Shown here: one piece after another, positions 1-64,000 of the stretch
Position numbering within the stretch: position 1 is the stretch's first letter
How the letters are laid out: each line of letters begins with the position of its first letter
Origin: Arcobacter sp. LA11
GTDB lineage: Bacteria > Campylobacterota > Campylobacteria > Campylobacterales > Arcobacteraceae
DNA: 64,000 bases
NCBI RefSeq assembly: GCF_001895145.1
Contig: NZ_BDIR01000006.1
Span: forward strand, 124,001 to 188,000
Direction: 5' to 3'
Made by a program: the position numbers and the translations under genes
The notes under the pieces: generated by a model
Told to the model about the DNA's origin: nothing
The model's input: only the letters and a program-made list of their open reading frames with translations
Database searches by the model: none

Positions 1-652
1 TATAGTTATTTAAAAGCGCAATAGAAGCACTTCCAAATCCTAATCCACTAATCATTGAAATATTTAACTTAGAAAAAAGTTGTGTTAATTTATTCTGATC
101 AACATTTCCTGTCATTAAATCATCCAATAAACCTTGATATTCACCAAGTTTTTCCATTAAATCTTCTTGATTAAACTCCGGATTACTTGGCACACTGTAA
201 TAATTGATAACACAGTTTCTAAAAGCTGGTAAATGATTATTGTAAGAGGCTGCTTGAAGTCTAAATAAAACATCTCTTATGTCTTCTTCTTGTGTATGAG
301 ATAAAAGGTTATCATACATTGCAACATTTTTTATTTCAGCTGCGACACCTAATTCACAACATTCAACATAAGTACTTGGTACTTCAATTTTTTCTGCCCA
401 ATTGTTAAGAGGAACCTCTATCCCATATTTTTCTAAAAGTGGAATCAAAGCACTATAGTGTCTTGATTCAGCTTCTCTTATATTTACAAAAGGTTCAACA
501 AATCCAAACTTTTCCATAACTTTTGTGTATGTTTCATAAGCTTTAAACTCATCATAAACAGCAATTCTAAGAACTTGTGAAATGATAGGTTGTTCACTAT
601 TTATATCTACTCTTTGAGATAAAAGTAGTTGTTCATCATAATTCTCTTCCAA
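1..652 (-). CDS. Ferritin-like domain protein, C-terminus cut by window edge
   Basis: Reads leftwards off the window; 217 codons are visible. The four-helix ferritin-like pattern shows Glu35 in a DEFKAY helix, Glu62 and His65 in an EAESRH helix, Glu106 in an AAEIKN helix, and an NNH segment near residue 133. The last positions resemble the DUF2202 type of di-iron protein rather than ferritin or bacterioferritin. The visible end (about 205-217) turns Gly/Ala-rich and hydrophobic. No ATG is available in frame. A TTG at 650-652 directly follows the stop of the upstream HMA_2-like gene, with AAGGAGG eight bases before it, so translation is probably coupled. Role inferred: iron or metal binding linked to the HMA_2 partner. 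Family placement is from motif recognition only. Confidence 0.7.
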   Translation of the reverse strand, partial: MEENYDEQLLLSQRVDINSEQPIISQVLRIAVYDEFKAYETYTKVMEKFGFVEPFVNIREAESRHYSALIPLLEKYGIEVPLNNWAEKIEVPSTYVECCELGVAAEIKNVAMYDNLLSHTQEEDIRDVLFRLQAASYNNHLPAFRNCVINYYSVPSNPEFNQEDLMEKLGEYQGLLDDLMTGNVDQNKLTQLFSKLNISMISGLGFGSASIALLNNY

Positions 653-967
653 CTATGCAACCTCCTTTGCTAACTTATTTATAATTTCTGTCAATTCATC
701 TAGGTTTTCATTTTTTATTAAATCTTCCCAAAGTTTTGATGGAAAAATAATAGGGTCATACATAATTGTAACTGAGGCTATAATTTTTTTTATTTTTATA
801 CTTTTTATTCCATCAATTCTATTTGGCAAGTCTTCTATATCATTTATAGTTATATTTCCATTTTCTTTTTTTATATTAGGATTTACTCTAACTCTTAGTC
901 GTCCAGGGGTATGAGCGATAATAGAAAAATAACTTGCAACTTTTATAATATCTTCTGTTTGTATCAA
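653..967 (-). CDS. HMA_2-like heavy-metal-associated small protein
   Basis: 104 residues. The HTPGRLRVRV segment near residues 19-28 is typical of HMA_2 domains, a ferredoxin-like fold related to the metal-binding domains of P-type ATPases. It lacks the CxxC of classical HMA domains, so direct metal binding is not assured. There is no signal peptide or membrane segment. The start is TTG at 965-967, preceded by AAGGA; no ATG is available. Its stop abuts the TTG start of the ferritin-like gene and its last codons contain that gene's Shine-Dalgarno, so the two form an operon. Family call is moderately sure; function is unknown. Confidence 0.7.
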   Translation of the reverse strand: MIQTEDIIKVASYFSIIAHTPGRLRVRVNPNIKKENGNITINDIEDLPNRIDGIKSIKIKKIIASVTIMYDPIIFPSKLWEDLIKNENLDELTEIINKLAKEVA

Positions 968-1073
968 AAATATTCCTTTATTCTTTTAGTTTGGCTTTTT
1001 TATTCTTAAGTGGAACTTATTATAAAGTCGGACTCATTATCAGTTAGAATTAGGATAAAAAATAAAGAGAAAG

Positions 1074-1096
1074 AAAACTGTCTTATTGACAGTTTT
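1074..1096 (-). terminator. Hairpin terminator overlapping the fur stop
   Basis: Nine-base stem AAAACTGTC / GACAGTTTT with a five-base loop, followed on the minus strand by a T-rich tract reaching about 1055. It overlaps the fur stop codon at 1083 and should end the fur transcript before the HMA_2-like gene. Confidence 0.75.
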
Positions 1097-1529
1097 CACA
1101 TAAACCATAAATAGTCATAACATGATCTTTTAAATCAAAATTATGGTTTTTTGCTACTTTTATTTGTTGGCTTTCTATAAGTTCATCAGTAAATTCAATA
1201 ATTTTACTACACGAAGTACAAACTAAATGGTCATGGTGTAAAGATAAATTTAATTCATATCTTTTTATTCCATCTCCAACATCTAAAGATTCGATAATAT
1301 TCATCTCTTCGAAAAATTTCATAGTTCTATAAACAGTTGCTATACCAACATCTATGTTGTACTCTTTTTTTATATTAAATGCAATTTGTTCTGCTGTTAA
1401 ATGTTCATCTGAAAAATATAGTATTTTTAAAATATAATCTTTTTGTACAGAGTTTTTAAAACCTAGTTTGGGAACATGTTCTTTAAAATTTTCTAAGAAA
1501 GTTTCAAAATCCATTTCATATTTATTCAT
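1083..1529 (-). CDS. fur: Ferric uptake regulator Fur
   Basis: 148 residues, normal for Fur. A winged-helix DNA-binding domain occupies about residues 20-90, with the recognition-helix motif ATVYRT at 65-70. The dimerisation/metal domain has HHDH at 98-101, Cys104/Cys107 and Cys144/Cys147, the last two pairs being a structural zinc site as in other Fur proteins. It represses iron-uptake genes when Fe(II) is bound. Its ATG overlaps the stop of a 47-codon membrane-protein gene (TAATG), so translation is coupled. A 15/19 Fur box at 1684-1702 upstream of that gene predicts autoregulation. PerR is less likely given the iron-uptake setting, but sequence alone cannot exclude it. Confidence 0.92.
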   Translation of the reverse strand: MNKYEMDFETFLENFKEHVPKLGFKNSVQKDYILKILYFSDEHLTAEQIAFNIKKEYNIDVGIATVYRTMKFFEEMNIIESLDVGDGIKRYELNLSLHHDHLVCTSCSKIIEFTDELIESQQIKVAKNHNFDLKDHVMTIYGLCENCQ

Positions 1530-1672
1530 TAATTAAATCCTTTTACTATGATGACTAATAGACTTATAACCAAGGCTAAAGCATACACTTTCCATAAGTT
1601 TCTATGTATTTTTATATTTCTTTTATATAGAAGAGAATCTTCTAGGTGATTGTAACTTTTAAGTTTCTTCAT
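1529..1672 (-). CDS. Small single-pass membrane protein coupled to fur
   Basis: A 47-residue ORF, not recognised. The N-terminal half is basic and polar and starts MKKLKSYNHLED. One transmembrane helix covers about residues 29-43 (YALALVISLLVIIV), followed by KGFN, predicting the N-terminus inside. AAGG stands seven bases before the ATG. Its TAA shares bases with the fur ATG, so ribosomes finishing here can start fur. A Fur box lies twelve bases upstream of its start, making it the first gene of an autoregulated operon. Size, ribosome site and coupling argue it is real. Confidence 0.6.
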   Translation of the reverse strand: MKKLKSYNHLEDSLLYKRNIKIHRNLWKVYALALVISLLVIIVKGFN

Positions 1673-1683
1673 GATTAAACCTT

Positions 1684-1702
1684 GATAATGGGTATCATTA
1701 TA
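1684..1702. promoter_or_regulatory. Fur box for the fur operon
   Basis: GATAATGGGTATCATTATA matches 15 of 19 positions of the consensus GATAATGATAATCATTATC by hand alignment. It lies immediately upstream of the small membrane protein-fur operon. Confidence 0.7.
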
Positions 1703-1727
1703 GTACCTTCTTAAAACTTAACTTAAT

Positions 1728-1746
1728 ATTAATGATAACAATTATC
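1728..1746. promoter_or_regulatory. Fur box upstream of the gene at 1812
   Basis: ATTAATGATAACAATTATC matches 15 of 19 Fur consensus positions. It lies 65 bases before the plus-strand gene and close to the divergent fur promoter, so it may control both. Confidence 0.65.
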
Positions 1747-1811
1747 GTTTTAATAAAACTATAAGGTTTAAATGATAGAATCTGATAATTAATATCAAAA
1801 AGGTTATAACA

Positions 1812-2198
1812 ATGATAGCTCTATCATTAGTAAATACTACTGCAAATATAATAGTGAGTTCTATTACTACAAAAATATTTGATTCAGTAGTGACATCTAA
1901 ACTAACGCAAAAACAAGAAAAGAAAAAATGGATAAGAGATAAAAAGCTAAATTTATTTTCTCAATTATCTGAAAACATATTAACTATAAACTGTGATAAT
2001 TTATTAGAAAAGAAGTTACTAATAAAAGAGTTAGCATCAAAAATCATGCTTCTAACAGAAGATGAAAATCTAAAAACAAATCTTGTAAATTATACTTTTA
2101 TTCTGGATGAGTATGAATGCTATAAGAGTGATATCAATCTAAATCATCTTAACGATGAGCTAATTTCAACACTCTGTACATATATGAAGAAACTGTAG
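1812..2198 (+). CDS. Unknown 128-residue protein, Fur box upstream
   Basis: Not recognised. The N-terminus (residues 1-18) is mildly hydrophobic but is not a clear signal peptide. A very basic stretch follows (KQEKKKWIRDKK, about 35-46), then a leucine-rich helical C-terminal half. Cysteines occur in NCDN, ECYK and LCTY. AAAAAGG lies eight to nine bases before the ATG. It is transcribed alone, divergent from fur and convergent with exbD. The Fur box at 1728-1746 suggests iron repression. No function can be assigned. Confidence 0.65.
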   Translation: MIALSLVNTTANIIVSSITTKIFDSVVTSKLTQKQEKKKWIRDKKLNLFSQLSENILTINCDNLLEKKLLIKELASKIMLLTEDENLKTNLVNYTFILDEYECYKSDINLNHLNDELISTLCTYMKKL

Positions 2199-2225
2199 AT
2201 AAATCTACTTTTCTTCTTTTTTAGT
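2195..2225 (+). terminator. Short hairpin with T-rich tail
   Basis: GTAGAT / ATCTAC six-base stem with a two-base loop at 2195-2208, followed by a T-rich stretch. It overlaps the stop of the plus-strand gene and the end of exbD. The stem is short and the call tentative. Confidence 0.4.
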
Positions 2226-2597
2226 TACCAAAGAAAGATTATTTAAATCATATTTTTGAAGATTATCTAAAACTTTTACAATACGTTCATAAACAACATC
2301 TTTATCTATTCTAACAATTATGTTATTCTTTTTATCATTTATTTCTGAAAGTTTCTTATCTAATTCATCAAAACTTATCTCTTTTCCATAGATAGCTAGT
2401 TTATTTTTATTTATTTCAATTGATATTTCTTTTGGTTCAATTTCAAGTTCTTGAGCTTGAGATGAAGGCAAATCAAGTATCAAAGCAAGTTCTTCTTTTT
2501 TAAAAACTGAAGATACAATAAAAAAAATAAGAAGAATAAAAACTACATCTATTAATGGAGTTAAATCGGGAGCAATGGTTTCTCTCTTTTTTCTCAT
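2205..2597 (-). CDS. exbD: ExbD, TonB-system energiser
   Basis: 130 residues, typical of ExbD/TolR. A short cytoplasmic N-terminus (MRKKRE) precedes one transmembrane helix at about 14-32 carrying the conserved Asp17 in LTPLIDVVF, the proton-path residue of this family. The rest is the periplasmic domain. It is the last gene of tonB-exbB-exbD and overlaps exbB by four bases (ATGA type). With ExbB it converts proton flow into movement of TonB to drive outer-membrane receptors. TolR is less likely because TonB is adjacent. Confidence 0.93.
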   Translation of the reverse strand: MRKKRETIAPDLTPLIDVVFILLIFFIVSSVFKKEELALILDLPSSQAQELEIEPKEISIEINKNKLAIYGKEISFDELDKKLSEINDKKNNIIVRIDKDVVYERIVKVLDNLQKYDLNNLSLVTKKEEK

Positions 2598-3106
2598 AAT
2601 TTAGAAATAACTCTTTCTTCTATTTTATGTTCTAAATTATCAATAAAACCAACTAGATAGTTATATCCAATATAATGTGGTATTGCTACAATAAGACCTG
2701 CAACTGTAGTAATCAATGCAATTGAAATACCTGTAGAGAAAATTGTTGGATCACCAAGACCAGCTTTTGATATAGAATCAAACGAATTCAAAACACCAAC
2801 AACAGTTCCAAGTAAACCTATCAAAGGTGCAATAGAGGCAATAATTTTTACAGTATTTAATCCCCATTCTAAACCATTTACATATTTATCAAGTGCATTT
2901 TGAAAAGTTTTATCTTCATATTTATCATTACTTTTTTCTATTGTTTCAATAATTCTTTTAGCAACAGTCTCTTTTCTAAATTTAGCAATAGTAATCTCTA
3001 AAAATTTCCATAACATAATTGAAAATCCAATTATATTTAACACAATTAAGATATAAACAATTATACCCCCTCTATCAATGTACTCAAGTAACTCAAACAT
3101 TATCAA
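2594..3106 (-). CDS. exbB: ExbB, MotA/TolQ/ExbB proton channel
   Basis: 170 residues with three transmembrane helices (about 12-34, 85-115 and 125-150). The family signature ASIAPLIGLLGTVVGV lies at about 90-105 and AGLIVAIPHY follows in the third helix. It forms the pentameric inner-membrane channel around ExbD. It sits between tonB (10-base gap) and exbD (overlap). This is the first of two ExbB-type proteins in the window; the second, at 18838-19380, belongs to the CobN-like operon. Confidence 0.93.
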   Translation of the reverse strand: MIMFELLEYIDRGGIIVYILIVLNIIGFSIMLWKFLEITIAKFRKETVAKRIIETIEKSNDKYEDKTFQNALDKYVNGLEWGLNTVKIIASIAPLIGLLGTVVGVLNSFDSISKAGLGDPTIFSTGISIALITTVAGLIVAIPHYIGYNYLVGFIDNLEHKIEERVISKL

Positions 3107-3116
3107 ATTGATTCTC

Positions 3117-3842
3117 CTATATATTAACTATTGAATAATTTATTGGGACATCAATAGCCCATGTATTTTTCTCTAACTCTTTTGGTATTGGTTCAAATTT
3201 TGCAATTTGTTCTAATAACTCAATTGCTGCACTATTTAATCTTCTATAAGGGCAAGCATTTTTAAGAGCAATTTTTTTTATATGTCCACTTTTTGTAATT
3301 TCAAAAGATATAATAACTTTACCTTGTTGTTTTAATCTTTTTGCCCTTTTTGGATATATTTTATTATTTTCAATAGTCGCCCGAAGTTTTGAAAGATAGT
3401 CATTTTTAATAGCATTTTTATCTATATTTGAAACAATTGTTTTCTTACTAATAGAAGGAATTACTTTTTTTACGACTGTTGGTATTATTTTAGGTGTAAT
3501 TTTTTTAACCATTTTCTCAACTTTCTTTTCAAGTTTTTTTTCAACTTTCTTAACTTCTTTTTTTACTATCTTCTTTGGAACTTTTCTTTTCGCTTTTTTA
3601 ACTACTTTTTTAACTTTTTTTTCGACTATTTTGGGAGTAACGACTTTTTTTATCTCTTTTTTTTCAACTACTTTTTTAACTTCTTTTTTCTTTAGAACCA
3701 CCTTTTTCAAGGCAATAGTATTTACTGTAGGTTTTTGAGTAACTACAATTTTCTTTTCATCAGATTTATATAAAGTCAAAATTGTCCCATGAACAAATAA
3801 TATGATAAAGAATGATAAAATTAAAGTAAATTTATTTAACAT
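3117..3842 (-). CDS. tonB: TonB, energy transducer to outer-membrane receptors
   Basis: 241 residues. An N-terminal membrane anchor lies at about 6-26. Next comes a long Lys/Val-rich spacer (about 45-135) in place of the Pro/Lys spacer of enterobacterial TonB, made of repeated VKK and KKV units. The TonB_C fold occupies about 150-241, with KIYPKRAKR and the GKVIISFEI strand. It spans the periplasm and contacts the TonB boxes of the receptors at 11.2, 19.6 and 28.8 kb. It is the first gene of the operon, behind a Fur box at 3859-3877. Confidence 0.92.
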   Translation of the reverse strand: MLNKFTLILSFFIILFVHGTILTLYKSDEKKIVVTQKPTVNTIALKKVVLKKKEVKKVVEKKEIKKVVTPKIVEKKVKKVVKKAKRKVPKKIVKKEVKKVEKKLEKKVEKMVKKITPKIIPTVVKKVIPSISKKTIVSNIDKNAIKNDYLSKLRATIENNKIYPKRAKRLKQQGKVIISFEITKSGHIKKIALKNACPYRRLNSAAIELLEQIAKFEPIPKELEKNTWAIDVPINYSIVNI

Positions 3843-3858
3843 AATTGAATTTTACATC

Positions 3859-3877
3859 AATATTGATAATAGTTATC
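3859..3877. promoter_or_regulatory. Fur box for tonB-exbBD
   Basis: AATATTGATAATAGTTATC scores 15 of 19 against the Fur consensus. It lies 17 bases upstream of the tonB start. Confidence 0.7.
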
Positions 3878-3921
3878 TTAATCATTAATATTTAAGTATA
3901 ACAAAAGTCAAAGAATATTAT

Positions 3922-3940
3922 GATATTAATTATCATTAAT
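3922..3940. promoter_or_regulatory. Fur box for the feo operon
   Basis: GATATTAATTATCATTAAT scores 14 of 19 against the Fur consensus and lies 15 bases before the first feo gene. With the site at 3859 it forms a divergent iron-controlled promoter pair. Confidence 0.65.
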
Positions 3941-3954
3941 AACATAGGAAACAT

Positions 3955-4077
3955 ATGGAAAACTTCTTTTTAACTATTTTAACGCTTGGTGCAATATATT
4001 ATATTTATAATACAACTATTAAAAGTATGGATTGCAAATGTAGCAGTAAACAATGTGATAACAAAAGAAACAAATGA
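3955..4077 (+). CDS. FeoB-associated Cys-rich small membrane protein
   Basis: 40 residues. One N-terminal transmembrane helix (about 3-21) is followed by a short tail MDCKCSSKQCDNKRNK carrying three cysteines. Size, topology and position match the FeoB-associated Cys-rich membrane proteins seen in many feo operons. AGGAAAC precedes the ATG. Its TGA overlaps the feoA ATG (ATGA), so it is coupled to feoA. The cysteine tail would lie in the cytoplasm or periplasm depending on topology and might bind Fe(II) or help FeoB; this is inference. Confidence 0.7.
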   Translation: MENFFLTILTLGAIYYIYNTTIKSMDCKCSSKQCDNKRNK

Positions 4078-4313
4078 AAAGAAAACAATTAACTACTCTT
4101 GATAAATTATCAAAAGGGCAAAAAGCTACAATAAAAGATATTAAAACTACTGGAAAACTTTTACAAAAACTCTTAGATATGGGATTTATCATAAATACAA
4201 CTATAGAAGTTATTAGAATCGCCCCATTATATGACCCAATAGAAGTCAAATTACATAATTATCATATAAGTCTTAGAAAAGACGAAGCAAAACTAATAGA
4301 AATATATTTTTAA
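4074..4313 (+). CDS. feoA: FeoA, ferrous iron transport accessory protein
   Basis: 79 residues forming an SH3-like FeoA domain: LSKGQKATIKDI near the start, LLDMGFIINTTIEVIRIAPLYD in pieces across 31-55, then the HISLRKDEAKLIEI strand. It is cytoplasmic and thought to modulate the FeoB GTPase. Its TAA overlaps the feoB ATG (TAATG), so feoA-feoB translation is coupled. Start and length are normal. Confidence 0.92.
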   Translation: MKRKQLTTLDKLSKGQKATIKDIKTTGKLLQKLLDMGFIINTTIEVIRIAPLYDPIEVKLHNYHISLRKDEAKLIEIYF

Positions 4314-6814
4314 TGAAGAATATAAAAATTGCATTAGCAGGACAACCAAACTGTGGAAAATCTACAATCTTCAATTTAGTTAGTGGTATAGAACAACATA
4401 TAGCAAACTATCCAGGTGTTACTATTGACAAAAAAGTAGGATTTTTTAAATATCAAAAGAAAAAAATTGAGATGGTTGATCTACCTGGAACATATTCTTT
4501 TACATCTTATTCATTAGAAGAAAGAGTTGCAAAAGATTTTATACTCAACGAAAAACTAGATGTCATCGTAAATGTTATAGATGCCTCTAATATAAAAAGA
4601 AATCTCTATTTAACATTTCAACTTTTAGAAATTGGTATTCCAGTTATAATCGTTTTAAATATGATGGATGTTGCTTCAAGAAGAGATATTAAAATTAACT
4701 CAAAAGAGATGTCAAAACTTTTAAACTGTCCAGTAGTAGAAGCTTCAGGAGCGAAAAATATTGGTAGCAATGAAATTATGAAAAATATTATTCAAACCTT
4801 TGAGAAAAAAGACCAATATGAATTTTTCAAAATTAACTACGAAGAACTTGAAAGTCATATTTTAAATATTGAAAATAAAATCTTTGACGAAAAATCAAAT
4901 TTAAATAAAAGATGGCTTTCAATAAAAGTATTAGAAAATGATACTACTATTATAAATCGTTTAAAAAAAGAGTTTATTAATATAGAGACCTTTAAAGAAA
5001 AAGAAATACTCCATTTCCAAAAAAATTATAATAAAAATATATCCTCACTACTTGCTTCTTTTAGATATGAGTCTGCTGATATTATTTACCATAGAACAGT
5101 TAAAGAAGAAAATATAAAAAAAGAGACTCTAACTCAAAAAGTGGACAAAATTATTCTAAACAAATTTTTAGCACTTCCTATTTTAATAGGAATTATGTTT
5201 ATAGTTTATCAAGTTTCTATTGTATGGGGATATAAGCTTACTGATTATACTTGGCCAATACTTGCGGCATTTAAAAACTTTTTTATCGAAATCCTTCCAA
5301 AGGGAGATTTTATAGATATCCCCATGGTTACTAGCTTTAGTATATGGATGATTAATAGTGCAAATGCTTTGATGAATTATATTCCCATTTTCTTTATTTT
5401 GTTTGCTCTTATTGCTATTATGGAAGATGTAGGATATATGCCAAGAATGGCTTTTATTCTAGATAGAGTATTTAAAAAATTTGGTCTGCATGGACAATCA
5501 ACTTTGCCACTTGTACTAGGAGGAGCAATGGTTGGAGGATGTGCCGTACCCGGAGTAATGTCAACCAAAGGTATCGCAGATGATAGAGCAAGAATGGCAA
5601 CAATTCTAGCTGTTCCTTACATGAATTGTCTTGCTAAAGTACCTTTTTACACCCTTCTTTTAGGTGCTTTTTTCAAACCAGATATGGCGATTATGATGTT
5701 TTTTATTTCTACTGTTACACTTTTTATCGCAATGATTGTATCTAAACTTTTGACAATGACAATATTAAAAACTAGAGAAACCTCACCTTTTCTAATGGAA
5801 CTACCACCATATCACATGCCAACTTTTAAAGGAGTGTTAATAAGAGCAAGTCAAAGAGTCTGGCAATATATTAAAAAGATTGTAACTATTGTATTAGCCG
5901 TTGCAATTGTACTTTTTAGTATGATTCAATTTCCTGGAATTAGTGATGAATCAAAAAACAAGTATGGTTTACAAATTAAAAATGCTCTTTTAAGTTTTGA
6001 TAAAAAAGCTAAAAAATCAAAATATTATGAAAATGTAAATACAAAAAATAATGTATCCCAACTTCTAAACTTCTATGATAGTTATAAATCAAAAAGAATG
6101 ACTATTACGACAAAAGAAAAGATAGAAGAACTTGATAAAAAATATATAGTTTTAAATAAAACTTTTTTTAAATTTATAAAACCAAAAAAAGATAAAGAAG
6201 CTAAAAAAATCAATAAAATTCTTAGAAAATTATCAAAACAAAGAAAAAGAATTCTAAAGAGTATTAAAAATGAAAAAGTAGAAAATTCACTTTTAGGGAT
6301 GATTGGTCGCTCAATTGAACCAGTATCTAAATATGCAGGGTTTGATTGGAAAATAAATGTTGCATTTTTAAGTTCTTTTGCAGCAAGAGAGAGTGCCGTT
6401 GCAACATTAGGAACACTTTATGAAAATAATAAAGCTGATAATATGAGAGCAGAAGATGCAATGGCGCAAAATAGTGGATATACTCCTCTACATGGTACAG
6501 CTATAATCATCTTTATGATTTTAACACCACCGTGTATTGCTACAATGATTGTAGTAAAAATGCAAACAAATAGTTATAGGTGGATGCTATTTGCAATTTT
6601 TTTCCCAGTATTTTTGGGAATTAGTATTTCCTCAATTATATTTACTACTGGTTTAAAAAATAACTGGACTGGAGTTGAGGCAATGACTTATTTTTATATT
6701 TTCGCTATAACTATTGCTCTAGTTATTGGCTTATTTCCAAATAAGAGAATTAATTGGAAAGGTGGCATAAACTCAAAAACTAATAAAAGGATAAAAGAAA
6801 TTGAAAATTGTTAA
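4313..6814 (+). CDS. feoB: FeoB ferrous iron transporter with large internal insertion
   Basis: 833 residues. The N-terminal G domain shows G1 GQPNCGKST (9-17), G3 DLPGTY (about 56-61) and G4 NMMD (about 118-121). A helical regulatory domain follows, then the membrane part with two Gate repeats, including GCAVPGVMSTK, NCLAKVPFY and the second-repeat SSFAARESAVATLG. Between transmembrane segments, about residues 543-657, lies a roughly 115-residue Lys-rich helical insertion that E. coli FeoB lacks; it is probably extramembranous. It imports Fe(II) across the inner membrane. Coupled to feoA upstream, and its end overlaps the small acidic gene downstream. Confidence 0.95.
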   Translation: MKNIKIALAGQPNCGKSTIFNLVSGIEQHIANYPGVTIDKKVGFFKYQKKKIEMVDLPGTYSFTSYSLEERVAKDFILNEKLDVIVNVIDASNIKRNLYLTFQLLEIGIPVIIVLNMMDVASRRDIKINSKEMSKLLNCPVVEASGAKNIGSNEIMKNIIQTFEKKDQYEFFKINYEELESHILNIENKIFDEKSNLNKRWLSIKVLENDTTIINRLKKEFINIETFKEKEILHFQKNYNKNISSLLASFRYESADIIYHRTVKEENIKKETLTQKVDKIILNKFLALPILIGIMFIVYQVSIVWGYKLTDYTWPILAAFKNFFIEILPKGDFIDIPMVTSFSIWMINSANALMNYIPIFFILFALIAIMEDVGYMPRMAFILDRVFKKFGLHGQSTLPLVLGGAMVGGCAVPGVMSTKGIADDRARMATILAVPYMNCLAKVPFYTLLLGAFFKPDMAIMMFFISTVTLFIAMIVSKLLTMTILKTRETSPFLMELPPYHMPTFKGVLIRASQRVWQYIKKIVTIVLAVAIVLFSMIQFPGISDESKNKYGLQIKNALLSFDKKAKKSKYYENVNTKNNVSQLLNFYDSYKSKRMTITTKEKIEELDKKYIVLNKTFFKFIKPKKDKEAKKINKILRKLSKQRKRILKSIKNEKVENSLLGMIGRSIEPVSKYAGFDWKINVAFLSSFAARESAVATLGTLYENNKADNMRAEDAMAQNSGYTPLHGTAIIIFMILTPPCIATMIVVKMQTNSYRWMLFAIFFPVFLGISISSIIFTTGLKNNWTGVEAMTYFYIFAITIALVIGLFPNKRINWKGGINSKTNKRIKEIENC

Positions 6815-7049
6815 CGAACCTGAGAAATACTTTGTTATAAGTGAATTTGAAGAAGGTTGGGGAATGGAGGAAATAGAGTGTGAAGAACAAGTATATGATT
6901 ACTGTGTAGATGCACTTTTTATTCCAGAAGAAAAGATAGAAGATTTAGCTATTAATGATGAATTTTATTTAGAAGTCACTCTTAAAGACCTAGAATCTGA
7001 TGATTTAGGAGAAGACTGGTATGTAAATCTTTTTAAGATGTCAAAATAA
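6801..7049 (+). CDS. Small acidic protein at the end of the feo operon
   Basis: 82 residues, not recognised. Strongly acidic, with many Glu/Asp, and aromatic (EEGWGMEEIECEEQVYDYC), with two cysteines and no signal or membrane helix. The best start is the TTG at 6801, with AAAAGGAT upstream; no ATG lies early in frame. It begins inside the last codons of feoB (14-base overlap), so it belongs to the feo operon and is followed by a terminator. A cytosolic FeoB partner or iron-binding role is possible but not shown. Confidence 0.65.
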   Translation: MKIVNEPEKYFVISEFEEGWGMEEIECEEQVYDYCVDALFIPEEKIEDLAINDEFYLEVTLKDLESDDLGEDWYVNLFKMSK

Positions 7050-7080
7050 TAGTGTAAATCCCAATCTGGGTTTTACACTA
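7050..7080. terminator. Bidirectional terminator, feo operon / chaN
   Basis: TAGTGTAAA and TTTACACTA arms with an inner CCCA/TGGG pairing form a long hairpin exactly between two convergent genes. It overlaps the stop codon of the minus-strand ChaN gene. Confidence 0.7.
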
Positions 7081-7971
7081 TTCGTAGATATAAACAATAT
7101 CTGCTTTATTTATTTCTACTTCTAAATCTTCTTTTTTATCTATTTTTTTATTTGAAATTGTAGTGAAAGGTAAAGTGTTTAATCTTGAAAATCTCAATGG
7201 TATTCCTAAATCTTGTTCAATATGCATTGCTCCAACAAATACAAAAACTTTATCTTTAGAACTCTTTATTACCTGTTTTACAATTTTATTAATATTTTCA
7301 GACATATAAGTATCCCATGCAACTTGTACACGGTACATTCTTTCTTCACAAGCTTCTTCACTTTTTTTAGGCATCTTATTACAATGTTTTAAATAAGGCA
7401 TTACAAGTTTACTATGAGCACTTACTTTTAAATCTAGAGAATTATAAAACTTTTTTTCATCTTCACTCATCTTATCTAATTGCTTTAAAGAGATTTTAGT
7501 TCTTTGCTCTTTTGTTAGATTCATTCCATATAATTTACCAGTATTTTCTTTTACTGCTTTATATAATGGTTCAACATATTCCCATTTATATTTTGTAAAC
7601 TTATCCCATTCTCTTTTCTTTTTTAATTCTAAAGAATCTATTTTTCCACTAGTAAACATTTCTAATAAATCATCATGTTCAGGAGTAAACCATTCATTTA
7701 TTAGATACAAATTATATCCTTCTTGATCCATCTTTGTTAATAAGTCTTGAAAAAACTTATGTGTTTTTTCTGTATTGTGATGATCGCCTACAAAAACTAA
7801 GGAATATGGTTCTATTTGATTTATTATCTCTTTCATATCTATTTCTTTAGCTTGTTTGATAGAGTAAATCATCTCTTTTTTTTCTAAATCATGAGTTAGT
7901 ACTCTATCTTTACTTGAACATCCAGCAAAAATAAATATAAAACCCAATACTAGTGTTATTATTTTAATCAT
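7078..7971 (-). CDS. chaN: ChaN-family haem-binding lipoprotein
   Basis: 297 residues. Lipoprotein signal with lipobox FAGC at 15-18, so Cys18 would be acylated. The ChaN/Tiki-like core begins LVFVGDHHN at about 58-66; a second conserved stretch, VFVFVGAMHIEQDLG, lies near the C-terminus. ChaN of Campylobacter jejuni is an iron-regulated haem-binding lipoprotein working with a TonB-dependent receptor (established for that protein). It overlaps the RND gene by eight bases, so the two are coupled. A receptor lies two genes upstream, which supports a haem role. Ligand not visible from sequence. Confidence 0.85.
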   Translation of the reverse strand: MIKIITLVLGFIFIFAGCSSKDRVLTHDLEKKEMIYSIKQAKEIDMKEIINQIEPYSLVFVGDHHNTEKTHKFFQDLLTKMDQEGYNLYLINEWFTPEHDDLLEMFTSGKIDSLELKKKREWDKFTKYKWEYVEPLYKAVKENTGKLYGMNLTKEQRTKISLKQLDKMSEDEKKFYNSLDLKVSAHSKLVMPYLKHCNKMPKKSEEACEERMYRVQVAWDTYMSENINKIVKQVIKSSKDKVFVFVGAMHIEQDLGIPLRFSRLNTLPFTTISNKKIDKKEDLEVEINKADIVYIYE

Positions 7972-10900
7972 TCTTTTCCTTTTTATTTCTTATCTTTATT
8001 GAGTATGCTATAGGAATATATAATAAGTTTATCATAGTTGCTCCAAGCAGACCAAATCCAATACTAACAGCTAATGGTTGCATTAGTAAACTCTCACCAG
8101 AAGCTAAAAACATTAATGTAAAAAGTCCTAAAACAGTCGTAATAGATGTTAACAAGATAGGTCTTAATCTTAAGGTTGCATTTTCTATTAATTCTTCATA
8201 TGACTTAGACTTTTTTAGAAAATTCAACATCAATAATGTATCATTCATAACAATTCCTATAAGTCCTACAAAACCAAGCATTGAAGAAAAAGTAAGTGGT
8301 AAGCCCAAAATAAAATGACCTACTAATACTCCAAAAATTGATAGGGGAATTACAGTTAAAGAAAATAAAGAGAGAATAAAGGATTTAAAAAACCATGTTA
8401 GAATAAGCAATATTCCAAAAATTGCAAAAATCAAACTCTTTGTTATATCTTTTTGAATTTGTTTATTTTTTCCAGCTTCACCTTTTATATAAACTTTTAT
8501 CCCTTTGGCTTTTATAATCTCCAAATCTGCTTTTATTTTTCTATAAAACTTTCTAGACGTTATAGTTTTTTTATCTGTACTTGCACTAATACTAAATACT
8601 TTCTCAAGATTATCTTTTTTTATATTTGATAAAGTATTTTTGTAAATAATCTTTGAAATATCATATAAAGAGACTTTCATTGTACTATTTGGAACCTCAA
8701 CCATCAGAGTTTTAAAATTCTCTAATTTAGTTTTATCTACTACATATAATTTTAACTCTAAAAGTTCATTATTGTCATTTACAACTTTTGTCAGTTTTTG
8801 AGTTTTTAAATAAACTCTTAAACTTTCAATAATATTTTTCTGAGTAAAACCTAATCTTCTACCATAATCATTTATATCCACTTGTAAAGCAATATCACTA
8901 TAATTCATATCATCTTTTATATTAAAAAGCCCATCTATTTTTGACATCTTTTCTTTTAATAAATCTATAGATTCTTTTACTTTTTTTTCATTATTACTTG
9001 AAAAAGATATAAGAATATCACTTTTAACTACCCCTGTTTGAGGGATATTCAACTCAAGGTTCATCTCTTTTTTATATTTTTTAAACCAATCTTGTAAATC
9101 ATTCCTAATCATCTTTGCCGTTTGTTTTCTTGTTCTTTCTTCTTGGCTATTTTTTCCAAAGAGTTTAAAGTATGGATTAATTTCTCTATTAAAATAATCA
9201 TCTGCAATTTTTGGTTTTAGATTAATCGTAATTGTAAATAAGTTATCACCCTTTTCATGGCTAGAACGTCCATCTGTTTTCATACCAATAGTAGTATGAA
9301 TTGAAGAGTAATCTTCTTTTTCAAGTTTTTTTAATAAGATTTTTTCTAAAGGCTTAATCTTCTTACTTGTATATGACATAGAGTTATTTGCTACTTTTCC
9401 TGTTATATTTATACTCATGGCATCAAATTCAGGGAAAAGTATAAACTTAGATTTTTTTATAAAAAGAAAAGAGATAAACAAAATTAAGACTATAAAAAAG
9501 ACTACAAATATATATTTATATTTTATACAAAAAAGTAGCATCTTTTTATATAAATTTCCTAAAGTATCCCACATTTTATCTTTATAATTTATTTTATATT
9601 TTGATTTATCGCTAACTATTAATTTATAATGGGATGGTAAAAATACAAAACTCTCAATAAATGAACTTACGATTAAAACAACTACCATCAAAGGAATAAT
9701 CTTTACAAAAACTCCTAATCCTCCACTTATAAATAAAAGTGGTAAAAAAGCAATAACTGTTGTCAATAATGCAACTAAAAGAGTTGGTAAAACTTCAACT
9801 GTTCCGTCAATACAGGCAGTTTGAATATTTTTCCCTAATAATCTATGTCTATGTATATTTTCACTTACAACAATTGCTTCATCAACTAATAATCCTAAGC
9901 TTAATAATACACCTATTAAAGATAAGGTATTTAATCCACTACCAAAAAAGTCTAAGCCAATAAGTCCAAAAGCAAGACTTACAGGTATTCCAATTAAAAC
10001 AACAAGTGAAATCTTAAAAGAGATAAAAATCCATATTGCAAAAAAGAGTAAGATAAGTCCTATAATAATATTTGAACTAATCACATTAAGTCTTGTTTTT
10101 ATCCAAAAAGAACTATCATTTAATACTTTAATTTCTAAAGAAGAATGTTCTTTTTCATACTTTGATACTAACTCTCTTATTTGTTTAGATAGTTTTATAC
10201 TATCACCTTTTTTAGCTTTTTTTGTCATTATAATTATTGATTTTTTAGCATTTGTTCTAGTACTTAAAGAGTTTTTTTCAAAAAGATATTTTACTTTTGC
10301 TATATCTTTTATTGCTAAAGTTTGATCTTTTATTTTTATCTTTATATCTAAGATATCTTTTTTTGTAAGTCCAGAAACTTTTGTACTTACAAAATATTGC
10401 TCCACATTTGATTTGATTTTACCAATAGGATAAATAGAAAATATGGAATCAATAGCTTCAATAGCTTCAATTTTATTTAAGCCATAAGCATCAAGTTTTT
10501 TATAGTCTAAAACTATTCTAAGTGTTTTATCAAACTTTCCTATCAAGTCTGATTTATGAATATATTCTAATTTTTTTATCTCTTCATTTAGTTCTTTTAT
10601 TATATTTATATTTTTTTTATAATCTTTTTCATTTGAATAAATAGAGAGTGATAATAAAGGAAAAAATCTCTCTACAGTGTAAACTCTTGGTACTTTCATA
10701 TTATCAGGTAAAGTAGTATCTAAAGCCTCTATTTGTGTTTTTATATCATTTATGATTAAACTCTTTGAAGAACCTTCTTCAATATCTGCACTTATAGAAT
10801 AACTACCTTTTAATATAAAAGTTATTATATTTGATAACAAAGGGTTATTACTTAAGATTTCTTCACAATCTTTAACAATCAAATTATCTAGAACTTCACT

Positions 10901-11080
10901 ACTACTACTTCTATAACTTCCACTAACAACCACTGTTTCTAAAGAAGAAGGAGGAAACATCTCTTTTGATAAATTTTCGTATGAGAAATATGAAATCATT
11001 AAAAGAAGTATAAATAAAAGATGGTTTAGAGCTCTATTATTTAAAAAAAATTCTACTATTTTTTTTACTATTAAATCCAA
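7964..11080 (-). CDS. RND-family efflux permease without adaptor gene
   Basis: 1038 residues, the AcrB size class: a transmembrane helix near residue 14-34, a large periplasmic loop, helices 2-6 near 330-470, a second large loop, and the last helices near 870-1030. The proton-relay motif of TM4 is LLVDEAIVVSENI (Asp-Glu instead of the AcrB Asp-Asp), and TM10 has GIVMNDTLLM (Asn-Asp instead of the AcrB Lys). Both depart from AcrB. No membrane-fusion or outer-membrane factor lies nearby. The start is TTG at 11078-11080 with a weak ribosome site. It overlaps chaN. Possibly exports a porphyrin or other haem-pathway product; this is inference. Confidence 0.88.
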   Translation of the reverse strand: MDLIVKKIVEFFLNNRALNHLLFILLLMISYFSYENLSKEMFPPSSLETVVVSGSYRSSSSEVLDNLIVKDCEEILSNNPLLSNIITFILKGSYSISADIEEGSSKSLIINDIKTQIEALDTTLPDNMKVPRVYTVERFFPLLSLSIYSNEKDYKKNINIIKELNEEIKKLEYIHKSDLIGKFDKTLRIVLDYKKLDAYGLNKIEAIEAIDSIFSIYPIGKIKSNVEQYFVSTKVSGLTKKDILDIKIKIKDQTLAIKDIAKVKYLFEKNSLSTRTNAKKSIIIMTKKAKKGDSIKLSKQIRELVSKYEKEHSSLEIKVLNDSSFWIKTRLNVISSNIIIGLILLFFAIWIFISFKISLVVLIGIPVSLAFGLIGLDFFGSGLNTLSLIGVLLSLGLLVDEAIVVSENIHRHRLLGKNIQTACIDGTVEVLPTLLVALLTTVIAFLPLLFISGGLGVFVKIIPLMVVVLIVSSFIESFVFLPSHYKLIVSDKSKYKINYKDKMWDTLGNLYKKMLLFCIKYKYIFVVFFIVLILFISFLFIKKSKFILFPEFDAMSINITGKVANNSMSYTSKKIKPLEKILLKKLEKEDYSSIHTTIGMKTDGRSSHEKGDNLFTITINLKPKIADDYFNREINPYFKLFGKNSQEERTRKQTAKMIRNDLQDWFKKYKKEMNLELNIPQTGVVKSDILISFSSNNEKKVKESIDLLKEKMSKIDGLFNIKDDMNYSDIALQVDINDYGRRLGFTQKNIIESLRVYLKTQKLTKVVNDNNELLELKLYVVDKTKLENFKTLMVEVPNSTMKVSLYDISKIIYKNTLSNIKKDNLEKVFSISASTDKKTITSRKFYRKIKADLEIIKAKGIKVYIKGEAGKNKQIQKDITKSLIFAIFGILLILTWFFKSFILSLFSLTVIPLSIFGVLVGHFILGLPLTFSSMLGFVGLIGIVMNDTLLMLNFLKKSKSYEELIENATLRLRPILLTSITTVLGLFTLMFLASGESLLMQPLAVSIGFGLLGATMINLLYIPIAYSIKIRNKKEKND

Positions 11081-11131
11081 ATATAAAACCTATAAATAAA
11101 ATACAGATAAATGAAATCTGTTTAAAAAATG

Positions 11132-11167
11132 AAAATCACTGTGAAAATATTTTTCACAGTGATTTTT
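11132..11167 (-). terminator. Strong hairpin after TonB receptor 1
   Basis: AAAATCACTGTGAAAA pairs with TTTTCACAGTGATTTT around a three-base loop. It lies nine bases past the receptor stop and before the RND gene, so it should limit read-through into RND-chaN. Confidence 0.8.
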
Positions 11168-11175
11168 TAACAAGA

Positions 11176-13104
11176 TTAAAATTTGTAATTTAAACCTGCA
11201 TAATAAAATCTACTTCTTAACTGGTACTCATAGTCATCATCAAGTCTTTTATTTGTTAAGTTCTCTATACCAAATCTAACAGTTAAATCTTTTGTAACTT
11301 TTTTTGATAATTGCATTGCGGCTGTTCCATATGCACCAAGTTTTTTATAATCTGCATCATATTGGTTACCTGTATAGCTGTATCTTAAACTTGAATCTAT
11401 TTCATAAGGTAATTCATACGATATTTTTGCATTTAATGTATGTTTTGGTTTTAATTTTAACTCTCTACTAGTTTCTTTATCTTCTGTTTTTAGATAAGTA
11501 TAATTTAAATCAAAATCTAAACCATCTATAATATTATCTTGTTGATACTCTAGTTCAATACCTTTTGTAATAGCATTATCAACATTTCCATATTGTCTAA
11601 TTGAAATAGGGTCATCAAATGGGCAAGGTCCAAATGCCCAAGTTGCACAAATTGGATTTGCTTCAGTTCCAGATTCAGTTGTATAATCAATTAAATCCTT
11701 TACATCATTGTAAAATGCCGTAGTTTTAAATGTAAGGTCTTGACCTTTATATTCAAATCCAAGTTCATAAGAATCTGCTACTTCAGGCTTTAGATTACTA
11801 TCTCCATCAAAACCATACCCAGCGTAATAATTTCTAAATTGATAATCATCAGAAGATTGAGTAACTGTTGGAGCATTAAATCCATGTCCATATCCAAGCT
11901 TTAATCTCATATTTTCTTGTAATTTATAAACAGCAAATGCTTTAGGACTTATTTCTCCACCAAAATTTTCATGCTTGTCATATCTAATACCTAATGTTAA
12001 TATCAGATTATCAGTAATATCTATTTCATCTTGTAAATATGCAGAGGAATAAGAAAAACTATCTCCAAATGCATTTGATGAAGCAGTATCATATACTTTA
12101 TCATAAGATTCTCTTCTTATTTCTGCTCCTGCTATAATAAAATGCTTATCAATACTATCTATGATAGCTTCAGTATTTAAAACAGTGTTACTTAACTTAT
12201 GAGTATAAGCAAACTGTTCTATCTTATTTTCAGATTTTGTAGTATAAAGAGATGCTTTAAAAGCAAAATCACTAAATTCTTTATTGTATGTAATAGCAGC
12301 ATGTATTTTATCTAGATCATAATAGTTATCATAATCTACAGTTTTTCTTTTCTCATCTGATTTTAATAATGATATTTCAATATTTTGAGTATCATCAATA
12401 GTAAACCATCCATTTGCCATAACATTTTTAACTTTTTTTCCTTCAAGTTCTGTTGCATTAGAATCAGAAGGTTTAGTAGTTAATTTTTCATCATTGAACT
12501 GTCCAAAAATAGAATATGCGAATTTATCATTAACTTTTCCACTTGAAACAATTGAATAATCACCTTCATTTCCACCTCTAGAATGGCTTGTTCTTCCAAG
12601 CTTAATATCAAGCTCTGACTCTATTTCATTTGTTGGTTTCTTTGTAATAATATTAATTACTCCACCTAAAGCATTTGAACCATAGAGTGAACTCATTGGA
12701 CCTCTTACAACCTCAATTTTTTCAATTGCACTTAAAGGAAGCCAGTTATATTGAAAATCAGAATGTCCAATCTGTGCATCAGAACCTGAGACTCTTCTTC
12801 CATCAATAAGAATAAGTGAGTTTTTACTCTCTAAACCTCTAATCGAAATAGTTTTTCTACCAAAAGTAGATGAATTATTAACTCCCCTACTAATACCAAC
12901 TGTTTCTTCTAAAACTTCATTTATAGAATTAACACCCATTTTTTCAATTTCATCAGCAGTAATAATTGATGTTGAACCTGCTGTATCGATTAATTGTTTT
13001 TTACTTTTCGCTGTAACAACTACATCATTTAATCTATCTCCTGCATATAGATTTGATGCGAATATCATTGCAGAAGTTACTGCAATTAATTTTTTATTTA
13101 ACAT
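11176..13104 (-). CDS. TonB-dependent outer-membrane receptor 1
   Basis: About 642 residues from the preferred ATG at 13104, which has AAAAGGG ahead of it; an in-frame ATG five codons earlier would place this ribosome site inside the gene. Signal peptide about 1-20 (ends LYAGD). TonB box DVVVTAK follows, then the plug (GVNSINEVLEETVGI; VRGPMSSLYGSNALGG; VINIITKK) and a 22-strand barrel ending in Phe (YYAGLNYKF). A loop contains CATWAFGPC, which could form a disulphide. FepA/CirA-like overall. Substrate not readable; its place next to the CobN-like and ChaN genes suggests haem or another tetrapyrrole. A Fur box lies directly upstream. Confidence 0.9.
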   Translation of the reverse strand: MLNKKLIAVTSAMIFASNLYAGDRLNDVVVTAKSKKQLIDTAGSTSIITADEIEKMGVNSINEVLEETVGISRGVNNSSTFGRKTISIRGLESKNSLILIDGRRVSGSDAQIGHSDFQYNWLPLSAIEKIEVVRGPMSSLYGSNALGGVINIITKKPTNEIESELDIKLGRTSHSRGGNEGDYSIVSSGKVNDKFAYSIFGQFNDEKLTTKPSDSNATELEGKKVKNVMANGWFTIDDTQNIEISLLKSDEKRKTVDYDNYYDLDKIHAAITYNKEFSDFAFKASLYTTKSENKIEQFAYTHKLSNTVLNTEAIIDSIDKHFIIAGAEIRRESYDKVYDTASSNAFGDSFSYSSAYLQDEIDITDNLILTLGIRYDKHENFGGEISPKAFAVYKLQENMRLKLGYGHGFNAPTVTQSSDDYQFRNYYAGYGFDGDSNLKPEVADSYELGFEYKGQDLTFKTTAFYNDVKDLIDYTTESGTEANPICATWAFGPCPFDDPISIRQYGNVDNAITKGIELEYQQDNIIDGLDFDLNYTYLKTEDKETSRELKLKPKHTLNAKISYELPYEIDSSLRYSYTGNQYDADYKKLGAYGTAAMQLSKKVTKDLTVRFGIENLTNKRLDDDYEYQLRSRFYYAGLNYKF

Positions 13105-13117
13105 TATTTCCCTTTTC

Positions 13118-13136
13118 AATATTAATAACTATTATT
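13118..13136. promoter_or_regulatory. Possible Fur box for TonB receptor 1
   Basis: AATATTAATAACTATTATT scores 13 of 19, just upstream of the chosen receptor start. Weaker than the others, but well placed. Confidence 0.5.
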
Positions 13137-13151
13137 AATAATAAATTGAAA

Positions 13152-13176
13152 TTAAAAAAAAGAGGTTGCCCTCTTC
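13152..13176 (-). terminator. Terminator of the CobN-like operon
   Basis: AAGAGG / CCTCTT stem with a TTGC loop, followed on the minus strand by eight T residues. It lies just past the DUF4198 gene, the last gene of the operon. Confidence 0.75.
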
Positions 13177-13204
13177 TTTCACCAAAAGTTTGCGAAACTA
13201 AAAC

Positions 13205-14053
13205 TTATTTTGTCTCCTTTTTCTCCTTATCTAATTTTTTTAATTCTTCTATATTTTTTGATTCAACCCAAAAAACTGCATCTTGACTAAGTTCTCTTCC
13301 TTTGAATTTTTTATTATGTCCAATACCTTTGGCATTGAAACTCCATAATCCTTCTTTTGGAATATGAAAAGTAAACTCACCTCTTTCGTTTGCTTTAAAT
13401 TCAATTACTTTAAAACTTTGTTGAGGAGCATTTGTTTTCATATTTGTTGTTTTATTATTTTCCATATCAATATCATAATTTAATAATTCAACTTCAATAT
13501 GTGCAAAAGGAATAGGAATTCCTGAAGCTTTTACCATTCCTGAAAAACTACTTCCAGCCCAAATACCATAAGGTTTTGATAAAGGAATAATTTCAGCTTC
13601 AAGACCCAATTCTTTGTCCCAATCAGTTGGTTTACCAGCAACATTTACAACCATTTTTGTAATCATTTGTAAATAGATTCCCTCTACTTCACTAAATGAA
13701 GGAGCAGGTTTCATTACAAAAAGATGATCACCCATCTTTTTAGCTTTATATTTTGAAGTATATGCTTTTGCTTCATTTTTACCTGTGAAAACTATTGGCT
13801 TTAAAGTATCCTTTAAATCTGTTTTTATTGTTTTATGCATTACATAAAATTCTTCTGGTTCTAATTTTTCATCACCTTTATGTTGCGTACCCATATCATA
13901 TGTTTTTAAATTTGTATACGGATGCATTTGAACATGAGCTAAATTAATACTTTTCCCAGTATTTAAAGTCATTTCAGGGGTATACATAAGTTGTGATTGT
14001 GCAAAAAGTGTACTACTTAATAAACTTAAACATAATAATTTTTTAAACTTCAT
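13205..14053 (-). CDS. DUF4198-like periplasmic protein
   Basis: 282 residues. Signal peptide about 1-18 (ends STLFAQ). An extended, beta-rich body with several His/Met-containing stretches (HVQMHPYTN, MGDHLFVMKPAP) and a C-terminal part, FTFHIPKEGLWSFNAKG, typical of DUF4198 proteins that accompany metal-uptake systems. The tail is highly charged (KKLDKEKKETK). Last gene of the ExbB-like/DUF2149/CobN-like operon, 9 bases after the small periplasmic gene. It may hand metal or tetrapyrrole to the CobN-like enzyme; that role is inferred only. Confidence 0.75.
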   Translation of the reverse strand: MKFKKLLCLSLLSSTLFAQSQLMYTPEMTLNTGKSINLAHVQMHPYTNLKTYDMGTQHKGDEKLEPEEFYVMHKTIKTDLKDTLKPIVFTGKNEAKAYTSKYKAKKMGDHLFVMKPAPSFSEVEGIYLQMITKMVVNVAGKPTDWDKELGLEAEIIPLSKPYGIWAGSSFSGMVKASGIPIPFAHIEVELLNYDIDMENNKTTNMKTNAPQQSFKVIEFKANERGEFTFHIPKEGLWSFNAKGIGHNKKFKGRELSQDAVFWVESKNIEELKKLDKEKKETK

Positions 14054-14062
14054 TTCTTTCCT

Positions 14063-14362
14063 TTATTCCAATATATCTTTACTTTTTATATAAACTTCAT
14101 GTTGTGGTCCAGCATCAAAAACTGCACTATAATCAACTTCTGGTTTTTTAAAATTCACTTCACTTTCACTATTTAGTTTGGTATCTAAAAGTATTTTCTT
14201 TTCATTTGAAACAACTCTAAATTTTACTCCACCGGCACTACTGCCGTCACTAAATCCACCTTCGCAAGTGACTGTTCCATCACCTTCATCTATACAACTC
14301 ATAATAGGAGTATGTGCAAAAGCAGCTATTGTAAATACTAATGTAATTAAAAAACTTTTCAT
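14063..14362 (-). CDS. Small exported protein of the CobN-like operon
   Basis: 99 residues from the ATG at 14362, chosen because GAAAGG precedes it and it gives a clean signal peptide (MKSFLITLVFTIAAFAHT). An upstream in-frame ATG at 14386 would lie inside the CobN-like gene. The mature part has two cysteines (MSCIDEG, TVTCEGGF) that could be disulphide-linked, a Gly/Ser-rich segment, and GPQHEVYIKSKD near the end. Not assigned to a family. Located between the CobN-like and DUF4198 genes, so probably a periplasmic accessory of that system. Confidence 0.7.
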   Translation of the reverse strand: MKSFLITLVFTIAAFAHTPIMSCIDEGDGTVTCEGGFSDGSSAGGVKFRVVSNEKKILLDTKLNSESEVNFKKPEVDYSAVFDAGPQHEVYIKSKDILE

Positions 14363-14363
14363 T

Positions 14364-17300
14364 TTATGCCTTTCTTTTAAATTCATAAGCTACACCAGCT
14401 AACATAAGTCCAAATAACAATGCAAAAATTACTTTTTGAGTAGAGTCATCCATAAACTCTTCTTTTTTAACCTTTTCAAGTTTTTGACCTTTTACTTTTG
14501 GTTTTTCTATTTTCTTTGGTTTTTCCATTTTCTTATTTGACTCTTGAGTAGGAGCAGGTGTTAATTGTCCACTTGGAGTCATAAGCCCAAACCCAATTGC
14601 TTTTTTATCTACAAAGTCTTTAAATTTTGTATTATAAGTTTTAACTTTATATTTTTGTTGTAACTCTTTATACAGTTCAACTAATTTTTTCAAAGTATTT
14701 TCATCAGTTTTGAAATACCCTTTCCTATTTGCTTCTAATATTTTTTGAGTAAATTGTGCTAAAGCATCAGGATTAAATTGTTTAAACCACTCTTGTATTT
14801 TTAAGTCATACTTATCATTTACATATACTTCAACAAACTCTTGCCATTGATCATCTCTTACAACATTTGGATCAACAACTTGCCATCCCCAAAAGTTATT
14901 CATTCTATCTAAGACTGTTAGTGTTCCAGAGTAGCCTTCTGCTTGCATCTCTTTTATCCATTTTGGATGAAAATATCTTCCTCTTAGTTCTTGAGATAAA
15001 AACTCACCTGTACTTTGAATTTTTGCATTATTTGGATCTCTTAAATTTGCAATAAATGTTTTTGGAGCTTTTCCATCTACATTTCTTACTGCCATTGCAA
15101 TTGAACCAAAATATTCAAAAGGATCATCAGATGTTAAAAGTCCATAAAGATTTGAAGTTCTAGAGAAGATAATTCCCTCTGTTCCACTTAGATTTTTAGA
15201 GTATAAATCTAAGCTTACATGTTTTTCGCCCCATCTTTTTGGGTCACTTCCATAATAATGTCCAAGTTTTTGAACATAATTTTGAGAAATTCTTTGGTCA
15301 TCATTCCATCTTGAAGTATCACCTATTTCATCAACCCCACTACCATAATCACCTGGTTTATTTGAAAAAATTCTAATTGTTGATAAATACTCAGCCTCAT
15401 CTTTTGAAATACCTCTTGTCTTTTCTAACTTTTCTTTCATAGCTAAAGTATTAATTCTTAAGTAGTTATTATCTTCTTTTAGTTTTGCTACCTTTTCAAC
15501 TGCTTTTGCAATTAGCTGCATTGGTTGAGGGAAAGTATCTCTATAAAGACCAGTGGCAGAAATCACAACATCAACTCTTGGACGTTTAAGTTCACTATAT
15601 GGAATTATTTCTACATCCTCAATTTGACCTTTTGCAGTCATTTTTGCATGCTTTAACATTTTCTTAGGTTTTACTAACCAATCATCAGGAGTGATACTTA
15701 AAACAGCTTCAATTCTAGGAACTGTAACTAAACTTGCTACCCAACTTGATACACTTTCACCTAAATATTTTTGAATCATTTGTTTAACAATATTTTGAAT
15801 AAATTTATTTGAAATTCCAGTTTCATTCCAAACAGGTCTTACTCCCATTGCATATAAAATTTGAGATTCTAAAACTCCATAATGTCTCATAGTTTCTAAA
15901 GACCATAAATTAAAAGTTAATTTTTGAGGATATTTCCCATTCTCTTTATAATAATTTTCAATAAAATCCTTCATTAGTTTACTACCTGTTTTATAAGCAG
16001 CTTTTGTTGGAACTTTACTAGGGTCAAAACCATACATATTTATACCTGTTGGCAAAGATTCTGGATTTCTAATAGAATCTCCTCCTACACCAGTTTCTAT
16101 ATACTCTCCATCTAATGCTCTCATAAAGTTTTTTATCTCTTTTGTATTTACAAAACTATCTCTATATTTTCTTGCAACTTCTAAATATGGCTTTAGATTT
16201 TTATCTTCAAGCTCATTAAAATCTTTATTTTCAATTACAAAATCATTTAAGAGTTTGTATGACTTTGACTCTGGAAACTTTTCATAATTTTGAGTAAAGA
16301 AGTTTTTGTCTCCTTCAACCATCTGTATAAATTCACTTCCAACCATCTGTAAAATTGTAGATATTAAATGTTCTTTTTTAGGATATGTTCCAAAAGTATG
16401 CATCCCTAAAGGCATTGCAGATTTTGAAGTACCTAAAATATAATCTTCCACTTTTGAAAGATAAGCATCAAAATTCTCTTTAATTTCCACTTCAGAAAAT
16501 TCAACATCTTTATGTACATTTAAATTTACAGTTGTCTGGGTAATTTGATTTTTTAACTGACCTTTTAACATCCCATCATCAACACTTTTGTATTGATTAA
16601 TAAAATCCATAATCTCACTAAGTTCTTTATATGTTCCAGTAAGTCCAAAAGGAGGTGTTTGATGAGAAATTAAAGTTGCTCTACCTCTTCTTTTGGCTTG
16701 AATGGCTTCTGCTAAGTTATTTGTAATATAAGGATATACAACAGGTACATCACCTAATACAGATAAGGCATCATCTCCAATACTAAGTCCTCTTTCTTTT
16801 CCAGGAGACCATTCTTGCGTTCCATGAGTTCCATAATGCACTATCGCATCAGCTTTGAATTGTTTTCTAACATATAAATATCCAGCTAAATATGAATGAG
16901 AAATAGGAACTGTTGGATTATGCCAAAGTCTACTATCATCTCTAGTAATATCGATATTTTGTTCTCTAATACTATCATCTCTTTCAGCACGTCTTGGTTG
17001 TGGCATTATCAAAATATTTCCAATTTTTTTTCTTGGAACTAAGAAATACCATTTCCCATCTTTATATATTAAACTTTTCGATTTAAGTGGATAATCCCAT
17101 ACTTTAATCATATTTGTTCTAGTTTTAACAGGTAACTTGTAAAACTCTTTCATATAATCTTCATATGGAAATAAAGCAGCACTATCTTCTTCTATCATCT
17201 TCCACGCTTTATCATAAAGATTTACATCATAAAGCATTTGAAGACCTTTTGTTGCTTCAATTCTTATCTCTTCATGTTTTTTAGCTTCTGTTGTATAACC

Positions 17301-18521
17301 TTTTTCTTTAAATGTTTTAAAAGTTTGTTCTAAACTTTCTGGAAGATTTAAAAAACTTGCACCCATATTATCTACACCATAAGGGTAGTTATAATACATA
17401 ATTGCAACTTTTTTATCTTTATTTGGCATTCTTTTTAATTTTGAAATATTTATTGCTTTATTTGCTAAAGAGTAAAGTTGAGGGAAAATTGGTTCAAGTT
17501 TTTTTGTTATCTTATTTTGTGCAGCAACAATTAAAGGATCTGTAAAACCTAATGTTTCAGGAATTATAAAAGTCATTGGAATCATTGGAAAATTTACACC
17601 ATTTATGTCATTTAACCAATCTTTTGTATCTCCTTGTCCATAATAAAGAGCGTGTAATATAGGTACATTTAACTTTTTATAATCATCTTTTAAACTCTCG
17701 TGGTCAATAATCATAATTTGAAAATTAACAATAACATCAACTATTGTTTTATTTTTAAATCTTAAAAATTGTTTACCTACAGCATCATCACCTGAAATGT
17801 TAGTAAAAAAAGGAATAGTATAGTAATTCTTTTTTTCAAAATAAGAAATCATTTCATTTATATGAGCCATACTATTTGACACAATAGAACCTCTATGCAT
17901 ACCAATTGCAATAACAGGCTTATCTATATTATTTAAATCTATCTTTGCAAATTTCGCATACTCTTCAAGTGAATTAAAAGCTAAACTTGAACTTTTTGGA
18001 TGATAAATACCCTCTTCTGGTACAATTAAAGCTTTTTTGTATTTTTCATTTGATGTTTTAAGAAGTTTATTTTGAATGAAAATTACAAAATTTTTAAAGT
18101 TTTCTTGCCCTCCATTATGCCAATATTCATTTAGTAAAATATTATCTTCAATTGATATATTTTTTCTGTAAGGATTTTCTTTTTTAATTGAAATAGGAAT
18201 GATTATTTTTTTATCATCTAATTTAATTAAAACATCTTTATATTGTTCAAGCATACTATTAATAGATCTTGAACCAGCTAATGAATCAATCATAATAATT
18301 TTATATTTTGAAAGTTCTTTAAACTGATTTTCTTTTTTTAATTCGTTTTGAAATAAAAACTTAATATCTAAATCTTTTTTCTTCCCTATATCTATAACTT
18401 CAACTGCTTTTGAAGCTTGTGTACTTTGTCCCATAGTACTACTAATAATTAATACATCATTTTTTGCAAATAAACTTATTGAAAAAAAATATAGTATTAA
18501 AAATAAAACTTTAATCTTCAC
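14364..18521 (-). CDS. Exported, membrane-anchored CobN-like chelatase
   Basis: 1385 residues, slightly longer than classical CobN. The CobN/magnesium-chelatase H-subunit fold is clear: HYGTHGTQEWSPGKE at about 560-575, NNLAEAIQAKRRGRA after it, and GIFSRTSNLYGLL-type segments later. Unlike cytoplasmic CobN it starts with a signal peptide (MKIKVLFLILYFFSISLFA) and ends with a Lys-rich linker and a membrane helix (VIFALLFGLMLAGVAYEF) plus basic tail, so the catalytic part should face the periplasm. No CobS/CobT ATPase genes are present. Upstream are the DUF2149 and ExbB-like genes. This matches HmuS-type proteins of Bacteroidetes, reported to take iron from haem. Substrate and direction here are inference. 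Confidence 0.85.
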   Translation of the reverse strand: MKIKVLFLILYFFSISLFAKNDVLIISSTMGQSTQASKAVEVIDIGKKKDLDIKFLFQNELKKENQFKELSKYKIIMIDSLAGSRSINSMLEQYKDVLIKLDDKKIIIPISIKKENPYRKNISIEDNILLNEYWHNGGQENFKNFVIFIQNKLLKTSNEKYKKALIVPEEGIYHPKSSSLAFNSLEEYAKFAKIDLNNIDKPVIAIGMHRGSIVSNSMAHINEMISYFEKKNYYTIPFFTNISGDDAVGKQFLRFKNKTIVDVIVNFQIMIIDHESLKDDYKKLNVPILHALYYGQGDTKDWLNDINGVNFPMIPMTFIIPETLGFTDPLIVAAQNKITKKLEPIFPQLYSLANKAINISKLKRMPNKDKKVAIMYYNYPYGVDNMGASFLNLPESLEQTFKTFKEKGYTTEAKKHEEIRIEATKGLQMLYDVNLYDKAWKMIEEDSAALFPYEDYMKEFYKLPVKTRTNMIKVWDYPLKSKSLIYKDGKWYFLVPRKKIGNILIMPQPRRAERDDSIREQNIDITRDDSRLWHNPTVPISHSYLAGYLYVRKQFKADAIVHYGTHGTQEWSPGKERGLSIGDDALSVLGDVPVVYPYITNNLAEAIQAKRRGRATLISHQTPPFGLTGTYKELSEIMDFINQYKSVDDGMLKGQLKNQITQTTVNLNVHKDVEFSEVEIKENFDAYLSKVEDYILGTSKSAMPLGMHTFGTYPKKEHLISTILQMVGSEFIQMVEGDKNFFTQNYEKFPESKSYKLLNDFVIENKDFNELEDKNLKPYLEVARKYRDSFVNTKEIKNFMRALDGEYIETGVGGDSIRNPESLPTGINMYGFDPSKVPTKAAYKTGSKLMKDFIENYYKENGKYPQKLTFNLWSLETMRHYGVLESQILYAMGVRPVWNETGISNKFIQNIVKQMIQKYLGESVSSWVASLVTVPRIEAVLSITPDDWLVKPKKMLKHAKMTAKGQIEDVEIIPYSELKRPRVDVVISATGLYRDTFPQPMQLIAKAVEKVAKLKEDNNYLRINTLAMKEKLEKTRGISKDEAEYLSTIRIFSNKPGDYGSGVDEIGDTSRWNDDQRISQNYVQKLGHYYGSDPKRWGEKHVSLDLYSKNLSGTEGIIFSRTSNLYGLLTSDDPFEYFGSIAMAVRNVDGKAPKTFIANLRDPNNAKIQSTGEFLSQELRGRYFHPKWIKEMQAEGYSGTLTVLDRMNNFWGWQVVDPNVVRDDQWQEFVEVYVNDKYDLKIQEWFKQFNPDALAQFTQKILEANRKGYFKTDENTLKKLVELYKELQQKYKVKTYNTKFKDFVDKKAIGFGLMTPSGQLTPAPTQESNKKMEKPKKIEKPKVKGQKLEKVKKEEFMDDSTQKVIFALLFGLMLAGVAYEFKRKA

Positions 18522-18539
18522 AAACTAACCTTTCTCTTA

Positions 18540-18854
18540 TTATTTTTTATTCTCAGGAATATAAACCATACTTCCATCTTTTAATTTATAAGCAACTCCT
18601 GCTTTTGTTCCTTCTCCTTCTCCTATTTTCCCTTCTGATTTATACTTATCAATCTTTTCACCTTTTTTTATAACTACTTCCATATTTTTTTTACCTGGAT
18701 TTTTTATAACTGTTACATCATCACTATTAAAAGGATTAAGGGGATTTTGAGCAATTGTTATCAATAAAGCTGCAATAATTACTAGAAAAACATCTACTAA
18801 ATTCACAGCAGAAAGTATGGGATTTAAAGACTCATCTTCATGCAACAGTTTCAT
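18540..18854 (-). CDS. DUF2149 protein, ExbD-like topology
   Basis: 104 residues. A short N-terminus precedes one transmembrane helix (about 18-37, NLVDVFLVIIAALLITI) with Asp21 near its start, as in ExbD/TolR (compare PLIDVVF in the ExbD of this window). A small periplasmic domain follows, with KKGEKIDKYKSEG and AGVAYKLKDGSMVYIP. Overlaps the ExbB-like gene by 17 bases and precedes the CobN-like gene by 18. Probably pairs with the ExbB-like channel as a proton-driven motor for the CobN-like protein (inference). DUF2149 family call from sequence pattern and context. Confidence 0.8.
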   Translation of the reverse strand: MKLLHEDESLNPILSAVNLVDVFLVIIAALLITIAQNPLNPFNSDDVTVIKNPGKKNMEVVIKKGEKIDKYKSEGKIGEGEGTKAGVAYKLKDGSMVYIPENKK

Positions 18855-19380
18855 TTGTTACCTTGTTTAAATGTAAAATATCTTTAATCTCATGAGCATA
18901 CCAACCTTTTCTAACTGTTGTTATCCAATAAGTAATAGAAGCCGTAATTAAAGCAAAGATAACTGCTGCAAAAGCAATAATAAGATTTTCACTTATTCCT
19001 TGTACATTTCCTGAAGATAGTGCTTTTAAGGCTGGCCCCATAGGAATCATAGTAGCAACAAGACCTAACATAGGGGCAACTCTTGTTATAATAGAAGTAT
19101 TTTGTAACTTTTTATAAGCATGAACTTCTAAATCCTCTAAACTATTAAATCCACTGTTAACTAAATAGTTAACAATTGCATAGCCTTTTATAAATTCAAA
19201 TTGTTCATTTTTTAAGAATTTTTTATAGTTTTTTTCGCTTTTTTTTCGCTTAAACCATTGAGTAAAAAATACTCCTATTTCAAATATTGAATAAATAAAC
19301 AATAATACTATAAGTATCAGTATAGGCGCTAAAAAGGTATTTGAAACCTCATACATTAGATTTTCTAAAAGTGAAATCAT
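18838..19380 (-). CDS. Second ExbB/TolQ/MotA-type proton channel
   Basis: 180 residues with three membrane helices (about 15-37, 100-125 and 130-155). It carries a family core TRVAPMLGLVATMIPMGPALKAL-like segment starting near residue 99 and a basic cytoplasmic loop (WFKRKKSEKNYKKF). Distinct in sequence from the ExbB at 2594-3106. First gene of the operon ExbB-like, DUF2149, CobN-like, small exported, DUF4198. A strong Fur box lies 34 bases upstream. Expected to form the stator channel with the DUF2149 protein. Confidence 0.85.
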   Translation of the reverse strand: MISLLENLMYEVSNTFLAPILILIVLLFIYSIFEIGVFFTQWFKRKKSEKNYKKFLKNEQFEFIKGYAIVNYLVNSGFNSLEDLEVHAYKKLQNTSIITRVAPMLGLVATMIPMGPALKALSSGNVQGISENLIIAFAAVIFALITASITYWITTVRKGWYAHEIKDILHLNKVTNETVA

Positions 19381-19413
19381 TACATTCCTTTAAATTTTTA
19401 TGAATTATATATC

Positions 19414-19432
19414 AATATTGATAATAATTATC
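19414..19432. promoter_or_regulatory. Fur box for the CobN-like operon
   Basis: AATATTGATAATAATTATC scores 16 of 19, the best Fur match I found here, and nearly equals the tonB site at 3859. It predicts iron repression of the whole operon. Confidence 0.75.
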
Positions 19433-19587
19433 TTAATCAATTAATAAAAATATAAGTTAATATAATCTTTATATATATTTATAATATTATTTAATATATT
19501 ATGGAGTTTAATTTTATTTGTTAATAATTGCTATTTAGTAATTTTGTATTAATGAGAAAGATTATTTTGAGAATAAATTTTTTATAG

Positions 19588-19612
19588 AAAAAACAGCAGA
19601 AAAATTCTGCTG
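19588..19612 (-). terminator. Terminator of TonB receptor 2
   Basis: CAGCAGAA / TTCTGCTG stem with a three-base loop, followed on the minus strand by a run of T residues. Seven bases past the receptor stop. Confidence 0.8.
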
Positions 19613-19618
19613 CTTCGT

Positions 19619-21676
19619 TTAAAATGTAGCTTTTATACCAGTGTAAAAGTAAGTACCTACATTTGAACCTAGAACTTCATCAACTTCTCTATTAAATAAG
19701 TTATCAATTCCACCATAAATCTCAAGATTTTTATTAACTTTATATCTTGCAGCTAAATCAACCAAACTATAATCATCAGTTTGAGTAGTATTTAAAGTAT
19801 CTGTATATTGTTCACCAATATATCTAATCATTAAATTTGTTGAAAAGTCTTTAGTGACTTTATAATTGGCATTTATTGAAGCAGAAATATCAGGAGTATA
19901 AGTTAGTTCTTTTCCTGTACCTTCATCTTCAGTTTTTAGATATGTTAGATTAAATCCTAAATCTAAGCTATCATTTATATCATATCCTAGTGAAACCTCT
20001 GCACCTTTGATATCAACATTATCTAAATTCTCAGAAGTATAGTACTTAGCTGCTCCACTTCCATACGATACTAACTCTATCTTGTCTTTAATTTTATTGT
20101 TAAATAAAGTTAACTGTGAAGACAATGAATTATATTTATTGGATAATGAAACTTCAAAAGATTGAGATTGTTCTGGTTTTAAATCATATACAGTAGTTTT
20201 TGGCCCAAATATTACCTCCGAACCAAATCGTTTTCCATCTTTAAATAAGGGAGATACAACAAAAAGTTCAGCTATATCAGGAGCTCTGTAACCTTGTGCA
20301 TAATTAAATCTAAGATTAGTATTTTCAAAAAGTTTTTTTACTATTCCAGCTTGAAGTGTTGCTTTATTATCGGCATTTGAAATATTATCATATCTTGCAC
20401 CTATAGTTGCAGTTAAAGTATCTGTAAATTCTATTTCATCTTGAATAAAAAGTGATTTATATTTAACTACTTTTGTAATAAACTCACTTGAAGATGCATC
20501 AGGGTTAATTGCACTTGATTCTCTTTTTTCTTTTCTATATTCTACTCCTGAAGTAATAAAGTTAGAATCATTTAATGCATACTTAATATTTGATTCAAAA
20601 GTATCAATAGTTACATTTGCACTAAATTTTGTATTAGTTGGGCCTGTAAAATTTATTGGGTCAGTAAAGTTTCTTTTTTTATAATATGATCTATATATTT
20701 TAGCATCAATTGATAAATCATCATTAATCATATAATCAAAATCAGCAGAAGCATCTAGTCTTCTATTTTCATCTCTAGAGTTAACTGGTGTATTTTTAAC
20801 CAATACAGGTCCACCATTTACATATTTTGCATTTCCAATATATTGACCAGTTCGTTCTTCTTTAAAATAATTAAAATCAATACCAGCAATAAGATTATTT
20901 GTTAAATCTGTTTCTAACCTAGTACCAATTGTTTTTACATTTGTTTCATCTCTATATGTAACATCATGATTTGCAGAGACTCCATGTTGTGGATCAGTTG
21001 CAATTACAGCACTTGTAGTTGGATTTGCAGCTACTTGTGAATAAGATTTTGATATTGTATAAGGTGTTGTATCATTTATAGAACCATAAACTTTATATCT
21101 TAACTTATCAGCTTTCCCCATAGTATTAAAATTAAAATTTCTATTTTTAGCATCATGATCTTTGTTTGCACCATACTTCATATCAACAACTGTACTATTA
21201 TGGTCAATTTTTTTAGTAATAATATTAATCACTCCTCCAATAGCATCTGAACCATATAATGTTGACATAGAACCTTTAACTATTTCAATTCTTTCAATCA
21301 TTGAAGCAGTAATTCTTGTCATTTCATATGGGCTTTCGGTTTCTCCTGAAAGCCTCTTTCCATCTATTAAAATAAGTGTTCCATTTGCACCAACCCCTCT
21401 TAAAGAGATAGCAGCTTTAGATTTTGCACTTGGGTGTGGAAATCTTGCATATTGTGCATTTATTGAAGGTATTTTTTCTAAAATAGTATCTAAAGTTGAT
21501 GCACCAGTTTTTTCTATATCTTCTTTTGTAATAACAACAACTGATGCAGTTACTCCATCAATTGACTTCTCCGTTTTTGTAGCAGTAGTAACTGTGATTT
21601 CACCTAACGAATTTGCATGTATGCTTCCAACAGCCACTACACTAGCTATTGCTGAAACAAATATCTTTTTTCTCAT
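19619..21676 (-). CDS. TonB-dependent outer-membrane receptor 2
   Basis: 685 residues. Signal peptide about 1-21 (ends SIHANS). TonB box EITVTTATK at about 25-33. Plug motifs IEKTGASTLDTIL, ISLRGVGANGTLILIDGKR in pieces, and IVKGSMSTLYGSDAIGG; then the barrel, ending in Phe (YFYTGIKATF). Good ribosome site GAAGGAAG. It follows the 116-residue gene by 31 bases without a terminator, so it is probably the last gene of the operon that starts with the substrate-binding protein at 23141. Ligand unknown; resembles CirA/haem-siderophore types. Confidence 0.9.
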   Translation of the reverse strand: MRKKIFVSAIASVVAVGSIHANSLGEITVTTATKTEKSIDGVTASVVVITKEDIEKTGASTLDTILEKIPSINAQYARFPHPSAKSKAAISLRGVGANGTLILIDGKRLSGETESPYEMTRITASMIERIEIVKGSMSTLYGSDAIGGVINIITKKIDHNSTVVDMKYGANKDHDAKNRNFNFNTMGKADKLRYKVYGSINDTTPYTISKSYSQVAANPTTSAVIATDPQHGVSANHDVTYRDETNVKTIGTRLETDLTNNLIAGIDFNYFKEERTGQYIGNAKYVNGGPVLVKNTPVNSRDENRRLDASADFDYMINDDLSIDAKIYRSYYKKRNFTDPINFTGPTNTKFSANVTIDTFESNIKYALNDSNFITSGVEYRKEKRESSAINPDASSSEFITKVVKYKSLFIQDEIEFTDTLTATIGARYDNISNADNKATLQAGIVKKLFENTNLRFNYAQGYRAPDIAELFVVSPLFKDGKRFGSEVIFGPKTTVYDLKPEQSQSFEVSLSNKYNSLSSQLTLFNNKIKDKIELVSYGSGAAKYYTSENLDNVDIKGAEVSLGYDINDSLDLGFNLTYLKTEDEGTGKELTYTPDISASINANYKVTKDFSTNLMIRYIGEQYTDTLNTTQTDDYSLVDLAARYKVNKNLEIYGGIDNLFNREVDEVLGSNVGTYFYTGIKATF

Positions 21677-21707
21677 CTTCTTCCTTCTTTTATAGTTTAA
21701 CTAACTT

Positions 21708-22058
21708 TTAACTAACTCTTTTTTTTTCAAATGCATCATCTTGTAAATGTTTAATCTTATTTTCTTCCATGTTTCTTTGATGTACATACTTTATAACTGA
21801 TGACTCAAAATCACTAGATATATATTTTTTTTTATTTCTACTCAAAATCAAATCACAATATTCTTGAATATTTGAAATTAAGCCTTTACTCTTAAATTTA
21901 GGAATAATACTTATTAACATGTTAATATCATGATGTTTTGAAAAATCCTCAATTAAGTCAATTCTAGTATCAGAAGAAGATAGAATTTTTTCTAAAGTAT
22001 CCGCATTTTCTTCTAAAACTGCATCTCTAAATATATTATGAACGTTTATTAACATCAT
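21708..22058 (-). CDS. Unknown 116-residue cytosolic protein
   Basis: Not recognised. Mostly helical and charged, without signal or membrane segment. Contains DAVLEENADTLEKIL and DLIEDFSKHHDINML, and a basic C-terminus. It starts ATGATG, the first ATG overlapping the stop of the 37-residue gene, so the two are coupled. It lies between an ABC-type binding protein and a TonB receptor, in the same orientation. Helical repeats raise an ankyrin-like possibility, but the motif is not clear enough to claim. Confidence 0.6.
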   Translation of the reverse strand: MMLINVHNIFRDAVLEENADTLEKILSSSDTRIDLIEDFSKHHDINMLISIIPKFKSKGLISNIQEYCDLILSRNKKKYISSDFESSVIKYVHQRNMEENKIKHLQDDAFEKKRVS

Positions 22059-22168
22059 TTTATATCCCTTGTATTTTTTGTAATATTAGTTTTAACTTCA
22101 GCTTTTTTTCTTAAGTTATTCCATTTTTTCTGTAACTCTTTAATATCAATTTTCTCGTTGTTACTCAT
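22055..22168 (-). CDS. 37-residue basic peptide in a Fur-controlled operon
   Basis: Starts MSNNEKIDIKELQKKW and is rich in Lys and Asn. AAGGAC lies seven bases before the ATG. It overlaps the end of the binding-protein gene by eight bases, and its TGA overlaps the ATG of the 116-residue gene. Double coupling and a good ribosome site support translation. No family recognised. Possibly a helical cytosolic peptide; function unknown. Confidence 0.5.
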   Translation of the reverse strand: MSNNEKIDIKELQKKWNNLRKKAEVKTNITKNTRDIK

Positions 22169-23141
22169 AATAAAGTCCTTGTGAAGGAAGTTTTCCTCCA
22201 ATAAGCTTTGGATTACTATTTTTTAAAATATCATAGAAAAATTCCAAATCTTTTTTAGAATCAATTGCATTAACACTATTTAAATTTACATGCTCAATTG
22301 AATCAGCCAAACCTTCTGCTTCTAACATAGGAAGAGTTTTTACTACTAGTTGCGCTGCTTCTTTTGGATTTGATTTATACCAATTTAACGATTTTTCATA
22401 CTCAGTCATAAATCTATTTATTAACTCTTCATTACCTTCTGTTTTACCTAAAAATGCCATGCCTGCTTGAGGAACTTTTGCTTCAGTTTTAAAAAGTTTT
22501 CCCCACTCTTCTTGTAAGTCAACACTTCTATATAAATCTGGAGCAATAAGTTTGATAGGGAAAGAGCCTGTTTTTCTCAAAGCAATTGAGATCGCAGGTT
22601 CCGCTAACAATGCATGGTCAACTTGTCTTAAAACTAACATCTGCATCGCATCAATTGGACTTGATACATATTTTAGTTTAAAGTCTTTTTTAGGGTCTAA
22701 ACCTCTTTTTTTAATAAGTTCTTGAAATACAATATCTGGCATATCTGCTCTAAAAGGAACTACTATTTCTTTATCTTTAAAATCACTTAAAGTTTTAAGG
22801 TCTTGATTTCTTGAAACCATACCTAATATACCCCAAACAGAGACATTTAAAAGTTTAATATCTATATTCTTATTATATAAATTTGCTGCCACATTTGTAG
22901 GAACTGCAATAAACTTTACATCACTATTTAAAACTAAAGCTCTTAGTTCATCAGGGTTTTTCCACAACCTAAATTCTATTTCTTTTCCTAAGTCTTTTAA
23001 AGCATTTGTTTTTATCATGTGCATTATAGGATGTGACACTGAGGCAAAAGGCCCTGCAACCACAAGCTTCTCTGCAAATAATTGATTAGACAATAAATAA
23101 AAAGCCGTAGCTAGAAAAAGTATTTTAAAACGTTTTATCAT
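22161..23141 (-). CDS. NitT/TauT-type ABC substrate-binding protein
   Basis: 326 residues. Signal peptide about 1-23 (ends LFAEK). Periplasmic binding fold of the SsuA/TauA/NMT1 group: KLVVAGPFASVSHP, LWKNPDELRALVLN, FIAVPTNVAANLY, then KEIVVPFRADMPD and ALLAEPAISIALRK. Ligands of this group include nitrate, sulphonates, thiamin precursors and others, so the substrate cannot be named. It has its own two Fur boxes upstream and lies next to nnrS and an ABC permease/ATPase. Iron control and a co-located TonB receptor suggest a metal complex or haem-linked solute (inference). Confidence 0.85.
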   Translation of the reverse strand: MIKRFKILFLATAFYLLSNQLFAEKLVVAGPFASVSHPIMHMIKTNALKDLGKEIEFRLWKNPDELRALVLNSDVKFIAVPTNVAANLYNKNIDIKLLNVSVWGILGMVSRNQDLKTLSDFKDKEIVVPFRADMPDIVFQELIKKRGLDPKKDFKLKYVSSPIDAMQMLVLRQVDHALLAEPAISIALRKTGSFPIKLIAPDLYRSVDLQEEWGKLFKTEAKVPQAGMAFLGKTEGNEELINRFMTEYEKSLNWYKSNPKEAAQLVVKTLPMLEAEGLADSIEHVNLNSVNAIDSKKDLEFFYDILKNSNPKLIGGKLPSQGLYYE

Positions 23142-23158
23142 ATAAGTTCTCCTTTTTT

Positions 23159-23177
23159 ATTAATGATAATTAATATT
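23159..23177. promoter_or_regulatory. Fur box 1 upstream of the binding protein
   Basis: ATTAATGATAATTAATATT scores 14 of 19, 18 bases before the gene start. Confidence 0.6.
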
Positions 23178-23216
23178 AATAAATGAATAGTATCAAGTGT
23201 TGTCTTAAAGTTCACT

Positions 23217-23235
23217 AATTTTGATAATCATTATT
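23217..23235. promoter_or_regulatory. Fur box 2 upstream of the binding protein
   Basis: AATTTTGATAATCATTATT scores 15 of 19, with an unbroken 12-base core match (GATAATCATTAT). It lies between the nnrS stop and the binding-protein gene. Confidence 0.65.
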
Positions 23236-23247
23236 ATATAGTACTAT

Positions 23248-24492
23248 TTAACCAGGAATTCCATCAGCTCTTTTATTCATTAAAAAGGGAAAGAATATTT
23301 TCATATAAAAGATAAATGGCATTGCCCAAAGAATTGATGAAATAATATAAGCTTCAATCATATATTCTTGATAATATGGAATGAAACTTCTTATAAAAGT
23401 AGATACTATAATTAAAACTACTCCAAGTGCAATCCAGAAGTTTGAAAAAAGATGTCGTCCAGTATGAATTGTAGAAATTATTATCATTACAATATAAAAA
23501 ACTAATCCAAAAACACCAGTTGTAAGAAAATGTCTAAAATGATTCAACATATATACTTCTACATTTATATAATCATATCCTATAAAACCATATCCACAAG
23601 CCATCAATACTAAAATAGATATCATATATATAACAAAAGGTTTGAAAAGTATATTATTGTCTTTTAATACAAAATCATTAATAATCCCTAAAATTGCAGC
23701 AGCACTTGCAAATGCAATATAGGCTAATATAGAATTATCAGGATATAAAAACTCTAATATTGTGTATAAACTTACACAAAAAATAGCAAGATTATATCTT
23801 GGAGCTCTAGAATAAAAAGTTTCATCAATATCTTCATATTCTAAAAGTTCATTTATTGCTTCCATATTAATTCTTCTTAGTGCTAAAATTTCTAATACTG
23901 TAAAAGCACCAAGGGCTAAAATAAGAATATCTTTTGTTGAAACCTCAATTTTTCCTAAAACTGATAAAAAGAAAAATATTTGTATTCCAAGTAATATTAA
24001 CAAAGCAAAAGCTAAAGATAAATGTCTTCTTTTAGGATCTAAGACTACTGGTTTAAAAACCAAAGCTATTATCCAAATAAGTGGTAGAATATTTAAAATC
24101 ATCACAATATAAATATTTATATAATCCATAAACCAAAAACTTATTCGGCCTAATAACCAGATAATAATAATTGTTCCTAAATGTCTTCCAACAATAGGCA
24201 CAGTTCCAGGGAAAAGTTCAGGGGCACCAGTTAAGAAGAAAGCTATAATTCCGGCAATTCCAATGCCATATAACATCTCATACATATGCCAAGTTAAAGG
24301 ATCACTTACAAAAGATAAATTAATATATCCAGCAAATGCAAAAGACCAAAGTATTATTGAAATTACAATATATGGAGCTAAAAGTAAAAACATTGGCCTA
24401 AAACCATATGCTAAATATGAAGGATATTCTCCACTTGGATAATGGCTATAATGATTTGTAGCATATTGTTTTAATTCTTTTTCTTCACTCAT
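23248..24492 (-). CDS. nnrS: NnrS-family polytopic membrane protein
   Basis: 414 residues, about twelve transmembrane helices. NnrS hallmarks: YLAYGFRPMFLLLAPY at about 27-42, DPLTWHMYEMLYGIG at about 66-80, and AFFLTGAPELFPG. NnrS of Rhodobacter is a haem- and copper-containing membrane protein tied to nitric-oxide stress (established there). Here it overlaps the ABC ATPase gene by four bases, in an operon permease-ATPase-NnrS with a possible Fur box upstream. Conserved His in WHMYEM may ligate haem. Why an NnrS sits in an iron region is not clear. Confidence 0.88.
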   Translation of the reverse strand: MSEEKELKQYATNHYSHYPSGEYPSYLAYGFRPMFLLLAPYIVISIILWSFAFAGYINLSFVSDPLTWHMYEMLYGIGIAGIIAFFLTGAPELFPGTVPIVGRHLGTIIIIWLLGRISFWFMDYINIYIVMILNILPLIWIIALVFKPVVLDPKRRHLSLAFALLILLGIQIFFFLSVLGKIEVSTKDILILALGAFTVLEILALRRINMEAINELLEYEDIDETFYSRAPRYNLAIFCVSLYTILEFLYPDNSILAYIAFASAAAILGIINDFVLKDNNILFKPFVIYMISILVLMACGYGFIGYDYINVEVYMLNHFRHFLTTGVFGLVFYIVMIIISTIHTGRHLFSNFWIALGVVLIIVSTFIRSFIPYYQEYMIEAYIISSILWAMPFIFYMKIFFPFLMNKRADGIPG

Positions 24493-25238
24493 TTTAATTC
24501 CAATTCAAAAGTTTCTATTATTGTTCTATTTGATAATAGTTTTGCAGTTTGCTCGTAAACAAACTCATCATCTCTCATACTTTGAGGTACATCATATTTA
24601 TATGTTTTAACTATATGTCCAACAGGTTCAGCTTTTAAAAGCAGTACCTCATCACTTAATTTTATTGCTTCCATTAAATCATGGGTAATAAAAAGAATAC
24701 TTAAGTTCTCTTTTTCAATAGTTTTTATAAGCATATTTTGTAACTCTTTTTTTAATCCAATATCAAGGGCAGAAAAAGGCTCATCTAAAAACAGTAAAGA
24801 TGGTTTTGTTACCATTGCTCTTGCGAAAGAAACACGCTGTTTCATCCCTCCACTTAAATCTTTTGGAAACTTTTCAAAATCATCTTCATCTAAACCAAAC
24901 TCTAAAGCAATTTTTCTTGATTCTTCTTCTCTTTTATCTTTTTTTATTCCTTTTGCTTTTAATCCTAAAGAGATATTATCAATTACATTTTTCCAAGGAA
25001 GTAACCTTGCTTCTTGAAAAGCATAAGAAGAGGATTCAAAACTATTTTTTATCTTTCCTTCTTCCAAGTCAAGAAGATGCGCACAAAGATGTAAAAGTGT
25101 CGTTTTACCTCCTCCACTAGGACCTACTATTGATAAAACTTTTCCTTTTTGAAGTTTAAAATTTATATCTTTTAATATATCATCAAAGCCAAAAGAATGA
25201 GAGACATCTTCTACTAGTAACTCTTCTATTCTCTCCAT
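24489..25238 (-). CDS. ABC transporter ATP-binding protein (NitT/TauT type)
   Basis: 249 residues, full-length ATPase. Walker A GPSGGGKTT at 39-47, signature LSGGMKQRV at about 128-136, Walker B LLFLDEPFSALD at about 148-159, and switch His in ITHD. Closest in pattern to SsuB/TauB-type ATPases. It overlaps the permease by 13 bases and nnrS by four. With the permease at 25226 and probably the binding protein at 22161 it would form one importer. Confidence 0.9.
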   Translation of the reverse strand: MERIEELLVEDVSHSFGFDDILKDINFKLQKGKVLSIVGPSGGGKTTLLHLCAHLLDLEEGKIKNSFESSSYAFQEARLLPWKNVIDNISLGLKAKGIKKDKREEESRKIALEFGLDEDDFEKFPKDLSGGMKQRVSFARAMVTKPSLLFLDEPFSALDIGLKKELQNMLIKTIEKENLSILFITHDLMEAIKLSDEVLLLKAEPVGHIVKTYKYDVPQSMRDDEFVYEQTAKLLSNRTIIETFELELK

Positions 25239-26008
25239 AACTCTACCTCTCTTTTTATTGGTTCTAAAATTAAATATTCAATTAATAATAAAGAACCAAT
25301 CATAATTACAACTAAAGCTAAAGCTGTTGGAGTATCAAGTTGACTTCTTGCAATTGCTAAAGCAGCTCCTATTCCATCATTTGCAGATAAAAGTTCAGCC
25401 ATTACTACAATTTTCCAAGACATACCAAGTGCACTAACCCATGCAGGGAAAATATATGAAAAAATATGAGGAAAATAAATATCCAAAAGCTTCATTCTAA
25501 AAGGTAATTTAAAACTATCCGCCATCTCTTTTAAATCACCTTCTATTGTTCTAGTTCCTTGTAACGCTCCAATAAAAATTATCGGAAAAGATGCAACTAT
25601 AACTGTAAATATAACTGTCATATCACTCATACCAAACCAAATCATTGCTAATACAATCCATGCAATAGGAGGCATACCAACAAGTATAGTTACTATTGGT
25701 CTACTCATAATTGATGCAGTTACAAAAAGACCCGATAAAAGTCCTAAAAATGAACCAAATAAAAGTGAAATAGAGAAACCATAAACTGCTCGTTTAATAG
25801 TTAATAAAATATCTACCCACACAGCATCATCTTTTAACATAACAAATAGTGTTGAAAATGTTTCTTTTGGACTAGGAAGGACTAAGTTCCCATATAATTG
25901 ATTTCCTAAATCCCAAAAAGCGATAAATAAAAATATAGATGCAATAGCACCCCAACCACTCCATAAATAAGATGGAAAATCCTTTAAAATTTTTAAGATA
26001 AATTTCAT
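25226..26008 (-). CDS. ABC transporter permease (NitT/TauT type)
   Basis: 260 residues, about six membrane helices of the BPD_transp_1 fold. The coupling segment is near EMADSFKLPFRMKLLDIYFPH, a variant of the EAA loop. It resembles SsuC/TauC. First gene of the operon permease-ATPase-NnrS; the region just upstream (26077-26095) holds a weak Fur-like palindrome. Substrate not assignable. Confidence 0.9.
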   Translation of the reverse strand: MKFILKILKDFPSYLWSGWGAIASIFLFIAFWDLGNQLYGNLVLPSPKETFSTLFVMLKDDAVWVDILLTIKRAVYGFSISLLFGSFLGLLSGLFVTASIMSRPIVTILVGMPPIAWIVLAMIWFGMSDMTVIFTVIVASFPIIFIGALQGTRTIEGDLKEMADSFKLPFRMKLLDIYFPHIFSYIFPAWVSALGMSWKIVVMAELLSANDGIGAALAIARSQLDTPTALALVVIMIGSLLLIEYLILEPIKREVELWRE

Positions 26009-26076
26009 TTAATTCTTTCTAATATAATTTTTTCTAATAATAATATAAATTTACAAACTATTCATTGATTAATATC

Positions 26077-26095
26077 AATATTAATAATAGTTATT
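26077..26095. promoter_or_regulatory. Weak Fur-like site for the permease-ATPase-nnrS operon
   Basis: AATATTAATAATAGTTATT scores 13 of 19 and differs from the stronger tonB site at only two positions. Confidence 0.45.
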
Positions 26096-26100
26096 GATAT

Positions 26101-27939
26101 CTATAATTTAAACTGTATTATAAATTTTGACCCATTATCATATCTATAATCAAATTTTCCAAATAACTGACCTTTTACAATTGTCGATACAAGCTTTAAA
26201 CCTAAGCTTTTTACTTTTTTTATATCAATTGAAGAAGGAAGTCCTTTTCCATTGTCTTTTATACTTAAAGTACATTTATTATTATCAACTACAAAAAAAA
26301 CTTCTAGTTTTCCTTCAGCATCTACAAAACCATATTTATAAGCATTTGTAATTAATTCTGTAATTATTAAACCACAAGGTAAGGCATATTCGATATTCAT
26401 ATTAATATCATCTATAAAGCTATTTATTTTAATATCTTTTGTTCTGCCATAAGTACTATCTAAATCCTCTATAAGTTCTAAGACATACTTTTTAAATGGT
26501 ATTGAATTTAAATCTTTTGATTCATAAAGTTTTCTATGAAGTAATTCCATAGTAAAAATTCTTTCCTGAATATCAGTTAAAGTATTTTTTGTTTTTTCAT
26601 CTTCAATTTTTGACTTTTGAAGTTTTATTAAATTTATAGTCATTGCGAGATTATTTTTTACTCTATGGTGTATCTCTTTTAAAAGTGTCTCTTTTTCTTC
26701 TAATGAACTCCTAAGTTCTTTAGTTTTACCTTCAACTTTTTTATCCAATTCATTTATATTTTTTTCTATAGAATCTAACATGCTATCAAAAGTTTTTGCA
26801 AGTACCGCAATATCATCATTACCTTCAATTTCACTTCTTAAATTTATATTGCCATTATCAATCTCTTTTGCTGTATTAGTTAAAATATTAATACTCTTAA
26901 AAAGTCTTTTAAAAAGGAAAAAGCCTAAAAATATTGCAAGCAACAAAGATAAAATTGCTGCAGGAAATATTTTTAATAAGGGAGAATAAAATTCTCTATT
27001 AAAATCTTCTAAATATACCGTTGTCAAAAACAAAAGTTTTCTATCTCTTTTATCTTGTATTATTCTAACCCAAGTTAATGCCGGGTTTGTATATTTAAAT
27101 GGCTTATCTTTTGAATCTAAAAGGTGGTAAATAGGTTCTTTATTGGCAGCTTCTAGTATTTGTTTTGCAGAAAGAAGTCCTGTTTGAGGATAATCTGAAC
27201 TTGACATTTTACTCAAACAATATTTATTATTATATGGTTTATCTTTTGAATTATATAAAGGTTTATCTTCAACATCTTCATGTCTTGTATTTATCCATAT
27301 TAAATTGATTTTACCTTTATGATCTTTATAAGTTAAATCAAAACTTTTTTGTAAATCCTGTTTAATATTTTCTTCTAAATTTTCATGTCTATTCTTAAAT
27401 GCTTTTGGCTCACATTTAGTTACTAAAGTCTCTTTCCCTTCTTTTATACTTCTAGAATAAAATATACTTTCAGCCCTCTTAGGACACATATGTTCTTGTT
27501 TTTTTCTATAAATTAAGACCTTATCATTTTTTAATAACTCCTTATTTATAAGAAGACTATTATTATGACTGCTATATAAAGTTTTATCATGATTATCAAC
27601 TATATATATCTTACATTTTAAGTCATCACTTAGATTTTTTAATTCAATATTTTTTTCATTCTCAACATTTTTCAAAAATTCATTAACTCGAGTTTTTAGG
27701 AATGATTCTATTTCATTCGTTTTCGTTTCTTTTTCATGTATTAAAAGCTGTACTCCAAGCTTTATTTGCTGATTTGTCAAAGTAATCATATGTTCTATTT
27801 GATTTTTTTTATATTCTTTTTGCTCATCTTGCATATTTGGAATAATTTGAATAAATAAAATGGCTAGTAATACTAATCCTAAAATTGTAAAAGTGAGCGT
27901 GATTTTTGTATTTAGCGAATATGATTTTGGAGTAGACAT
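26101..27939 (-). CDS. Sensor histidine kinase, HisKA_2 type
   Basis: 612 residues. Helix at about 11-32, a large periplasmic sensor region (about 35-320, Cache-like by position) containing several Cys and His (HMCPKRAES, TKCEPKAF), a second helix near 325-347, HAMP, then coiled linker. The phosphoacceptor motif is EIHHRVKNNLAM (HisKA_2 rather than HisKA), and the ATPase domain has ELITNAYKYGF and DNGKGLP. Begins directly after the response-regulator stop. Signal unknown; iron or oxidative signal conceivable because of the divergent receptor gene. Confidence 0.88.
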   Translation of the reverse strand: MSTPKSYSLNTKITLTFTILGLVLLAILFIQIIPNMQDEQKEYKKNQIEHMITLTNQQIKLGVQLLIHEKETKTNEIESFLKTRVNEFLKNVENEKNIELKNLSDDLKCKIYIVDNHDKTLYSSHNNSLLINKELLKNDKVLIYRKKQEHMCPKRAESIFYSRSIKEGKETLVTKCEPKAFKNRHENLEENIKQDLQKSFDLTYKDHKGKINLIWINTRHEDVEDKPLYNSKDKPYNNKYCLSKMSSSDYPQTGLLSAKQILEAANKEPIYHLLDSKDKPFKYTNPALTWVRIIQDKRDRKLLFLTTVYLEDFNREFYSPLLKIFPAAILSLLLAIFLGFFLFKRLFKSINILTNTAKEIDNGNINLRSEIEGNDDIAVLAKTFDSMLDSIEKNINELDKKVEGKTKELRSSLEEKETLLKEIHHRVKNNLAMTINLIKLQKSKIEDEKTKNTLTDIQERIFTMELLHRKLYESKDLNSIPFKKYVLELIEDLDSTYGRTKDIKINSFIDDINMNIEYALPCGLIITELITNAYKYGFVDAEGKLEVFFVVDNNKCTLSIKDNGKGLPSSIDIKKVKSLGLKLVSTIVKGQLFGKFDYRYDNGSKFIIQFKL

Positions 27940-28671
27940 CTAATTAATTTTTAACTTATAACCTAATTCAAAAATATTTTCAATTAAATTAGTACCTAAT
28001 TTATTTTTTATTCTATAAACTAAAGTTCTTAACTTACCAATATCTGTATAATCATCTCTCCAAATATAGTTATTAATCTTTTCAAAACTTACTGGCTCAT
28101 TTGGATAATCAGATAATATATCAAATAGTTTTGATTCATTTCCTGTCAATTTTATAGGTAAGTCATTTTTAAAAAGTATTTTTTTTGCTTTATTAAAACT
28201 ATATCCTTCTATACAGGCTATCTTTTTTTCAGTTTTTTTATTTATTTCTAAAGAATCTTTATTTTTAAAAAAATACTTATGCTTATGTAAAGCTGTTTCT
28301 ATAGCAACTTTTAATTCTTCATCTCTACAAGGTTTTATCAAATAACCATAAGGTTCACTTTCCATTGCATTTTTAATAGTTTTATCATCACTAAAAGAAG
28401 TTAAAAAAACTATTGGTATTTTATTATAAGCCCAAATCTCTTTTGCTGCATCAATTCCTGTTTTTTCACCTTTTAATTTTATATCCATAAGTATGATATC
28501 AGGGTTATTTATATTTGCATGTTTAATAGCTGCATCTGCTGTAGTTTCTATTCCTGTTACTTCATATCCAAATTCTTCTAAAGAATACTCCATTCCCATT
28601 GCTAAGACTGCTTCATCTTCAACAATTAGTACAGAGGTATTATTATCATATAAATTTGGAAATTTTTTCAT
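27940..28671 (-). CDS. Response regulator, receiver plus winged-helix output
   Basis: 243 residues from the ATG at 28671, chosen because AAAGG precedes it; a longer in-frame form starting at 28728 would run over the Fur box. Receiver domain: acidic pair in IVEDEAVLAMG, phospho-Asp in DIILMDIKLKG, switch Thr/Ser in FLTSF, Lys in LIKPC. The C-terminus (about 170-243) is a Trans_reg_C-like winged helix (LTGNESKLFDIL, LRTLVYRIKNKLG, FELGYKL). Cotranscribed with the kinase; divergent from TonB receptor 3, which it may control. Confidence 0.88.
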   Translation of the reverse strand: MKKFPNLYDNNTSVLIVEDEAVLAMGMEYSLEEFGYEVTGIETTADAAIKHANINNPDIILMDIKLKGEKTGIDAAKEIWAYNKIPIVFLTSFSDDKTIKNAMESEPYGYLIKPCRDEELKVAIETALHKHKYFFKNKDSLEINKKTEKKIACIEGYSFNKAKKILFKNDLPIKLTGNESKLFDILSDYPNEPVSFEKINNYIWRDDYTDIGKLRTLVYRIKNKLGTNLIENIFELGYKLKIN

Positions 28672-28707
28672 AAAAATACCTTTTGTGATTTCAGTGTTAT
28701 TTGTATT

Positions 28708-28726
28708 GGTTATGATACTCACTATC
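28708..28726. promoter_or_regulatory. Fur box between two-component genes and TonB receptor 3
   Basis: GGTTATGATACTCACTATC scores 15 of 19. It sits midway between the divergent starts and may act on both promoters. Confidence 0.6.
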
Positions 28727-28783
28727 AATTTAAATCTAGATTAAATAAAAATCTGATATAAAACACATATGAAAAGGAAACAA

Positions 28784-30775
28784 ATGAATAAAAGTAAAAT
28801 TTTATTAAGCTCGATTGCAACTCTTGCAGTTTTAAATGTTCAATCTTTAGCAGAATCTACAACATTAGATTCAGTTGATGTTTGGGAAACAGAAGTAATT
28901 AGTTCATCATTAAATTTAGGAAAAGATGTAATCGAAACAAAGCAAGCTGACCACTTAAGTGATTTACTTAGAGATTTGCCAGGAGTTGATGTAGGAGGAA
29001 CTCATTCAATTAACAATAGAATAAATATCAGAGGATTACAAGATGAAGATCTTGAAATCACTTTAGATGGAGCAAAAGTTCAAAACGCAAATATGTTTCA
29101 TCATATTGGAAACTTATTAGTTAACCCTGATATTCTAAAAAAAGCTGATATTCAAGTTGGAACTAACTCTATTGTTAACGGTAGTTTAGGTGGTTCTGTA
29201 GCATTTGAAACAAAAGATGGAAAAGATATACTTGAAAAAGGCAAAAACCTAGGAGCTAGAATTTCAACTACTTATAATTCAAATGACAGTATTGGTGGCT
29301 CATTATCTGCTTATGGGAAAGTTTTTGAAAATGCAGATTTCTTAATTTATCATAATTACATAAATAAAGATAATTGGGAAGATGGAGATGGTACTGAAAC
29401 TTTTGGTGTTGATGGAAAAATAAATAATACTTTAGTTAAATTTGGAGTGGATATTAGTGATACTCAAAGAATTTCTTTGTCTTATGATAGGTTAAAAGAT
29501 AAAGGTGATTATTCACCAAGACCTGATTTTGGTAGAGAATATAATGAAGCTAGAACAGGATTTGATACTTTTCCTACAGAATATTTAAGGGAGACTATAA
29601 CATTAAAACATAAATTGAACTTAGGAGATAATTTACTTTTAGATACTTCTATTTACTCAAATGAAAATGAACTTGAAAGATACGAAGGTCCATTAACAAG
29701 TGGAGCTCCTGTTAGACCTGGTGGACTTTTTGAAGGTTTACTAAATGGTAAAGTAAAAACTGTAGGAATTAATACAAAAGCTCAGTCAAATATTGAAACT
29801 GGAGATATCTTACATACTTTAACTTATGCTGCATTATATGATAAACAAACAAGTAAAGTTACATGGAATGGGGATAAATATGGAGATAATGAATCAGCAA
29901 AATCATTTGCACTATTTATAGAAAATGCAATTGATTTTGATAACGGTCTTATTTTAACTCCAGGAATTAGATATAACTATTATGATTTTGATGGAGCGTA
30001 TGGTGAGATAAAAGATAATAAGATTACATATGGTTTGGCTGCTGAATATGCAGTAAATGATGATTTAACATTTCTTGCAAGTGCAACAACTCTATACAAA
30101 GGTGTAGAAATGGTTGATGTATTAGCCACAAATAGAATATTTGTTTCAGATAATTCAGATCTAAAATCGGAAACAGGTATAAATAAAGAGATAGGTTTTA
30201 GGTATGTTAAAAGCAATGTTTTAGGCGCTGATGATATTGGTTTCTCATTTAAATATTTTAATACAACAATAAAAGATTACATTAATGCAAACTGGTTAGC
30301 TATGACAAATGAAGGAGAACTTGATATTAAAGGTTTTGAATCTAGCTTCGCATATAATAAAGGTCCTTTTTCTTCACTCTTAACCTACTCTCACTCTAGT
30401 TCAAATTTTGAAAGAACAGGAGAACCTCTGAAAAAACAACCAGGTGATTCTATTTCATTAGGAATTGATTATAAAGTTACACCAAGAATAGATTTAGCAT
30501 GGGAATCATTATTTGTACTTAAAGAAAAGGATATTCCTTCAACTGGTAATTTTATAGAAAAAGAATCTTATAATGTTCATGATATTGCCTTAAAATGGAG
30601 ACCTCAAGGAGTAAAAGGCTTATCTCTAGTTACAGGTGTTGATAATATCTTTGATAAACAATATTCTTCACATATCTCAGAAAATAGAGTATTTAGTGTT
30701 GGAGGTACGGATAGATCAACTGTTGATTATGAACCAGGTAGAAACTTTAAAGTTACACTATCGTATAAATTTTAG
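28784..30775 (+). CDS. TonB-dependent outer-membrane receptor 3
   Basis: About 663 residues from the ATG at 28784, which has AAAAGGAAAC before it; an in-frame ATG lies five codons earlier. Signal peptide ends near SLAES. Plug motifs: DHLSDLLRDLPGVDVGG, INIRGLQDEDLEITLDGAKV in parts, and ADIQVGTNSIVNGSLGG. An HHIGN segment at about 104-108 is notable. Barrel ends in Phe (FKVTLSYKF). Heads an operon with a DUF3649-like protein, a PepSY protein and an exported protein, the usual set for siderophore or xenosiderophore use. Ligand unknown. Confidence 0.9.
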   Translation: MNKSKILLSSIATLAVLNVQSLAESTTLDSVDVWETEVISSSLNLGKDVIETKQADHLSDLLRDLPGVDVGGTHSINNRINIRGLQDEDLEITLDGAKVQNANMFHHIGNLLVNPDILKKADIQVGTNSIVNGSLGGSVAFETKDGKDILEKGKNLGARISTTYNSNDSIGGSLSAYGKVFENADFLIYHNYINKDNWEDGDGTETFGVDGKINNTLVKFGVDISDTQRISLSYDRLKDKGDYSPRPDFGREYNEARTGFDTFPTEYLRETITLKHKLNLGDNLLLDTSIYSNENELERYEGPLTSGAPVRPGGLFEGLLNGKVKTVGINTKAQSNIETGDILHTLTYAALYDKQTSKVTWNGDKYGDNESAKSFALFIENAIDFDNGLILTPGIRYNYYDFDGAYGEIKDNKITYGLAAEYAVNDDLTFLASATTLYKGVEMVDVLATNRIFVSDNSDLKSETGINKEIGFRYVKSNVLGADDIGFSFKYFNTTIKDYINANWLAMTNEGELDIKGFESSFAYNKGPFSSLLTYSHSSSNFERTGEPLKKQPGDSISLGIDYKVTPRIDLAWESLFVLKEKDIPSTGNFIEKESYNVHDIALKWRPQGVKGLSLVTGVDNIFDKQYSSHISENRVFSVGGTDRSTVDYEPGRNFKVTLSYKF

Positions 30776-30787
30776 TAGAAAAGTTAT

Positions 30788-31090
30788 ATGATAAAAAATA
30801 TTAAAAAATATATCTATGAACCTAAGTCAAATATTGGCTGGGGTCATGGATTACTAGCCTGTATTGGCGCAGTTTGCTGCGCATATTTAACAATGATGTT
30901 ATTTTCTGCACTCATGTATGGAGACTATGCTTATCAAATCATACCTTCAATTATTTTAACACCTATATTAATGACAGCATATGGACTATGGTTACTATTC
31001 TCTGAAAAAATTATTGATATATTAAAAAAAATATCTTTTTCTTCAATTTTTTTAATAATTGCTATTTACCTTAGTATAAAGGTTTTCTAA
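30788..31090 (+). CDS. Small three-helix membrane protein (DUF3649-like)
   Basis: 100 residues. Basic N-terminus, then three membrane helices (about 19-43, 50-72 and 80-98). CIGAVCCAYL in the first helix holds three cysteines. Position between a TonB receptor and a PepSY protein, and its size and topology, match DUF3649-type partners of siderophore receptors; sequence support is modest. Its stop overlaps the PepSY gene start (TAATG), so it is coupled. Confidence 0.6.
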   Translation: MIKNIKKYIYEPKSNIGWGHGLLACIGAVCCAYLTMMLFSALMYGDYAYQIIPSIILTPILMTAYGLWLLFSEKIIDILKKISFSSIFLIIAIYLSIKVF

Positions 31091-32631
31091 TGTTAAAAAA
31101 ATTAAATTTAAAATACTTAATCAAGGCACATACCCAATTAGGATTGTTTGCTATTTTCTTTTTTTTTATATCCGCTTTTTTTGGTACTATAACCCTCTTT
31201 CTACCTCAAATACATACTTGGGAAAACCCTTCGCGTTATTTTGCACACGAAAAAGAGTATTCATATAAACTTGATGAGCTTATAAAAAGAACTATTAAAG
31301 AAGAAGGTTTTAATACAAATTTTATAGAAATAAAATTACCCTCATATAGAGATAATGTAATTGCAATAAATGATCCAACATCTAGAACAAAATATATAAA
31401 TCCATATACTCTTAAAATGCTTGATACAACATCAGATAAATCATTTTTAAGTAAATTTTTTAATGAATTGCATATAGGAAGAAATATTCCAAAAATTGGG
31501 CAACTACTGATGGGAATAGCTTCAATATTAATTATTTTTCTAACTGTTAGTGGAGTGGTTTTATATTTTAATAAACATAAACAAAATAATACAAACTTCA
31601 ATTTCAAATGGCATAAAAATATCTCTTTAATTTTATTACCTTACATCATCGTATTTTCATTGACAGGTTCAGTACTAGGATTTATGCTATCATCGGCATC
31701 TCCTTTTGCATACACTGCAACAAAAGCAGAAACTACAAATATGAGATCTCTTGTAGGTCCAATAATTTTCCCAAAAGATAAAATACCAAAAAAGAATATA
31801 AGTTTTGAAAAATTCCAAGATATTGATAAACTTATAGAAAAAGCAAAAACTATTATTCCAAACCTTGAAGTAAAAACTATAAAACTTCTTCAATGGAATG
31901 ATAAAAATGCACAAATAAAAATTGAAGGATATCTAAAAACAAACAGAATACTAACAGGAAATGTAAATAAACTTTATGTTTTACTAAATCCTATTTCAGG
32001 GGAATTAATAGAAAAAAAAGATTTAAATAACTCTCACCTTGGAAATAAGTCTTTATCTGCATTTTACTTTTTCCACTTTATACCAGATGAAACACTTTTT
32101 GTTAGATTAATATACTTAGTTTTATCTATTGCTTTTCTTCTTTCACTAGCCTTTGGTTTCTTAATTTGGAGTGAAAAAAAAGCATCAAAATATCAAAACA
32201 ATTGGGATTATTTTAATTTTACAGGAAGATTTGCAATTGCAATTATGTTTGGAGTCATTCCAGCATCAGCTTTAATGTTAGTTCTATATTGGGCTTTACC
32301 TCCTGAATTATTTCAAAGAATCATATGGATAAAAGGAATTTTTTATTCTTTTTGGGCATTTACTCTTTTACTTAGTATTTATTATGACGATGTTTTAGAT
32401 ATATTAAAAACACTTGCTTTATTTACTGCAATTTTTCTTTTTTCAACAATAATTGCACATATTATGGTCGCTAAAACATATATTGCAAAATTAGTTAGGG
32501 AAGATTCTATGCATACAGTATTATATTTTGATTTGGTTCTATTTATTCTAAGTATACTTTTTTTCATATTTTATAAGTACTCTCATAAAATAAAATTCTT
32601 TACAAAATACTCTAGGAGATATTATGATTAA
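31090..32631 (+). CDS. PepSY-associated membrane protein, likely siderophore reductase type
   Basis: 513 residues. First helix at about 17-38 after a KAHTQLGLF segment, typical of PepSY_TM proteins (PiuB/FsrB-like). PepSY-like periplasmic loops follow, the second helix pair includes WHKNISLILLPYIIVFSLTGSVLG, and several more helices follow to a basic end. His residues in the helices could bind haem, as in ferric-siderophore reductases of this family. It would sit in the inner membrane and free iron from an imported siderophore (family knowledge plus inference). Overlaps the next gene by eight bases. Confidence 0.8.
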   Translation: MLKKLNLKYLIKAHTQLGLFAIFFFFISAFFGTITLFLPQIHTWENPSRYFAHEKEYSYKLDELIKRTIKEEGFNTNFIEIKLPSYRDNVIAINDPTSRTKYINPYTLKMLDTTSDKSFLSKFFNELHIGRNIPKIGQLLMGIASILIIFLTVSGVVLYFNKHKQNNTNFNFKWHKNISLILLPYIIVFSLTGSVLGFMLSSASPFAYTATKAETTNMRSLVGPIIFPKDKIPKKNISFEKFQDIDKLIEKAKTIIPNLEVKTIKLLQWNDKNAQIKIEGYLKTNRILTGNVNKLYVLLNPISGELIEKKDLNNSHLGNKSLSAFYFFHFIPDETLFVRLIYLVLSIAFLLSLAFGFLIWSEKKASKYQNNWDYFNFTGRFAIAIMFGVIPASALMLVLYWALPPELFQRIIWIKGIFYSFWAFTLLLSIYYDDVLDILKTLALFTAIFLFSTIIAHIMVAKTYIAKLVREDSMHTVLYFDLVLFILSILFFIFYKYSHKIKFFTKYSRRYYD

Positions 32632-33073
32632 GAAAAAAACAATTCTTTTAATTTGTATTACATTCTTTACAGTTTTAGAAGCACATAAAATACCAGGAAT
32701 AGAATTAGAATTGAAAAAATTAGAAAATGACAAAATTCATGTCAGTGCATTTTTTAAACGTTCTAAACGCCCTCTCGTAGGAAATGAGGTCAGACTCGTT
32801 TCTATGTTTGACAACAGAATATTAACTACGACAAAGACGACAATAAAAGGAGCTATTTTAGATATCCCAAAGGAATCCTATTGGGTATATTTACTAGTAA
32901 GAGATAATGACCTAGTTAAAGATGGAATTCCTCCAGAAAAAGGATTTGTTAAAATAGCAAAGAAAGAAAAAGTTGCTTTTCTTTACACTACTCTTAGTGT
33001 AATCGGTTTTTTTATCATTAGCATATTTATAGGGTATAGAAAAAGTTTAAGATTTAAGGAAAATTTATCATAA
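32624..33073 (+). CDS. Exported protein with C-terminal membrane anchor
   Basis: 149 residues. Signal peptide about 1-20 (MIKKKTILLICITFFTVLEA), beta-rich middle with a carboxypeptidase-regulatory-like flavour (KRPLVGNEVRLVS, GAILDIPKESYWVYLLVRD), then a membrane helix (about 118-138) and basic tail. Not assigned to a named family. Last gene of the TonB receptor 3 operon, coupled to the PepSY gene. Probably a periplasmic domain tethered to the inner membrane; role unknown. Confidence 0.65.
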   Translation: MIKKKTILLICITFFTVLEAHKIPGIELELKKLENDKIHVSAFFKRSKRPLVGNEVRLVSMFDNRILTTTKTTIKGAILDIPKESYWVYLLVRDNDLVKDGIPPEKGFVKIAKKEKVAFLYTTLSVIGFFIISIFIGYRKSLRFKENLS

Positions 33074-33151
33074 CTTATAATAAAGAAGGTTATAATAACA
33101 ATTTAACTTCAAAATAGATACACTTTTTAATATAAAACCGAAGGACAATTT

Positions 33152-33709
33152 ATGTTATTAACATTAATCATTATTGCTATTTTAGTCATTATACTAATTC
33201 TAATGTATAATTCTCTTATAAATAATAAAAACCAAGTTGTAAATTTATTTGCTTCTGTTGATACCCAACTTAAAAAACGTTATGACCTAATACCAAATTT
33301 AGTTCAGAGTGTTTCAAAATATATGGAACATGAAAAAACTCTTATTGAAAATGTTACAAACTTACGTACAAAAGCAACAAAGCCTAATATTTCAGATGCT
33401 GAAAAAATAGATTTAGATAATAAAATCACTTCTGCATTAGGTTCGTTAATGATTGCAGTTGAGGCATATCCAGATTTAAAGGCAAGTGAAAACATAATAC
33501 ATCTTCAAGCCTCTTTAAATGAAGTTGAAGAACAAATTTCTGCATCAAGACGTGCATATAACCAAGCAGTTACTGATTACAATAATATAATTGAAATGAT
33601 TCCAACAAACTTTATGGCAAAAGCAATGAATTATCAAAGAAAAGATGTATTTAAAATTAATGAGAAAGAAAGAAAAAATATTAATATAGAAAAACTATTT
33701 AATAAATAA
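33152..33709 (+). CDS. lemA: LemA family protein
   Basis: 185 residues. Membrane helix about 3-19, then LemA coiled-coil domain: LINNKNQVVNLFASVDTQLKKRYDLIPNLVQ in pieces at about 24-55, followed by helical hairpins and RRAYNQAVTDYNNIIEMIPTN in pieces near 135-155. Normal length. Its stop overlaps the following DUF3137 gene (TAATG). Function of LemA proteins is still poorly defined, though the pair is widespread. Confidence 0.92.
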   Translation: MLLTLIIIAILVIILILMYNSLINNKNQVVNLFASVDTQLKKRYDLIPNLVQSVSKYMEHEKTLIENVTNLRTKATKPNISDAEKIDLDNKITSALGSLMIAVEAYPDLKASENIIHLQASLNEVEEQISASRRAYNQAVTDYNNIIEMIPTNFMAKAMNYQRKDVFKINEKERKNINIEKLFNK

Positions 33710-34656
33710 TGAAAACTACGGAAGAATTAAACACTTTTTATAAGAATAAACTTTATTTTACTTTAAAAAGGTTTGAGAAACAAAGAAAAGATCTAAAAAT
33801 AAAAGTAATATTTCTCTTTGTCATCATTATTTGGAATACGGCAACAATTTATTTCTTTTTCTTTTTTAAAGAAGATAATAATTTTGATGTTTTAAAATTA
33901 TTTTTAGTTTTTATACTTATAGTATGCTCATTTTTATATAATTACCTAACACGAGATTACAAAACAGAATTTAAACATAAATTAATTAAACCACTTATAA
34001 AAGAATTAGATTCAAATTTAAAATACTCACCAGCCTCTAGTATTTCAAAAGAGACATTCAATCGTTCATTATTATTTCCTAAGCCAGATAGATATGATGG
34101 AAACGATTTAATCTCAGGACTTATAAATTCTACAAAGATATATTTCTCTGATGTTCATGCAGTTAGAGAAAGTAGCGATAATAGCTATACAATATTTCAA
34201 GGCATATTTATAGTTGCTGATTTTTATAAAAATTTTTATGGTAATACTATTATATTACCTGATCATGCGCAAAAGAAATATGGAAATCTTCTAGGTTCAT
34301 GGTTTCAGTCTAAAAATTTAAATAGAGATGAGCTTATTAAAATGGATAATCTTGAATTTGAAAAAGAATTTGTTGTTTACTCTACTGATCAAGTAGAAGC
34401 AAGATATATTCTTTCTCATTCACTCATGGAAAAAATTTTAAACTATAAAAGAAAATCAAAAAAAGAACTTTTTATATCTTTTATTAATAATCATTTACAT
34501 ATAGGGATTCATTACGGAAAAGATTTATTTGAACCTGTAGTATTTAGTTCTCTTTTAGATAACAAACTTATTAATGAATATACAACATCTTTACACTTAG
34601 CAGTAAGTATTGTTGAAGAATTAAAATTAAATCAAAAACTTTGGTCTAAAAAATAA
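33709..34656 (+). CDS. DUF3137 domain membrane protein
   Basis: 315 residues. Two membrane helices in the first 90 residues (about 27-50 and 57-76), then a large soluble region with the DUF3137 pattern GNDLISGLINSTKIYFSDVHA, IFQGIFIVADFYKNF and a late LHLAVSIVEELKLN. Tightly coupled to lemA, the usual arrangement. Role unknown; probably membrane-associated. Confidence 0.85.
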   Translation: MKTTEELNTFYKNKLYFTLKRFEKQRKDLKIKVIFLFVIIIWNTATIYFFFFFKEDNNFDVLKLFLVFILIVCSFLYNYLTRDYKTEFKHKLIKPLIKELDSNLKYSPASSISKETFNRSLLFPKPDRYDGNDLISGLINSTKIYFSDVHAVRESSDNSYTIFQGIFIVADFYKNFYGNTIILPDHAQKKYGNLLGSWFQSKNLNRDELIKMDNLEFEKEFVVYSTDQVEARYILSHSLMEKILNYKRKSKKELFISFINNHLHIGIHYGKDLFEPVVFSSLLDNKLINEYTTSLHLAVSIVEELKLNQKLWSKK

Positions 34657-34661
34657 GTAAT

Positions 34662-34775
34662 CTATACTAAGAAAAAAACACTTGCACCTATGATAGTTAA
34701 TGTTAAAAGCATGATTGAAGTTCGAAATAAATCTTCTTGATTAAAATTTTCTTTAATAATTGAATTATTAGTCAT
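34662..34775 (-). CDS. 37-residue single-pass membrane protein
   Basis: Starts MTNNSIIKENFNQEDLF and has one helix (SIMLLTLTIIGASVFFLV) that runs to the C-terminus. AAAGGA lies seven bases before the ATG. Convergent with the DUF3137 gene, alone between it and the cytochrome gene. Good ribosome site and a clear amphipathic-then-hydrophobic layout suggest it is real. Tail-anchored; function unknown. Confidence 0.5.
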   Translation of the reverse strand: MTNNSIIKENFNQEDLFRTSIMLLTLTIIGASVFFLV

Positions 34776-34863
34776 ATAATATCCTTTCATTTTTGTAGCT
34801 ATTCTCTATATTTTATAACTTAAATACATAATAACATAAATTTTTAATAAAAGCAAATTTTAT

Positions 34864-34886
34864 AAAAGCCACATAAAGTGGCTTTT
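34864..34886 (-). terminator. Hairpin terminator after the hexahaem gene
   Basis: AAAAGCCAC / GTGGCTTTT nine-base stem with a five-base loop, directly downstream of the cytochrome stop on the minus strand. Confidence 0.7.
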
Positions 34887-34889
34887 AAA

Positions 34890-37800
34890 CTAATTAAATT
34901 CTTGAATAATTTTTTCTAATTCAACTACAGGAGGATTTGGAAGTTGAGGATAAGCTTTTTGAACAGCGCTTGTTACCCATTGAGGATAAATTCTAAAGTT
35001 TAGTTTTACAATAGCAGTTAAAGGATATAAAAGTTCTTCGCCTTCATCTATTTTTATCTCATAAGATTCAACTCTTCTTTCTCCTGCTTTTATTCTCGTA
35101 TCACTTAATAGTTTTTCATATCTCCAAAAAAGTAATCCTACAGGCTTTCCATCTTTATCTCCAAATACTTTCATAAATGGTCTTGCATCTTCACCTAAGT
35201 TACCATCTTCTTTTAATTTACCTGATTCAAATACAACTTTTCCAGTTCTATCTTTAACTGTAATATCTAACCATAACTCTCTAAAGTCAGCAACTCCTGT
35301 TGGAAGATGATGCCCTGCACCGACATTTTTCACTCCGACATCAATTTTTGTTCCATCAATATTTACGTCAAGCTGGGCTGATGTTCTAAGAAGCTGTAAG
35401 GTTTGGTCTTCATGTTCACTACTTTTAAGTCCAGATAAGAAGTGATTTGAACCTGCAAAATAATGCACCTTTACATCATCTTTTATTTTTCCACCATCAG
35501 TAGAACGACCCCTTAAAGGTGATAATTGATCATCTTTTAAATAAGTCATATGACAATCTATACAAGACTTATGTTTTGTAGGATCACTTGGATTATTAAA
35601 AGGTGAGTTTTCCCATTCTTTAAATGTTGATACGATTTTACTACCACTTCCAGGAGTAAATTCATCATGACAAGAAGCACAATATACACTATCTTTGTAT
35701 ACTGGTTTCATATAGCTTTTAATATGTGCCTCAGGTTTTGAATTAATAAATTTTTCACTCAACCATTGAGCAGCTTCATTATTGGTATCTTCAAAGGTAT
35801 ATTTCTGACGTTCTGTTAGATTTAAAGTATAAGCTGCGTTTCCACCTGCATCTTCAATTTTAGTAATTCGATGACAAGCAACACAAGAAACACCCTCTTC
35901 TAATTTTGTATTTCCATGAACTTTTAATTCTTCAATTAAAGTTTTAGCTCCACTTTCAAAAAACTTATCCATAGTAGGTGTAGTTTTATCTACTAACCCA
36001 GTAGTAATAGCACTTGGATTATGACAACTCATACACCATTTTCTAAATTCTTCTCCTTCAGTTTGTGCAGCTATATTTTCAACTACAAGATAATAAGGAT
36101 TTGTACCTACTAAATTCTTATGATTAGAATCTGCCCATTGATTAAATATTTCGCTATGACATGATTTACATTTTGCAGAGTTTGTCCAATCTTCTACATG
36201 GTATTTTTCCACCTCATCTTCAAGTTTAATCCAAGAAGATAAATATCGTAAATTCTCCTTTGCAGTTACATAATCATGTAATGCATCCATATTTTCTTTT
36301 AATTTTTTACTCATTTTTTCAGGATCAGCAGGAGTTAATTCTGCTTTTTCATCAGCTCCCATCCCTCCTTGAGTATCTCTTGCAATTCTTACATAATCTG
36401 CAAGTGGTGTTTTTGATATATATCCTTTATCAACATTATCATGTCCTATACTTGCATCTTCTTTTTTATCAAGTTTTGTATCTGCAAATAAAAAGCCATT
36501 TGTAAAGTTAAAACCTTCAAAATGACATGAATTACAGCTCATCCAAAAATCACCTGCCATTGGTATATCTTTATGTGTATTTGTATTAGCATTATTAAAC
36601 AAAGTTTTCCCAAGTCTTAACTTTTTTGATAGAGGATCATTTTCTACAACTTTAGAAAAAGAATCTTTTTGTACAGTAACTCTTGCAAAAGGATGACTGC
36701 CTCCACTATCAAGTAAAGTCATATCTAAACTTGCTGCATTTTGTACATAGATGTTGTTATTAGTAGGATGAGTTATAAGTGCTTGAGGATTAGTTTCATT
36801 TGGATAAGCTCTTAATATTTGAGTTACTTTTGCACCTTTTCCACTTCTATTTCCTCTTTTTCTATGTCTTTTTTTCTTAGCATTTCCAGTACTTCTTCCA
36901 ATATTTAAAACCATAACATCTTCGCTTCCAGCAAGAGTAACAAATGCCTTTGCACCATCTTTAGAAAAAGCTAAATCCCAAGGATTTGATACAATCATTG
37001 TTCGGTTATTATTATCTTGAACATTTATAGATTTAAATAGATGTTTTCTTTTTTGTGCTAATTCTTTTTCTAAGCCTTTTTCTAATGATATAATAGAAAC
37101 CGTAGGGAAGATAGTTGATTGAAATTGAAACTTGTGGTCAAAATTCCATAACACATGGGGAAGCCAAGCTTCTTTTCCATTTGGTTTAATTTCAATATCA
37201 TCTAAAAGTCTTGGTTTTCCTTGTGATACAAATTCGTCATCATTATGTGTTGAGTGCAAAGTAATTGTTTTAAGTCTAGCTAAACTTCTACTATCATATA
37301 TAGAAACCATACCAATCATAGCATGAGAGACAAGTAATCTTCCATCATCTGTTAAAGCTAATCCTCTAGGAGTTTTATCTGTTTTGATTGTATTTAAAAC
37401 TTCAAATGTTTTATCATCTATTATTAGAAGCTCATTATCTTCATAAATAGATACAAAAAAGTATTTATTTTGTTTATCATAAACTATTCCATGAGGTCTA
37501 TTATTAGTGTTGATTGTTTTAATGATTTCATTATTCGAATTTAAAAAATAAACTCTATTTTTCATAAAATCTGTAACAGCATATACAGATTCATCATCAT
37601 TAAATGCAATTCTTCTTATATCTTTTCCTAATACTTTTTCAAATATTTTATCACCAGTTTTTGCATCAATTTTACTAACACTTCCCCCATCTAAGTTTGC
37701 ACTATAAATATATTTTGTATCTTTTGTTAAATATAAGGCTGAACTACTTTGACTAGAATATGAAAGTGTAGGAATAAGAAATGCCAAAATTGCAATACTA

Positions 37801-38252
37801 GCAACTAAACCTTGTCTTTTTAGTCTATATTCTTTAGCTTTATTTTTTCTTCTAATATTTGCATTTGAAAACATTGAGTGATACCATAAAAAGAAAACTA
37901 GTAAAAAAGAACCATATAAATGTATATTAAAAGAGTAAACACCCCACTCATCTCCACCTCTATTTCCTATAAAGAAAAGATAAAAACCACTAATAGTAAC
38001 TAATAATAATACAATACCTAGAAACATTCCATTTCCACTATTTCTTCTTTTTGCAACAATATTTTTTCTATATTTATAAGTATGCATATTAACAAATGGA
38101 ATAATCAAAACAACAGAAACAATAATAGAAGTAATAATATGAACTGCTTGTACAAGGGCAAAATATTCCCACTGAATATCTAAAATATCCCATTGTAGAA
38201 TTCCTGTAATAAACATAATAATAATTGAGATTTCAATCCAGATAGTTTTCAA
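34890..38252 (-). CDS. Hexahaem cytochrome c fused to beta-propeller and membrane anchor
   Basis: 1120 residues. Five membrane helices in the first 170 residues with His38, His112 and His124, which could hold b-type haem. Next a YVTN/YncE-like propeller (about 175-560; repeats such as YIYSANLDGGSVSKID and RPHGIVYD). Then six CxxCH sites: CNSCH (about 572), CKSCH (695), CMSCH (741), CVACH (791), CASCH (860) and CIDCH (897). The first lies in a peroxidase-like segment, the others in a cytochrome-c554-like segment. A C-terminal beta domain ends the protein. The periplasmic part could accept electrons from the quinone pool or hand them to metal. I know of no named homologue; function is open. Confidence 0.8.
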   Translation of the reverse strand: MKTIWIEISIIIMFITGILQWDILDIQWEYFALVQAVHIITSIIVSVVLIIPFVNMHTYKYRKNIVAKRRNSGNGMFLGIVLLLVTISGFYLFFIGNRGGDEWGVYSFNIHLYGSFLLVFFLWYHSMFSNANIRRKNKAKEYRLKRQGLVASIAILAFLIPTLSYSSQSSSALYLTKDTKYIYSANLDGGSVSKIDAKTGDKIFEKVLGKDIRRIAFNDDESVYAVTDFMKNRVYFLNSNNEIIKTINTNNRPHGIVYDKQNKYFFVSIYEDNELLIIDDKTFEVLNTIKTDKTPRGLALTDDGRLLVSHAMIGMVSIYDSRSLARLKTITLHSTHNDDEFVSQGKPRLLDDIEIKPNGKEAWLPHVLWNFDHKFQFQSTIFPTVSIISLEKGLEKELAQKRKHLFKSINVQDNNNRTMIVSNPWDLAFSKDGAKAFVTLAGSEDVMVLNIGRSTGNAKKKRHRKRGNRSGKGAKVTQILRAYPNETNPQALITHPTNNNIYVQNAASLDMTLLDSGGSHPFARVTVQKDSFSKVVENDPLSKKLRLGKTLFNNANTNTHKDIPMAGDFWMSCNSCHFEGFNFTNGFLFADTKLDKKEDASIGHDNVDKGYISKTPLADYVRIARDTQGGMGADEKAELTPADPEKMSKKLKENMDALHDYVTAKENLRYLSSWIKLEDEVEKYHVEDWTNSAKCKSCHSEIFNQWADSNHKNLVGTNPYYLVVENIAAQTEGEEFRKWCMSCHNPSAITTGLVDKTTPTMDKFFESGAKTLIEELKVHGNTKLEEGVSCVACHRITKIEDAGGNAAYTLNLTERQKYTFEDTNNEAAQWLSEKFINSKPEAHIKSYMKPVYKDSVYCASCHDEFTPGSGSKIVSTFKEWENSPFNNPSDPTKHKSCIDCHMTYLKDDQLSPLRGRSTDGGKIKDDVKVHYFAGSNHFLSGLKSSEHEDQTLQLLRTSAQLDVNIDGTKIDVGVKNVGAGHHLPTGVADFRELWLDITVKDRTGKVVFESGKLKEDGNLGEDARPFMKVFGDKDGKPVGLLFWRYEKLLSDTRIKAGERRVESYEIKIDEGEELLYPLTAIVKLNFRIYPQWVTSAVQKAYPQLPNPPVVELEKIIQEFN

Positions 38253-38279
38253 TCTTTAACCTTTAATTTTTTTAAATAT

Positions 38280-38298
38280 GATAATGAGTATTAATTAT
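38280..38298. promoter_or_regulatory. Weak Fur-like site upstream of the hexahaem gene
   Basis: GATAATGAGTATTAATTAT keeps the first half-site GATAATGA intact but scores only 12 of 19. Placement, 28 bases before the gene, is suitable. Confidence 0.35.
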
Positions 38299-38364
38299 AC
38301 AAAAAAATTATTGATAGTATTCTTAATATCGAAAATGAGTATCAAAATGTATTAAAGAAGGAAA

Positions 38365-38388
38365 CTCCCACTCTTGATAGAGTGGGAG
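38365..38388 (-). terminator. Hairpin terminator after the 670-residue gene
   Basis: CTCCCACTC / GAGTGGGAG perfect nine-base stem, six-base loop, GC-rich compared with its surroundings. It lies 20 bases after the stop on the minus strand; the following T stretch is short. Confidence 0.7.
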
Positions 38389-38407
38389 AAAAAAAGAAAT
38401 GACTATT

Positions 38408-40420
38408 TTATTTAGAAAGTTTTACTTTCCCTGCCATTGTCATTGCAGTACCATATTTCCCACCAGCTTTATTAATTGCAGGAACATTATCTTCATCGTT
38501 ATTAGTAGTTTTCATATCTATTGTTTCATATTCACCAGAATCTAATAACCACTCAGCTAATTGTGCTCCTGTAGTTGTAGAATTACCATTTACAACAATT
38601 TGAAACCAAGAAGTAAATCTATCAGTTAAATTTTTTAACTCTAATACAGATTCTTTTTCGCTACCTGCATTTTTTAAGTTGTTAATTGCATCTCTAAGAC
38701 CACCACTAACTGCACCAATTGAATAAGGAGTATATTCTTTTGTAGCATCTACATAAGTTCCTAAATCTTTATCAAACATATTTTTTTCAATAGCAATAAA
38801 TAAAGCTCTTGCTTCTTTTCTATAACTTTCATCTTGTGTTGCCAAAAATGCTGCTGTTAAACCACGAACTACAGCAAATTGAGTTCCTACATCAAGACCT
38901 TTTTTAGAACTATCTTTTAAATTATATGTACTTGCATATAATCCATTTGAATCTTTTAAGTTTTTAATTAAGAAATCAGCTTGAGTTTTTATAATACCTA
39001 ATGCTTCTTTACCCTGTGTAGATTCTAAAGATTTAGCACCATCAGCTGAACCATAACCAACTGGTAAGGCATCAATTGATCTTTGGAAAATTCTTAATGC
39101 TTCAATTGAATAAGCAGCATCAAAAGTTGTAAGCATTGAACCTTTTTTACCATTAAACGTATCAACTAAAGTTCCAGCTTTTTTATCAAAGTGAATTGTT
39201 GAAATATTTTCAAATAATAAATTTTGTACGTTTGCAGCAGCAGAAAATGCATCATCAGCTTTTACATCATTTGCTCTATTTGCATCAGTATTTGCTTTTG
39301 GTGCATTTTTAAATGGATCACCATCAAATACACTTAAGAATGCTGGGTTTTGATTTGTATTGTTAGTTCTTTGATCAGAATATGCATAAAATTCAGAAAT
39401 TGGCCATAACATTCCCCACGTATCTCTTAAAGTTGATTGACCTTCTTTAACTTTTAAAGATGCAATAGATTTTGTACCATTTTTTTGTCCTTCTTTAACT
39501 GTTACTTTATTTGCAAACCATACTGGTTTTGAAGCATCATAAGAAGGGGTAAAAGAAACGCCTAATTTCTTACCATCATATCCAAGTTTTTCTTGCATAA
39601 AAAGAATTCTTTCCCAAGCAAGTTCAGTTAAAATTGCACCATTTACACCATCTGCTGAAGATACACCAAGTGCATGTTTTCCATCATGATCCATAGTTGA
39701 ACTTGAAGCTTCTACTTCTTCATCATTTTCGATAATATGCATTCCACCTAAGAAATCTTGTGCCCACATAGTATCTTTTAATAATGCTCCACCAAATGCT
39801 GCAGGATTAAATGTTTTGTCCATTCCGTCTTCAACCCATGCAAGAGTTTTATAATCTCTTAAATATGCAGGAATTGCCGTCTTAACAGTAGATTCTTTGC
39901 CATGTTTAAAAACAACAATTTCATCATTATTTACAACAGTTAAATCAATTTTTTGAGCAAACTCTGGCATACCAGAAATATATGGAAGTGCAGTTGGATG
40001 CATATTTAGAGGTAAAATTTCTGGGTCATTTCCAGTTATTTTTGCAAATTTGATAAATCTTTTTGCAAGAGAAGTCATGTCTCCACCTCTTTTTGCATTA
40101 AGAAGCCCATTTACTAAATGTGGTCCCATTTTTGATTGATAGTTTAATGCATACATAGCTTCTTCTGAGTATTCATAACTTTCAATTCCTGCTGTATAAT
40201 CAAACTGTGTTGGTTGATTAATTGCATTTGGGTCAAGTGTATCTAAATCTAGTCCTAAACCTTCTGCCATTGGTTCACCAGATAATTCAAATTCTGTATA
40301 TGCGAACATTGCTCCTGCTGTATCAAATCTTTTATCCATTACTTCAGTTTTTGTATTTGCTGAGTATAAAGATGATACAACTAAAGATGCCGCAAGTGAC
40401 ATTTTTACTATATTTTTCAT
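38408..40420 (-). CDS. Unknown 670-residue exported protein
   Basis: Signal peptide about 1-20 (MKNIVKMSLAASLVVSSLYSA). The long soluble body is rich in Ala, Asp and Asn. The C-terminal third (about 440-600) shows helical hairpin repeats (DAAYSIEALRIFQRSI, QADFLIKNLKDSNGLYAST, FAVVRGLTAAFLATQDESYR) like an alpha/alpha-toroid, the fold of six-hairpin glycosidases, but no catalytic motif was identified. The middle has a possible metal site (MDHDGKHALG). A Fur box lies at 40492-40510. Probably periplasmic or surface-located and iron-regulated; no known function. Confidence 0.75.
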   Translation of the reverse strand: MKNIVKMSLAASLVVSSLYSANTKTEVMDKRFDTAGAMFAYTEFELSGEPMAEGLGLDLDTLDPNAINQPTQFDYTAGIESYEYSEEAMYALNYQSKMGPHLVNGLLNAKRGGDMTSLAKRFIKFAKITGNDPEILPLNMHPTALPYISGMPEFAQKIDLTVVNNDEIVVFKHGKESTVKTAIPAYLRDYKTLAWVEDGMDKTFNPAAFGGALLKDTMWAQDFLGGMHIIENDEEVEASSSTMDHDGKHALGVSSADGVNGAILTELAWERILFMQEKLGYDGKKLGVSFTPSYDASKPVWFANKVTVKEGQKNGTKSIASLKVKEGQSTLRDTWGMLWPISEFYAYSDQRTNNTNQNPAFLSVFDGDPFKNAPKANTDANRANDVKADDAFSAAANVQNLLFENISTIHFDKKAGTLVDTFNGKKGSMLTTFDAAYSIEALRIFQRSIDALPVGYGSADGAKSLESTQGKEALGIIKTQADFLIKNLKDSNGLYASTYNLKDSSKKGLDVGTQFAVVRGLTAAFLATQDESYRKEARALFIAIEKNMFDKDLGTYVDATKEYTPYSIGAVSGGLRDAINNLKNAGSEKESVLELKNLTDRFTSWFQIVVNGNSTTTGAQLAEWLLDSGEYETIDMKTTNNDEDNVPAINKAGGKYGTAMTMAGKVKLSK

Positions 40421-40491
40421 TAAAGTCCTTTTTATTTTTGAAAACGATTATCAGAATTGTAAAAAAAATAAGCTTAATAACGGGTTAATTT

Positions 40492-40510
40492 GATACTAAT
40501 TATCATTAAT
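40492..40510. promoter_or_regulatory. Fur box for the 670-residue exported protein
   Basis: GATACTAATTATCATTAAT scores 14 of 19. It differs from the feo box at 3922 at one position. Confidence 0.6.
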
Positions 40511-40524
40511 AAATGAAATTGACT

Positions 40525-41745
40525 CTAATTTTTAGATAAATAAAAAGTCTTTTCTCCAATAAAACGTCCCTGAAAGATATTTTTGTTAGTATTTAAAGGT
40601 ATTTCTGTAGTTATCAAATATATCTTATTGTTTTGTTTTAGGTAGTTTGCATTGTTAATATAATAATGATCAACTACTCGATTATTATACTTTTCTCTTA
40701 ATATTTCAATACTTCTATTGCTAATAATTAACCTATTTTTTTCATCTATTTTATTAATTATTTGTTCAATTGGAGATATTTCTTCATCATAAATTACAAT
40801 ATTATATAAATTAAAAAATAGAATTAAAACTACTAAAGAATAACTATTTTTTATACTTTGAGAAATAAAAATTATTGTGATAAAAACTAAAGGTATCAAA
40901 TGACGCAGATTATCTGGGTTTTGTGCTAAAAGTATCCATGATAAATAAAAAATAAAAAGAACATACAAAAATGTAAAGCTTTTTTGATATTTAAAAAAAG
41001 AGTAAAAAAGAACTATAAAAGGAATATTTGCAAATGAAAAAATGTTTTCATACCAAGAAAGTTGACTATTTTGTCCCGTTCCCCATAAGTTAAAATGCCC
41101 TAAAATAAAACGTTCTGCTTCATAAATATATAATATTCCATTTGTGAAAAATATATAAAATACAAAAATTAAAGTAGTTATAAAAAACCAAATAAGTAAC
41201 TGTTTCAAATTACTTTTTTTCACAATAAAAAGATAGATTAAACCAACTACATAAAAGATTAAATAAGACGGCCTTGAAAATAGAGCTATTGAAAATACTA
41301 TTCCACTAGTTTTGCTTTTATTTACTTCAAGTAAATATAAACCTAAAAATAAAAAAAACAACCCAACACTATCACTTAACATAGATAATGAAAGATTTAC
41401 TAAATACGGACTTGATAAAGAAAGAAAAAAAGCTATTAAAGCTACTTTCTCATCACTTAACTTTTTCACATATAAAAATATAATAAAAGGTAATAAAATA
41501 GCAGATAATGAAGTAAGGATAAATAAAGAGTATTTACTATCAGATATAAATATATTTATAAATTTGCCAGCTATTATAACAAAAGGATATCCAGGGAAAT
41601 GGGGAGAGAAATCAATAATGCTAAAATTATCAATTCCTCTTGCTAGAAATAAAGCATCATCATTATAGTATGAGGGAGGGAATGAAAAAATAAATAAGGC
41701 ATAAAGAAAAGTCATTATACCTATAGTTATTTTATAATTATTCAT
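40525..41745 (-). CDS. GT39-like polytopic membrane glycosyltransferase
   Basis: 406 residues with about ten membrane helices. The first extramembranous loop carries the acidic YYNDDALFLARG at about 27-38, matching the Asp of ArnT/PMT-type GT-C enzymes, and PHFPGYPFVIIAGK follows. It would use a polyprenyl-linked sugar at the outer face of the inner membrane (family knowledge). Starts one base after the stop of the 185-residue gene, last in the FTR1 operon. A sugar transferase in an iron-permease operon is unusual. Confidence 0.75.
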   Translation of the reverse strand: MNNYKITIGIMTFLYALFIFSFPPSYYNDDALFLARGIDNFSIIDFSPHFPGYPFVIIAGKFINIFISDSKYSLFILTSLSAILLPFIIFLYVKKLSDEKVALIAFFLSLSSPYLVNLSLSMLSDSVGLFFLFLGLYLLEVNKSKTSGIVFSIALFSRPSYLIFYVVGLIYLFIVKKSNLKQLLIWFFITTLIFVFYIFFTNGILYIYEAERFILGHFNLWGTGQNSQLSWYENIFSFANIPFIVLFYSFFKYQKSFTFLYVLFIFYLSWILLAQNPDNLRHLIPLVFITIIFISQSIKNSYSLVVLILFFNLYNIVIYDEEISPIEQIINKIDEKNRLIISNRSIEILREKYNNRVVDHYYINNANYLKQNNKIYLITTEIPLNTNKNIFQGRFIGEKTFYLSKN

Positions 41746-42303
41746 CTATAATGATTTTAAAATCTTTATAGCTATTTCTTGGTTCTTTTGGTATTCTTCA
41801 ATATTTATAGGTTTAGCTCCAACGCCAAATAAACCAGGATTACCTATAGATTCTATACATTTTTTTATAGCTTGATTTAATTTTTTATTTGTTTCTTCAC
41901 TTAAACTTGGTGATAATATTTTATAAAATTTATTTGCTTTTGCTAACATAACTTTCGCAATGTTAAATTGTTTAATATTTTTTAGTCCACCATCTAATCT
42001 TCTTTGAATTTCAGAAGCAATTGAAACATTTAACCATTTTACTATAGCTGATTTATCTTTCTTATCAATTGCATTTTTTAAGCCTTCAAATAATAAAGAA
42101 TTAAACTCCACGCTTAAATACTGATAGTTTTCTTTATATTTAAAAAAAATAGTTTTAGCACTTTGAAAATCATCATCATTAATAGATTTTAATATTGCTT
42201 CTTTTGAATCTATCGTTGGTTCTTTCCCAGCTGCTGCATAAGAATATGCATGTAAATTAATTGATGTAACAATTGCTACAATAAAAAGTAAAACTAGTCT
42301 CAT
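41746..42303 (-). CDS. Helical exported protein of the FTR1 operon
   Basis: 185 residues. Signal peptide about 1-19 (ends NLHAYS). The mature part is all helical (AKTIFFKYKENYQYLSVEF, IKQFNIAKVMLAKANKFYKI) and ends GNPGLFGVGAKPINIEEY. The layout recalls the helical periplasmic regions found fused to some bacterial FTR1 permeases, so it could be a periplasmic partner of the FTR1 at 43703, but I cannot show homology. Eighteen bases after the FAD gene; one-base spacing to the GT39-like gene. Confidence 0.65.
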   Translation of the reverse strand: MRLVLLFIVAIVTSINLHAYSYAAAGKEPTIDSKEAILKSINDDDFQSAKTIFFKYKENYQYLSVEFNSLLFEGLKNAIDKKDKSAIVKWLNVSIASEIQRRLDGGLKNIKQFNIAKVMLAKANKFYKILSPSLSEETNKKLNQAIKKCIESIGNPGLFGVGAKPINIEEYQKNQEIAIKILKSL

Positions 42304-42321
42304 TTTTTTCCTTTATTTAAA

Positions 42322-43716
42322 TTATGCGACACTTTTTGTTTCGATAACTGTTTTTTCATTTCTATGATTATAAATCTTTTCTTTCGTATGACTTTTATTA
42401 TTTAAGATTTTTTGTGCAGCCATAAGCCCTGTTTCCATAGCAGTATCTAGAAAAATATATCTAAATGTCCCTTGACGCCCTGCCATTATAAGATTTTGAA
42501 AGTTGTTTAAATATTTAATCGTTTTATCTCTTTTTTCATTATAATCTATATCCATAAGAGTATAAGCATGTTCTGTTGAAAAAGAAAAATAGTCAACTAT
42601 TTTATCTTCAATTTCAAACTTCAATCTTTTTAAATCTTTTTTTACTAATTCTAAAAGTTCATCTTCATCCATATTCCAAATTTCATCATTCTTATTACAT
42701 GGAATTTCCAACATAATAGAACTTTTTCCTTCAGGAGACATTGAACTAGATCTTCTTTTGGGTTCTTGAATTCTTGTTGGTAACAAATCATAATCACTTA
42801 CATATTGCCAAGTATGTGGTGAAAAGTCTTCTATATCTAAACCTATACATAAAAATCTTAAGCTTCTAAATTTTAAACCACTTTCAAAACCAAGTTTTTT
42901 AGACATCTCATTTAAAGGCATTGTTGATATGATTTCTTTTGCTTCGTAAGTACTATTTAAAGTATGTACTAATTGAATTTTATTATTTGCATAAATAAAT
43001 TTTTCTACTGCTTCATTTAAAATAATTTCTCCACCTAAAGATTCAAACTTTTCTGCCATTTTTTTAGGAAGTCCACCAAATCCATATTTTGGATATCTAT
43101 AATTAATAGCATAAGTACGAGCAGTTTTTTTATTTTTAAAAAATAGTTTTTTTATTACATCTTTTAAATCAATCAAAGAAATTCTTTGCCCTGCCCAATC
43201 TGCGCTTAATTTTTCGGGCTTTACTCCCCATAGTTTTTGCGTATATGGTCCAAAAAAATTCTTATATAATGTTCTTCCAAAACGAGAACTAATCCAAGAT
43301 TTAAAATTAGTATCATCAGGTTTTACTAATTTAAATAAAATCTTTAATGTATCAAAAAAAGCGCCAACTAACAGCTTTATAGGAGCTACTTTAAAAAGGG
43401 TTTTCAAATTTAGAGGATATTCATATATTCTATTTTGATGAAGAATTACTGAACTTCTTTTTGCAATTAATAAATCATCTCCAAGAACCTCTTCCACAAA
43501 AGAAAGTAGAACTTCATTATTTGTAATAAACCTATGTCCTCCATAATCAAATCTATATGTTTCATCTCCAGATTGTAGGATTTCTGTTTTACATTGTCCT
43601 CCAACCATATTTTCTTTTTCAAGAATTATAACTTTTTTACCATTTTTAGCAAGCTCGATACCAGCCATAAGACCAGCAACCCCTCCACCAATGATTAAAA
43701 TATCAGATTTTTTCAT
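42322..43716 (-). CDS. FAD-dependent oxidoreductase, UGM/amine-oxidase-like
   Basis: 464 residues. N-terminal FAD Rossmann motif IIGGGVAGLMAGIELAKNG at about 8-26 and Glu of VIILEKE. RFDYGGHRF at about 54-62 and FFGPYTQKLWGVKPEKLS resemble UDP-galactopyranose mutase and protoporphyrinogen-oxidase-like proteins. A C-terminal FAD-contact motif (MAGRQGTFRYIFLDTAMETG) is present. Reaction unknown. It overlaps ftr1 by 14 bases, so the two are coupled, and lies before the helical exported protein. It could be a cell-envelope sugar enzyme (with the GT39-like gene) or a redox partner for iron import. Confidence 0.8.
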   Translation of the reverse strand: MKKSDILIIGGGVAGLMAGIELAKNGKKVIILEKENMVGGQCKTEILQSGDETYRFDYGGHRFITNNEVLLSFVEEVLGDDLLIAKRSSVILHQNRIYEYPLNLKTLFKVAPIKLLVGAFFDTLKILFKLVKPDDTNFKSWISSRFGRTLYKNFFGPYTQKLWGVKPEKLSADWAGQRISLIDLKDVIKKLFFKNKKTARTYAINYRYPKYGFGGLPKKMAEKFESLGGEIILNEAVEKFIYANNKIQLVHTLNSTYEAKEIISTMPLNEMSKKLGFESGLKFRSLRFLCIGLDIEDFSPHTWQYVSDYDLLPTRIQEPKRRSSSMSPEGKSSIMLEIPCNKNDEIWNMDEDELLELVKKDLKRLKFEIEDKIVDYFSFSTEHAYTLMDIDYNEKRDKTIKYLNNFQNLIMAGRQGTFRYIFLDTAMETGLMAAQKILNNKSHTKEKIYNHRNEKTVIETKSVA

Positions 43717-44521
43717 AAGCGTAAGTTCTCTTCCATAAGAAAATTGCTGTAAACATGTATAATGACCAAGAAATTAGATGTAATAATGTAGGAGAAGAGT
43801 TATATCCAAATAACGCTCTTAAGAATGTTCCAAATAAACCTCTATCATCCAAAATAAACGATATATCATAAACTACAGGGATAAAGGTAGGTATTAGTTC
43901 GCTTGCTTGCATCATAGATATAGCACTTCCGAAAAGTCCACCTGCAATAATTAAAATTAAAAGTCCTGTATATTTAAAAAATGATTTTAAAGGAATATTT
44001 TTTGCACCTTTCATAAGTGCATAGACTAAAATAAGTGAAGTAATTAAGCCTATAACAGCTCCAATCAAACCTTCTTGCATTGTAAAGCCTTCTGTTAAAG
44101 TCAATGAAGAGAAGAATAATACTGTCTCAAACCCTTCTCTTAAAACTGCTAGAAACGCTAAAAAAACCATGCCTAGAATATTACCTCTTGTCACAAGACT
44201 TTTTAAATTTTCTTCAATTTCACCTTTTATTTGTTTTGATTGATTTGCCATCCATACAACCATATAAGATAAAACAACCGTTGCAAAAAGTAAAATAAAA
44301 ATCATCAAATAATGCTGGTAGAGTTCATTATCCATACCATAAATAATTACTTGAAATATATATGCGATAAAAAGAGATACTATTAAACCAAAGACAACAC
44401 CTAAATAGATATATTTGTTATATTTTTTTGCTTGAAGTTTACCTAAATATGAGAGAATAATACCTACTATTAGAAAAGCTTCTAAACCTTCTCTAAATGT
44501 AATTAAAAAACTTGCTAACAT
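43703..44521 (-). CDS. ftr1: FTR1-family iron permease
   Basis: 272 residues, seven membrane helices. The two FTR1 REGxE signatures are FREGLEAF (about 9-16) and LREGFETV (about 128-135), which form the iron path in the family. Imports Fe(III), usually with a ferroxidase or a periplasmic partner (P19/EfeO); none of these lies next to it. First gene of a four-gene operon behind a Fur box. Uptake role is well supported; the mechanism of this version is not. Confidence 0.92.
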   Translation of the reverse strand: MLASFLITFREGLEAFLIVGIILSYLGKLQAKKYNKYIYLGVVFGLIVSLFIAYIFQVIIYGMDNELYQHYLMIFILLFATVVLSYMVVWMANQSKQIKGEIEENLKSLVTRGNILGMVFLAFLAVLREGFETVLFFSSLTLTEGFTMQEGLIGAVIGLITSLILVYALMKGAKNIPLKSFFKYTGLLILIIAGGLFGSAISMMQASELIPTFIPVVYDISFILDDRGLFGTFLRALFGYNSSPTLLHLISWSLYMFTAIFLWKRTYAYEKI

Positions 44522-44543
44522 TAATTTCCTTGCTACTAACTAT

Positions 44544-44562
44544 AATAATCGTTATCATTTTA
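44544..44562. promoter_or_regulatory. Fur box for the FTR1 operon
   Basis: On the minus strand TAAAATGATAACGATTATT scores 14 of 19. It lies 22 bases upstream of ftr1. Confidence 0.6.
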
Positions 44563-44600
44563 TAATTTATAACATGAATTTCTACTTAAATTAAGTCTAC

Positions 44601-44619
44601 AGAGGTAATACTAACCTCT
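44601..44619 (-). terminator. Hairpin after the L,D-transpeptidase gene
   Basis: AGAGGT / ACCTCT six-base stem downstream of the transpeptidase stop. The stem is short and there is no strong T-run, so the call is tentative. Confidence 0.4.
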
Positions 44620-44627
44620 ATATTAAA

Positions 44628-46034
44628 TTAATTTATTTGTTCGTTTTTATTTTTTTCAGAAAGTAAAACTGTTTGAGTATAAGGAGAAAAATTTAGTTTT
44701 TGAATTTTATCATAACCATAAACATCTTTATGAAAAGAAACTTTTCCATCTTTTTTAATTGACGATGTTATATAAGTAATATGAACCGGTATTTTTTTAC
44801 TCAACCCCACTGTTTTCATTTCATTATTTAAATATGTTTTTCTAATACTTTTATAAGATTTAGGAGTATAATTTGTAGTAATATGTTTCATAAAGCTAAT
44901 TGGATGTTCAAGTCTTACACAACCATGGCTAACGAATCTAATTTTTTCTTTATTACTTTTAAATCGCCATGTTCCAATGGTATCATGCATATAAACTGCA
45001 TACTCATTTGGAAACATAAACTTAACTCTTCCCATACCATTTGTACTTGAAGGTAGTTGAATAAATTTATATGGAATATATTTCACATGTTTTTTTAAAT
45101 ACTTTTTCCATTTAATATCTTTAAATCTAAATTTTTTAGAATCAAGCTTATAGTTTTTTCGAATTACTATATTTTTTCTCTTTAGGTAGTTTTTATCTTT
45201 TAAAGCATTTGGAATAATTGTCTCTTTTGCAATAGAATCAGGAATATTCCAAGTAGGATTTATAATAAAATATGAAAGTTTACTTGAAAGGATAGGAGTC
45301 TGAGTCTCTTTTTCACCAACTACAGTACCAAAACTTCTGGTTTTTTTCCCTTCCTCATATAAAGAGAAATCAAATGAAGGAACATTTAATTGAATGAAAT
45401 TATCATTTCCTGCATATTTTAAAAGTTTTAATCTTTCAATATTTAATCTTAATTTGTTGTATTCTATTTTTGAAAGTTTACTAATATCCAGTTTTTCAAT
45501 AAGTTTAAAAAAATCTGGATGTTTTGGAGTATATTTTTCAAGAATTTTTTCTATTGAACTATTATTTAAACTATATTGATTAAGTAAAGACTCTTTGTCT
45601 AATTTAGCATTATACATTTCATAAAACTGTTTATTTTTTTTATATTTAGATTTTTTAAGTGTTGAGTTAAAAGAATCTTGATCGATACAAGAGTTATTTA
45701 AATTATTTGCATAATTATAAAATAATTCTTTTAATTGTGCAGATTTTTTTTCACTGTTAGGCATATTTTTTATAAATAAATATTCATCTAAGTTTCCACA
45801 TAATGATGCATACTTATCAGCTTCTAATATTTTTAAAAACTCTTTTTCATTTTTTGTTAAAATATATTCTGGAATTTTATTAATTATTTTTTCTTCTGTT
45901 TTTTCAAGTAGAACTTGTTCTGTAAGAGCTTTTTTTTCTTCTAAGATTGTAACTTTATCACTTGGAACTTGCTTTGTACAACCAACTAAAAATGTTATAA
46001 AAAAAATTGTAGATATTATTTTTACTATTTGCAT
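44628..46034 (-). CDS. Lipoprotein L,D-transpeptidase (YkuD/YcbB-like)
   Basis: 468 residues. Lipobox LVGC at about 16-19. The N-terminal half is helical, with a peptidoglycan-binding-like region; the C-terminal YkuD domain contains MHDTIGTWRFK and the catalytic SHGCVRLEHP near residue 370 (Cys nucleophile, preceding His). Cross-links or anchors peptidoglycan in the periplasm. Size and order resemble YcbB-type enzymes. Transcribed alone, with no Fur box of its own seen. Confidence 0.88.
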   Translation of the reverse strand: MQIVKIISTIFFITFLVGCTKQVPSDKVTILEEKKALTEQVLLEKTEEKIINKIPEYILTKNEKEFLKILEADKYASLCGNLDEYLFIKNMPNSEKKSAQLKELFYNYANNLNNSCIDQDSFNSTLKKSKYKKNKQFYEMYNAKLDKESLLNQYSLNNSSIEKILEKYTPKHPDFFKLIEKLDISKLSKIEYNKLRLNIERLKLLKYAGNDNFIQLNVPSFDFSLYEEGKKTRSFGTVVGEKETQTPILSSKLSYFIINPTWNIPDSIAKETIIPNALKDKNYLKRKNIVIRKNYKLDSKKFRFKDIKWKKYLKKHVKYIPYKFIQLPSSTNGMGRVKFMFPNEYAVYMHDTIGTWRFKSNKEKIRFVSHGCVRLEHPISFMKHITTNYTPKSYKSIRKTYLNNEMKTVGLSKKIPVHITYITSSIKKDGKVSFHKDVYGYDKIQKLNFSPYTQTVLLSEKNKNEQIN

Positions 46035-46102
46035 TATTTCCCTATATTTAAATTAAAATGCGGTATTTTAGCAGATTTTATAAAAAAAAGAAAGTTAGAA
46101 AC

Positions 46103-46125
46103 AAAGGAGTATATTCTACTCCTTT
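46103..46125 (-). terminator. Terminator of the porin gene
   Basis: AAAGGAGTA / TACTCCTTT nine-base stem, five-base loop, downstream of the porin stop on the minus strand, followed by a short T/G tail. Confidence 0.7.
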
Positions 46126-46151
46126 ATTTTATTAAGATTTATAAAATTATA

Positions 46152-47255
46152 TTAGAATGCATACTCTAAAGTTAATGCAAACTTATTATAGTCATCATCA
46201 CCATCTTCGGCATCAACATCTATAAATAAAGCTCCAACTGAAAAATGGTCAGTAATACCATAATTAGCAGTAAGATTTAATTCTTTTTCTTTATCACTTG
46301 CATAATCAGTTTGACCGTATAATGCAGCTAGTTCTAATCCGTTTAAGTCATATCCTACATGAATAAATGCAGTATCAGCATCAGCATCATAAACATGATT
46401 ACCATCACCACCTGTAATTCTATCCCAAGGGTTAATATTATCACCTAAAGATCCAATACTTGCAATACCTGCATCATTATCTGTTGTGATATACCCTGCT
46501 GTTAAATCAAAACCAGAAATATTTGTTCTACCTTCAAGATGTAAAATTTGACCATCTTCAGAACTACCATCTTCATTACTTTTTGCACCATGTGCAGTAA
46601 TTCCAAACATATCATTATCATAATCAGCTTTTAAACCATACCATGAAGCAATATTATCTGCATCATAGTAATAAGGATTAATAACAAGACCTTCAATTCC
46701 TTCATATTTAACATCTAATACATAAGCACCATCATCTTCGTTAAATTTAGTAAATTTTTCTAATACTGCATCTGAATCTGCAACAGCTTGTCTATTTGAG
46801 TAACCTAAAACTACCGTAGTATCAGGAATAGCTGTAATACCTAAAACAACTGCTTCATGGAAATCACCCATCCACTCTAAATCAATCTCTTGTCTACCAA
46901 CTGTTAAACCAAAATATTCATTTGTATATGAAATGTTTGCTGTATGCATTAAAGCTTTTGTATCATCATTACCACCATCATAATCTCCATCTTCTTCTTC
47001 AGAAAAATCATGATTTGCTCTAGCTCCAACTGCAGCTTTAAATCCGTAATAATCTCCAGTTTCATATCCTATATTAATAGAACCCATAGTAAAACCTGAA
47101 TCTTTATTCGAACCACTATTTGATTGTGTTTCACCATATAAAGTAACATCACCACTTACTGTACCAGATTTGATTGCGCTATCAAAACTGTTATCTGCTG
47201 CAACTAAATTACTTGATAATAATAAAGATGCTGCTATTAAACTAATTTTTTTCAT
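46152..47255 (-). CDS. Outer-membrane porin (Campylobacterota Opr-like)
   Basis: 367 residues. Signal peptide about 1-20 (ends NLVAAD). Acidic (many Asp/Glu) beta-barrel strands with alternating hydrophobicity, and an aromatic C-terminal end (KFALTLEYAF) as in 16-strand porins. Sequence pattern resembles the major porins of this group. It lies downstream of a decayed copy of the flavodoxin operon promoter, with about 300 bases between. Substrate specificity not visible. Confidence 0.85.
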   Translation of the reverse strand: MKKISLIAASLLLSSNLVAADNSFDSAIKSGTVSGDVTLYGETQSNSGSNKDSGFTMGSINIGYETGDYYGFKAAVGARANHDFSEEEDGDYDGGNDDTKALMHTANISYTNEYFGLTVGRQEIDLEWMGDFHEAVVLGITAIPDTTVVLGYSNRQAVADSDAVLEKFTKFNEDDGAYVLDVKYEGIEGLVINPYYYDADNIASWYGLKADYDNDMFGITAHGAKSNEDGSSEDGQILHLEGRTNISGFDLTAGYITTDNDAGIASIGSLGDNINPWDRITGGDGNHVYDADADTAFIHVGYDLNGLELAALYGQTDYASDKEKELNLTANYGITDHFSVGALFIDVDAEDGDDDYNKFALTLEYAF

Positions 47256-47315
47256 TTAAATTTTCCTAATTTGTTTTTGCAACCTTGTTGCATTTTCGAA
47301 TTCTAATATAGAAAG

Positions 47316-47469
47316 TCTTTAATGCGACTGAATTGCAAAAGTGTCTTTCTAAACATAATTTACTTTGATTATTTTCATATAGTATTAGACTAATAAATTC
47401 TTATCAACCTCAGCTCTAGATTCATCATAATCTTAGTCATACTTTCTTAAAGTGTGACCTATAATATTT
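47316..47469 (-). pseudogene. Decayed C-terminal fragment of a second flavodoxin
   Basis: Minus-strand translation gives NIIGHT, a stop, then DYDESRAEVDK. After a one-base shift it reads FISLILYENNQSKL, then LERHFCNSVA. The intact flavodoxin at 47583 has NIIGHTSTDGYEYDESKAEVDGNFIGLVID followed by EDNQSEL and DERIDNW in the same order. The copy has an in-frame stop, a frameshift, and no N-terminal two-thirds. It is a remnant, not a functional gene. Confidence 0.75.
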
Positions 47470-47474
47470 ATCCC

Positions 47475-47521
47475 TTTTATTTTTTTCTAAAATTCTAATA
47501 TTAGTAGTAAACTTGTATTCA
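47475..47521 (-). pseudogene. Decayed 3' end of a copy of the 66-residue gene
   Basis: Minus-strand translation reads EYKFTTNIRILEKNK, against KYKFTTNIDIRILGKK at the end of the gene at 49027. A six-base deletion removes two residues and the stop is lost. It lies directly between the flavodoxin fragment and the copied promoter. Confidence 0.65.
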
Positions 47522-47580
47522 GTATTGTATCTTTTCTAAACTTAATATTTAATAATATCAATAACTGTTATCAGTATTAT
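47521..47580. repeat. Copied promoter of the flavodoxin operon, with Fur-like site
   Basis: These 60 bases align without gaps to about 49562-49620, the promoter of the intact DUF2325-fldA operon, at roughly 70 percent identity by eye, including AACTGTTATCA. The Fur-like site 47554-47572 matches 16 of 19 bases of the original at 49595-49613. On the minus strand it now points to the porin gene. Confidence 0.65.
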
Positions 47581-47582
47581 AA

Positions 47583-48074
47583 CTAGATTTGATTTTTTAT
47601 TGTTGTACACCAATTATCTATTCTTTCATCTGTAAGTTCAGATTGATTATCTTCATCAATTACTAATCCTATAAAATTGCCATCTACTTCTGCTTTTGAT
47701 TCATCATATTCATATCCATCAGTTGAAGTATGTCCAATAATATTTGCACCTTTTGAAGAAATTTCTTCATGCATTATTCCTAAAGCATCAACAAATTCAT
47801 CGGGGTATCCATCTTGATCCCCTAAACCAAAAAGAGCTACTGTTTTATTTGAAAAATCTATTGCTTGAACATCTGCTAGACAATCTTCCCAATCATCTTG
47901 TAAGTCACCTTCTCCCCAAGTAGATACACCAACAATTATACTTTCACATTCATTCATTTTATCTACTCCATCATTTGCTATATCAATAAGTTCAAAACCA
48001 TCTAACTTTTCATTAATTTTACCTGCTACTTCTTCTGTATTTCCAGTACTACTTGCATAAAATATTGCTTTCAT
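47583..48074 (-). CDS. fldA: Flavodoxin
   Basis: 163 residues, normal. FMN phosphate loop SSTGNTEEVA at 8-17. Aromatic loop WGEGDLQDDWED near 55-65 and the second FMN loop GLGDQDGYPDEF near 88-100. Single-electron carrier that can replace ferredoxin when iron is scarce. In this operon it follows the DUF2325 gene, two small genes and a 251-residue gene; Fur boxes stand at the operon start. A decayed copy of its C-terminal part lies just downstream. Confidence 0.93.
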   Translation of the reverse strand: MKAIFYASSTGNTEEVAGKINEKLDGFELIDIANDGVDKMNECESIIVGVSTWGEGDLQDDWEDCLADVQAIDFSNKTVALFGLGDQDGYPDEFVDALGIMHEEISSKGANIIGHTSTDGYEYDESKAEVDGNFIGLVIDEDNQSELTDERIDNWCTTIKNQI

Positions 48075-48086
48075 TTTATTCCTTTT

Positions 48087-48842
48087 TTATCTTAATGTTG
48101 AACGTAATGAATACGGAATTAATTTTATTTCATATTCACTACAGGTAATTCCTTCTGTACGAATTCTTATATGTTTATCAAAGTTCTCATTTTTTGGATA
48201 AACTAAATAAATTTGCTTAAAATCACTACTATTTATACAACTTATTGCTTTTTGTATATGTTCATCTATTTGAAGACTTTTTGAATTTATAAATTCCCAA
48301 AATGTAAAAATTTTAGTTCTAAATGAATTTTCTTCAGAGACAATATCAATTGAATCACTGTTAACATCTATTTTTTTACTTTCATTATTTTTAATGATTT
48401 TATTTGATACAAAATTCTTGAAAATTTTATTTCCATCTAAATATAAAGAACAACCAGATTCTTCAAGAATATCTATTAGACTAACTGCAATATTTATATC
48501 TACCCTATTCTTATTTGAAAAAGAAAAATTTTTAAATTTAAAATCATTTTCTTTATTAGTTTTTTTTAAAAATTTATTTATTTTTATACTTTTTTCAATA
48601 TCTAATTTAAAAGAATTCGTACTATTATCTGTATATAAAAGATGAGAATATATTTTTTTTATAAAAATATTAAATAAACTTTGTTTTCTACACGCTTTAA
48701 ATTCTTCTTTCGAAAATTTTAATTTACATGATACTTCTTGATTAAAAAACTTTAGAAACATTACTCTTTGATTAACTATAGATTGAAATTTATCAAAAGA
48801 AGGAAGAGATTCTATATTTTTATTAAATCCTATTTTATTCAT
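48087..48842 (-). CDS. Unknown 251-residue cytosolic protein of the fldA operon
   Basis: Not recognised. Lys/Asn-rich, soluble and mixed helical; contains FKACRKQSLFNIFIKK and a C-terminal SDFKQIYLVYPKNENFDKH strand-like segment. No signal or membrane helix. It starts inside the ATGA overlap with the 58-residue gene and precedes fldA by 12 bases. In Campylobacter an unknown gene also lies next to fldA (Cj1383c, from memory), so it may be a conserved partner. Confidence 0.7.
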   Translation of the reverse strand: MNKIGFNKNIESLPSFDKFQSIVNQRVMFLKFFNQEVSCKLKFSKEEFKACRKQSLFNIFIKKIYSHLLYTDNSTNSFKLDIEKSIKINKFLKKTNKENDFKFKNFSFSNKNRVDINIAVSLIDILEESGCSLYLDGNKIFKNFVSNKIIKNNESKKIDVNSDSIDIVSEENSFRTKIFTFWEFINSKSLQIDEHIQKAISCINSSDFKQIYLVYPKNENFDKHIRIRTEGITCSEYEIKLIPYSLRSTLR

Positions 48843-49015
48843 ACAACTTGCTCATTTATTATTTCATTTGCAATTGAAGCAACTTTTTTATTATCAATAT
48901 GAGAATATTTCATATTCATAATTTTTACTATAGAGCAAACCATTTTTGGATTTGCTCTAAATCCAGAATTCCTAATAACACCTCTAATCTCTTTTTTAAT
49001 TGTTATATCTGACAT
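48839..49015 (-). CDS. Unknown 58-residue protein of the fldA operon
   Basis: Starts MSDITIKKEIRGVIRNSGF and contains NPKMVCSIVKIMNM and KVASIANEIINEQ. Helical and basic, with no signal peptide. AAAGG stands six bases before the ATG. Its TGA overlaps the ATG of the 251-residue gene. Short, but the ribosome site and coupling on a tight operon make it convincing. No family recognised. Confidence 0.65.
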   Translation of the reverse strand: MSDITIKKEIRGVIRNSGFRANPKMVCSIVKIMNMKYSHIDNKKVASIANEIINEQVV

Positions 49016-49026
49016 AATAAACCTTT

Positions 49027-49227
49027 CTATTTTTTTCCAAGAATTCTAATATCAATATTAGTCGTAAACTTATATTTAATATAATTAGAATCTAAGATAT
49101 GTGCTATTGCCAAAAATTCGTCTAGGTCGGCATTTGTAATACCTTTTAAATTCACTATCCTATTTGTCATAGGTTCATACTTATAGTTATTAAACCTACC
49201 AATTTCATTTACTAAAATTTCACTCAT
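49027..49227 (-). CDS. Unknown 66-residue protein of the fldA operon
   Basis: Contains NEIGRFNNYKYEP and ADLDEFLAIAHILDSNYIKYKF, ending KFTTNIDIRILGKK. Cytosolic, mixed alpha/beta. It lies three bases after the DUF2325 gene and 12 bases before the 58-residue gene. A decayed copy of its 3' end lies at 47475-47521, which shows this operon was once duplicated. Function unknown. Confidence 0.65.
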   Translation of the reverse strand: MSEILVNEIGRFNNYKYEPMTNRIVNLKGITNADLDEFLAIAHILDSNYIKYKFTTNIDIRILGKK

Positions 49228-49230
49228 TAT

Positions 49231-49533
49231 TTAATCCTTACAACTATTCATTTTTAAAAATTTACATACTTCACAATAAACTGAACTCGCACTTCTTTTT
49301 GAACAAATTAAAGGTATATTTTTCTTTTTTGCTTCTTTTCTATATTTATACATTGCATTATGATTTAGAAAATCTGTTAACATTAATACATAATCAGTAT
49401 TTAAAGGTATATCCTTTTTACATGAACTAGATTTCTTTCTAGTATCCCAATGTGTAATTGAAAACTCACCAAGCTCAGCAAGTATTCCTTTTATAGTTTC
49501 TATTTTATCTCCACCAATTATTAAAATTGACAT
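49231..49533 (-). CDS. DUF2325 domain protein
   Basis: 100 residues. The DUF2325 pattern is plain: MSILIIGGDKIETIKGIL at the start, THWDTRKKS at about 28-36, YVLMLTDFLNHNAMYKYRKEA in pieces at 48-68, PLICSKRSASSV near 74-85. Three to four cysteines are present in total. Members often sit near iron-regulated or oxidative genes; Cj1384c next to fldA in C. jejuni is an example from memory. First gene of this operon, right behind two Fur-like sites. Molecular role unknown. Confidence 0.85.
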   Translation of the reverse strand: MSILIIGGDKIETIKGILAELGEFSITHWDTRKKSSSCKKDIPLNTDYVLMLTDFLNHNAMYKYRKEAKKKNIPLICSKRSASSVYCEVCKFLKMNSCKD

Positions 49534-49548
49534 TTTTGATTCCTTTAT

Positions 49549-49567
49549 GATAATGAATATCAGTATA
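49549..49567. promoter_or_regulatory. Fur box 1 for the DUF2325-fldA operon
   Basis: GATAATGAATATCAGTATA scores 15 of 19 and lies 15 bases upstream of the operon start. Confidence 0.7.
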
Positions 49568-49594
49568 CTATCATTAGAAAACTTAAAGTTTACT

Positions 49595-49613
49595 AATATT
49601 GAGAACTGTTATC
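49595..49613. promoter_or_regulatory. Fur-like site 2 for the DUF2325-fldA operon
   Basis: AATATTGAGAACTGTTATC scores 13 of 19. It is retained in the decayed promoter copy at 47554-47572. Confidence 0.5.
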
Positions 49614-49678
49614 ATAAAACAACTAATAAGTAAAGATTACATATAATAACTCTTTAAATTTATTAATATGGAGATTTT

Positions 49679-51505
49679 ATGGGTAACTTTTTTTTTAAAA
49701 AACTTTTTTTCATACTATTTATCCCTTTATTCCTTTTTTCACAAGAAGTGATAAAAGAAGATACAACACAAAAAAGTATCGATGATCATTTAAAAGAACA
49801 ACAACTAATTGCACAAGAAGTGATAAAAGATATAAATAATGAAAAATATTTAAATGAAGAATACGAAGATAAAGACTATGAGCAAAAAACAAATTACTTA
49901 CTTAGTAGAATTAATATTAACAAAAGACAAGGTAATTTCTCGGCAGTAAAAAGAGATGAGATAAAAGTTCTTTTGTTAGAAGAAAAACGTGTATTTCAAA
50001 ATACATTAATAGATATAATTTATGCAAAAAGGTCCCTTAAAGATAAAGATTTTTTTGTAAATATAATATCGAATAATATAGAACTTTTAGAAAAAGATAA
50101 ATCTTTTAAATATAAAGAATTTTATGAAGATGAATTAACAAAAGATAATAAAATTTCAAAAGAATTTGTACAAAACTATTTAAGACTGACAAATCAAAAT
50201 AGCCAACAGTTGTTCACGCTTAACTACTTGCTTGATAATATCAATCTATATAGAAAAACTAACTTTTTTATTGATAAATTCAATCTTCAATCATTTATTA
50301 AACTTATTGATAGTCAATCTTGGATTTCTTCAATTTCAGAATTTACAAGTTATAACCTAAAGTTTTCAGTAGGTGAAATTATAGTTGTACTTTTAATTGT
50401 TGTATTCTTTAGGCTTTTAAATACAAGAATAATTACCCTATTAAGTGTTTTTATTAATATACTACTTACAAAAAAAATTGATTCTTTAGAAGAAAAAGAG
50501 AGTGTCCATTATTATATTAAAAAATCTATAGAGAGACCATTGATTTTGGCTCTTTATATTTTGGCTATTAAAATATCATTATATATTTTAGTAAAAGATA
50601 CGGAAACTATAAATAATATTGTTCCTTGGATAAATACTCTTTATATGGGATTATTTACATGGGCAATATACTCACTTCTTACAAATAGTATATCAAACTA
50701 TGCTCAACATTTAGTTGTTAAATATCCAAATGTTAGAAGAGAAATGATTGTATTTGTATTAAGGATTATTAAAATTATTCTTATTTTATTAGTAATTCTT
50801 TTTCTATTTGCACAATTAGGTATTGATATAAAAGCAATAGCTGCTTCACTTGGAGTTGGGGGTATTGCCATTGCCTTAGCATCTAAAGATACTCTTACAA
50901 ACTTCTTTGGTTCTTTAAGTATCATGGCTGATAATTCTTTTACTCAAGGAGATTGGATAAAAACAGGTGGAGTAGAAGGAACTGTTGTTGATATAAGAAT
51001 GAGAACAACAAGAATTAGAACATTTGATAATGCAATGATTACTGTTCCAAACTCAGAACTTGCTAATACAAATATTAAAAACTATTCAAAAAGAAGAATT
51101 GGTAGAAGAATTAAAATGAAACTTGGGATTACTTACGAAAGTTCTATGAGTGATATTATTAACTTAAAAAATGATATTTATGAAATGCTTAGTAATCATC
51201 CACAAATAGCCACTAATAAAAGTGAACCACTTGATAAAACTAGAAAATTTGAAGCTATTAAAAAAGAAGATTTATATGGAGTAAAAAGAACTCTTTTAGT
51301 TTTTATAGATGAATATGATGCAAGTTCAATTAATATTTTAGTTTACTGTTTCTCAAGAAGTCCTGGTTGGGAAAACTGGTTAACTATAAAAGAAGATGTT
51401 TTAATTAAAATACATGAATTAGTAGAAAAAAACAATTGTGAATTTGCATATCCTACACAAACACTTCATATGAAAAATGATCCTAAAGAAGTAGAACTAT
51501 TATAA
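49679..51505 (+). CDS. MscS-family mechanosensitive channel
   Basis: 608 residues. Signal-like N-terminus (about 1-22), a long helical periplasmic region, then several membrane helices (about 235-400). The pore helix carries SLGVGGIAIALASKDTLTNFFGSL near 392-415, the MscS signature, followed by the beta domain QGDWIKTGGVEGTVVDIRMRTTRIRTFDN in pieces and a C-terminal cytoplasmic domain. ATGGAGATTTT precedes the ATG. Gated by membrane tension. Longer than E. coli MscS (about 286 residues), like the larger paralogues. Monocistronic. Confidence 0.9.
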   Translation: MGNFFFKKLFFILFIPLFLFSQEVIKEDTTQKSIDDHLKEQQLIAQEVIKDINNEKYLNEEYEDKDYEQKTNYLLSRININKRQGNFSAVKRDEIKVLLLEEKRVFQNTLIDIIYAKRSLKDKDFFVNIISNNIELLEKDKSFKYKEFYEDELTKDNKISKEFVQNYLRLTNQNSQQLFTLNYLLDNINLYRKTNFFIDKFNLQSFIKLIDSQSWISSISEFTSYNLKFSVGEIIVVLLIVVFFRLLNTRIITLLSVFINILLTKKIDSLEEKESVHYYIKKSIERPLILALYILAIKISLYILVKDTETINNIVPWINTLYMGLFTWAIYSLLTNSISNYAQHLVVKYPNVRREMIVFVLRIIKIILILLVILFLFAQLGIDIKAIAASLGVGGIAIALASKDTLTNFFGSLSIMADNSFTQGDWIKTGGVEGTVVDIRMRTTRIRTFDNAMITVPNSELANTNIKNYSKRRIGRRIKMKLGITYESSMSDIINLKNDIYEMLSNHPQIATNKSEPLDKTRKFEAIKKEDLYGVKRTLLVFIDEYDASSINILVYCFSRSPGWENWLTIKEDVLIKIHELVEKNNCEFAYPTQTLHMKNDPKEVELL

Positions 51506-51517
51506 ATCTACTTCTTT
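51485..51517 (+). terminator. Hairpin at the end of the MscS gene
   Basis: AAAGAAGTAGA / TCTACTTCTTT eleven-base stem with an eleven-base loop covering the stop codon. It separates MscS from the convergent kinase gene. Confidence 0.6.
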
Positions 51518-51529
51518 AATAGAACTTAT

Positions 51530-53092
51530 TTATTTTACATTTGGTATTGTTAATTTAAATACTGCACCTGTACGTAAAGTATCTTTATATTCTACTTTTT
51601 CATTATAAGCGATTATTGTTCCATCTAGATGATTTTCAATAATATCTTTAGTCATATATAAACCAATTCCTGTTCCCAAAGATTGGTGTTTAGTAGTGAA
51701 ATACGGTTCAAATATTCTATTTATTATATCTTCTGGAATACCACCTGCATTGTCTTTGATATAAAGAGTATAACAATTATCTTCCAAAACTGAAGATAAA
51801 ATTACAACACGATCTTTTAGTGTACTATGTTCAAAAGCATCTTTTGCATTATTTAAAATATTTATAATTACTTGAATAAACTCATTATATAAAGCTTTAA
51901 AAAGAAAATTCTCACTTTCTTCTATTATCAACTCAATATCATTTGATTTATAACTTGAAGAAATTAAACTCTTTATATTTTCAACTAAATCCTTAGAAGA
52001 GAATTCACGAATACTACTATCCATTTTAAAGAAGTTTTGAAAATCATTAATTGTTTGAGATAAATATTGTGTTGTATCTACAATAGCATCCATTGTTGTA
52101 TCAAACTCTTTGTCATCTAAAACACCTAATTCTTTCTGAATCTTTATTCCTGATGCTGCTGTTGAGATTGTACTTAAAGGTTGTCTCCATTGATGTGCAA
52201 TATTTCTAAGCATTTCACCCATAGATGCCATTTTTGATTGATTAATTAAAGCTTGTTCACTTTTTTTATTTTCTTCTTCTAGTTTAATCATCTCTGTTAT
52301 ATCTTCACCAGAAGAAATTAGCCCAGATATGTCTCTTTCATCATTATAGACATAAGCTCGTCTCCATAGAATCATTCTTCTTTCGCCATTTTTACATACA
52401 ATATAATATTGTAATTTTTCTACAATATTTGATTCTTGATTAATTGTTTTAAGATATAAATCTATTGCATTTTCCCTATCATATTCACAAACAAAATTAT
52501 TAAACCAATTCTTTCCTAAAATTGATTCTTCTCCATATCCTAATACTTCACATGTTTTTCTATTTACTAAAGTAATATTTCCTTGATTATTTAAAGCAAC
52601 AATCATAACATCTACTAAATCAAGATATAATTGCATCGTTTTTGTTTGCTCCAAGATTGTATCTTGAATCTTTTTTCTTTCAGTTATATTATTTATAATT
52701 ACTACTGAAGATATCCACTTACCCTGCTCATCACGAATATGATTTACAAATATATCTGCCCAAAGAATAACACCATTTTTTCTAATATATCTTTTTTCTA
52801 AAGTAAAACTATCTGTTCCATCTTTTTGAGACTCTTCATAGATAATTAAATCTTTTTCTAAATCATTCTTATGTGTTATATCTTTAAAAGAAAGATTTAA
52901 AAGCTCATTTTCTGAATAGCCTAACATCTCACAAAAGCTCTTATTTACCTCAATAAAACTTCCATTAGTATTTAAATAAACAATCCCTACTTTAGAATGT
53001 TCAAAAATAGATAAATAGTGTTTTTCTAATTTATCTATTACTTTTTTTTGTTCTTTAATGATTGTATTTAATTGGCTAGAATCTTGAGTCAT
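51530..53092 (-). CDS. PAS-domain sensor histidine kinase
   Basis: 520 residues, no membrane helix seen. Two PAS domains (about 22-140 and 145-270; GYSENELLNLSFKDITH, LGYGEESILGKNW). The phosphoacceptor is NIAHQWRQPLSTIS near residue 296, the HQWRQP type common in Campylobacterota. The HATPase has NILNNAKDAFE, DNAGGIPED and GTGIGLYMTKDII. Cytosolic sensor. No partner response regulator is adjacent. Followed upstream by two small genes. Confidence 0.9.
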   Translation of the reverse strand: MTQDSSQLNTIIKEQKKVIDKLEKHYLSIFEHSKVGIVYLNTNGSFIEVNKSFCEMLGYSENELLNLSFKDITHKNDLEKDLIIYEESQKDGTDSFTLEKRYIRKNGVILWADIFVNHIRDEQGKWISSVVIINNITERKKIQDTILEQTKTMQLYLDLVDVMIVALNNQGNITLVNRKTCEVLGYGEESILGKNWFNNFVCEYDRENAIDLYLKTINQESNIVEKLQYYIVCKNGERRMILWRRAYVYNDERDISGLISSGEDITEMIKLEEENKKSEQALINQSKMASMGEMLRNIAHQWRQPLSTISTAASGIKIQKELGVLDDKEFDTTMDAIVDTTQYLSQTINDFQNFFKMDSSIREFSSKDLVENIKSLISSSYKSNDIELIIEESENFLFKALYNEFIQVIINILNNAKDAFEHSTLKDRVVILSSVLEDNCYTLYIKDNAGGIPEDIINRIFEPYFTTKHQSLGTGIGLYMTKDIIENHLDGTIIAYNEKVEYKDTLRTGAVFKLTIPNVK

Positions 53093-53098
53093 TATTTA

Positions 53099-53506
53099 TT
53101 ATCTTTCTACTAAAATATCAGCTTTGTTTTTTAATAAGTCTTTTTTTAAAAATTCTTCTTCTCTTTTTGTAAATTTAGAAGATTTTTTTTCATCATTTTT
53201 TATTATATCATTATTTTTGGCTTTTTTAATCTCTTTCTCATTTATTTTTTTACTTTCTGTAGACTTAAAAACCCTTAATATAAGTAATATTGAGAATAAA
53301 ATGTTAAAAATTATTATTGACCATTTTATTATTATTGCTATTTCTAGATATTCTAACTTATCTTTTAAGGTTAAATACTGAATAATATCATCATAAATTG
53401 CATTAGCAAATAATGCAACAAGAAGTAAAAAAGATATAAGTATAACTTTTCTTCTAAACTTGTATAAATAGTACCAAAAGAGTGCAGATTTTACTTGTTT
53501 AAACAT
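53099..53506 (-). CDS. Small two-helix membrane protein
   Basis: 135 residues. Two membrane helices (about 18-38 and 62-82), then a very basic Lys/Asn C-terminal tail (KKINEKEIKKAKNNDIIKNDEKK in parts) that should be cytoplasmic. No family recognised. Six bases upstream of the kinase gene and 10 bases after the 104-residue gene; may be in one transcript. Confidence 0.65.
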   Translation of the reverse strand: MFKQVKSALFWYYLYKFRRKVILISFLLLVALFANAIYDDIIQYLTLKDKLEYLEIAIIIKWSIIIFNILFSILLILRVFKSTESKKINEKEIKKAKNNDIIKNDEKKSSKFTKREEEFLKKDLLKNKADILVER

Positions 53507-53516
53507 TCTTTACCTT

Positions 53517-53831
53517 TTATATTAAAAAGTCTAAACCTAGTATTGCTAATGCTCCTACAAGAGATTTAGTTTTTAGGTCATCTTTAATTTTTGTTTCTTC
53601 ATCTGCAATAATTATTTCTAATTCTTCATCTGTATAATCATCAAAACTCTTATGATGTTCTGCCAGTCTAGCTTTTGTACTTAAAATTGCTTTTTCACGA
53701 ATTTTATTTTTAATTCCATCTTTTAATTCTTTACTTTTAATAGCAGGATAATCAAAAGCTTTAGTAACATTCTCAGAAGCAATATTTATCAATTTACTTG
53801 AATTTTCTTTTATTCTATTTTTTATATTCAT
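53517..53831 (-). CDS. Unknown helical 104-residue protein
   Basis: Helical and charged. Contains ENVTKAFDYPAIKSKELKDGIKN in pieces and DYTDEELEIIIADEETKIKDDL, and ends with a short hydrophobic SLVGALAILGLDFLI. The C-terminal hydrophobic stretch could be a tail anchor. No family recognised. Runs ahead of the two-helix gene and the kinase on the minus strand. Confidence 0.6.
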   Translation of the reverse strand: MNIKNRIKENSSKLINIASENVTKAFDYPAIKSKELKDGIKNKIREKAILSTKARLAEHHKSFDDYTDEELEIIIADEETKIKDDLKTKSLVGALAILGLDFLI

Positions 53832-53882
53832 TTACTATTCCAATAATTTATTTTTGTTATATAATATTATAACATGGATTAG

Positions 53883-55163
53883 TTAATTATTTTTCTCTTC
53901 AAGTTCAGAAGCACTTTTTATAATATCAATACCAAATTTTGATCTTAATTTTTGTATCTGATTTGTAAGTTTTCTTTTTTTTATATCACTTTCATACTCA
54001 AATAAATTATAAGTAAACTCTTTTGGCTTTGAAAAATTTGATACTGTTAGATTTAGTTGTATTATGCCATGTGTAGAATGTATATCATTTTGAATAAACA
54101 ACTTCTTCATATTAAACTTGAAATCTTCTTCATTGAATATTCTATTTACATTTATATAGTTTTTTGATTTTATTCTATATTCATATTTAATTTTAATTGC
54201 ATAAGTAAGAGGATTTACATTTGCTTTTTTTACTAAAAAACACAAATATCTACTTAAAATAATAATCCTTCTTTTCAGTTCATCTCTATCATAAATAGGG
54301 TCAAAACTTCTTCCTATTCCAATGGACTTCTTATCTTTTGAAAGAGAAAGTGTATTATCATTAATTCCACAAACTTTATTATAAAGATCTATTCCTGGTT
54401 TTTTCCAAGAATAAAAAAGTTCCTTTTTATTTGCAATATCTCCTAAGGTTTTAATTCCATAACCTTTTAAACGAGTCTGATATCCTTTACCTATTCCAGG
54501 AAATTCTTTTATAGGAATATCTTTTATGAAATTAGCCATATGCTCTTTTTTTATATACTTAACACCGTCTGGTTTTGCATATTCTGTTATTAGTTTTGCT
54601 AAATATTTTGAATGTGCTATACCTATAGAAATAGGAAGATTAAACTCTTTTTCTATCTTTTTTTTTAAAGTATATGCAAAATTTACAACATCTTCTTCTT
54701 GTATATATCCTCTTAAATCTCCAAAAAATTCATCAATTGAAAATTGTTCAACTAATGGAATTTCATGTTCTAAAAGTTTTAAAAGTTTTTGTGATAGTTC
54801 ATGATATAAAGGATAATTAGGAGGAACCATTTTAAGATGAGGACAAAGTTTTAAAGCTTCATTTACACTCATTGCAGTTTTAACGCCAAAAGCTCTTGCT
54901 TCATATGAGGAAGTTGTGATTATTCCTCTTATTTTTCCATTTTCATCAACAAAATACTCTTTAAAACTTTTTTCACCTTCATTAGTTAAAATAGTACTTA
55001 CAAAAGCACCACTATTTTCACTTATTTTTCGAACCTCTTTTTTAGTTGAAAAAATATTTAAGTTACTTCGTCCTCCAACAGCAGCAGGAATATTTTTTAA
55101 ACTTTTATCAATAGTTCTATGAGCAGATATAAAAAAACAATCTAAATCCAAATGTAAAAACAT
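53883..55163 (-). CDS. dinB: Y-family DNA polymerase (DinB/UmuC-like)
   Basis: 426 residues. The catalytic centre is LHLDLDCFF at about 3-11 and the second motif is SIDEFFGDL near residue 142 (SIDEAYLD-like). A thumb with a helix-hairpin-helix (IKEFPGIGKGYQTRLKGYGIKTLGDIA in pieces near 215-242) follows, then a little-finger domain (LSLSKDKKSIGIGRSFDP). Translesion DNA synthesis. No upstream UmuD gene. Start MFLHLDL is standard. dinB symbol by fold, not by subfamily test. Confidence 0.88.
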   Translation of the reverse strand: MFLHLDLDCFFISAHRTIDKSLKNIPAAVGGRSNLNIFSTKKEVRKISENSGAFVSTILTNEGEKSFKEYFVDENGKIRGIITTSSYEARAFGVKTAMSVNEALKLCPHLKMVPPNYPLYHELSQKLLKLLEHEIPLVEQFSIDEFFGDLRGYIQEEDVVNFAYTLKKKIEKEFNLPISIGIAHSKYLAKLITEYAKPDGVKYIKKEHMANFIKDIPIKEFPGIGKGYQTRLKGYGIKTLGDIANKKELFYSWKKPGIDLYNKVCGINDNTLSLSKDKKSIGIGRSFDPIYDRDELKRRIIILSRYLCFLVKKANVNPLTYAIKIKYEYRIKSKNYINVNRIFNEEDFKFNMKKLFIQNDIHSTHGIIQLNLTVSNFSKPKEFTYNLFEYESDIKKRKLTNQIQKLRSKFGIDIIKSASELEEKNN

Positions 55164-55259
55164 AAATCTATTTTATCATAAAAATTACATATTGCAATTA
55201 AATTACAATATGTAATTATAAACTAGAGGGAAAAATTAAATTTTTCTATATCATATATT

Positions 55260-57596
55260 TTAAAAACTCTCCCAATCATTATCATCAGCCGATGAATTTG
55301 CTTCAATAACTTTTGGTTTTTCTATTACTTTTTCTTTAGGTTTTGAGTTTTCTTGCTTTATATTTCTATTATTTTCAATTACTTGTTTTGAAGTATCTTC
55401 TTTAATTGAAATAGTATCTTTACCAATAAATTCTTTCTCATTTGCATCAGAAACAATCAGTTTTGCAATAGTATCAGTTTCAACTGCAACAGTATGAGTT
55501 TGAGAAGCAATACTAGCATTTTGTTGAGTTTTTTGATCTAAAGAAGCTACCGCATCATTTATTTGTTCAATTCCTTGTAATTGTTCTTTTGTTGCATTTT
55601 CAACATTTGAAATCAACTCTATTGTTTTATCAATATTATCTGTCAATCCTGCATAACCATGAATCATTTTATCTGCAATTTCTTTACCATCATTTGCTTT
55701 TATATTTGCATTTTCAACTAAACTTTTAATTTCATTTGCCGCTTCAGCACTTCGTGAAGCTAAGTTTCTTACTTCTTGTGCAACAACTGCAAAACCTTTC
55801 CCTGCTTCACCTGCTGTTGCAGCTTCAACTGCTGCATTTAGACTTAAGATATTTGTTTGAAAAGCAATCTGGTCAATAATAGTAATAGCTTCATTAATTG
55901 CAGTTACTTGACTATTAATTTCATCCATAGCTACCGTTGTTTCCGAAGCTAAAGATTGACCAGCTTGTGCTGATTTATTTAATTGATTGGCAAAATCAGC
56001 CATCTTAACTACATTTTGAGTATTTTGAGAAACATTTCCTGTCATTTCTTCAACTGCCGCAGATGTCTCTTCTAAAGAAGCTGCAGCTTCATTTGAGTTT
56101 TTATTTAATATATCAACATTCTCAAGTAATATATCACTACTTCTATCTAATGTTAATCCATTCGTTTTATTTTCAATTAACATATCATTAATTATTTCTG
56201 CTAGTACATTTAAACCTTTTGCAGTTTTTCCTGTTGGATTAGATAATCTATAACTAAAATCTAATTTCTGGAATTTTTCTAATGCAAATTCAATTGTATT
56301 TATATCATCGTCTACATTATTACTAATAGTATCTAACATTTGATTAAAGATTTGTTTTAACTCTTCTAAACTTTCATTACTAGTTGAAAGATTTATTGTT
56401 TGACGAATCTTTCCTTGATTTACTAAATCTACTACTCTTTTTACATCATTAATCATTAACTCATCATCTTTAATAAGCTCTTTTGTTTTAGAGATATTAT
56501 CATTTACTATTTTTGCCATAATACCAATTTCATCGTTACTATCAATTGCAATTGGGTTTGCAATATTAGTTTCTTTATTTAAAAATTTAAAGAAACCTAG
56601 CAATCCGTCTTGAAAAATCTTAATTTTTGCTGCAATTTGTCTTGGGATGATAATTGCACATAAGATTACTAAAATAAAAACTATACTAGCAATAATTAAA
56701 GATATTTTCATTATATTTTCATTTTGTTCTGCAACTGCTGGACCAATAGTATCTTGGTCTTTTTTTATCGATAATTTAATATCTTCAGATAACTTTGCAA
56801 TTTCAGGCCCAATTTTATTAAGTTTATTTTGAACAATATCATTTCTTTGTTCTATTATTTTAACAATATCATGAACACCTTTTATATATATTGAAATTAA
56901 AGAAATAGATTCTTGTAACTGCTTTTTTCTAAGAGGATTTTGAATTTCACTTTGAATATAATCTAATTGTTTTTCTAATACTGCAAACTCTTTATTAGCC
57001 CTAGTTGCATCCTTATGTGCATTAGACTTAAGATATTTTGCGGTATATAATCTAGCTAAAAGAAGTGTTCTTATACCTTTTGCAGTAGCTAAAGCTGCCT
57101 CTTTATCCCCATCATTGTCTGCACTAGTCATAACAGCAGTTAAAAGTTGTTCAATTTTCTTTCCATTTATGTCTAAATTCTTGTTAACAATATCATTTCT
57201 TTTATTCATATCTTCTATAACTTTAAAAAATGATTCTTTATAAATAATCAAATCTTCTGCCATTTTTTTAACATATGGTTTTCTACTTGGTTTTTGAATC
57301 TCTTTTAATGCCTCTTTCATAAAATCATCTGTTTTTTTATAATAATGATTAAATTCATCTATCTCTTTTTGTACTGGATTATTTAAATAATCTTTAACAT
57401 TCATACGTACCATTAACATATTTGCTTGTACTCTACCAGCAAGAACACTATCTCTAGCCATTTCTCTATAATTTGTAAAGCCTTTTGATGATTTCGATAC
57501 TCCATAATTACTATAACCAGCTAATCCAGCTACTAACAAAGCTATTAATAAAAAAGATCCTATCAATTTGAACTTTATCGATAAATTATTTATCAT
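55260..57596 (-). CDS. Methyl-accepting chemotaxis protein
   Basis: 778 residues. Membrane helix about 11-31, a long all-helical periplasmic sensor region (about 33-290, four-helix-bundle or HBM-like), a second helix at about 296-316, HAMP-like segments, and the signalling domain with the hairpin tip near [32 protein letters not shown] (pieces at about 577-608). Ends DNDWESF, a tail often seen in Campylobacterota receptors. Ligand unknown. The long sensor is predicted to bind a small molecule at the helical interfaces. Monocistronic, good ATG. Confidence 0.9.
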
Positions 57597-57775
57597 AATT
57601 TTTCCTTACTATTTACATATTATTTATCCTAAGAATAACTGATAAAAATGAAAAATAAATGAAAAATAACTTTATAAGTGCAGTAATTCAGTCATATTTA
57701 AGAAAAAGTATATTTTTTGATAAAGTTGATTTATAGTTTGTTAGTGATATTATTTTATTTTTTAAAGGATTTATT

Positions 57776-57943
57776 ATTAGTTTAGAACCATGTAGAATGT
57801 GCAAAGCAGAAATTGAATCAAAAATAAGACAATGTCCTTACTGTGGAACATTAAATCCAACAGTAAAGCTCAAAGAGATATTTATTGGAATTGCAGGTGT
57901 CCTATTTTTTATGTCTATAGTAACCTACTTTGTAAATAATTAA
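57776..57943 (+). CDS. Zinc-ribbon small membrane protein with probable ATT start
   Basis: 55 residues: xSLEPCRMCKAEIESKIRQC then PYCGTLNP, then a basic link and one membrane helix (about 33-51). The two CxxC pairs (CRMC and CPYC) make a zinc ribbon only if translation begins upstream of the internal ATG at 57797, which would cut off the first pair. No ATG, GTG or TTG precedes it in frame back to the stop at 57734. ATT at 57776 lies six bases after AAAGGA, so an unusual ATT start is proposed. Related zinc-ribbon proteins begin similarly (xLxPCxxC). Alone between the chemotaxis and rhomboid genes. Confidence 0.6.
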   Translation: MSLEPCRMCKAEIESKIRQCPYCGTLNPTVKLKEIFIGIAGVLFFMSIVTYFVNN

Positions 57944-57949
57944 AAGTAT

Positions 57950-58480
57950 CTATTTTTTTAGAATACCTAATAACAAACCAACACCTAATCCAATAAAGTG
58001 TGCATACCAAGCAATAGGAAGTCCTATTAATAAAGGTGCTACGGAGATTATTAATACCCAAGTAATTATACCTTTTCGTTGATATCTATCAAAATATGCA
58101 TAAAATCCTAAAAGTACACAAATTGCACCTGAAGCACCAACTAAATTAACTTGATTATCTAAAAAATAAATATATGCAAAGCTTAAAATAGAAGTTAATA
58201 ATCCACCAAATAAATAAACTATTAAAAAGCCTTTTTTCCCAAATATTTTTTCAATCGGATTTCCAAATTGGTAAAGAACAAACATATTCATACCAAGATG
58301 CCCTAATCCACCATGTGCAAACATTGAACTTAATGGTTGCCAAAAAAATCCACCTTCAACAAAATACATATTAAGTCCCATATAAAGACTTCCATAATTT
58401 ATATTTGTTTGTAATAAATACATAATAACTGTAAGAACTATTGTAATATTTGTAAGCGTAAAATCTTTACTTTTGAACAT
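57950..58480 (-). CDS. Rhomboid intramembrane serine protease
   Basis: 176 residues, about six membrane helices. Oxyanion/active region HGGLGHLGMNMFVLYQFG near 56-73, catalytic Ser in GASGAICVLLG near 116-126 and catalytic His in WYAHFIGLGVG near 158-168. Cleaves membrane proteins within the bilayer. Short and compact like GlpG without the cytoplasmic domain. Its start overlaps the end of the 196-residue gene by 14 bases. Confidence 0.9.
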   Translation of the reverse strand: MFKSKDFTLTNITIVLTVIMYLLQTNINYGSLYMGLNMYFVEGGFFWQPLSSMFAHGGLGHLGMNMFVLYQFGNPIEKIFGKKGFLIVYLFGGLLTSILSFAYIYFLDNQVNLVGASGAICVLLGFYAYFDRYQRKGIITWVLIISVAPLLIGLPIAWYAHFIGLGVGLLLGILKK

Positions 58481-59057
58481 TATTTTTAAATACCTTTATA
58501 GAGCAATCCACTCTTTGTTTTATTGCATTTTTATACATAAATTGAAAATCAGTATACACCCTAAATATCTCTTTTGAGTTAATTCTAAAAGATGTCATAA
58601 CTGAACCTGAGTTTAGCGTACATTCTTCATTTTTTTTATTAGGATTTTTTTTATCATTTTCAATTAATTCATATTTTATTTTTAAATATTTTTCTATATC
58701 TTCTTTAGGATTAGTTCCTATTGCATCAATAAAAAACTTATTCATTTCAGCTAAAGAAACTACTTCTTGTATACTTGAAGGCATGAACTCTGCTTTTAAA
58801 TATGAACCTTCGAGTTTATAATAACCTTTATTTAGAGCTTTTATAGACTTATTCAAAAGTTTTTGATTAAAAACTTTTGAATAAGTATAATTTTGCTGTT
58901 CACATTCTAATTGAATATTTTCTTTTTGGGGATTTTTTTGGTCTTCATCTTTTACTATATATTTGGAATATAGAACGATTACAACTGTAATCATAATAAT
59001 AGTAGCAAGAGTAAAAAAGTTATTTATAACTTGACTATCTCTTGCTCCTCTTTTCAT
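58467..59057 (-). CDS. Unknown membrane-anchored protein before the rhomboid gene
   Basis: 196 residues. One N-terminal membrane helix (about 14-34: FFTLATIIMITVVIVLYSKYI), then an extracytoplasmic domain with cysteines in LECEQQ, EECTLN and VDCSIK. No family recognised. Overlaps the rhomboid start, and follows lon by 15 bases on the minus strand. Could be a substrate or partner of the rhomboid protease, but nothing in the sequence proves this. Confidence 0.65.
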   Translation of the reverse strand: MKRGARDSQVINNFFTLATIIMITVVIVLYSKYIVKDEDQKNPQKENIQLECEQQNYTYSKVFNQKLLNKSIKALNKGYYKLEGSYLKAEFMPSSIQEVVSLAEMNKFFIDAIGTNPKEDIEKYLKIKYELIENDKKNPNKKNEECTLNSGSVMTSFRINSKEIFRVYTDFQFMYKNAIKQRVDCSIKVFKNNVQK

Positions 59058-59072
59058 AATTTAGTTTTTTAA

Positions 59073-61490
59073 TTAAACTAAAGCTTCTTTTAGAACATCT
59101 TCTATTACATCAACAGCCTTAATTTCCATAGCTTCTTTAACTTCACAAGGAATATCTTCTAAATCTCTTTGGAAATTCTTTCTAGGGATTAATGCAAGTT
59201 TCATTTTTGCTTTATATGCAGCAATTAGCTTCTCTTTTAATCCACCAATTGGTAATACTTTTCCTGTAAGTGTAAGTTCTCCTGTCATCGCAACATCAGA
59301 ACGAACCTCTTTTTCACTTAAAATTGAAGCAATTGTAACAGCCATCGTTATACCAGCACTTGGCCCATCTTTTGGAGTTGCACCTTCTGGAATATGTAAA
59401 TGAATGTCATATCTTTTGTAAATCTCACTTGCATCAACTTTAATTTTTTCTTCTTCCTCTTTTGCAGTCTTAGGAATAATCTCTTTATCAATTTTTAATT
59501 TTTTATTATCAATTAATAATTTCACCACAGAATAAGAAATTTTAGAAGACTCTTTCATAACATCACCTAAGTTTCCAGTTACTGAAATAAGTCCTTTTCC
59601 TCTTAGCTTAACTGCTTCAATTTTTAAAACATCACCACCAACAGCTGTCCAAGCTAAACCATTTGTAACACCAATAGAGTTTTTCTTATCTGCTGGATCA
59701 ATTTCAAAAATTGGGTTATCTAAAAATTCTTTTATATTATTTGTATTAATCGATACTTTCTTTAAATCTCTATTTTTAAGAAGTTTCTTAACTGCTTTTC
59801 TAAATAATTTTGCAAATACACGTCTAAGATTTCTAACACCTGCTTCTCTAGTATATTTAGAAATAATAGTTTCAATAGTAACTTTAGATAATGTAATTTC
59901 ACTTCTTTTTAATCCATGCTTTTGAAGCTCTTGAGGGATTAAATAATCTTTTGCAATATGATACTTCTCATTTGGAGTATATGAAGACATTTCAATAAAT
60001 TCCATTCTATCTCTAAGTGCAGGAGGAATTCTCCTTGCATCATTTGCAGTAGCTACAAAAATACACTGAGATAAATCAATTGCAAAATTTAAATATAAAT
60101 CTCTAAATTCATGATTTTGTTCAGGGTCTAAAACTTCAAGCATTACAGCAGTTGGGTCACCTCTGTGATTTGCACCTAACTTATCAATTTCATCAAGTAC
60201 AATTACTGGATTCATTTGTTTAGCATCAACTAAACCTTTTACAATTCGTCCAGGCATCGCTCCAACATATGTTCTTCTATGACCTCTTAGTTCATTCACA
60301 TCTTCCATACCACCAAGAGCAATTCTTACAAGTGGTCTTTTTAAAGCTTGTGAAATTGAGTTTGCTAATGATGTTTTACCAACACCAGGAGGTCCCACAA
60401 AACATAAAACTGTTCCACGTGAGCGCGTATTTTCAATTTTTCTTTCTTCAAGCATCTCTTTAACTGCAAAATACTCTGAAATTCTCTCTTTTGGTTTATC
60501 TAAAGAATAATGGTCATCATTTAACTGATCTTCAACATTCTTAACTGAAATTTTTTCATCCGAATATTTTCCAAATGGTACATCAAGTACGTTTTCAATG
60601 TAAGTTTGTAGAAGTGCGCTATCCGGAGAGTCTTGATGCATTCTTGATAATTTATCAATTTGCTTTTTAGTCTCTTTATATCCATCTGCTGGCATATCTT
60701 TTTTAATTTTTTTAAGCTTTTTCTTATAAGCTTTGATTTCAACATCTTTTTGATTATCTCCACCAAGCTCTTTTTGAATAGCTTTTATTTGCTCTTTTAA
60801 GAAGTAATCTTTATGAGTTTTCTCAATTTTAGAATTTACTTTTTGAGTAATCTCTTTTTGAATTTTAAAACTCTCTATTTCTCTTTTAATAGTTTCTATT
60901 ATTTCTAATAATCTTTTTTCAATATTTGTTTGAGCAAAGAGTACAAAAGCTTCTTCTTTTTTCACTCTTAATACAGATGAAATTAAATCAGCAATTCTAG
61001 TAGCATCATCATTTTCTTCAATAGTTTTAATTAAATCAGCAGGAAACTTAGAATTAATTCTTGAAAGTTTTTTTACTTGTTCTCTTAAAACATTAATTAT
61101 TGAATCAACACTTTCTTGTGTATACTCTTCATCTTCTAATTTATCAACTTGTGCAAAAATAGGTTTTTCAGCATCAAAGCTTTCTATTCTACCTTTTGCT
61201 AAACCTTGAAAAAGTACTTTTATTTTACCATCTGGTAAAGATACTTTTCTCATGATATTTCCTATAACTCCAACGTTATAAAAACTATCAGTTTCTCTTT
61301 TTCCTTCAAATCCTACTTTACTAACGCTTACTATAACTAATTTATTTTCTTCAATTGCGTGTTCAACTGCTTTTATATTCTCTTCATTACTTAAAAAAAG
61401 TGGTGCAATCATAAAAGGATATAAAAATACATCATCCTCGATTACTAATGGTATTTCTTGAGGAAAAGAATCATAATTCTCTAATTCCAT
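59073..61490 (-). CDS. lon: ATP-dependent protease Lon
   Basis: 805 residues, standard LonA. LAN substrate-binding domain from the start (LVIEDDVFLYPFMIAP), coiled coil, AAA+ module with Walker A GPPGVGKTSLAN near 355-366 and Walker B VIVLDEIDK, and the protease domain with catalytic Ser in DGPSAGITMA near 705 and Lys in LKEKLIAAYKAKM. Degrades damaged and regulatory proteins in the cytosol. Followed upstream by bamD, as in C. jejuni (from memory). Confidence 0.97.
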   Translation of the reverse strand: MELENYDSFPQEIPLVIEDDVFLYPFMIAPLFLSNEENIKAVEHAIEENKLVIVSVSKVGFEGKRETDSFYNVGVIGNIMRKVSLPDGKIKVLFQGLAKGRIESFDAEKPIFAQVDKLEDEEYTQESVDSIINVLREQVKKLSRINSKFPADLIKTIEENDDATRIADLISSVLRVKKEEAFVLFAQTNIEKRLLEIIETIKREIESFKIQKEITQKVNSKIEKTHKDYFLKEQIKAIQKELGGDNQKDVEIKAYKKKLKKIKKDMPADGYKETKKQIDKLSRMHQDSPDSALLQTYIENVLDVPFGKYSDEKISVKNVEDQLNDDHYSLDKPKERISEYFAVKEMLEERKIENTRSRGTVLCFVGPPGVGKTSLANSISQALKRPLVRIALGGMEDVNELRGHRRTYVGAMPGRIVKGLVDAKQMNPVIVLDEIDKLGANHRGDPTAVMLEVLDPEQNHEFRDLYLNFAIDLSQCIFVATANDARRIPPALRDRMEFIEMSSYTPNEKYHIAKDYLIPQELQKHGLKRSEITLSKVTIETIISKYTREAGVRNLRRVFAKLFRKAVKKLLKNRDLKKVSINTNNIKEFLDNPIFEIDPADKKNSIGVTNGLAWTAVGGDVLKIEAVKLRGKGLISVTGNLGDVMKESSKISYSVVKLLIDNKKLKIDKEIIPKTAKEEEEKIKVDASEIYKRYDIHLHIPEGATPKDGPSAGITMAVTIASILSEKEVRSDVAMTGELTLTGKVLPIGGLKEKLIAAYKAKMKLALIPRKNFQRDLEDIPCEVKEAMEIKAVDVIEDVLKEALV

Positions 61491-61522
61491 AAATATTAAC
61501 TCCTAAAAATATATTTTATTTT

Positions 61523-62197
61523 TTAAAAAAATAGGCCTTTTTCAAATGGACGTCTGTAAAAAGGAACCTCAACAGGTTCTATTTCATCGGGTTTAACCCA
61601 TGATTCTTTTACTTTATCATCGTAAAACTTAGAGGCTTTTGGCTTATCTAATCTATTATACAAGTCAGCAATTTCTTTATCTAAAGAAGCTTTTGCCATA
61701 AAAAGTCTAGCACTCATTGTATTTACTAAAGGCATGTAAGGCGATCTTGAAAAAGTACTTTTAAATTCTTCAATTTCTTGAATAGTATCTTCAATAAGTT
61801 GTTGATCTCTTAACTCATTTGAAAACCCTAAGAAGTTAGCTTTAATTTTTAAATATCTTACATAATCAATATTCTTACTTAAAGCAAATCTTTTAACATA
61901 TTCATCTAAATAAAAGTTTGCTAATTCATACTCTTCTTCATCCATATGTCCATTTGCTAAAACAAGTAAAGCAGTAGGAACTAATGGTGAGTTTCTATGT
62001 TCACTTTCAAGTGAAGTATAAGTGTCATCTGCATCATCCAAATAACCTGTAGAGATTTCACTAATCATTTTGTTATACCAATATAAAGCTGGCTTATCAT
62101 ACTCTTGTGATCTTTCAGATTTTTGAGAACAAGCCGTTAAAAATAATCCTAATCCAATTATTAAAATAAGATTTCTAAACTTTAAAATATTAAACAT
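61523..62197 (-). CDS. bamD: BamD, outer-membrane assembly lipoprotein
   Basis: 224 residues. Lipobox LTAC at about 20-23. TPR-like helices (ALYWYNKMISEISTGYLDDAD, NSPLVPTALLVLANGHMDEEEYELA in pieces, FLDEYVKRF-like) typical of YfiO/BamD. Ends PFEKGLFF. It supports insertion of beta-barrel proteins by BamA. Lies 32 bases upstream of lon on the same strand, so the pair may be cotranscribed. Confidence 0.88.
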   Translation of the reverse strand: MFNILKFRNLILIIGLGLFLTACSQKSERSQEYDKPALYWYNKMISEISTGYLDDADDTYTSLESEHRNSPLVPTALLVLANGHMDEEEYELANFYLDEYVKRFALSKNIDYVRYLKIKANFLGFSNELRDQQLIEDTIQEIEEFKSTFSRSPYMPLVNTMSARLFMAKASLDKEIADLYNRLDKPKASKFYDDKVKESWVKPDEIEPVEVPFYRRPFEKGLFF

Positions 62198-62296
62198 ATA
62201 AATAATCCTTTTTCATAAAGTAAGTATTCTATCCTATCTATCCTTGCTATTTTCTTACTTTTTTTACTATTATTTTTACTATTATAAATAATTTGT

Positions 62297-62302
62297 TATA
62301 AT
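62297..62302 (+). promoter_or_regulatory. Probable -10 element for proC
   Basis: TATAAT in the context TTTGTTATAAT, about 30 bases upstream of the proC ATG. A clear -35 is not visible, which is usual for sigma-70 promoters in Campylobacterota. Confidence 0.5.
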
Positions 62303-62331
62303 ATTTCAAATAATTTTTTAGAAGGTATACA

Positions 62332-63096
62332 ATGAAATTAACACTAATAGGAAATGGATTTATGGCACAAGCATTGGCCAGAGGTCTTGTGGCAAATTTT
62401 GAAGTAGAGATAATAGGAAGAGATGCAAGTAAACTAAAAAAAATTCAAGAAAAAATACCTGAAATATCTATTAGTACTATGTCTGATGTTGAAGATATAT
62501 CTGATAAAAATATCATATTTTGTGTAAAACCTTACGCCTTACAAAGCGTATCTGTAAGACTACAAGGTGAAGCAAATATTTTATTTTCTATTTTAGCAGG
62601 AACAACACTTGATAGTTTAAAAAAACAGGTAAAAGCAAAATATTATATTAGAACAATGCCAAATGTGGCAGCTTCTGTTTCTAAATCTACTACTACTATT
62701 ACAGGAGATAAAGAAGCAAAAAATTTAGCTCTTGAACTTTTTAATTCAATTGGTAAAACAATTTGGGTAAATACAGAGAAACAACTTGATATAGCAACTG
62801 CCGTTGCTGGAAGTGGACCTGCATTTTTAGCCCTAGTTGCAGAAAGCTTAAGTGATGGAGCAGTTAATGCAGGACTTGAAAGAAGTATAAGTAATGAGCT
62901 TGTTCAAGGCCTATTTGAAGGTTTTTCAGAATTATTAGATGGAAATCACCCTGCAATTATAAAAGATTCTGTTATGAGTCCAGGAGGAACTACTGCTGCT
63001 GGTATGAGTGAATTAGAAAATGGTGCAGTTAGAGCTTCAATGATTAATGCTGTTTCAACTGCATATGATAAAGCATGCGAACTTGGACAAAAATAG
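62332..63096 (+). CDS. proC: Pyrroline-5-carboxylate reductase
   Basis: 254 residues. N-terminal Rossmann motif LIGNGFMAQALARGL at about 4-18, then VKPYALQSVS and RTMPNVAASVSK. C-terminal domain GSGPAFLALVAESLSDGAVNAG near 162-183, and SPGGTTAAGMSELE near 219-232, all typical of P5CR. Last step of proline synthesis. AGAAGG upstream of ATG. The gene ends 14 bases inside the next reading frame, with the pseudopilin start at 63083 within it. Confidence 0.95.
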   Translation: MKLTLIGNGFMAQALARGLVANFEVEIIGRDASKLKKIQEKIPEISISTMSDVEDISDKNIIFCVKPYALQSVSVRLQGEANILFSILAGTTLDSLKKQVKAKYYIRTMPNVAASVSKSTTTITGDKEAKNLALELFNSIGKTIWVNTEKQLDIATAVAGSGPAFLALVAESLSDGAVNAGLERSISNELVQGLFEGFSELLDGNHPAIIKDSVMSPGGTTAAGMSELENGAVRASMINAVSTAYDKACELGQK

Positions 63097-63370
63097 TTTC
63101 ACACTATTTGAAACACTAATAAGTATTATTTTATTACTAGTTGTCATAGTAGGTTTTAACAAATATGCCTACTATGATAATTTTGATAAAGAATTTATGT
63201 TATTAAATGAAATAGAAAATTCATTTAATATTGAAACTTACGATGAAAACTTCTCAATACTTTCTAAAAATATAAAAATTATTATAAATGACAGTGAAGA
63301 AAAAACAATTCCTATAAAAATATATAAATACGAAAATGAAAAAATCAAACTTATCAAATATAAATTGTAA
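63083..63370 (+). CDS. Prepilin-like protein, overlapping the end of proC
   Basis: 95 residues from the TTG at 63083, giving MDKNSFTLFETLISIILLL: a short leader, cleavage after Ser, Phe+1, Glu+5, then a membrane helix, the type IV prepilin/pseudopilin pattern (Gly is more usual before the cut). A longer in-frame ATG form at 63047 reads through proC and lacks a suitable leader. The mature remainder is mostly charged. In C. jejuni the gene after proC is ctsT, needed for DNA uptake (from memory), so this may be a competence pseudopilin. Confidence 0.6.
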   Translation: MDKNSFTLFETLISIILLLVVIVGFNKYAYYDNFDKEFMLLNEIENSFNIETYDENFSILSKNIKIIINDSEEKTIPIKIYKYENEKIKLIKYKL

Positions 63371-63710
63371 AAAAGCTTTTTCATTATTGGAATTGATAAT
63401 AGTCCTTTTTATTAGTTCTATTGTTATAACTTATACGTTTATTTTTACAAAAGAATTATACGAAACACAAACGTATAACCAAGAAATTGCGATATTAAAA
63501 ATTGATTTAAACTCTACAAAAATAATTATAGAAAGAAATTTACCTTCTATTATCTCATCACTTAAATATGAAAATAAAATATTATTCCTAAAAGATAGTA
63601 TTTTATTAAAGAACGTAAGCTCTTTTAAGATGAAAAAAACATCTAATATTCTACAAGTTGATATTACATTAGAAGATAAAATATCTCAAATATGGAAATT
63701 TAAACTATGA
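63336..63710 (+). CDS. Type IV prepilin-like protein
   Basis: 124 residues. Leader MKKSNLSNINCKKA, then FSLLELIIVLFISSIVITYTF, matching the N-methylation motif with Glu+5 (Ala rather than Gly before Phe). Overlaps the preceding gene by 35 bases. A small globular C-terminal region follows (KYENKILFLKDSILLKNV). Likely minor pseudopilin; competence (Cts-type) or type II-like secretion role inferred from its neighbours. Confidence 0.7.
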   Translation: MKKSNLSNINCKKAFSLLELIIVLFISSIVITYTFIFTKELYETQTYNQEIAILKIDLNSTKIIIERNLPSIISSLKYENKILFLKDSILLKNVSSFKMKKTSNILQVDITLEDKISQIWKFKL

Positions 63711-64000
63711 AAAAAAAAGCATTTACTCTTTTTTCTACTCTTATACTAATTTTTATATTTTCAATTTTAATTGTAAGTATATTTGAAACAAAAAGCATGA
63801 ACTCAATTAATATACAAAAACAATACTCTTATATTCAAGCAAAAAATCATCTAGCCTTTTTAGAAGAATATATTACTAAACAAAAAGATTTAAAGACTAT
63901 AAAAAAAATAGAAATACAAGATAATCACTTTAATATTTTGGCAGATATTACAAAAAAAGATAAAAATTATGAAGCCAATTTATATATAAAATCAAAACTT
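63707..64000 (+). CDS. Third pseudopilin-like protein, cut by window edge
   Basis: 98 codons visible. MKKKAFTLFSTLILIFIFSIL: prepilin-like leader and helix, but Ser replaces Glu at +5. Loss of Glu+5 is seen in GspK-type tip pseudopilins. Its ATG overlaps the TGA of the previous gene. With the two genes before it this makes a set of three pilin-like genes after proC. C-terminus not visible, so GspK identity cannot be checked. Confidence 0.55.
   Translation, partial: MKKKAFTLFSTLILIFIFSILIVSIFETKSMNSINIQKQYSYIQAKNHLAFLEEYITKQKDLKTIKKIEIQDNHFNILADITKKDKNYEANLYIKSKL

Follow-up and report, generated by a model that had tools for sequence, protein, structure and literature searches.

What does a CobN-like protein do when it is predicted to lie outside the cytoplasm, and what would power it there? 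The question is raised by a 64,000-nucleotide stretch of the Arcobacter sp. LA11 genome (contig NZ_BDIR01000006.1), here called the window, in which such a protein is encoded beside an ExbB-like and a DUF2149 protein. HmuS, described in 2025, is a chelatase relative that runs backwards on heme, reportedly yielding protoporphyrin IX (PPIX) and Fe(II), and its description left large clusters of the family unassigned. Homologs in Proteobacteria have been noted with no function given (PMC12583661, PMC10100974), and exported BtuS/HmuS-type proteins are already known as a third kind of CobN-related protein. What is new here is the Fur-linked version in Campylobacterota, together with the hypothesis that its branch has exchanged its motor. 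Our literature search found no paper on the Fur-linked form, in agreement with an earlier, sequence-only reading of this locus that knew of no characterized version in Campylobacterota.

The CobN-Like Operon and Its Neighborhood

The operon comprises five minus-strand genes, adjacent ones overlapping or spaced by 9–19 bp, and all five of the same-direction genes listed by the sequence-only reading are present. The first encodes an ExbB/MotA-like proton-channel subunit of 180 amino acids (18838–19380; MotA_ExbB, E 4e-6), and it is followed by genes for a DUF2149 protein of 104 amino acids (18540–18854; PF09919, E 8e-30), the exported CobN-like class I chelatase of 1385 amino acids (14364–18521; PF02514, 966 bits), a small exported protein, a NikL-like accessory of 107 amino acids as called (14063–14386; NF058648), and finally an exported DUF4198 protein, a NikK-like accessory of 282 amino acids (13205–14053; PF10670, E 1e-35).

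Downstream on the same strand lie the CirA-like TonB-dependent receptor TBDR1 (11176–13119), which is kept beside the CobN operon in Campylobacterota, an RND-family exporter (7964–11080) that recurs as a neighbor in the related loci L010, L016, and L072, and the heme-binding uptake protein ChaN (7078–7971; PF04187), which is near the operon in L015 as well. Beyond these are the ferrous iron importer FeoB on the plus strand (4313–6814), with Fur-like boxes upstream at 3864–3935, and minus-strand genes for a genuine ExbD, ExbB, and TonB (2205–3842) that are distinct from the ExbB-like/DUF2149 pair. Upstream of the operon is a second minus-strand receptor, TBDR2 (19619–21676), whose top NCBIfam model, TonB-hemin, scores 203.5 bits, under the cut-off of 316.9. 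It is followed by minus-strand genes for a substrate-binding protein, NnrS, an ABC ATPase, and a permease (22161–26008); a Diaphorobacter plasmid has related sets next to its CobN-like gene, and a related substrate-binding protein is present at the L072 CobN-like locus. FTR1 and flavodoxin genes also fall within the window. The nearby TonB receptors and ChaN had been read as fitting a dechelatase for heme or another tetrapyrrole, and the iron context is indeed strong; TBDR1 resembles CirA, and the RND gene separates ChaN from that receptor.

An Exported Chelatase Distinct from Biosynthetic CobN

The CobN-like protein is a full-length class I chelatase with a six-domain body and the sole PF02514 protein of the genome. 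It is predicted to be exported and anchored in the inner membrane at both ends, by an N-terminal hydrophobic signal (residues 1–19) and a C-terminal hydrophobic helix (approximately 1363–1381) preceded by a GQKLE motif, so both the signal peptide and the helix of the sequence-only reading are recovered. The protein matches HmuS (9d26) at E 2e-115. Its predicted model (pLDDT 81) gives Z 35.1 to CobN (7c6o) and 34.3–34.5 to HmuS (9d26/9p4s), a tie that does not separate the two as nearest relative.

Phylogenetic analysis separates them. A tree of 49 proteins, built without L061 and the long-branch L077_Cupriavidus_a, splits with support of 100/100 into an exported, stator-linked branch (36 rows, HmuS included) and a cytoplasmic CobN/BchH branch (13 rows). 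The C-terminal helix is found in 34 of the 36 exported rows, the other two falling just under the threshold, and in none of the 13 biosynthetic rows. The window protein lies inside a Campylobacterota clade of 10 rows (100/100) to which gammaproteobacterial proteins are sister, and both clades belong to a broader group, also supported, that takes in proteins of Undibacterium, Diaphorobacter, and Azospirillum. Judged from its sequence, the CobN-like protein is thus a member of the exported (BtuS/HmuS-type) chelatase branch. The BtuS-type proteins, exemplified by BtuS1 and BtuS2 of Bacteroides fragilis, are exported CobN-like proteins distinct from CobN/ChlH and have been proposed to serve metalloporphyrin salvage (PMC6460266). 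The window protein is likewise predicted to be exported and membrane-anchored and stands apart from CobN/ChlH in the tree, and it also has ExbB-like and DUF2149 partners, a mark of the group derived in our analysis. Unlike BtuS1 and BtuS2, it belongs to a branch that has Fur boxes in Campylobacterota and gammaproteobacteria and other accessory genes.

That the protein is nevertheless an ordinary aerobic cobaltochelatase for B12 synthesis, which the sequence-only reading had considered unlikely, is in our judgment extremely improbable. The Pfam CobN-Mg_chel assignment and a score of 1168 bits against the NCBIfam CobN model NF004644, near its cut-off of 1248, would suit that role. CobN of Mycobacterium tuberculosis (7c6o) shares not only the fold but also the HxGxHG catalytic histidine and an aspartate, rather than histidine, at the position of HmuS residue 1209. 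It is, however, a cytoplasmic enzyme without anchors that works with a CobS/CobT ATPase and falls on the opposite side of the 100/100 split. CobS has no match genome-wide in LA11 (TIGR01650), and no B12 genes were recognized among the scanned neighbors. We therefore reject this candidate on predicted location, the lack of CobS in the genome, and tree position; grouping with cytoplasmic CobN, named beforehand as one outcome that would count against an exported dechelatase, is the opposite of what the tree gives.

The ExbB-Like/DUF2149 Pair Tracks the Chelatase

The ExbB-like protein scores 27.0 bits against PF01618 (cut-off 22.9), its family alignment contains a conserved P..GL.GT.IPMG motif, and its profile has MotA as best PDB match, a weak one (E 0.008). 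DUF2149 has one N-terminal transmembrane helix (residues 12–36 of a model with pLDDT 71) and a small beta-rich periplasmic domain. The transmembrane Asp21 is near-invariant (26 of 27 sequences) and aligns with the ExbD aspartate, although at a nonsignificant hhalign E of 0.067. The model has no fold match at E 0.001, and the sequence profile returned one designed protein and chance matches only. DUF2149 is a candidate ExbD-like partner whose homology to ExbD is no more than suggestive.

Among 298 Campylobacteria and 398 Pseudomonadota genomes, 5 and 17, respectively, contain DUF2149 above the cut-off, always in a cluster that also includes an ExbB-like and a CobN-like gene. Loci found via DUF2149 carry it by construction, and the unbiased sample consists of those found via CobN: all of these (six genomic and nine exported-type plasmid loci) have the pair, the exception being a divergent plasmid protein, Cupriavidus_a (L077), without it in the 13 kb in view. 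Conversely, L033, a further short contig from the L015 genome, encodes DUF2149 and an ExbB-like protein, with no CobN-like gene in the stretch examined. Neither DUF2149 nor the pair occurs in the 13 biosynthetic CobN/BchH loci, and an AAA+/VWA chelatase partner is found in none of 35 exported loci versus 5 of the 13 biosynthetic loci in view. This near-obligate linkage supports the proposal of the sequence-only reading that the pair serves the chelatase, on which it would act as a proton motor replacing the CobST or ChlID ATPase.

Our reading differs from the published assignment of HmuU/HmuV, which are described as powering the outer-membrane receptor HmuR (PMC10100974). By analogy, the pair could power only TonB and the outer-membrane receptors and leave the CobN-like enzyme unpowered, an arrangement compatible with any view of the substrate. 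TonB receptors are indeed frequent neighbors, and purified HmuS is active with NADH and without HmuU/V (PMC12583661), which indicates that dechelation does not require a proton motor. We consider this explanation a serious one but rather doubtful. In the window, L072, and L028, a full genuine TonB-ExbB-ExbD set is encoded in addition to the pair, so that the latter is more than just the motor of TonB; the pair accompanies the CobN-like gene in L012, L031, and L066, where no receptor is seen adjacent; and the C-terminal transmembrane helix of the chelatase is confined to the pair-linked branch.

A Fur-Type Operator Precedes the Operon

On the minus strand, the start of the ExbB-like gene is preceded at a distance of 53 bases by a Fur-like 7-1-7 palindrome, AGATAATTATTATCA (19419–19433; 19417–19433 with flanking bases), which matches 13 of 14 positions of TGATAATNATTATCA. 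In tests of the 250 bases upstream of each operon against dinucleotide shuffles, with p-values per locus and uncorrected, the window operon gives p = 0.002 and Fur-type boxes are also found in relatives: L016 (0.006), L071 (0.022), Undibacterium (<0.002), L057 (0.002), L058 (<0.002), L059 (0.004), and L060 (0.026). A similar box precedes the operon in L017. No Fur box was seen before the first gene in the stretches examined of L010, L013, and L015; L013 has a 12/14 Fur-like site before its receptor gene. Such sites are over-represented across the entire window, where 47 resemble TGATAATNATTATCA at three or fewer mismatches against 26 expected, a count reached by none of 100 shuffles. The box had been described as the best of the window, and although it is present as claimed, it is one of six one-mismatch sites and ties with the other five.

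Motif searches against shuffles gave no convincing Zur or NikR box before the window operon, and in the Fur-boxed relatives these motifs did not rise above shuffles save for a marginal NikR-type match in L057 (0.034). The genome encodes no NikR.

Iron or Another Metal

Given the Fur box, its recurrence in relatives, and the FeoB, ChaN, TonB-ExbBD, FTR1, and flavodoxin genes nearby, iron is the best-supported metal for the window operon. More distant relatives occur in other settings: one in Azospirillum is beside nikR, one in Runella sits in a hyp cluster that includes a HupE/UreJ permease, and those of Trichlorobacter and L066–L070 are with corrinoid genes. In published work on Pseudomonas aeruginosa, PA1922–PA1925 belong to the Zur regulon and respond to zinc starvation. 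This operon is like ours in gene content, with a CirA-like receptor, a CobN-like protein, an ExbB/D-type protein, and DUF2149; the likeness is one of gene content alone, and Zur control sets it apart. These NikR, hyp, B12, and Zur contexts make the exported family look metal-versatile, with the window member reading as the iron one.

The last two genes of the operon resemble NikL and NikK, accessories of nickel/cobalt ECF importers, a resemblance absent from the sequence-only reading. The NikL-like protein scores 33.5 bits against NF058648, under the cut-off of 100. As in the importers, a small exported NikL-like protein and a DUF4198 protein are encoded in tandem; unlike in a NikKLMQO importer, there is no NikM, NikQ, or NikO near the operon, and the genome's CbiM/NikM gene lies on another contig (C11), directly preceded by a DUF4198 gene of its own. 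Genes of the NikL/NikK type adjoin the operon in the window, L010, L013, and L016 but are missing beside it in L011, L015, L071, L072, and L073, which marks them as accessory. Genome inventories of PF10670, PF01891, and PF01032 singled out no metal.

The same machine could thus release nickel, cobalt, or zinc, rather than iron, from an imported chelate. The NikL-like and DUF4198 genes, the relatives near nikR, HupE/UreJ, and corrinoid genes, and the Zur-regulated P. aeruginosa operon all point in that direction. We nonetheless find it unlikely, given that the box before this operon and those of several relatives is of the Fur type rather than Zur or NikR, that the genome lacks NikR and pairs a separate DUF4198 with CbiM/NikM, that FeoB, FTR1, and ChaN are close by, and that five related operons have no adjoining NikL/DUF4198 genes.

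Comparison with HmuS and the Question of Heme

HmuS of Bacteroides thetaiotaomicron (9d26) is likewise an exported, six-domain chelatase with two anchors on the same side of the tree, and its hmu operon also has adjacent ExbB-like and DUF2149 genes and a TonB receptor. The operons differ in that no HmuY or HmuT is recognized beside the window gene, the receptor is CirA-like, and the neighbors include NikL/NikK-like, RND, and ChaN genes. We compared residues using the list of defining features given by the authors of HmuS (PMC12583661). The equivalent of His538, which is essential in HmuS (PMC12583661), is kept (HYGTHG versus HFG(T/A)HG), as are those of Glu577, Asp1208, and Glu1212. The heme ligands at the head and neck are missing, with Met79 replaced by leucine and His254 by isoleucine, and Trp1202 is a tyrosine. 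The HmuS motif LSLDHxxEFMGG, which contains His1209, is not matched by the window sequence LTSDDPFEYFGS, in which aspartate occupies the histidine position; this aspartate is common to CobN and most exported relatives, whereas HmuS, BchH, and the Azospirillum-type proteins have histidine there. The methionine-rich insertion of HmuS domain IV is absent, its landmarks enclosing 258 residues with 7 methionines versus 429 with 35 in Prevotella nigrescens HmuS.

Inside the exported branch, the Bacteroidota hmu-operon proteins make up a distinct clade whose placement has support of 86/83, and the window protein, at approximately 25% identity, lies outside it on a separate branch. Membership in HmuS, as the sequence-only reading had implied by treating the locus as a version of that system, is therefore rejected: the insertion, Met79, His254, and His1209 are missing and the clade is a different one. 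The protein may thus work like HmuS while not belonging to it. The methionine-rich insertion is reduced in Bacteroides finegoldii as well.

Heme or another tetrapyrrole had also been put forward as the substrate, and heme is a plausible one. A link to heme is suggested by ChaN, by the ChaN and MauG-type di-heme peroxidase genes beside the operon in L015, and by a protoglobin near the operon in L010. A HugZ-type heme oxygenase gave only a partial match (116.9 bits against a cut-off of 240) in an unrelated neighborhood. Heme as substrate is unproven because the linked receptor, TBDR1, matches CirA over its full length at 245 bits and heme receptors at no more than 90 (PhuR, 90). Resemblance to a catecholate receptor, together with the missing head and neck ligands and Fur control, would also suit a chelatase body that serves as a periplasmic ferric-chelate stripper and releases iron from a non-tetrapyrrole siderophore. 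We judge this quite unlikely: the cavity is of the tetrapyrrole-chelatase type with the His/Glu/Asp set retained, and CirA-like receptors serve varied ligands. We know of no siderophore-acting member of the class I chelatase fold.

A Proposed Proton-Driven Dechelatase

We favor, at what we would call an even chance, the hypothesis that the operon encodes a periplasmic class I chelatase of the BtuS/HmuS type, repressed by iron and anchored in the inner membrane, that works with its own proton-channel stator. The model draws on the predicted export and anchors, the fold and branch, the retained His538, the linkage of the pair, the Fur-type operator, and the iron neighborhood. Against it stand the missing HmuS heme site, methionine-rich insertion, and His1209, the CirA-like TBDR1, the NikL/NikK-like genes, the other-metal contexts of the relatives, the activity of purified HmuS without HmuU/V, the nonsignificant match of DUF2149 to ExbD, and the Cupriavidus_a locus without the pair. 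In this scheme, the TonB-dependent receptor would import an iron-loaded tetrapyrrole, heme or a relative, into the periplasm, where the CobN-like protein would hold it in the cavity of its body with the conserved histidine and aspartate near the metal and, working in the dechelating direction, release the iron. Proton flow through the ExbB-like/DUF2149 stator may be coupled via the C-terminal membrane helix to opening or turnover of the enzyme, the proton motor standing in for the CobST/ChlID ATPase of biosynthetic relatives. We infer that FeoB would then import the Fe2+ and that the RND pump may export the empty ring.

In Campylobacterota, Pseudomonadota, and Bacteroidota and on a Geobacterales plasmid, the linkage data tie the pair to the chelatase and not to the receptor, as if the exported branch had swapped its ATPase for a putative proton motor. 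More tentatively, it is possible that class I tetrapyrrole chelatases come in two motor versions, one cytoplasmic and ATP-driven (CobST, ChlID) and the other periplasmic and proton-driven (ExbB-like/DUF2149), the second being energized dechelatases for iron, zinc, nickel, or cobalt that are told apart by their Fur, Zur, NikR, or B12 context, with the window operon as the iron member in Campylobacterota. Such a scheme would predict the metal from the regulator, would offer a candidate function for the unexplained PA1922–PA1925 operon, and suggests that many genes annotated as cobaltochelatase CobN encode metal-scavenging proteins.

Distribution of the Module

The protein is present in 2 of the 16 genomes of the window's genus, and a scan of genome contigs with the single window protein matched only close relatives and Undibacterium. 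This patchiness, like the presence of DUF2149 in few genomes of the class, would fit horizontal spread of the module. Another genome of the same family carries a protein, L012, that belongs to a third, corrinoid-linked clade.

Relatives in corrinoid, nickel and zinc settings

A second clade of exported CobN-ExbB-DUF2149 systems comprises loci L066-L070 together with L012, which comes from another genome of the window's family. The proteobacterial members of this clade adjoin genes for CobB, CobO/BtuR and CobD-like proteins; such neighbors suggest that corrinoid or cobalt handling includes a step in the periplasm. On the Runella plasmid pRUNSL01 (L032), CobN-ExbB-DUF2149 sits inside hypBFCDE, accompanied by a permease of the HupE/UreJ type and by a TonB receptor; we consider this system a candidate nickel version. 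In the Azospirillum-type proteins (L027 and L062), a histidine occupies the position of the HmuS active-site residue His1209. The nikR gene lies close by in L027, and a Zur-like box (10/11) precedes the receptor gene in L062.

The CobN-like protein of L061 (G531, contig C18, 9919-13869) reads VSLFSN at the destroyed HxGTHG motif. This protein lacks the catalytic histidine, yet the stator pair of ExbB-like and DUF2149 partners is retained. In Sulfurospirillum BB15 (L016, 7107-18343), a TonB receptor gene separates two CobN-like genes, whose products share 68% and 51% identity with the window protein. This locus has a single ExbB-like/DUF2149 pair.

Other features of the window and its genome

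The window encodes a substrate-binding protein, NnrS, an ABC ATPase and a permease at 22161-26008, with Fur-like boxes within this set at 23164-23236. A Diaphorobacter plasmid (L026) has a comparable set flanking its CobN-like gene. The genome's second DUF4198 gene immediately precedes a CbiM/NikM gene (G000, contig C11, 18139-19396; L097 and L102), and this locus is the genome's own Ni/Co ECF importer, apart from the window operon.

In the stretch 34890-40505, Fur-like boxes also lie immediately upstream of the genes for a multihaem-cytochrome-like protein (34890-38252) and an unassigned protein of 670 aa (38408-40420). Between the CirA-like TonB receptor gene TBDR1 and the RND gene, an inverted repeat of 16 pairs (AAAATCACTGTGAAAAATATTTTCACAGTGATTTT, 11132-11166) is a putative terminator or operator. 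T-rich sequence follows it.
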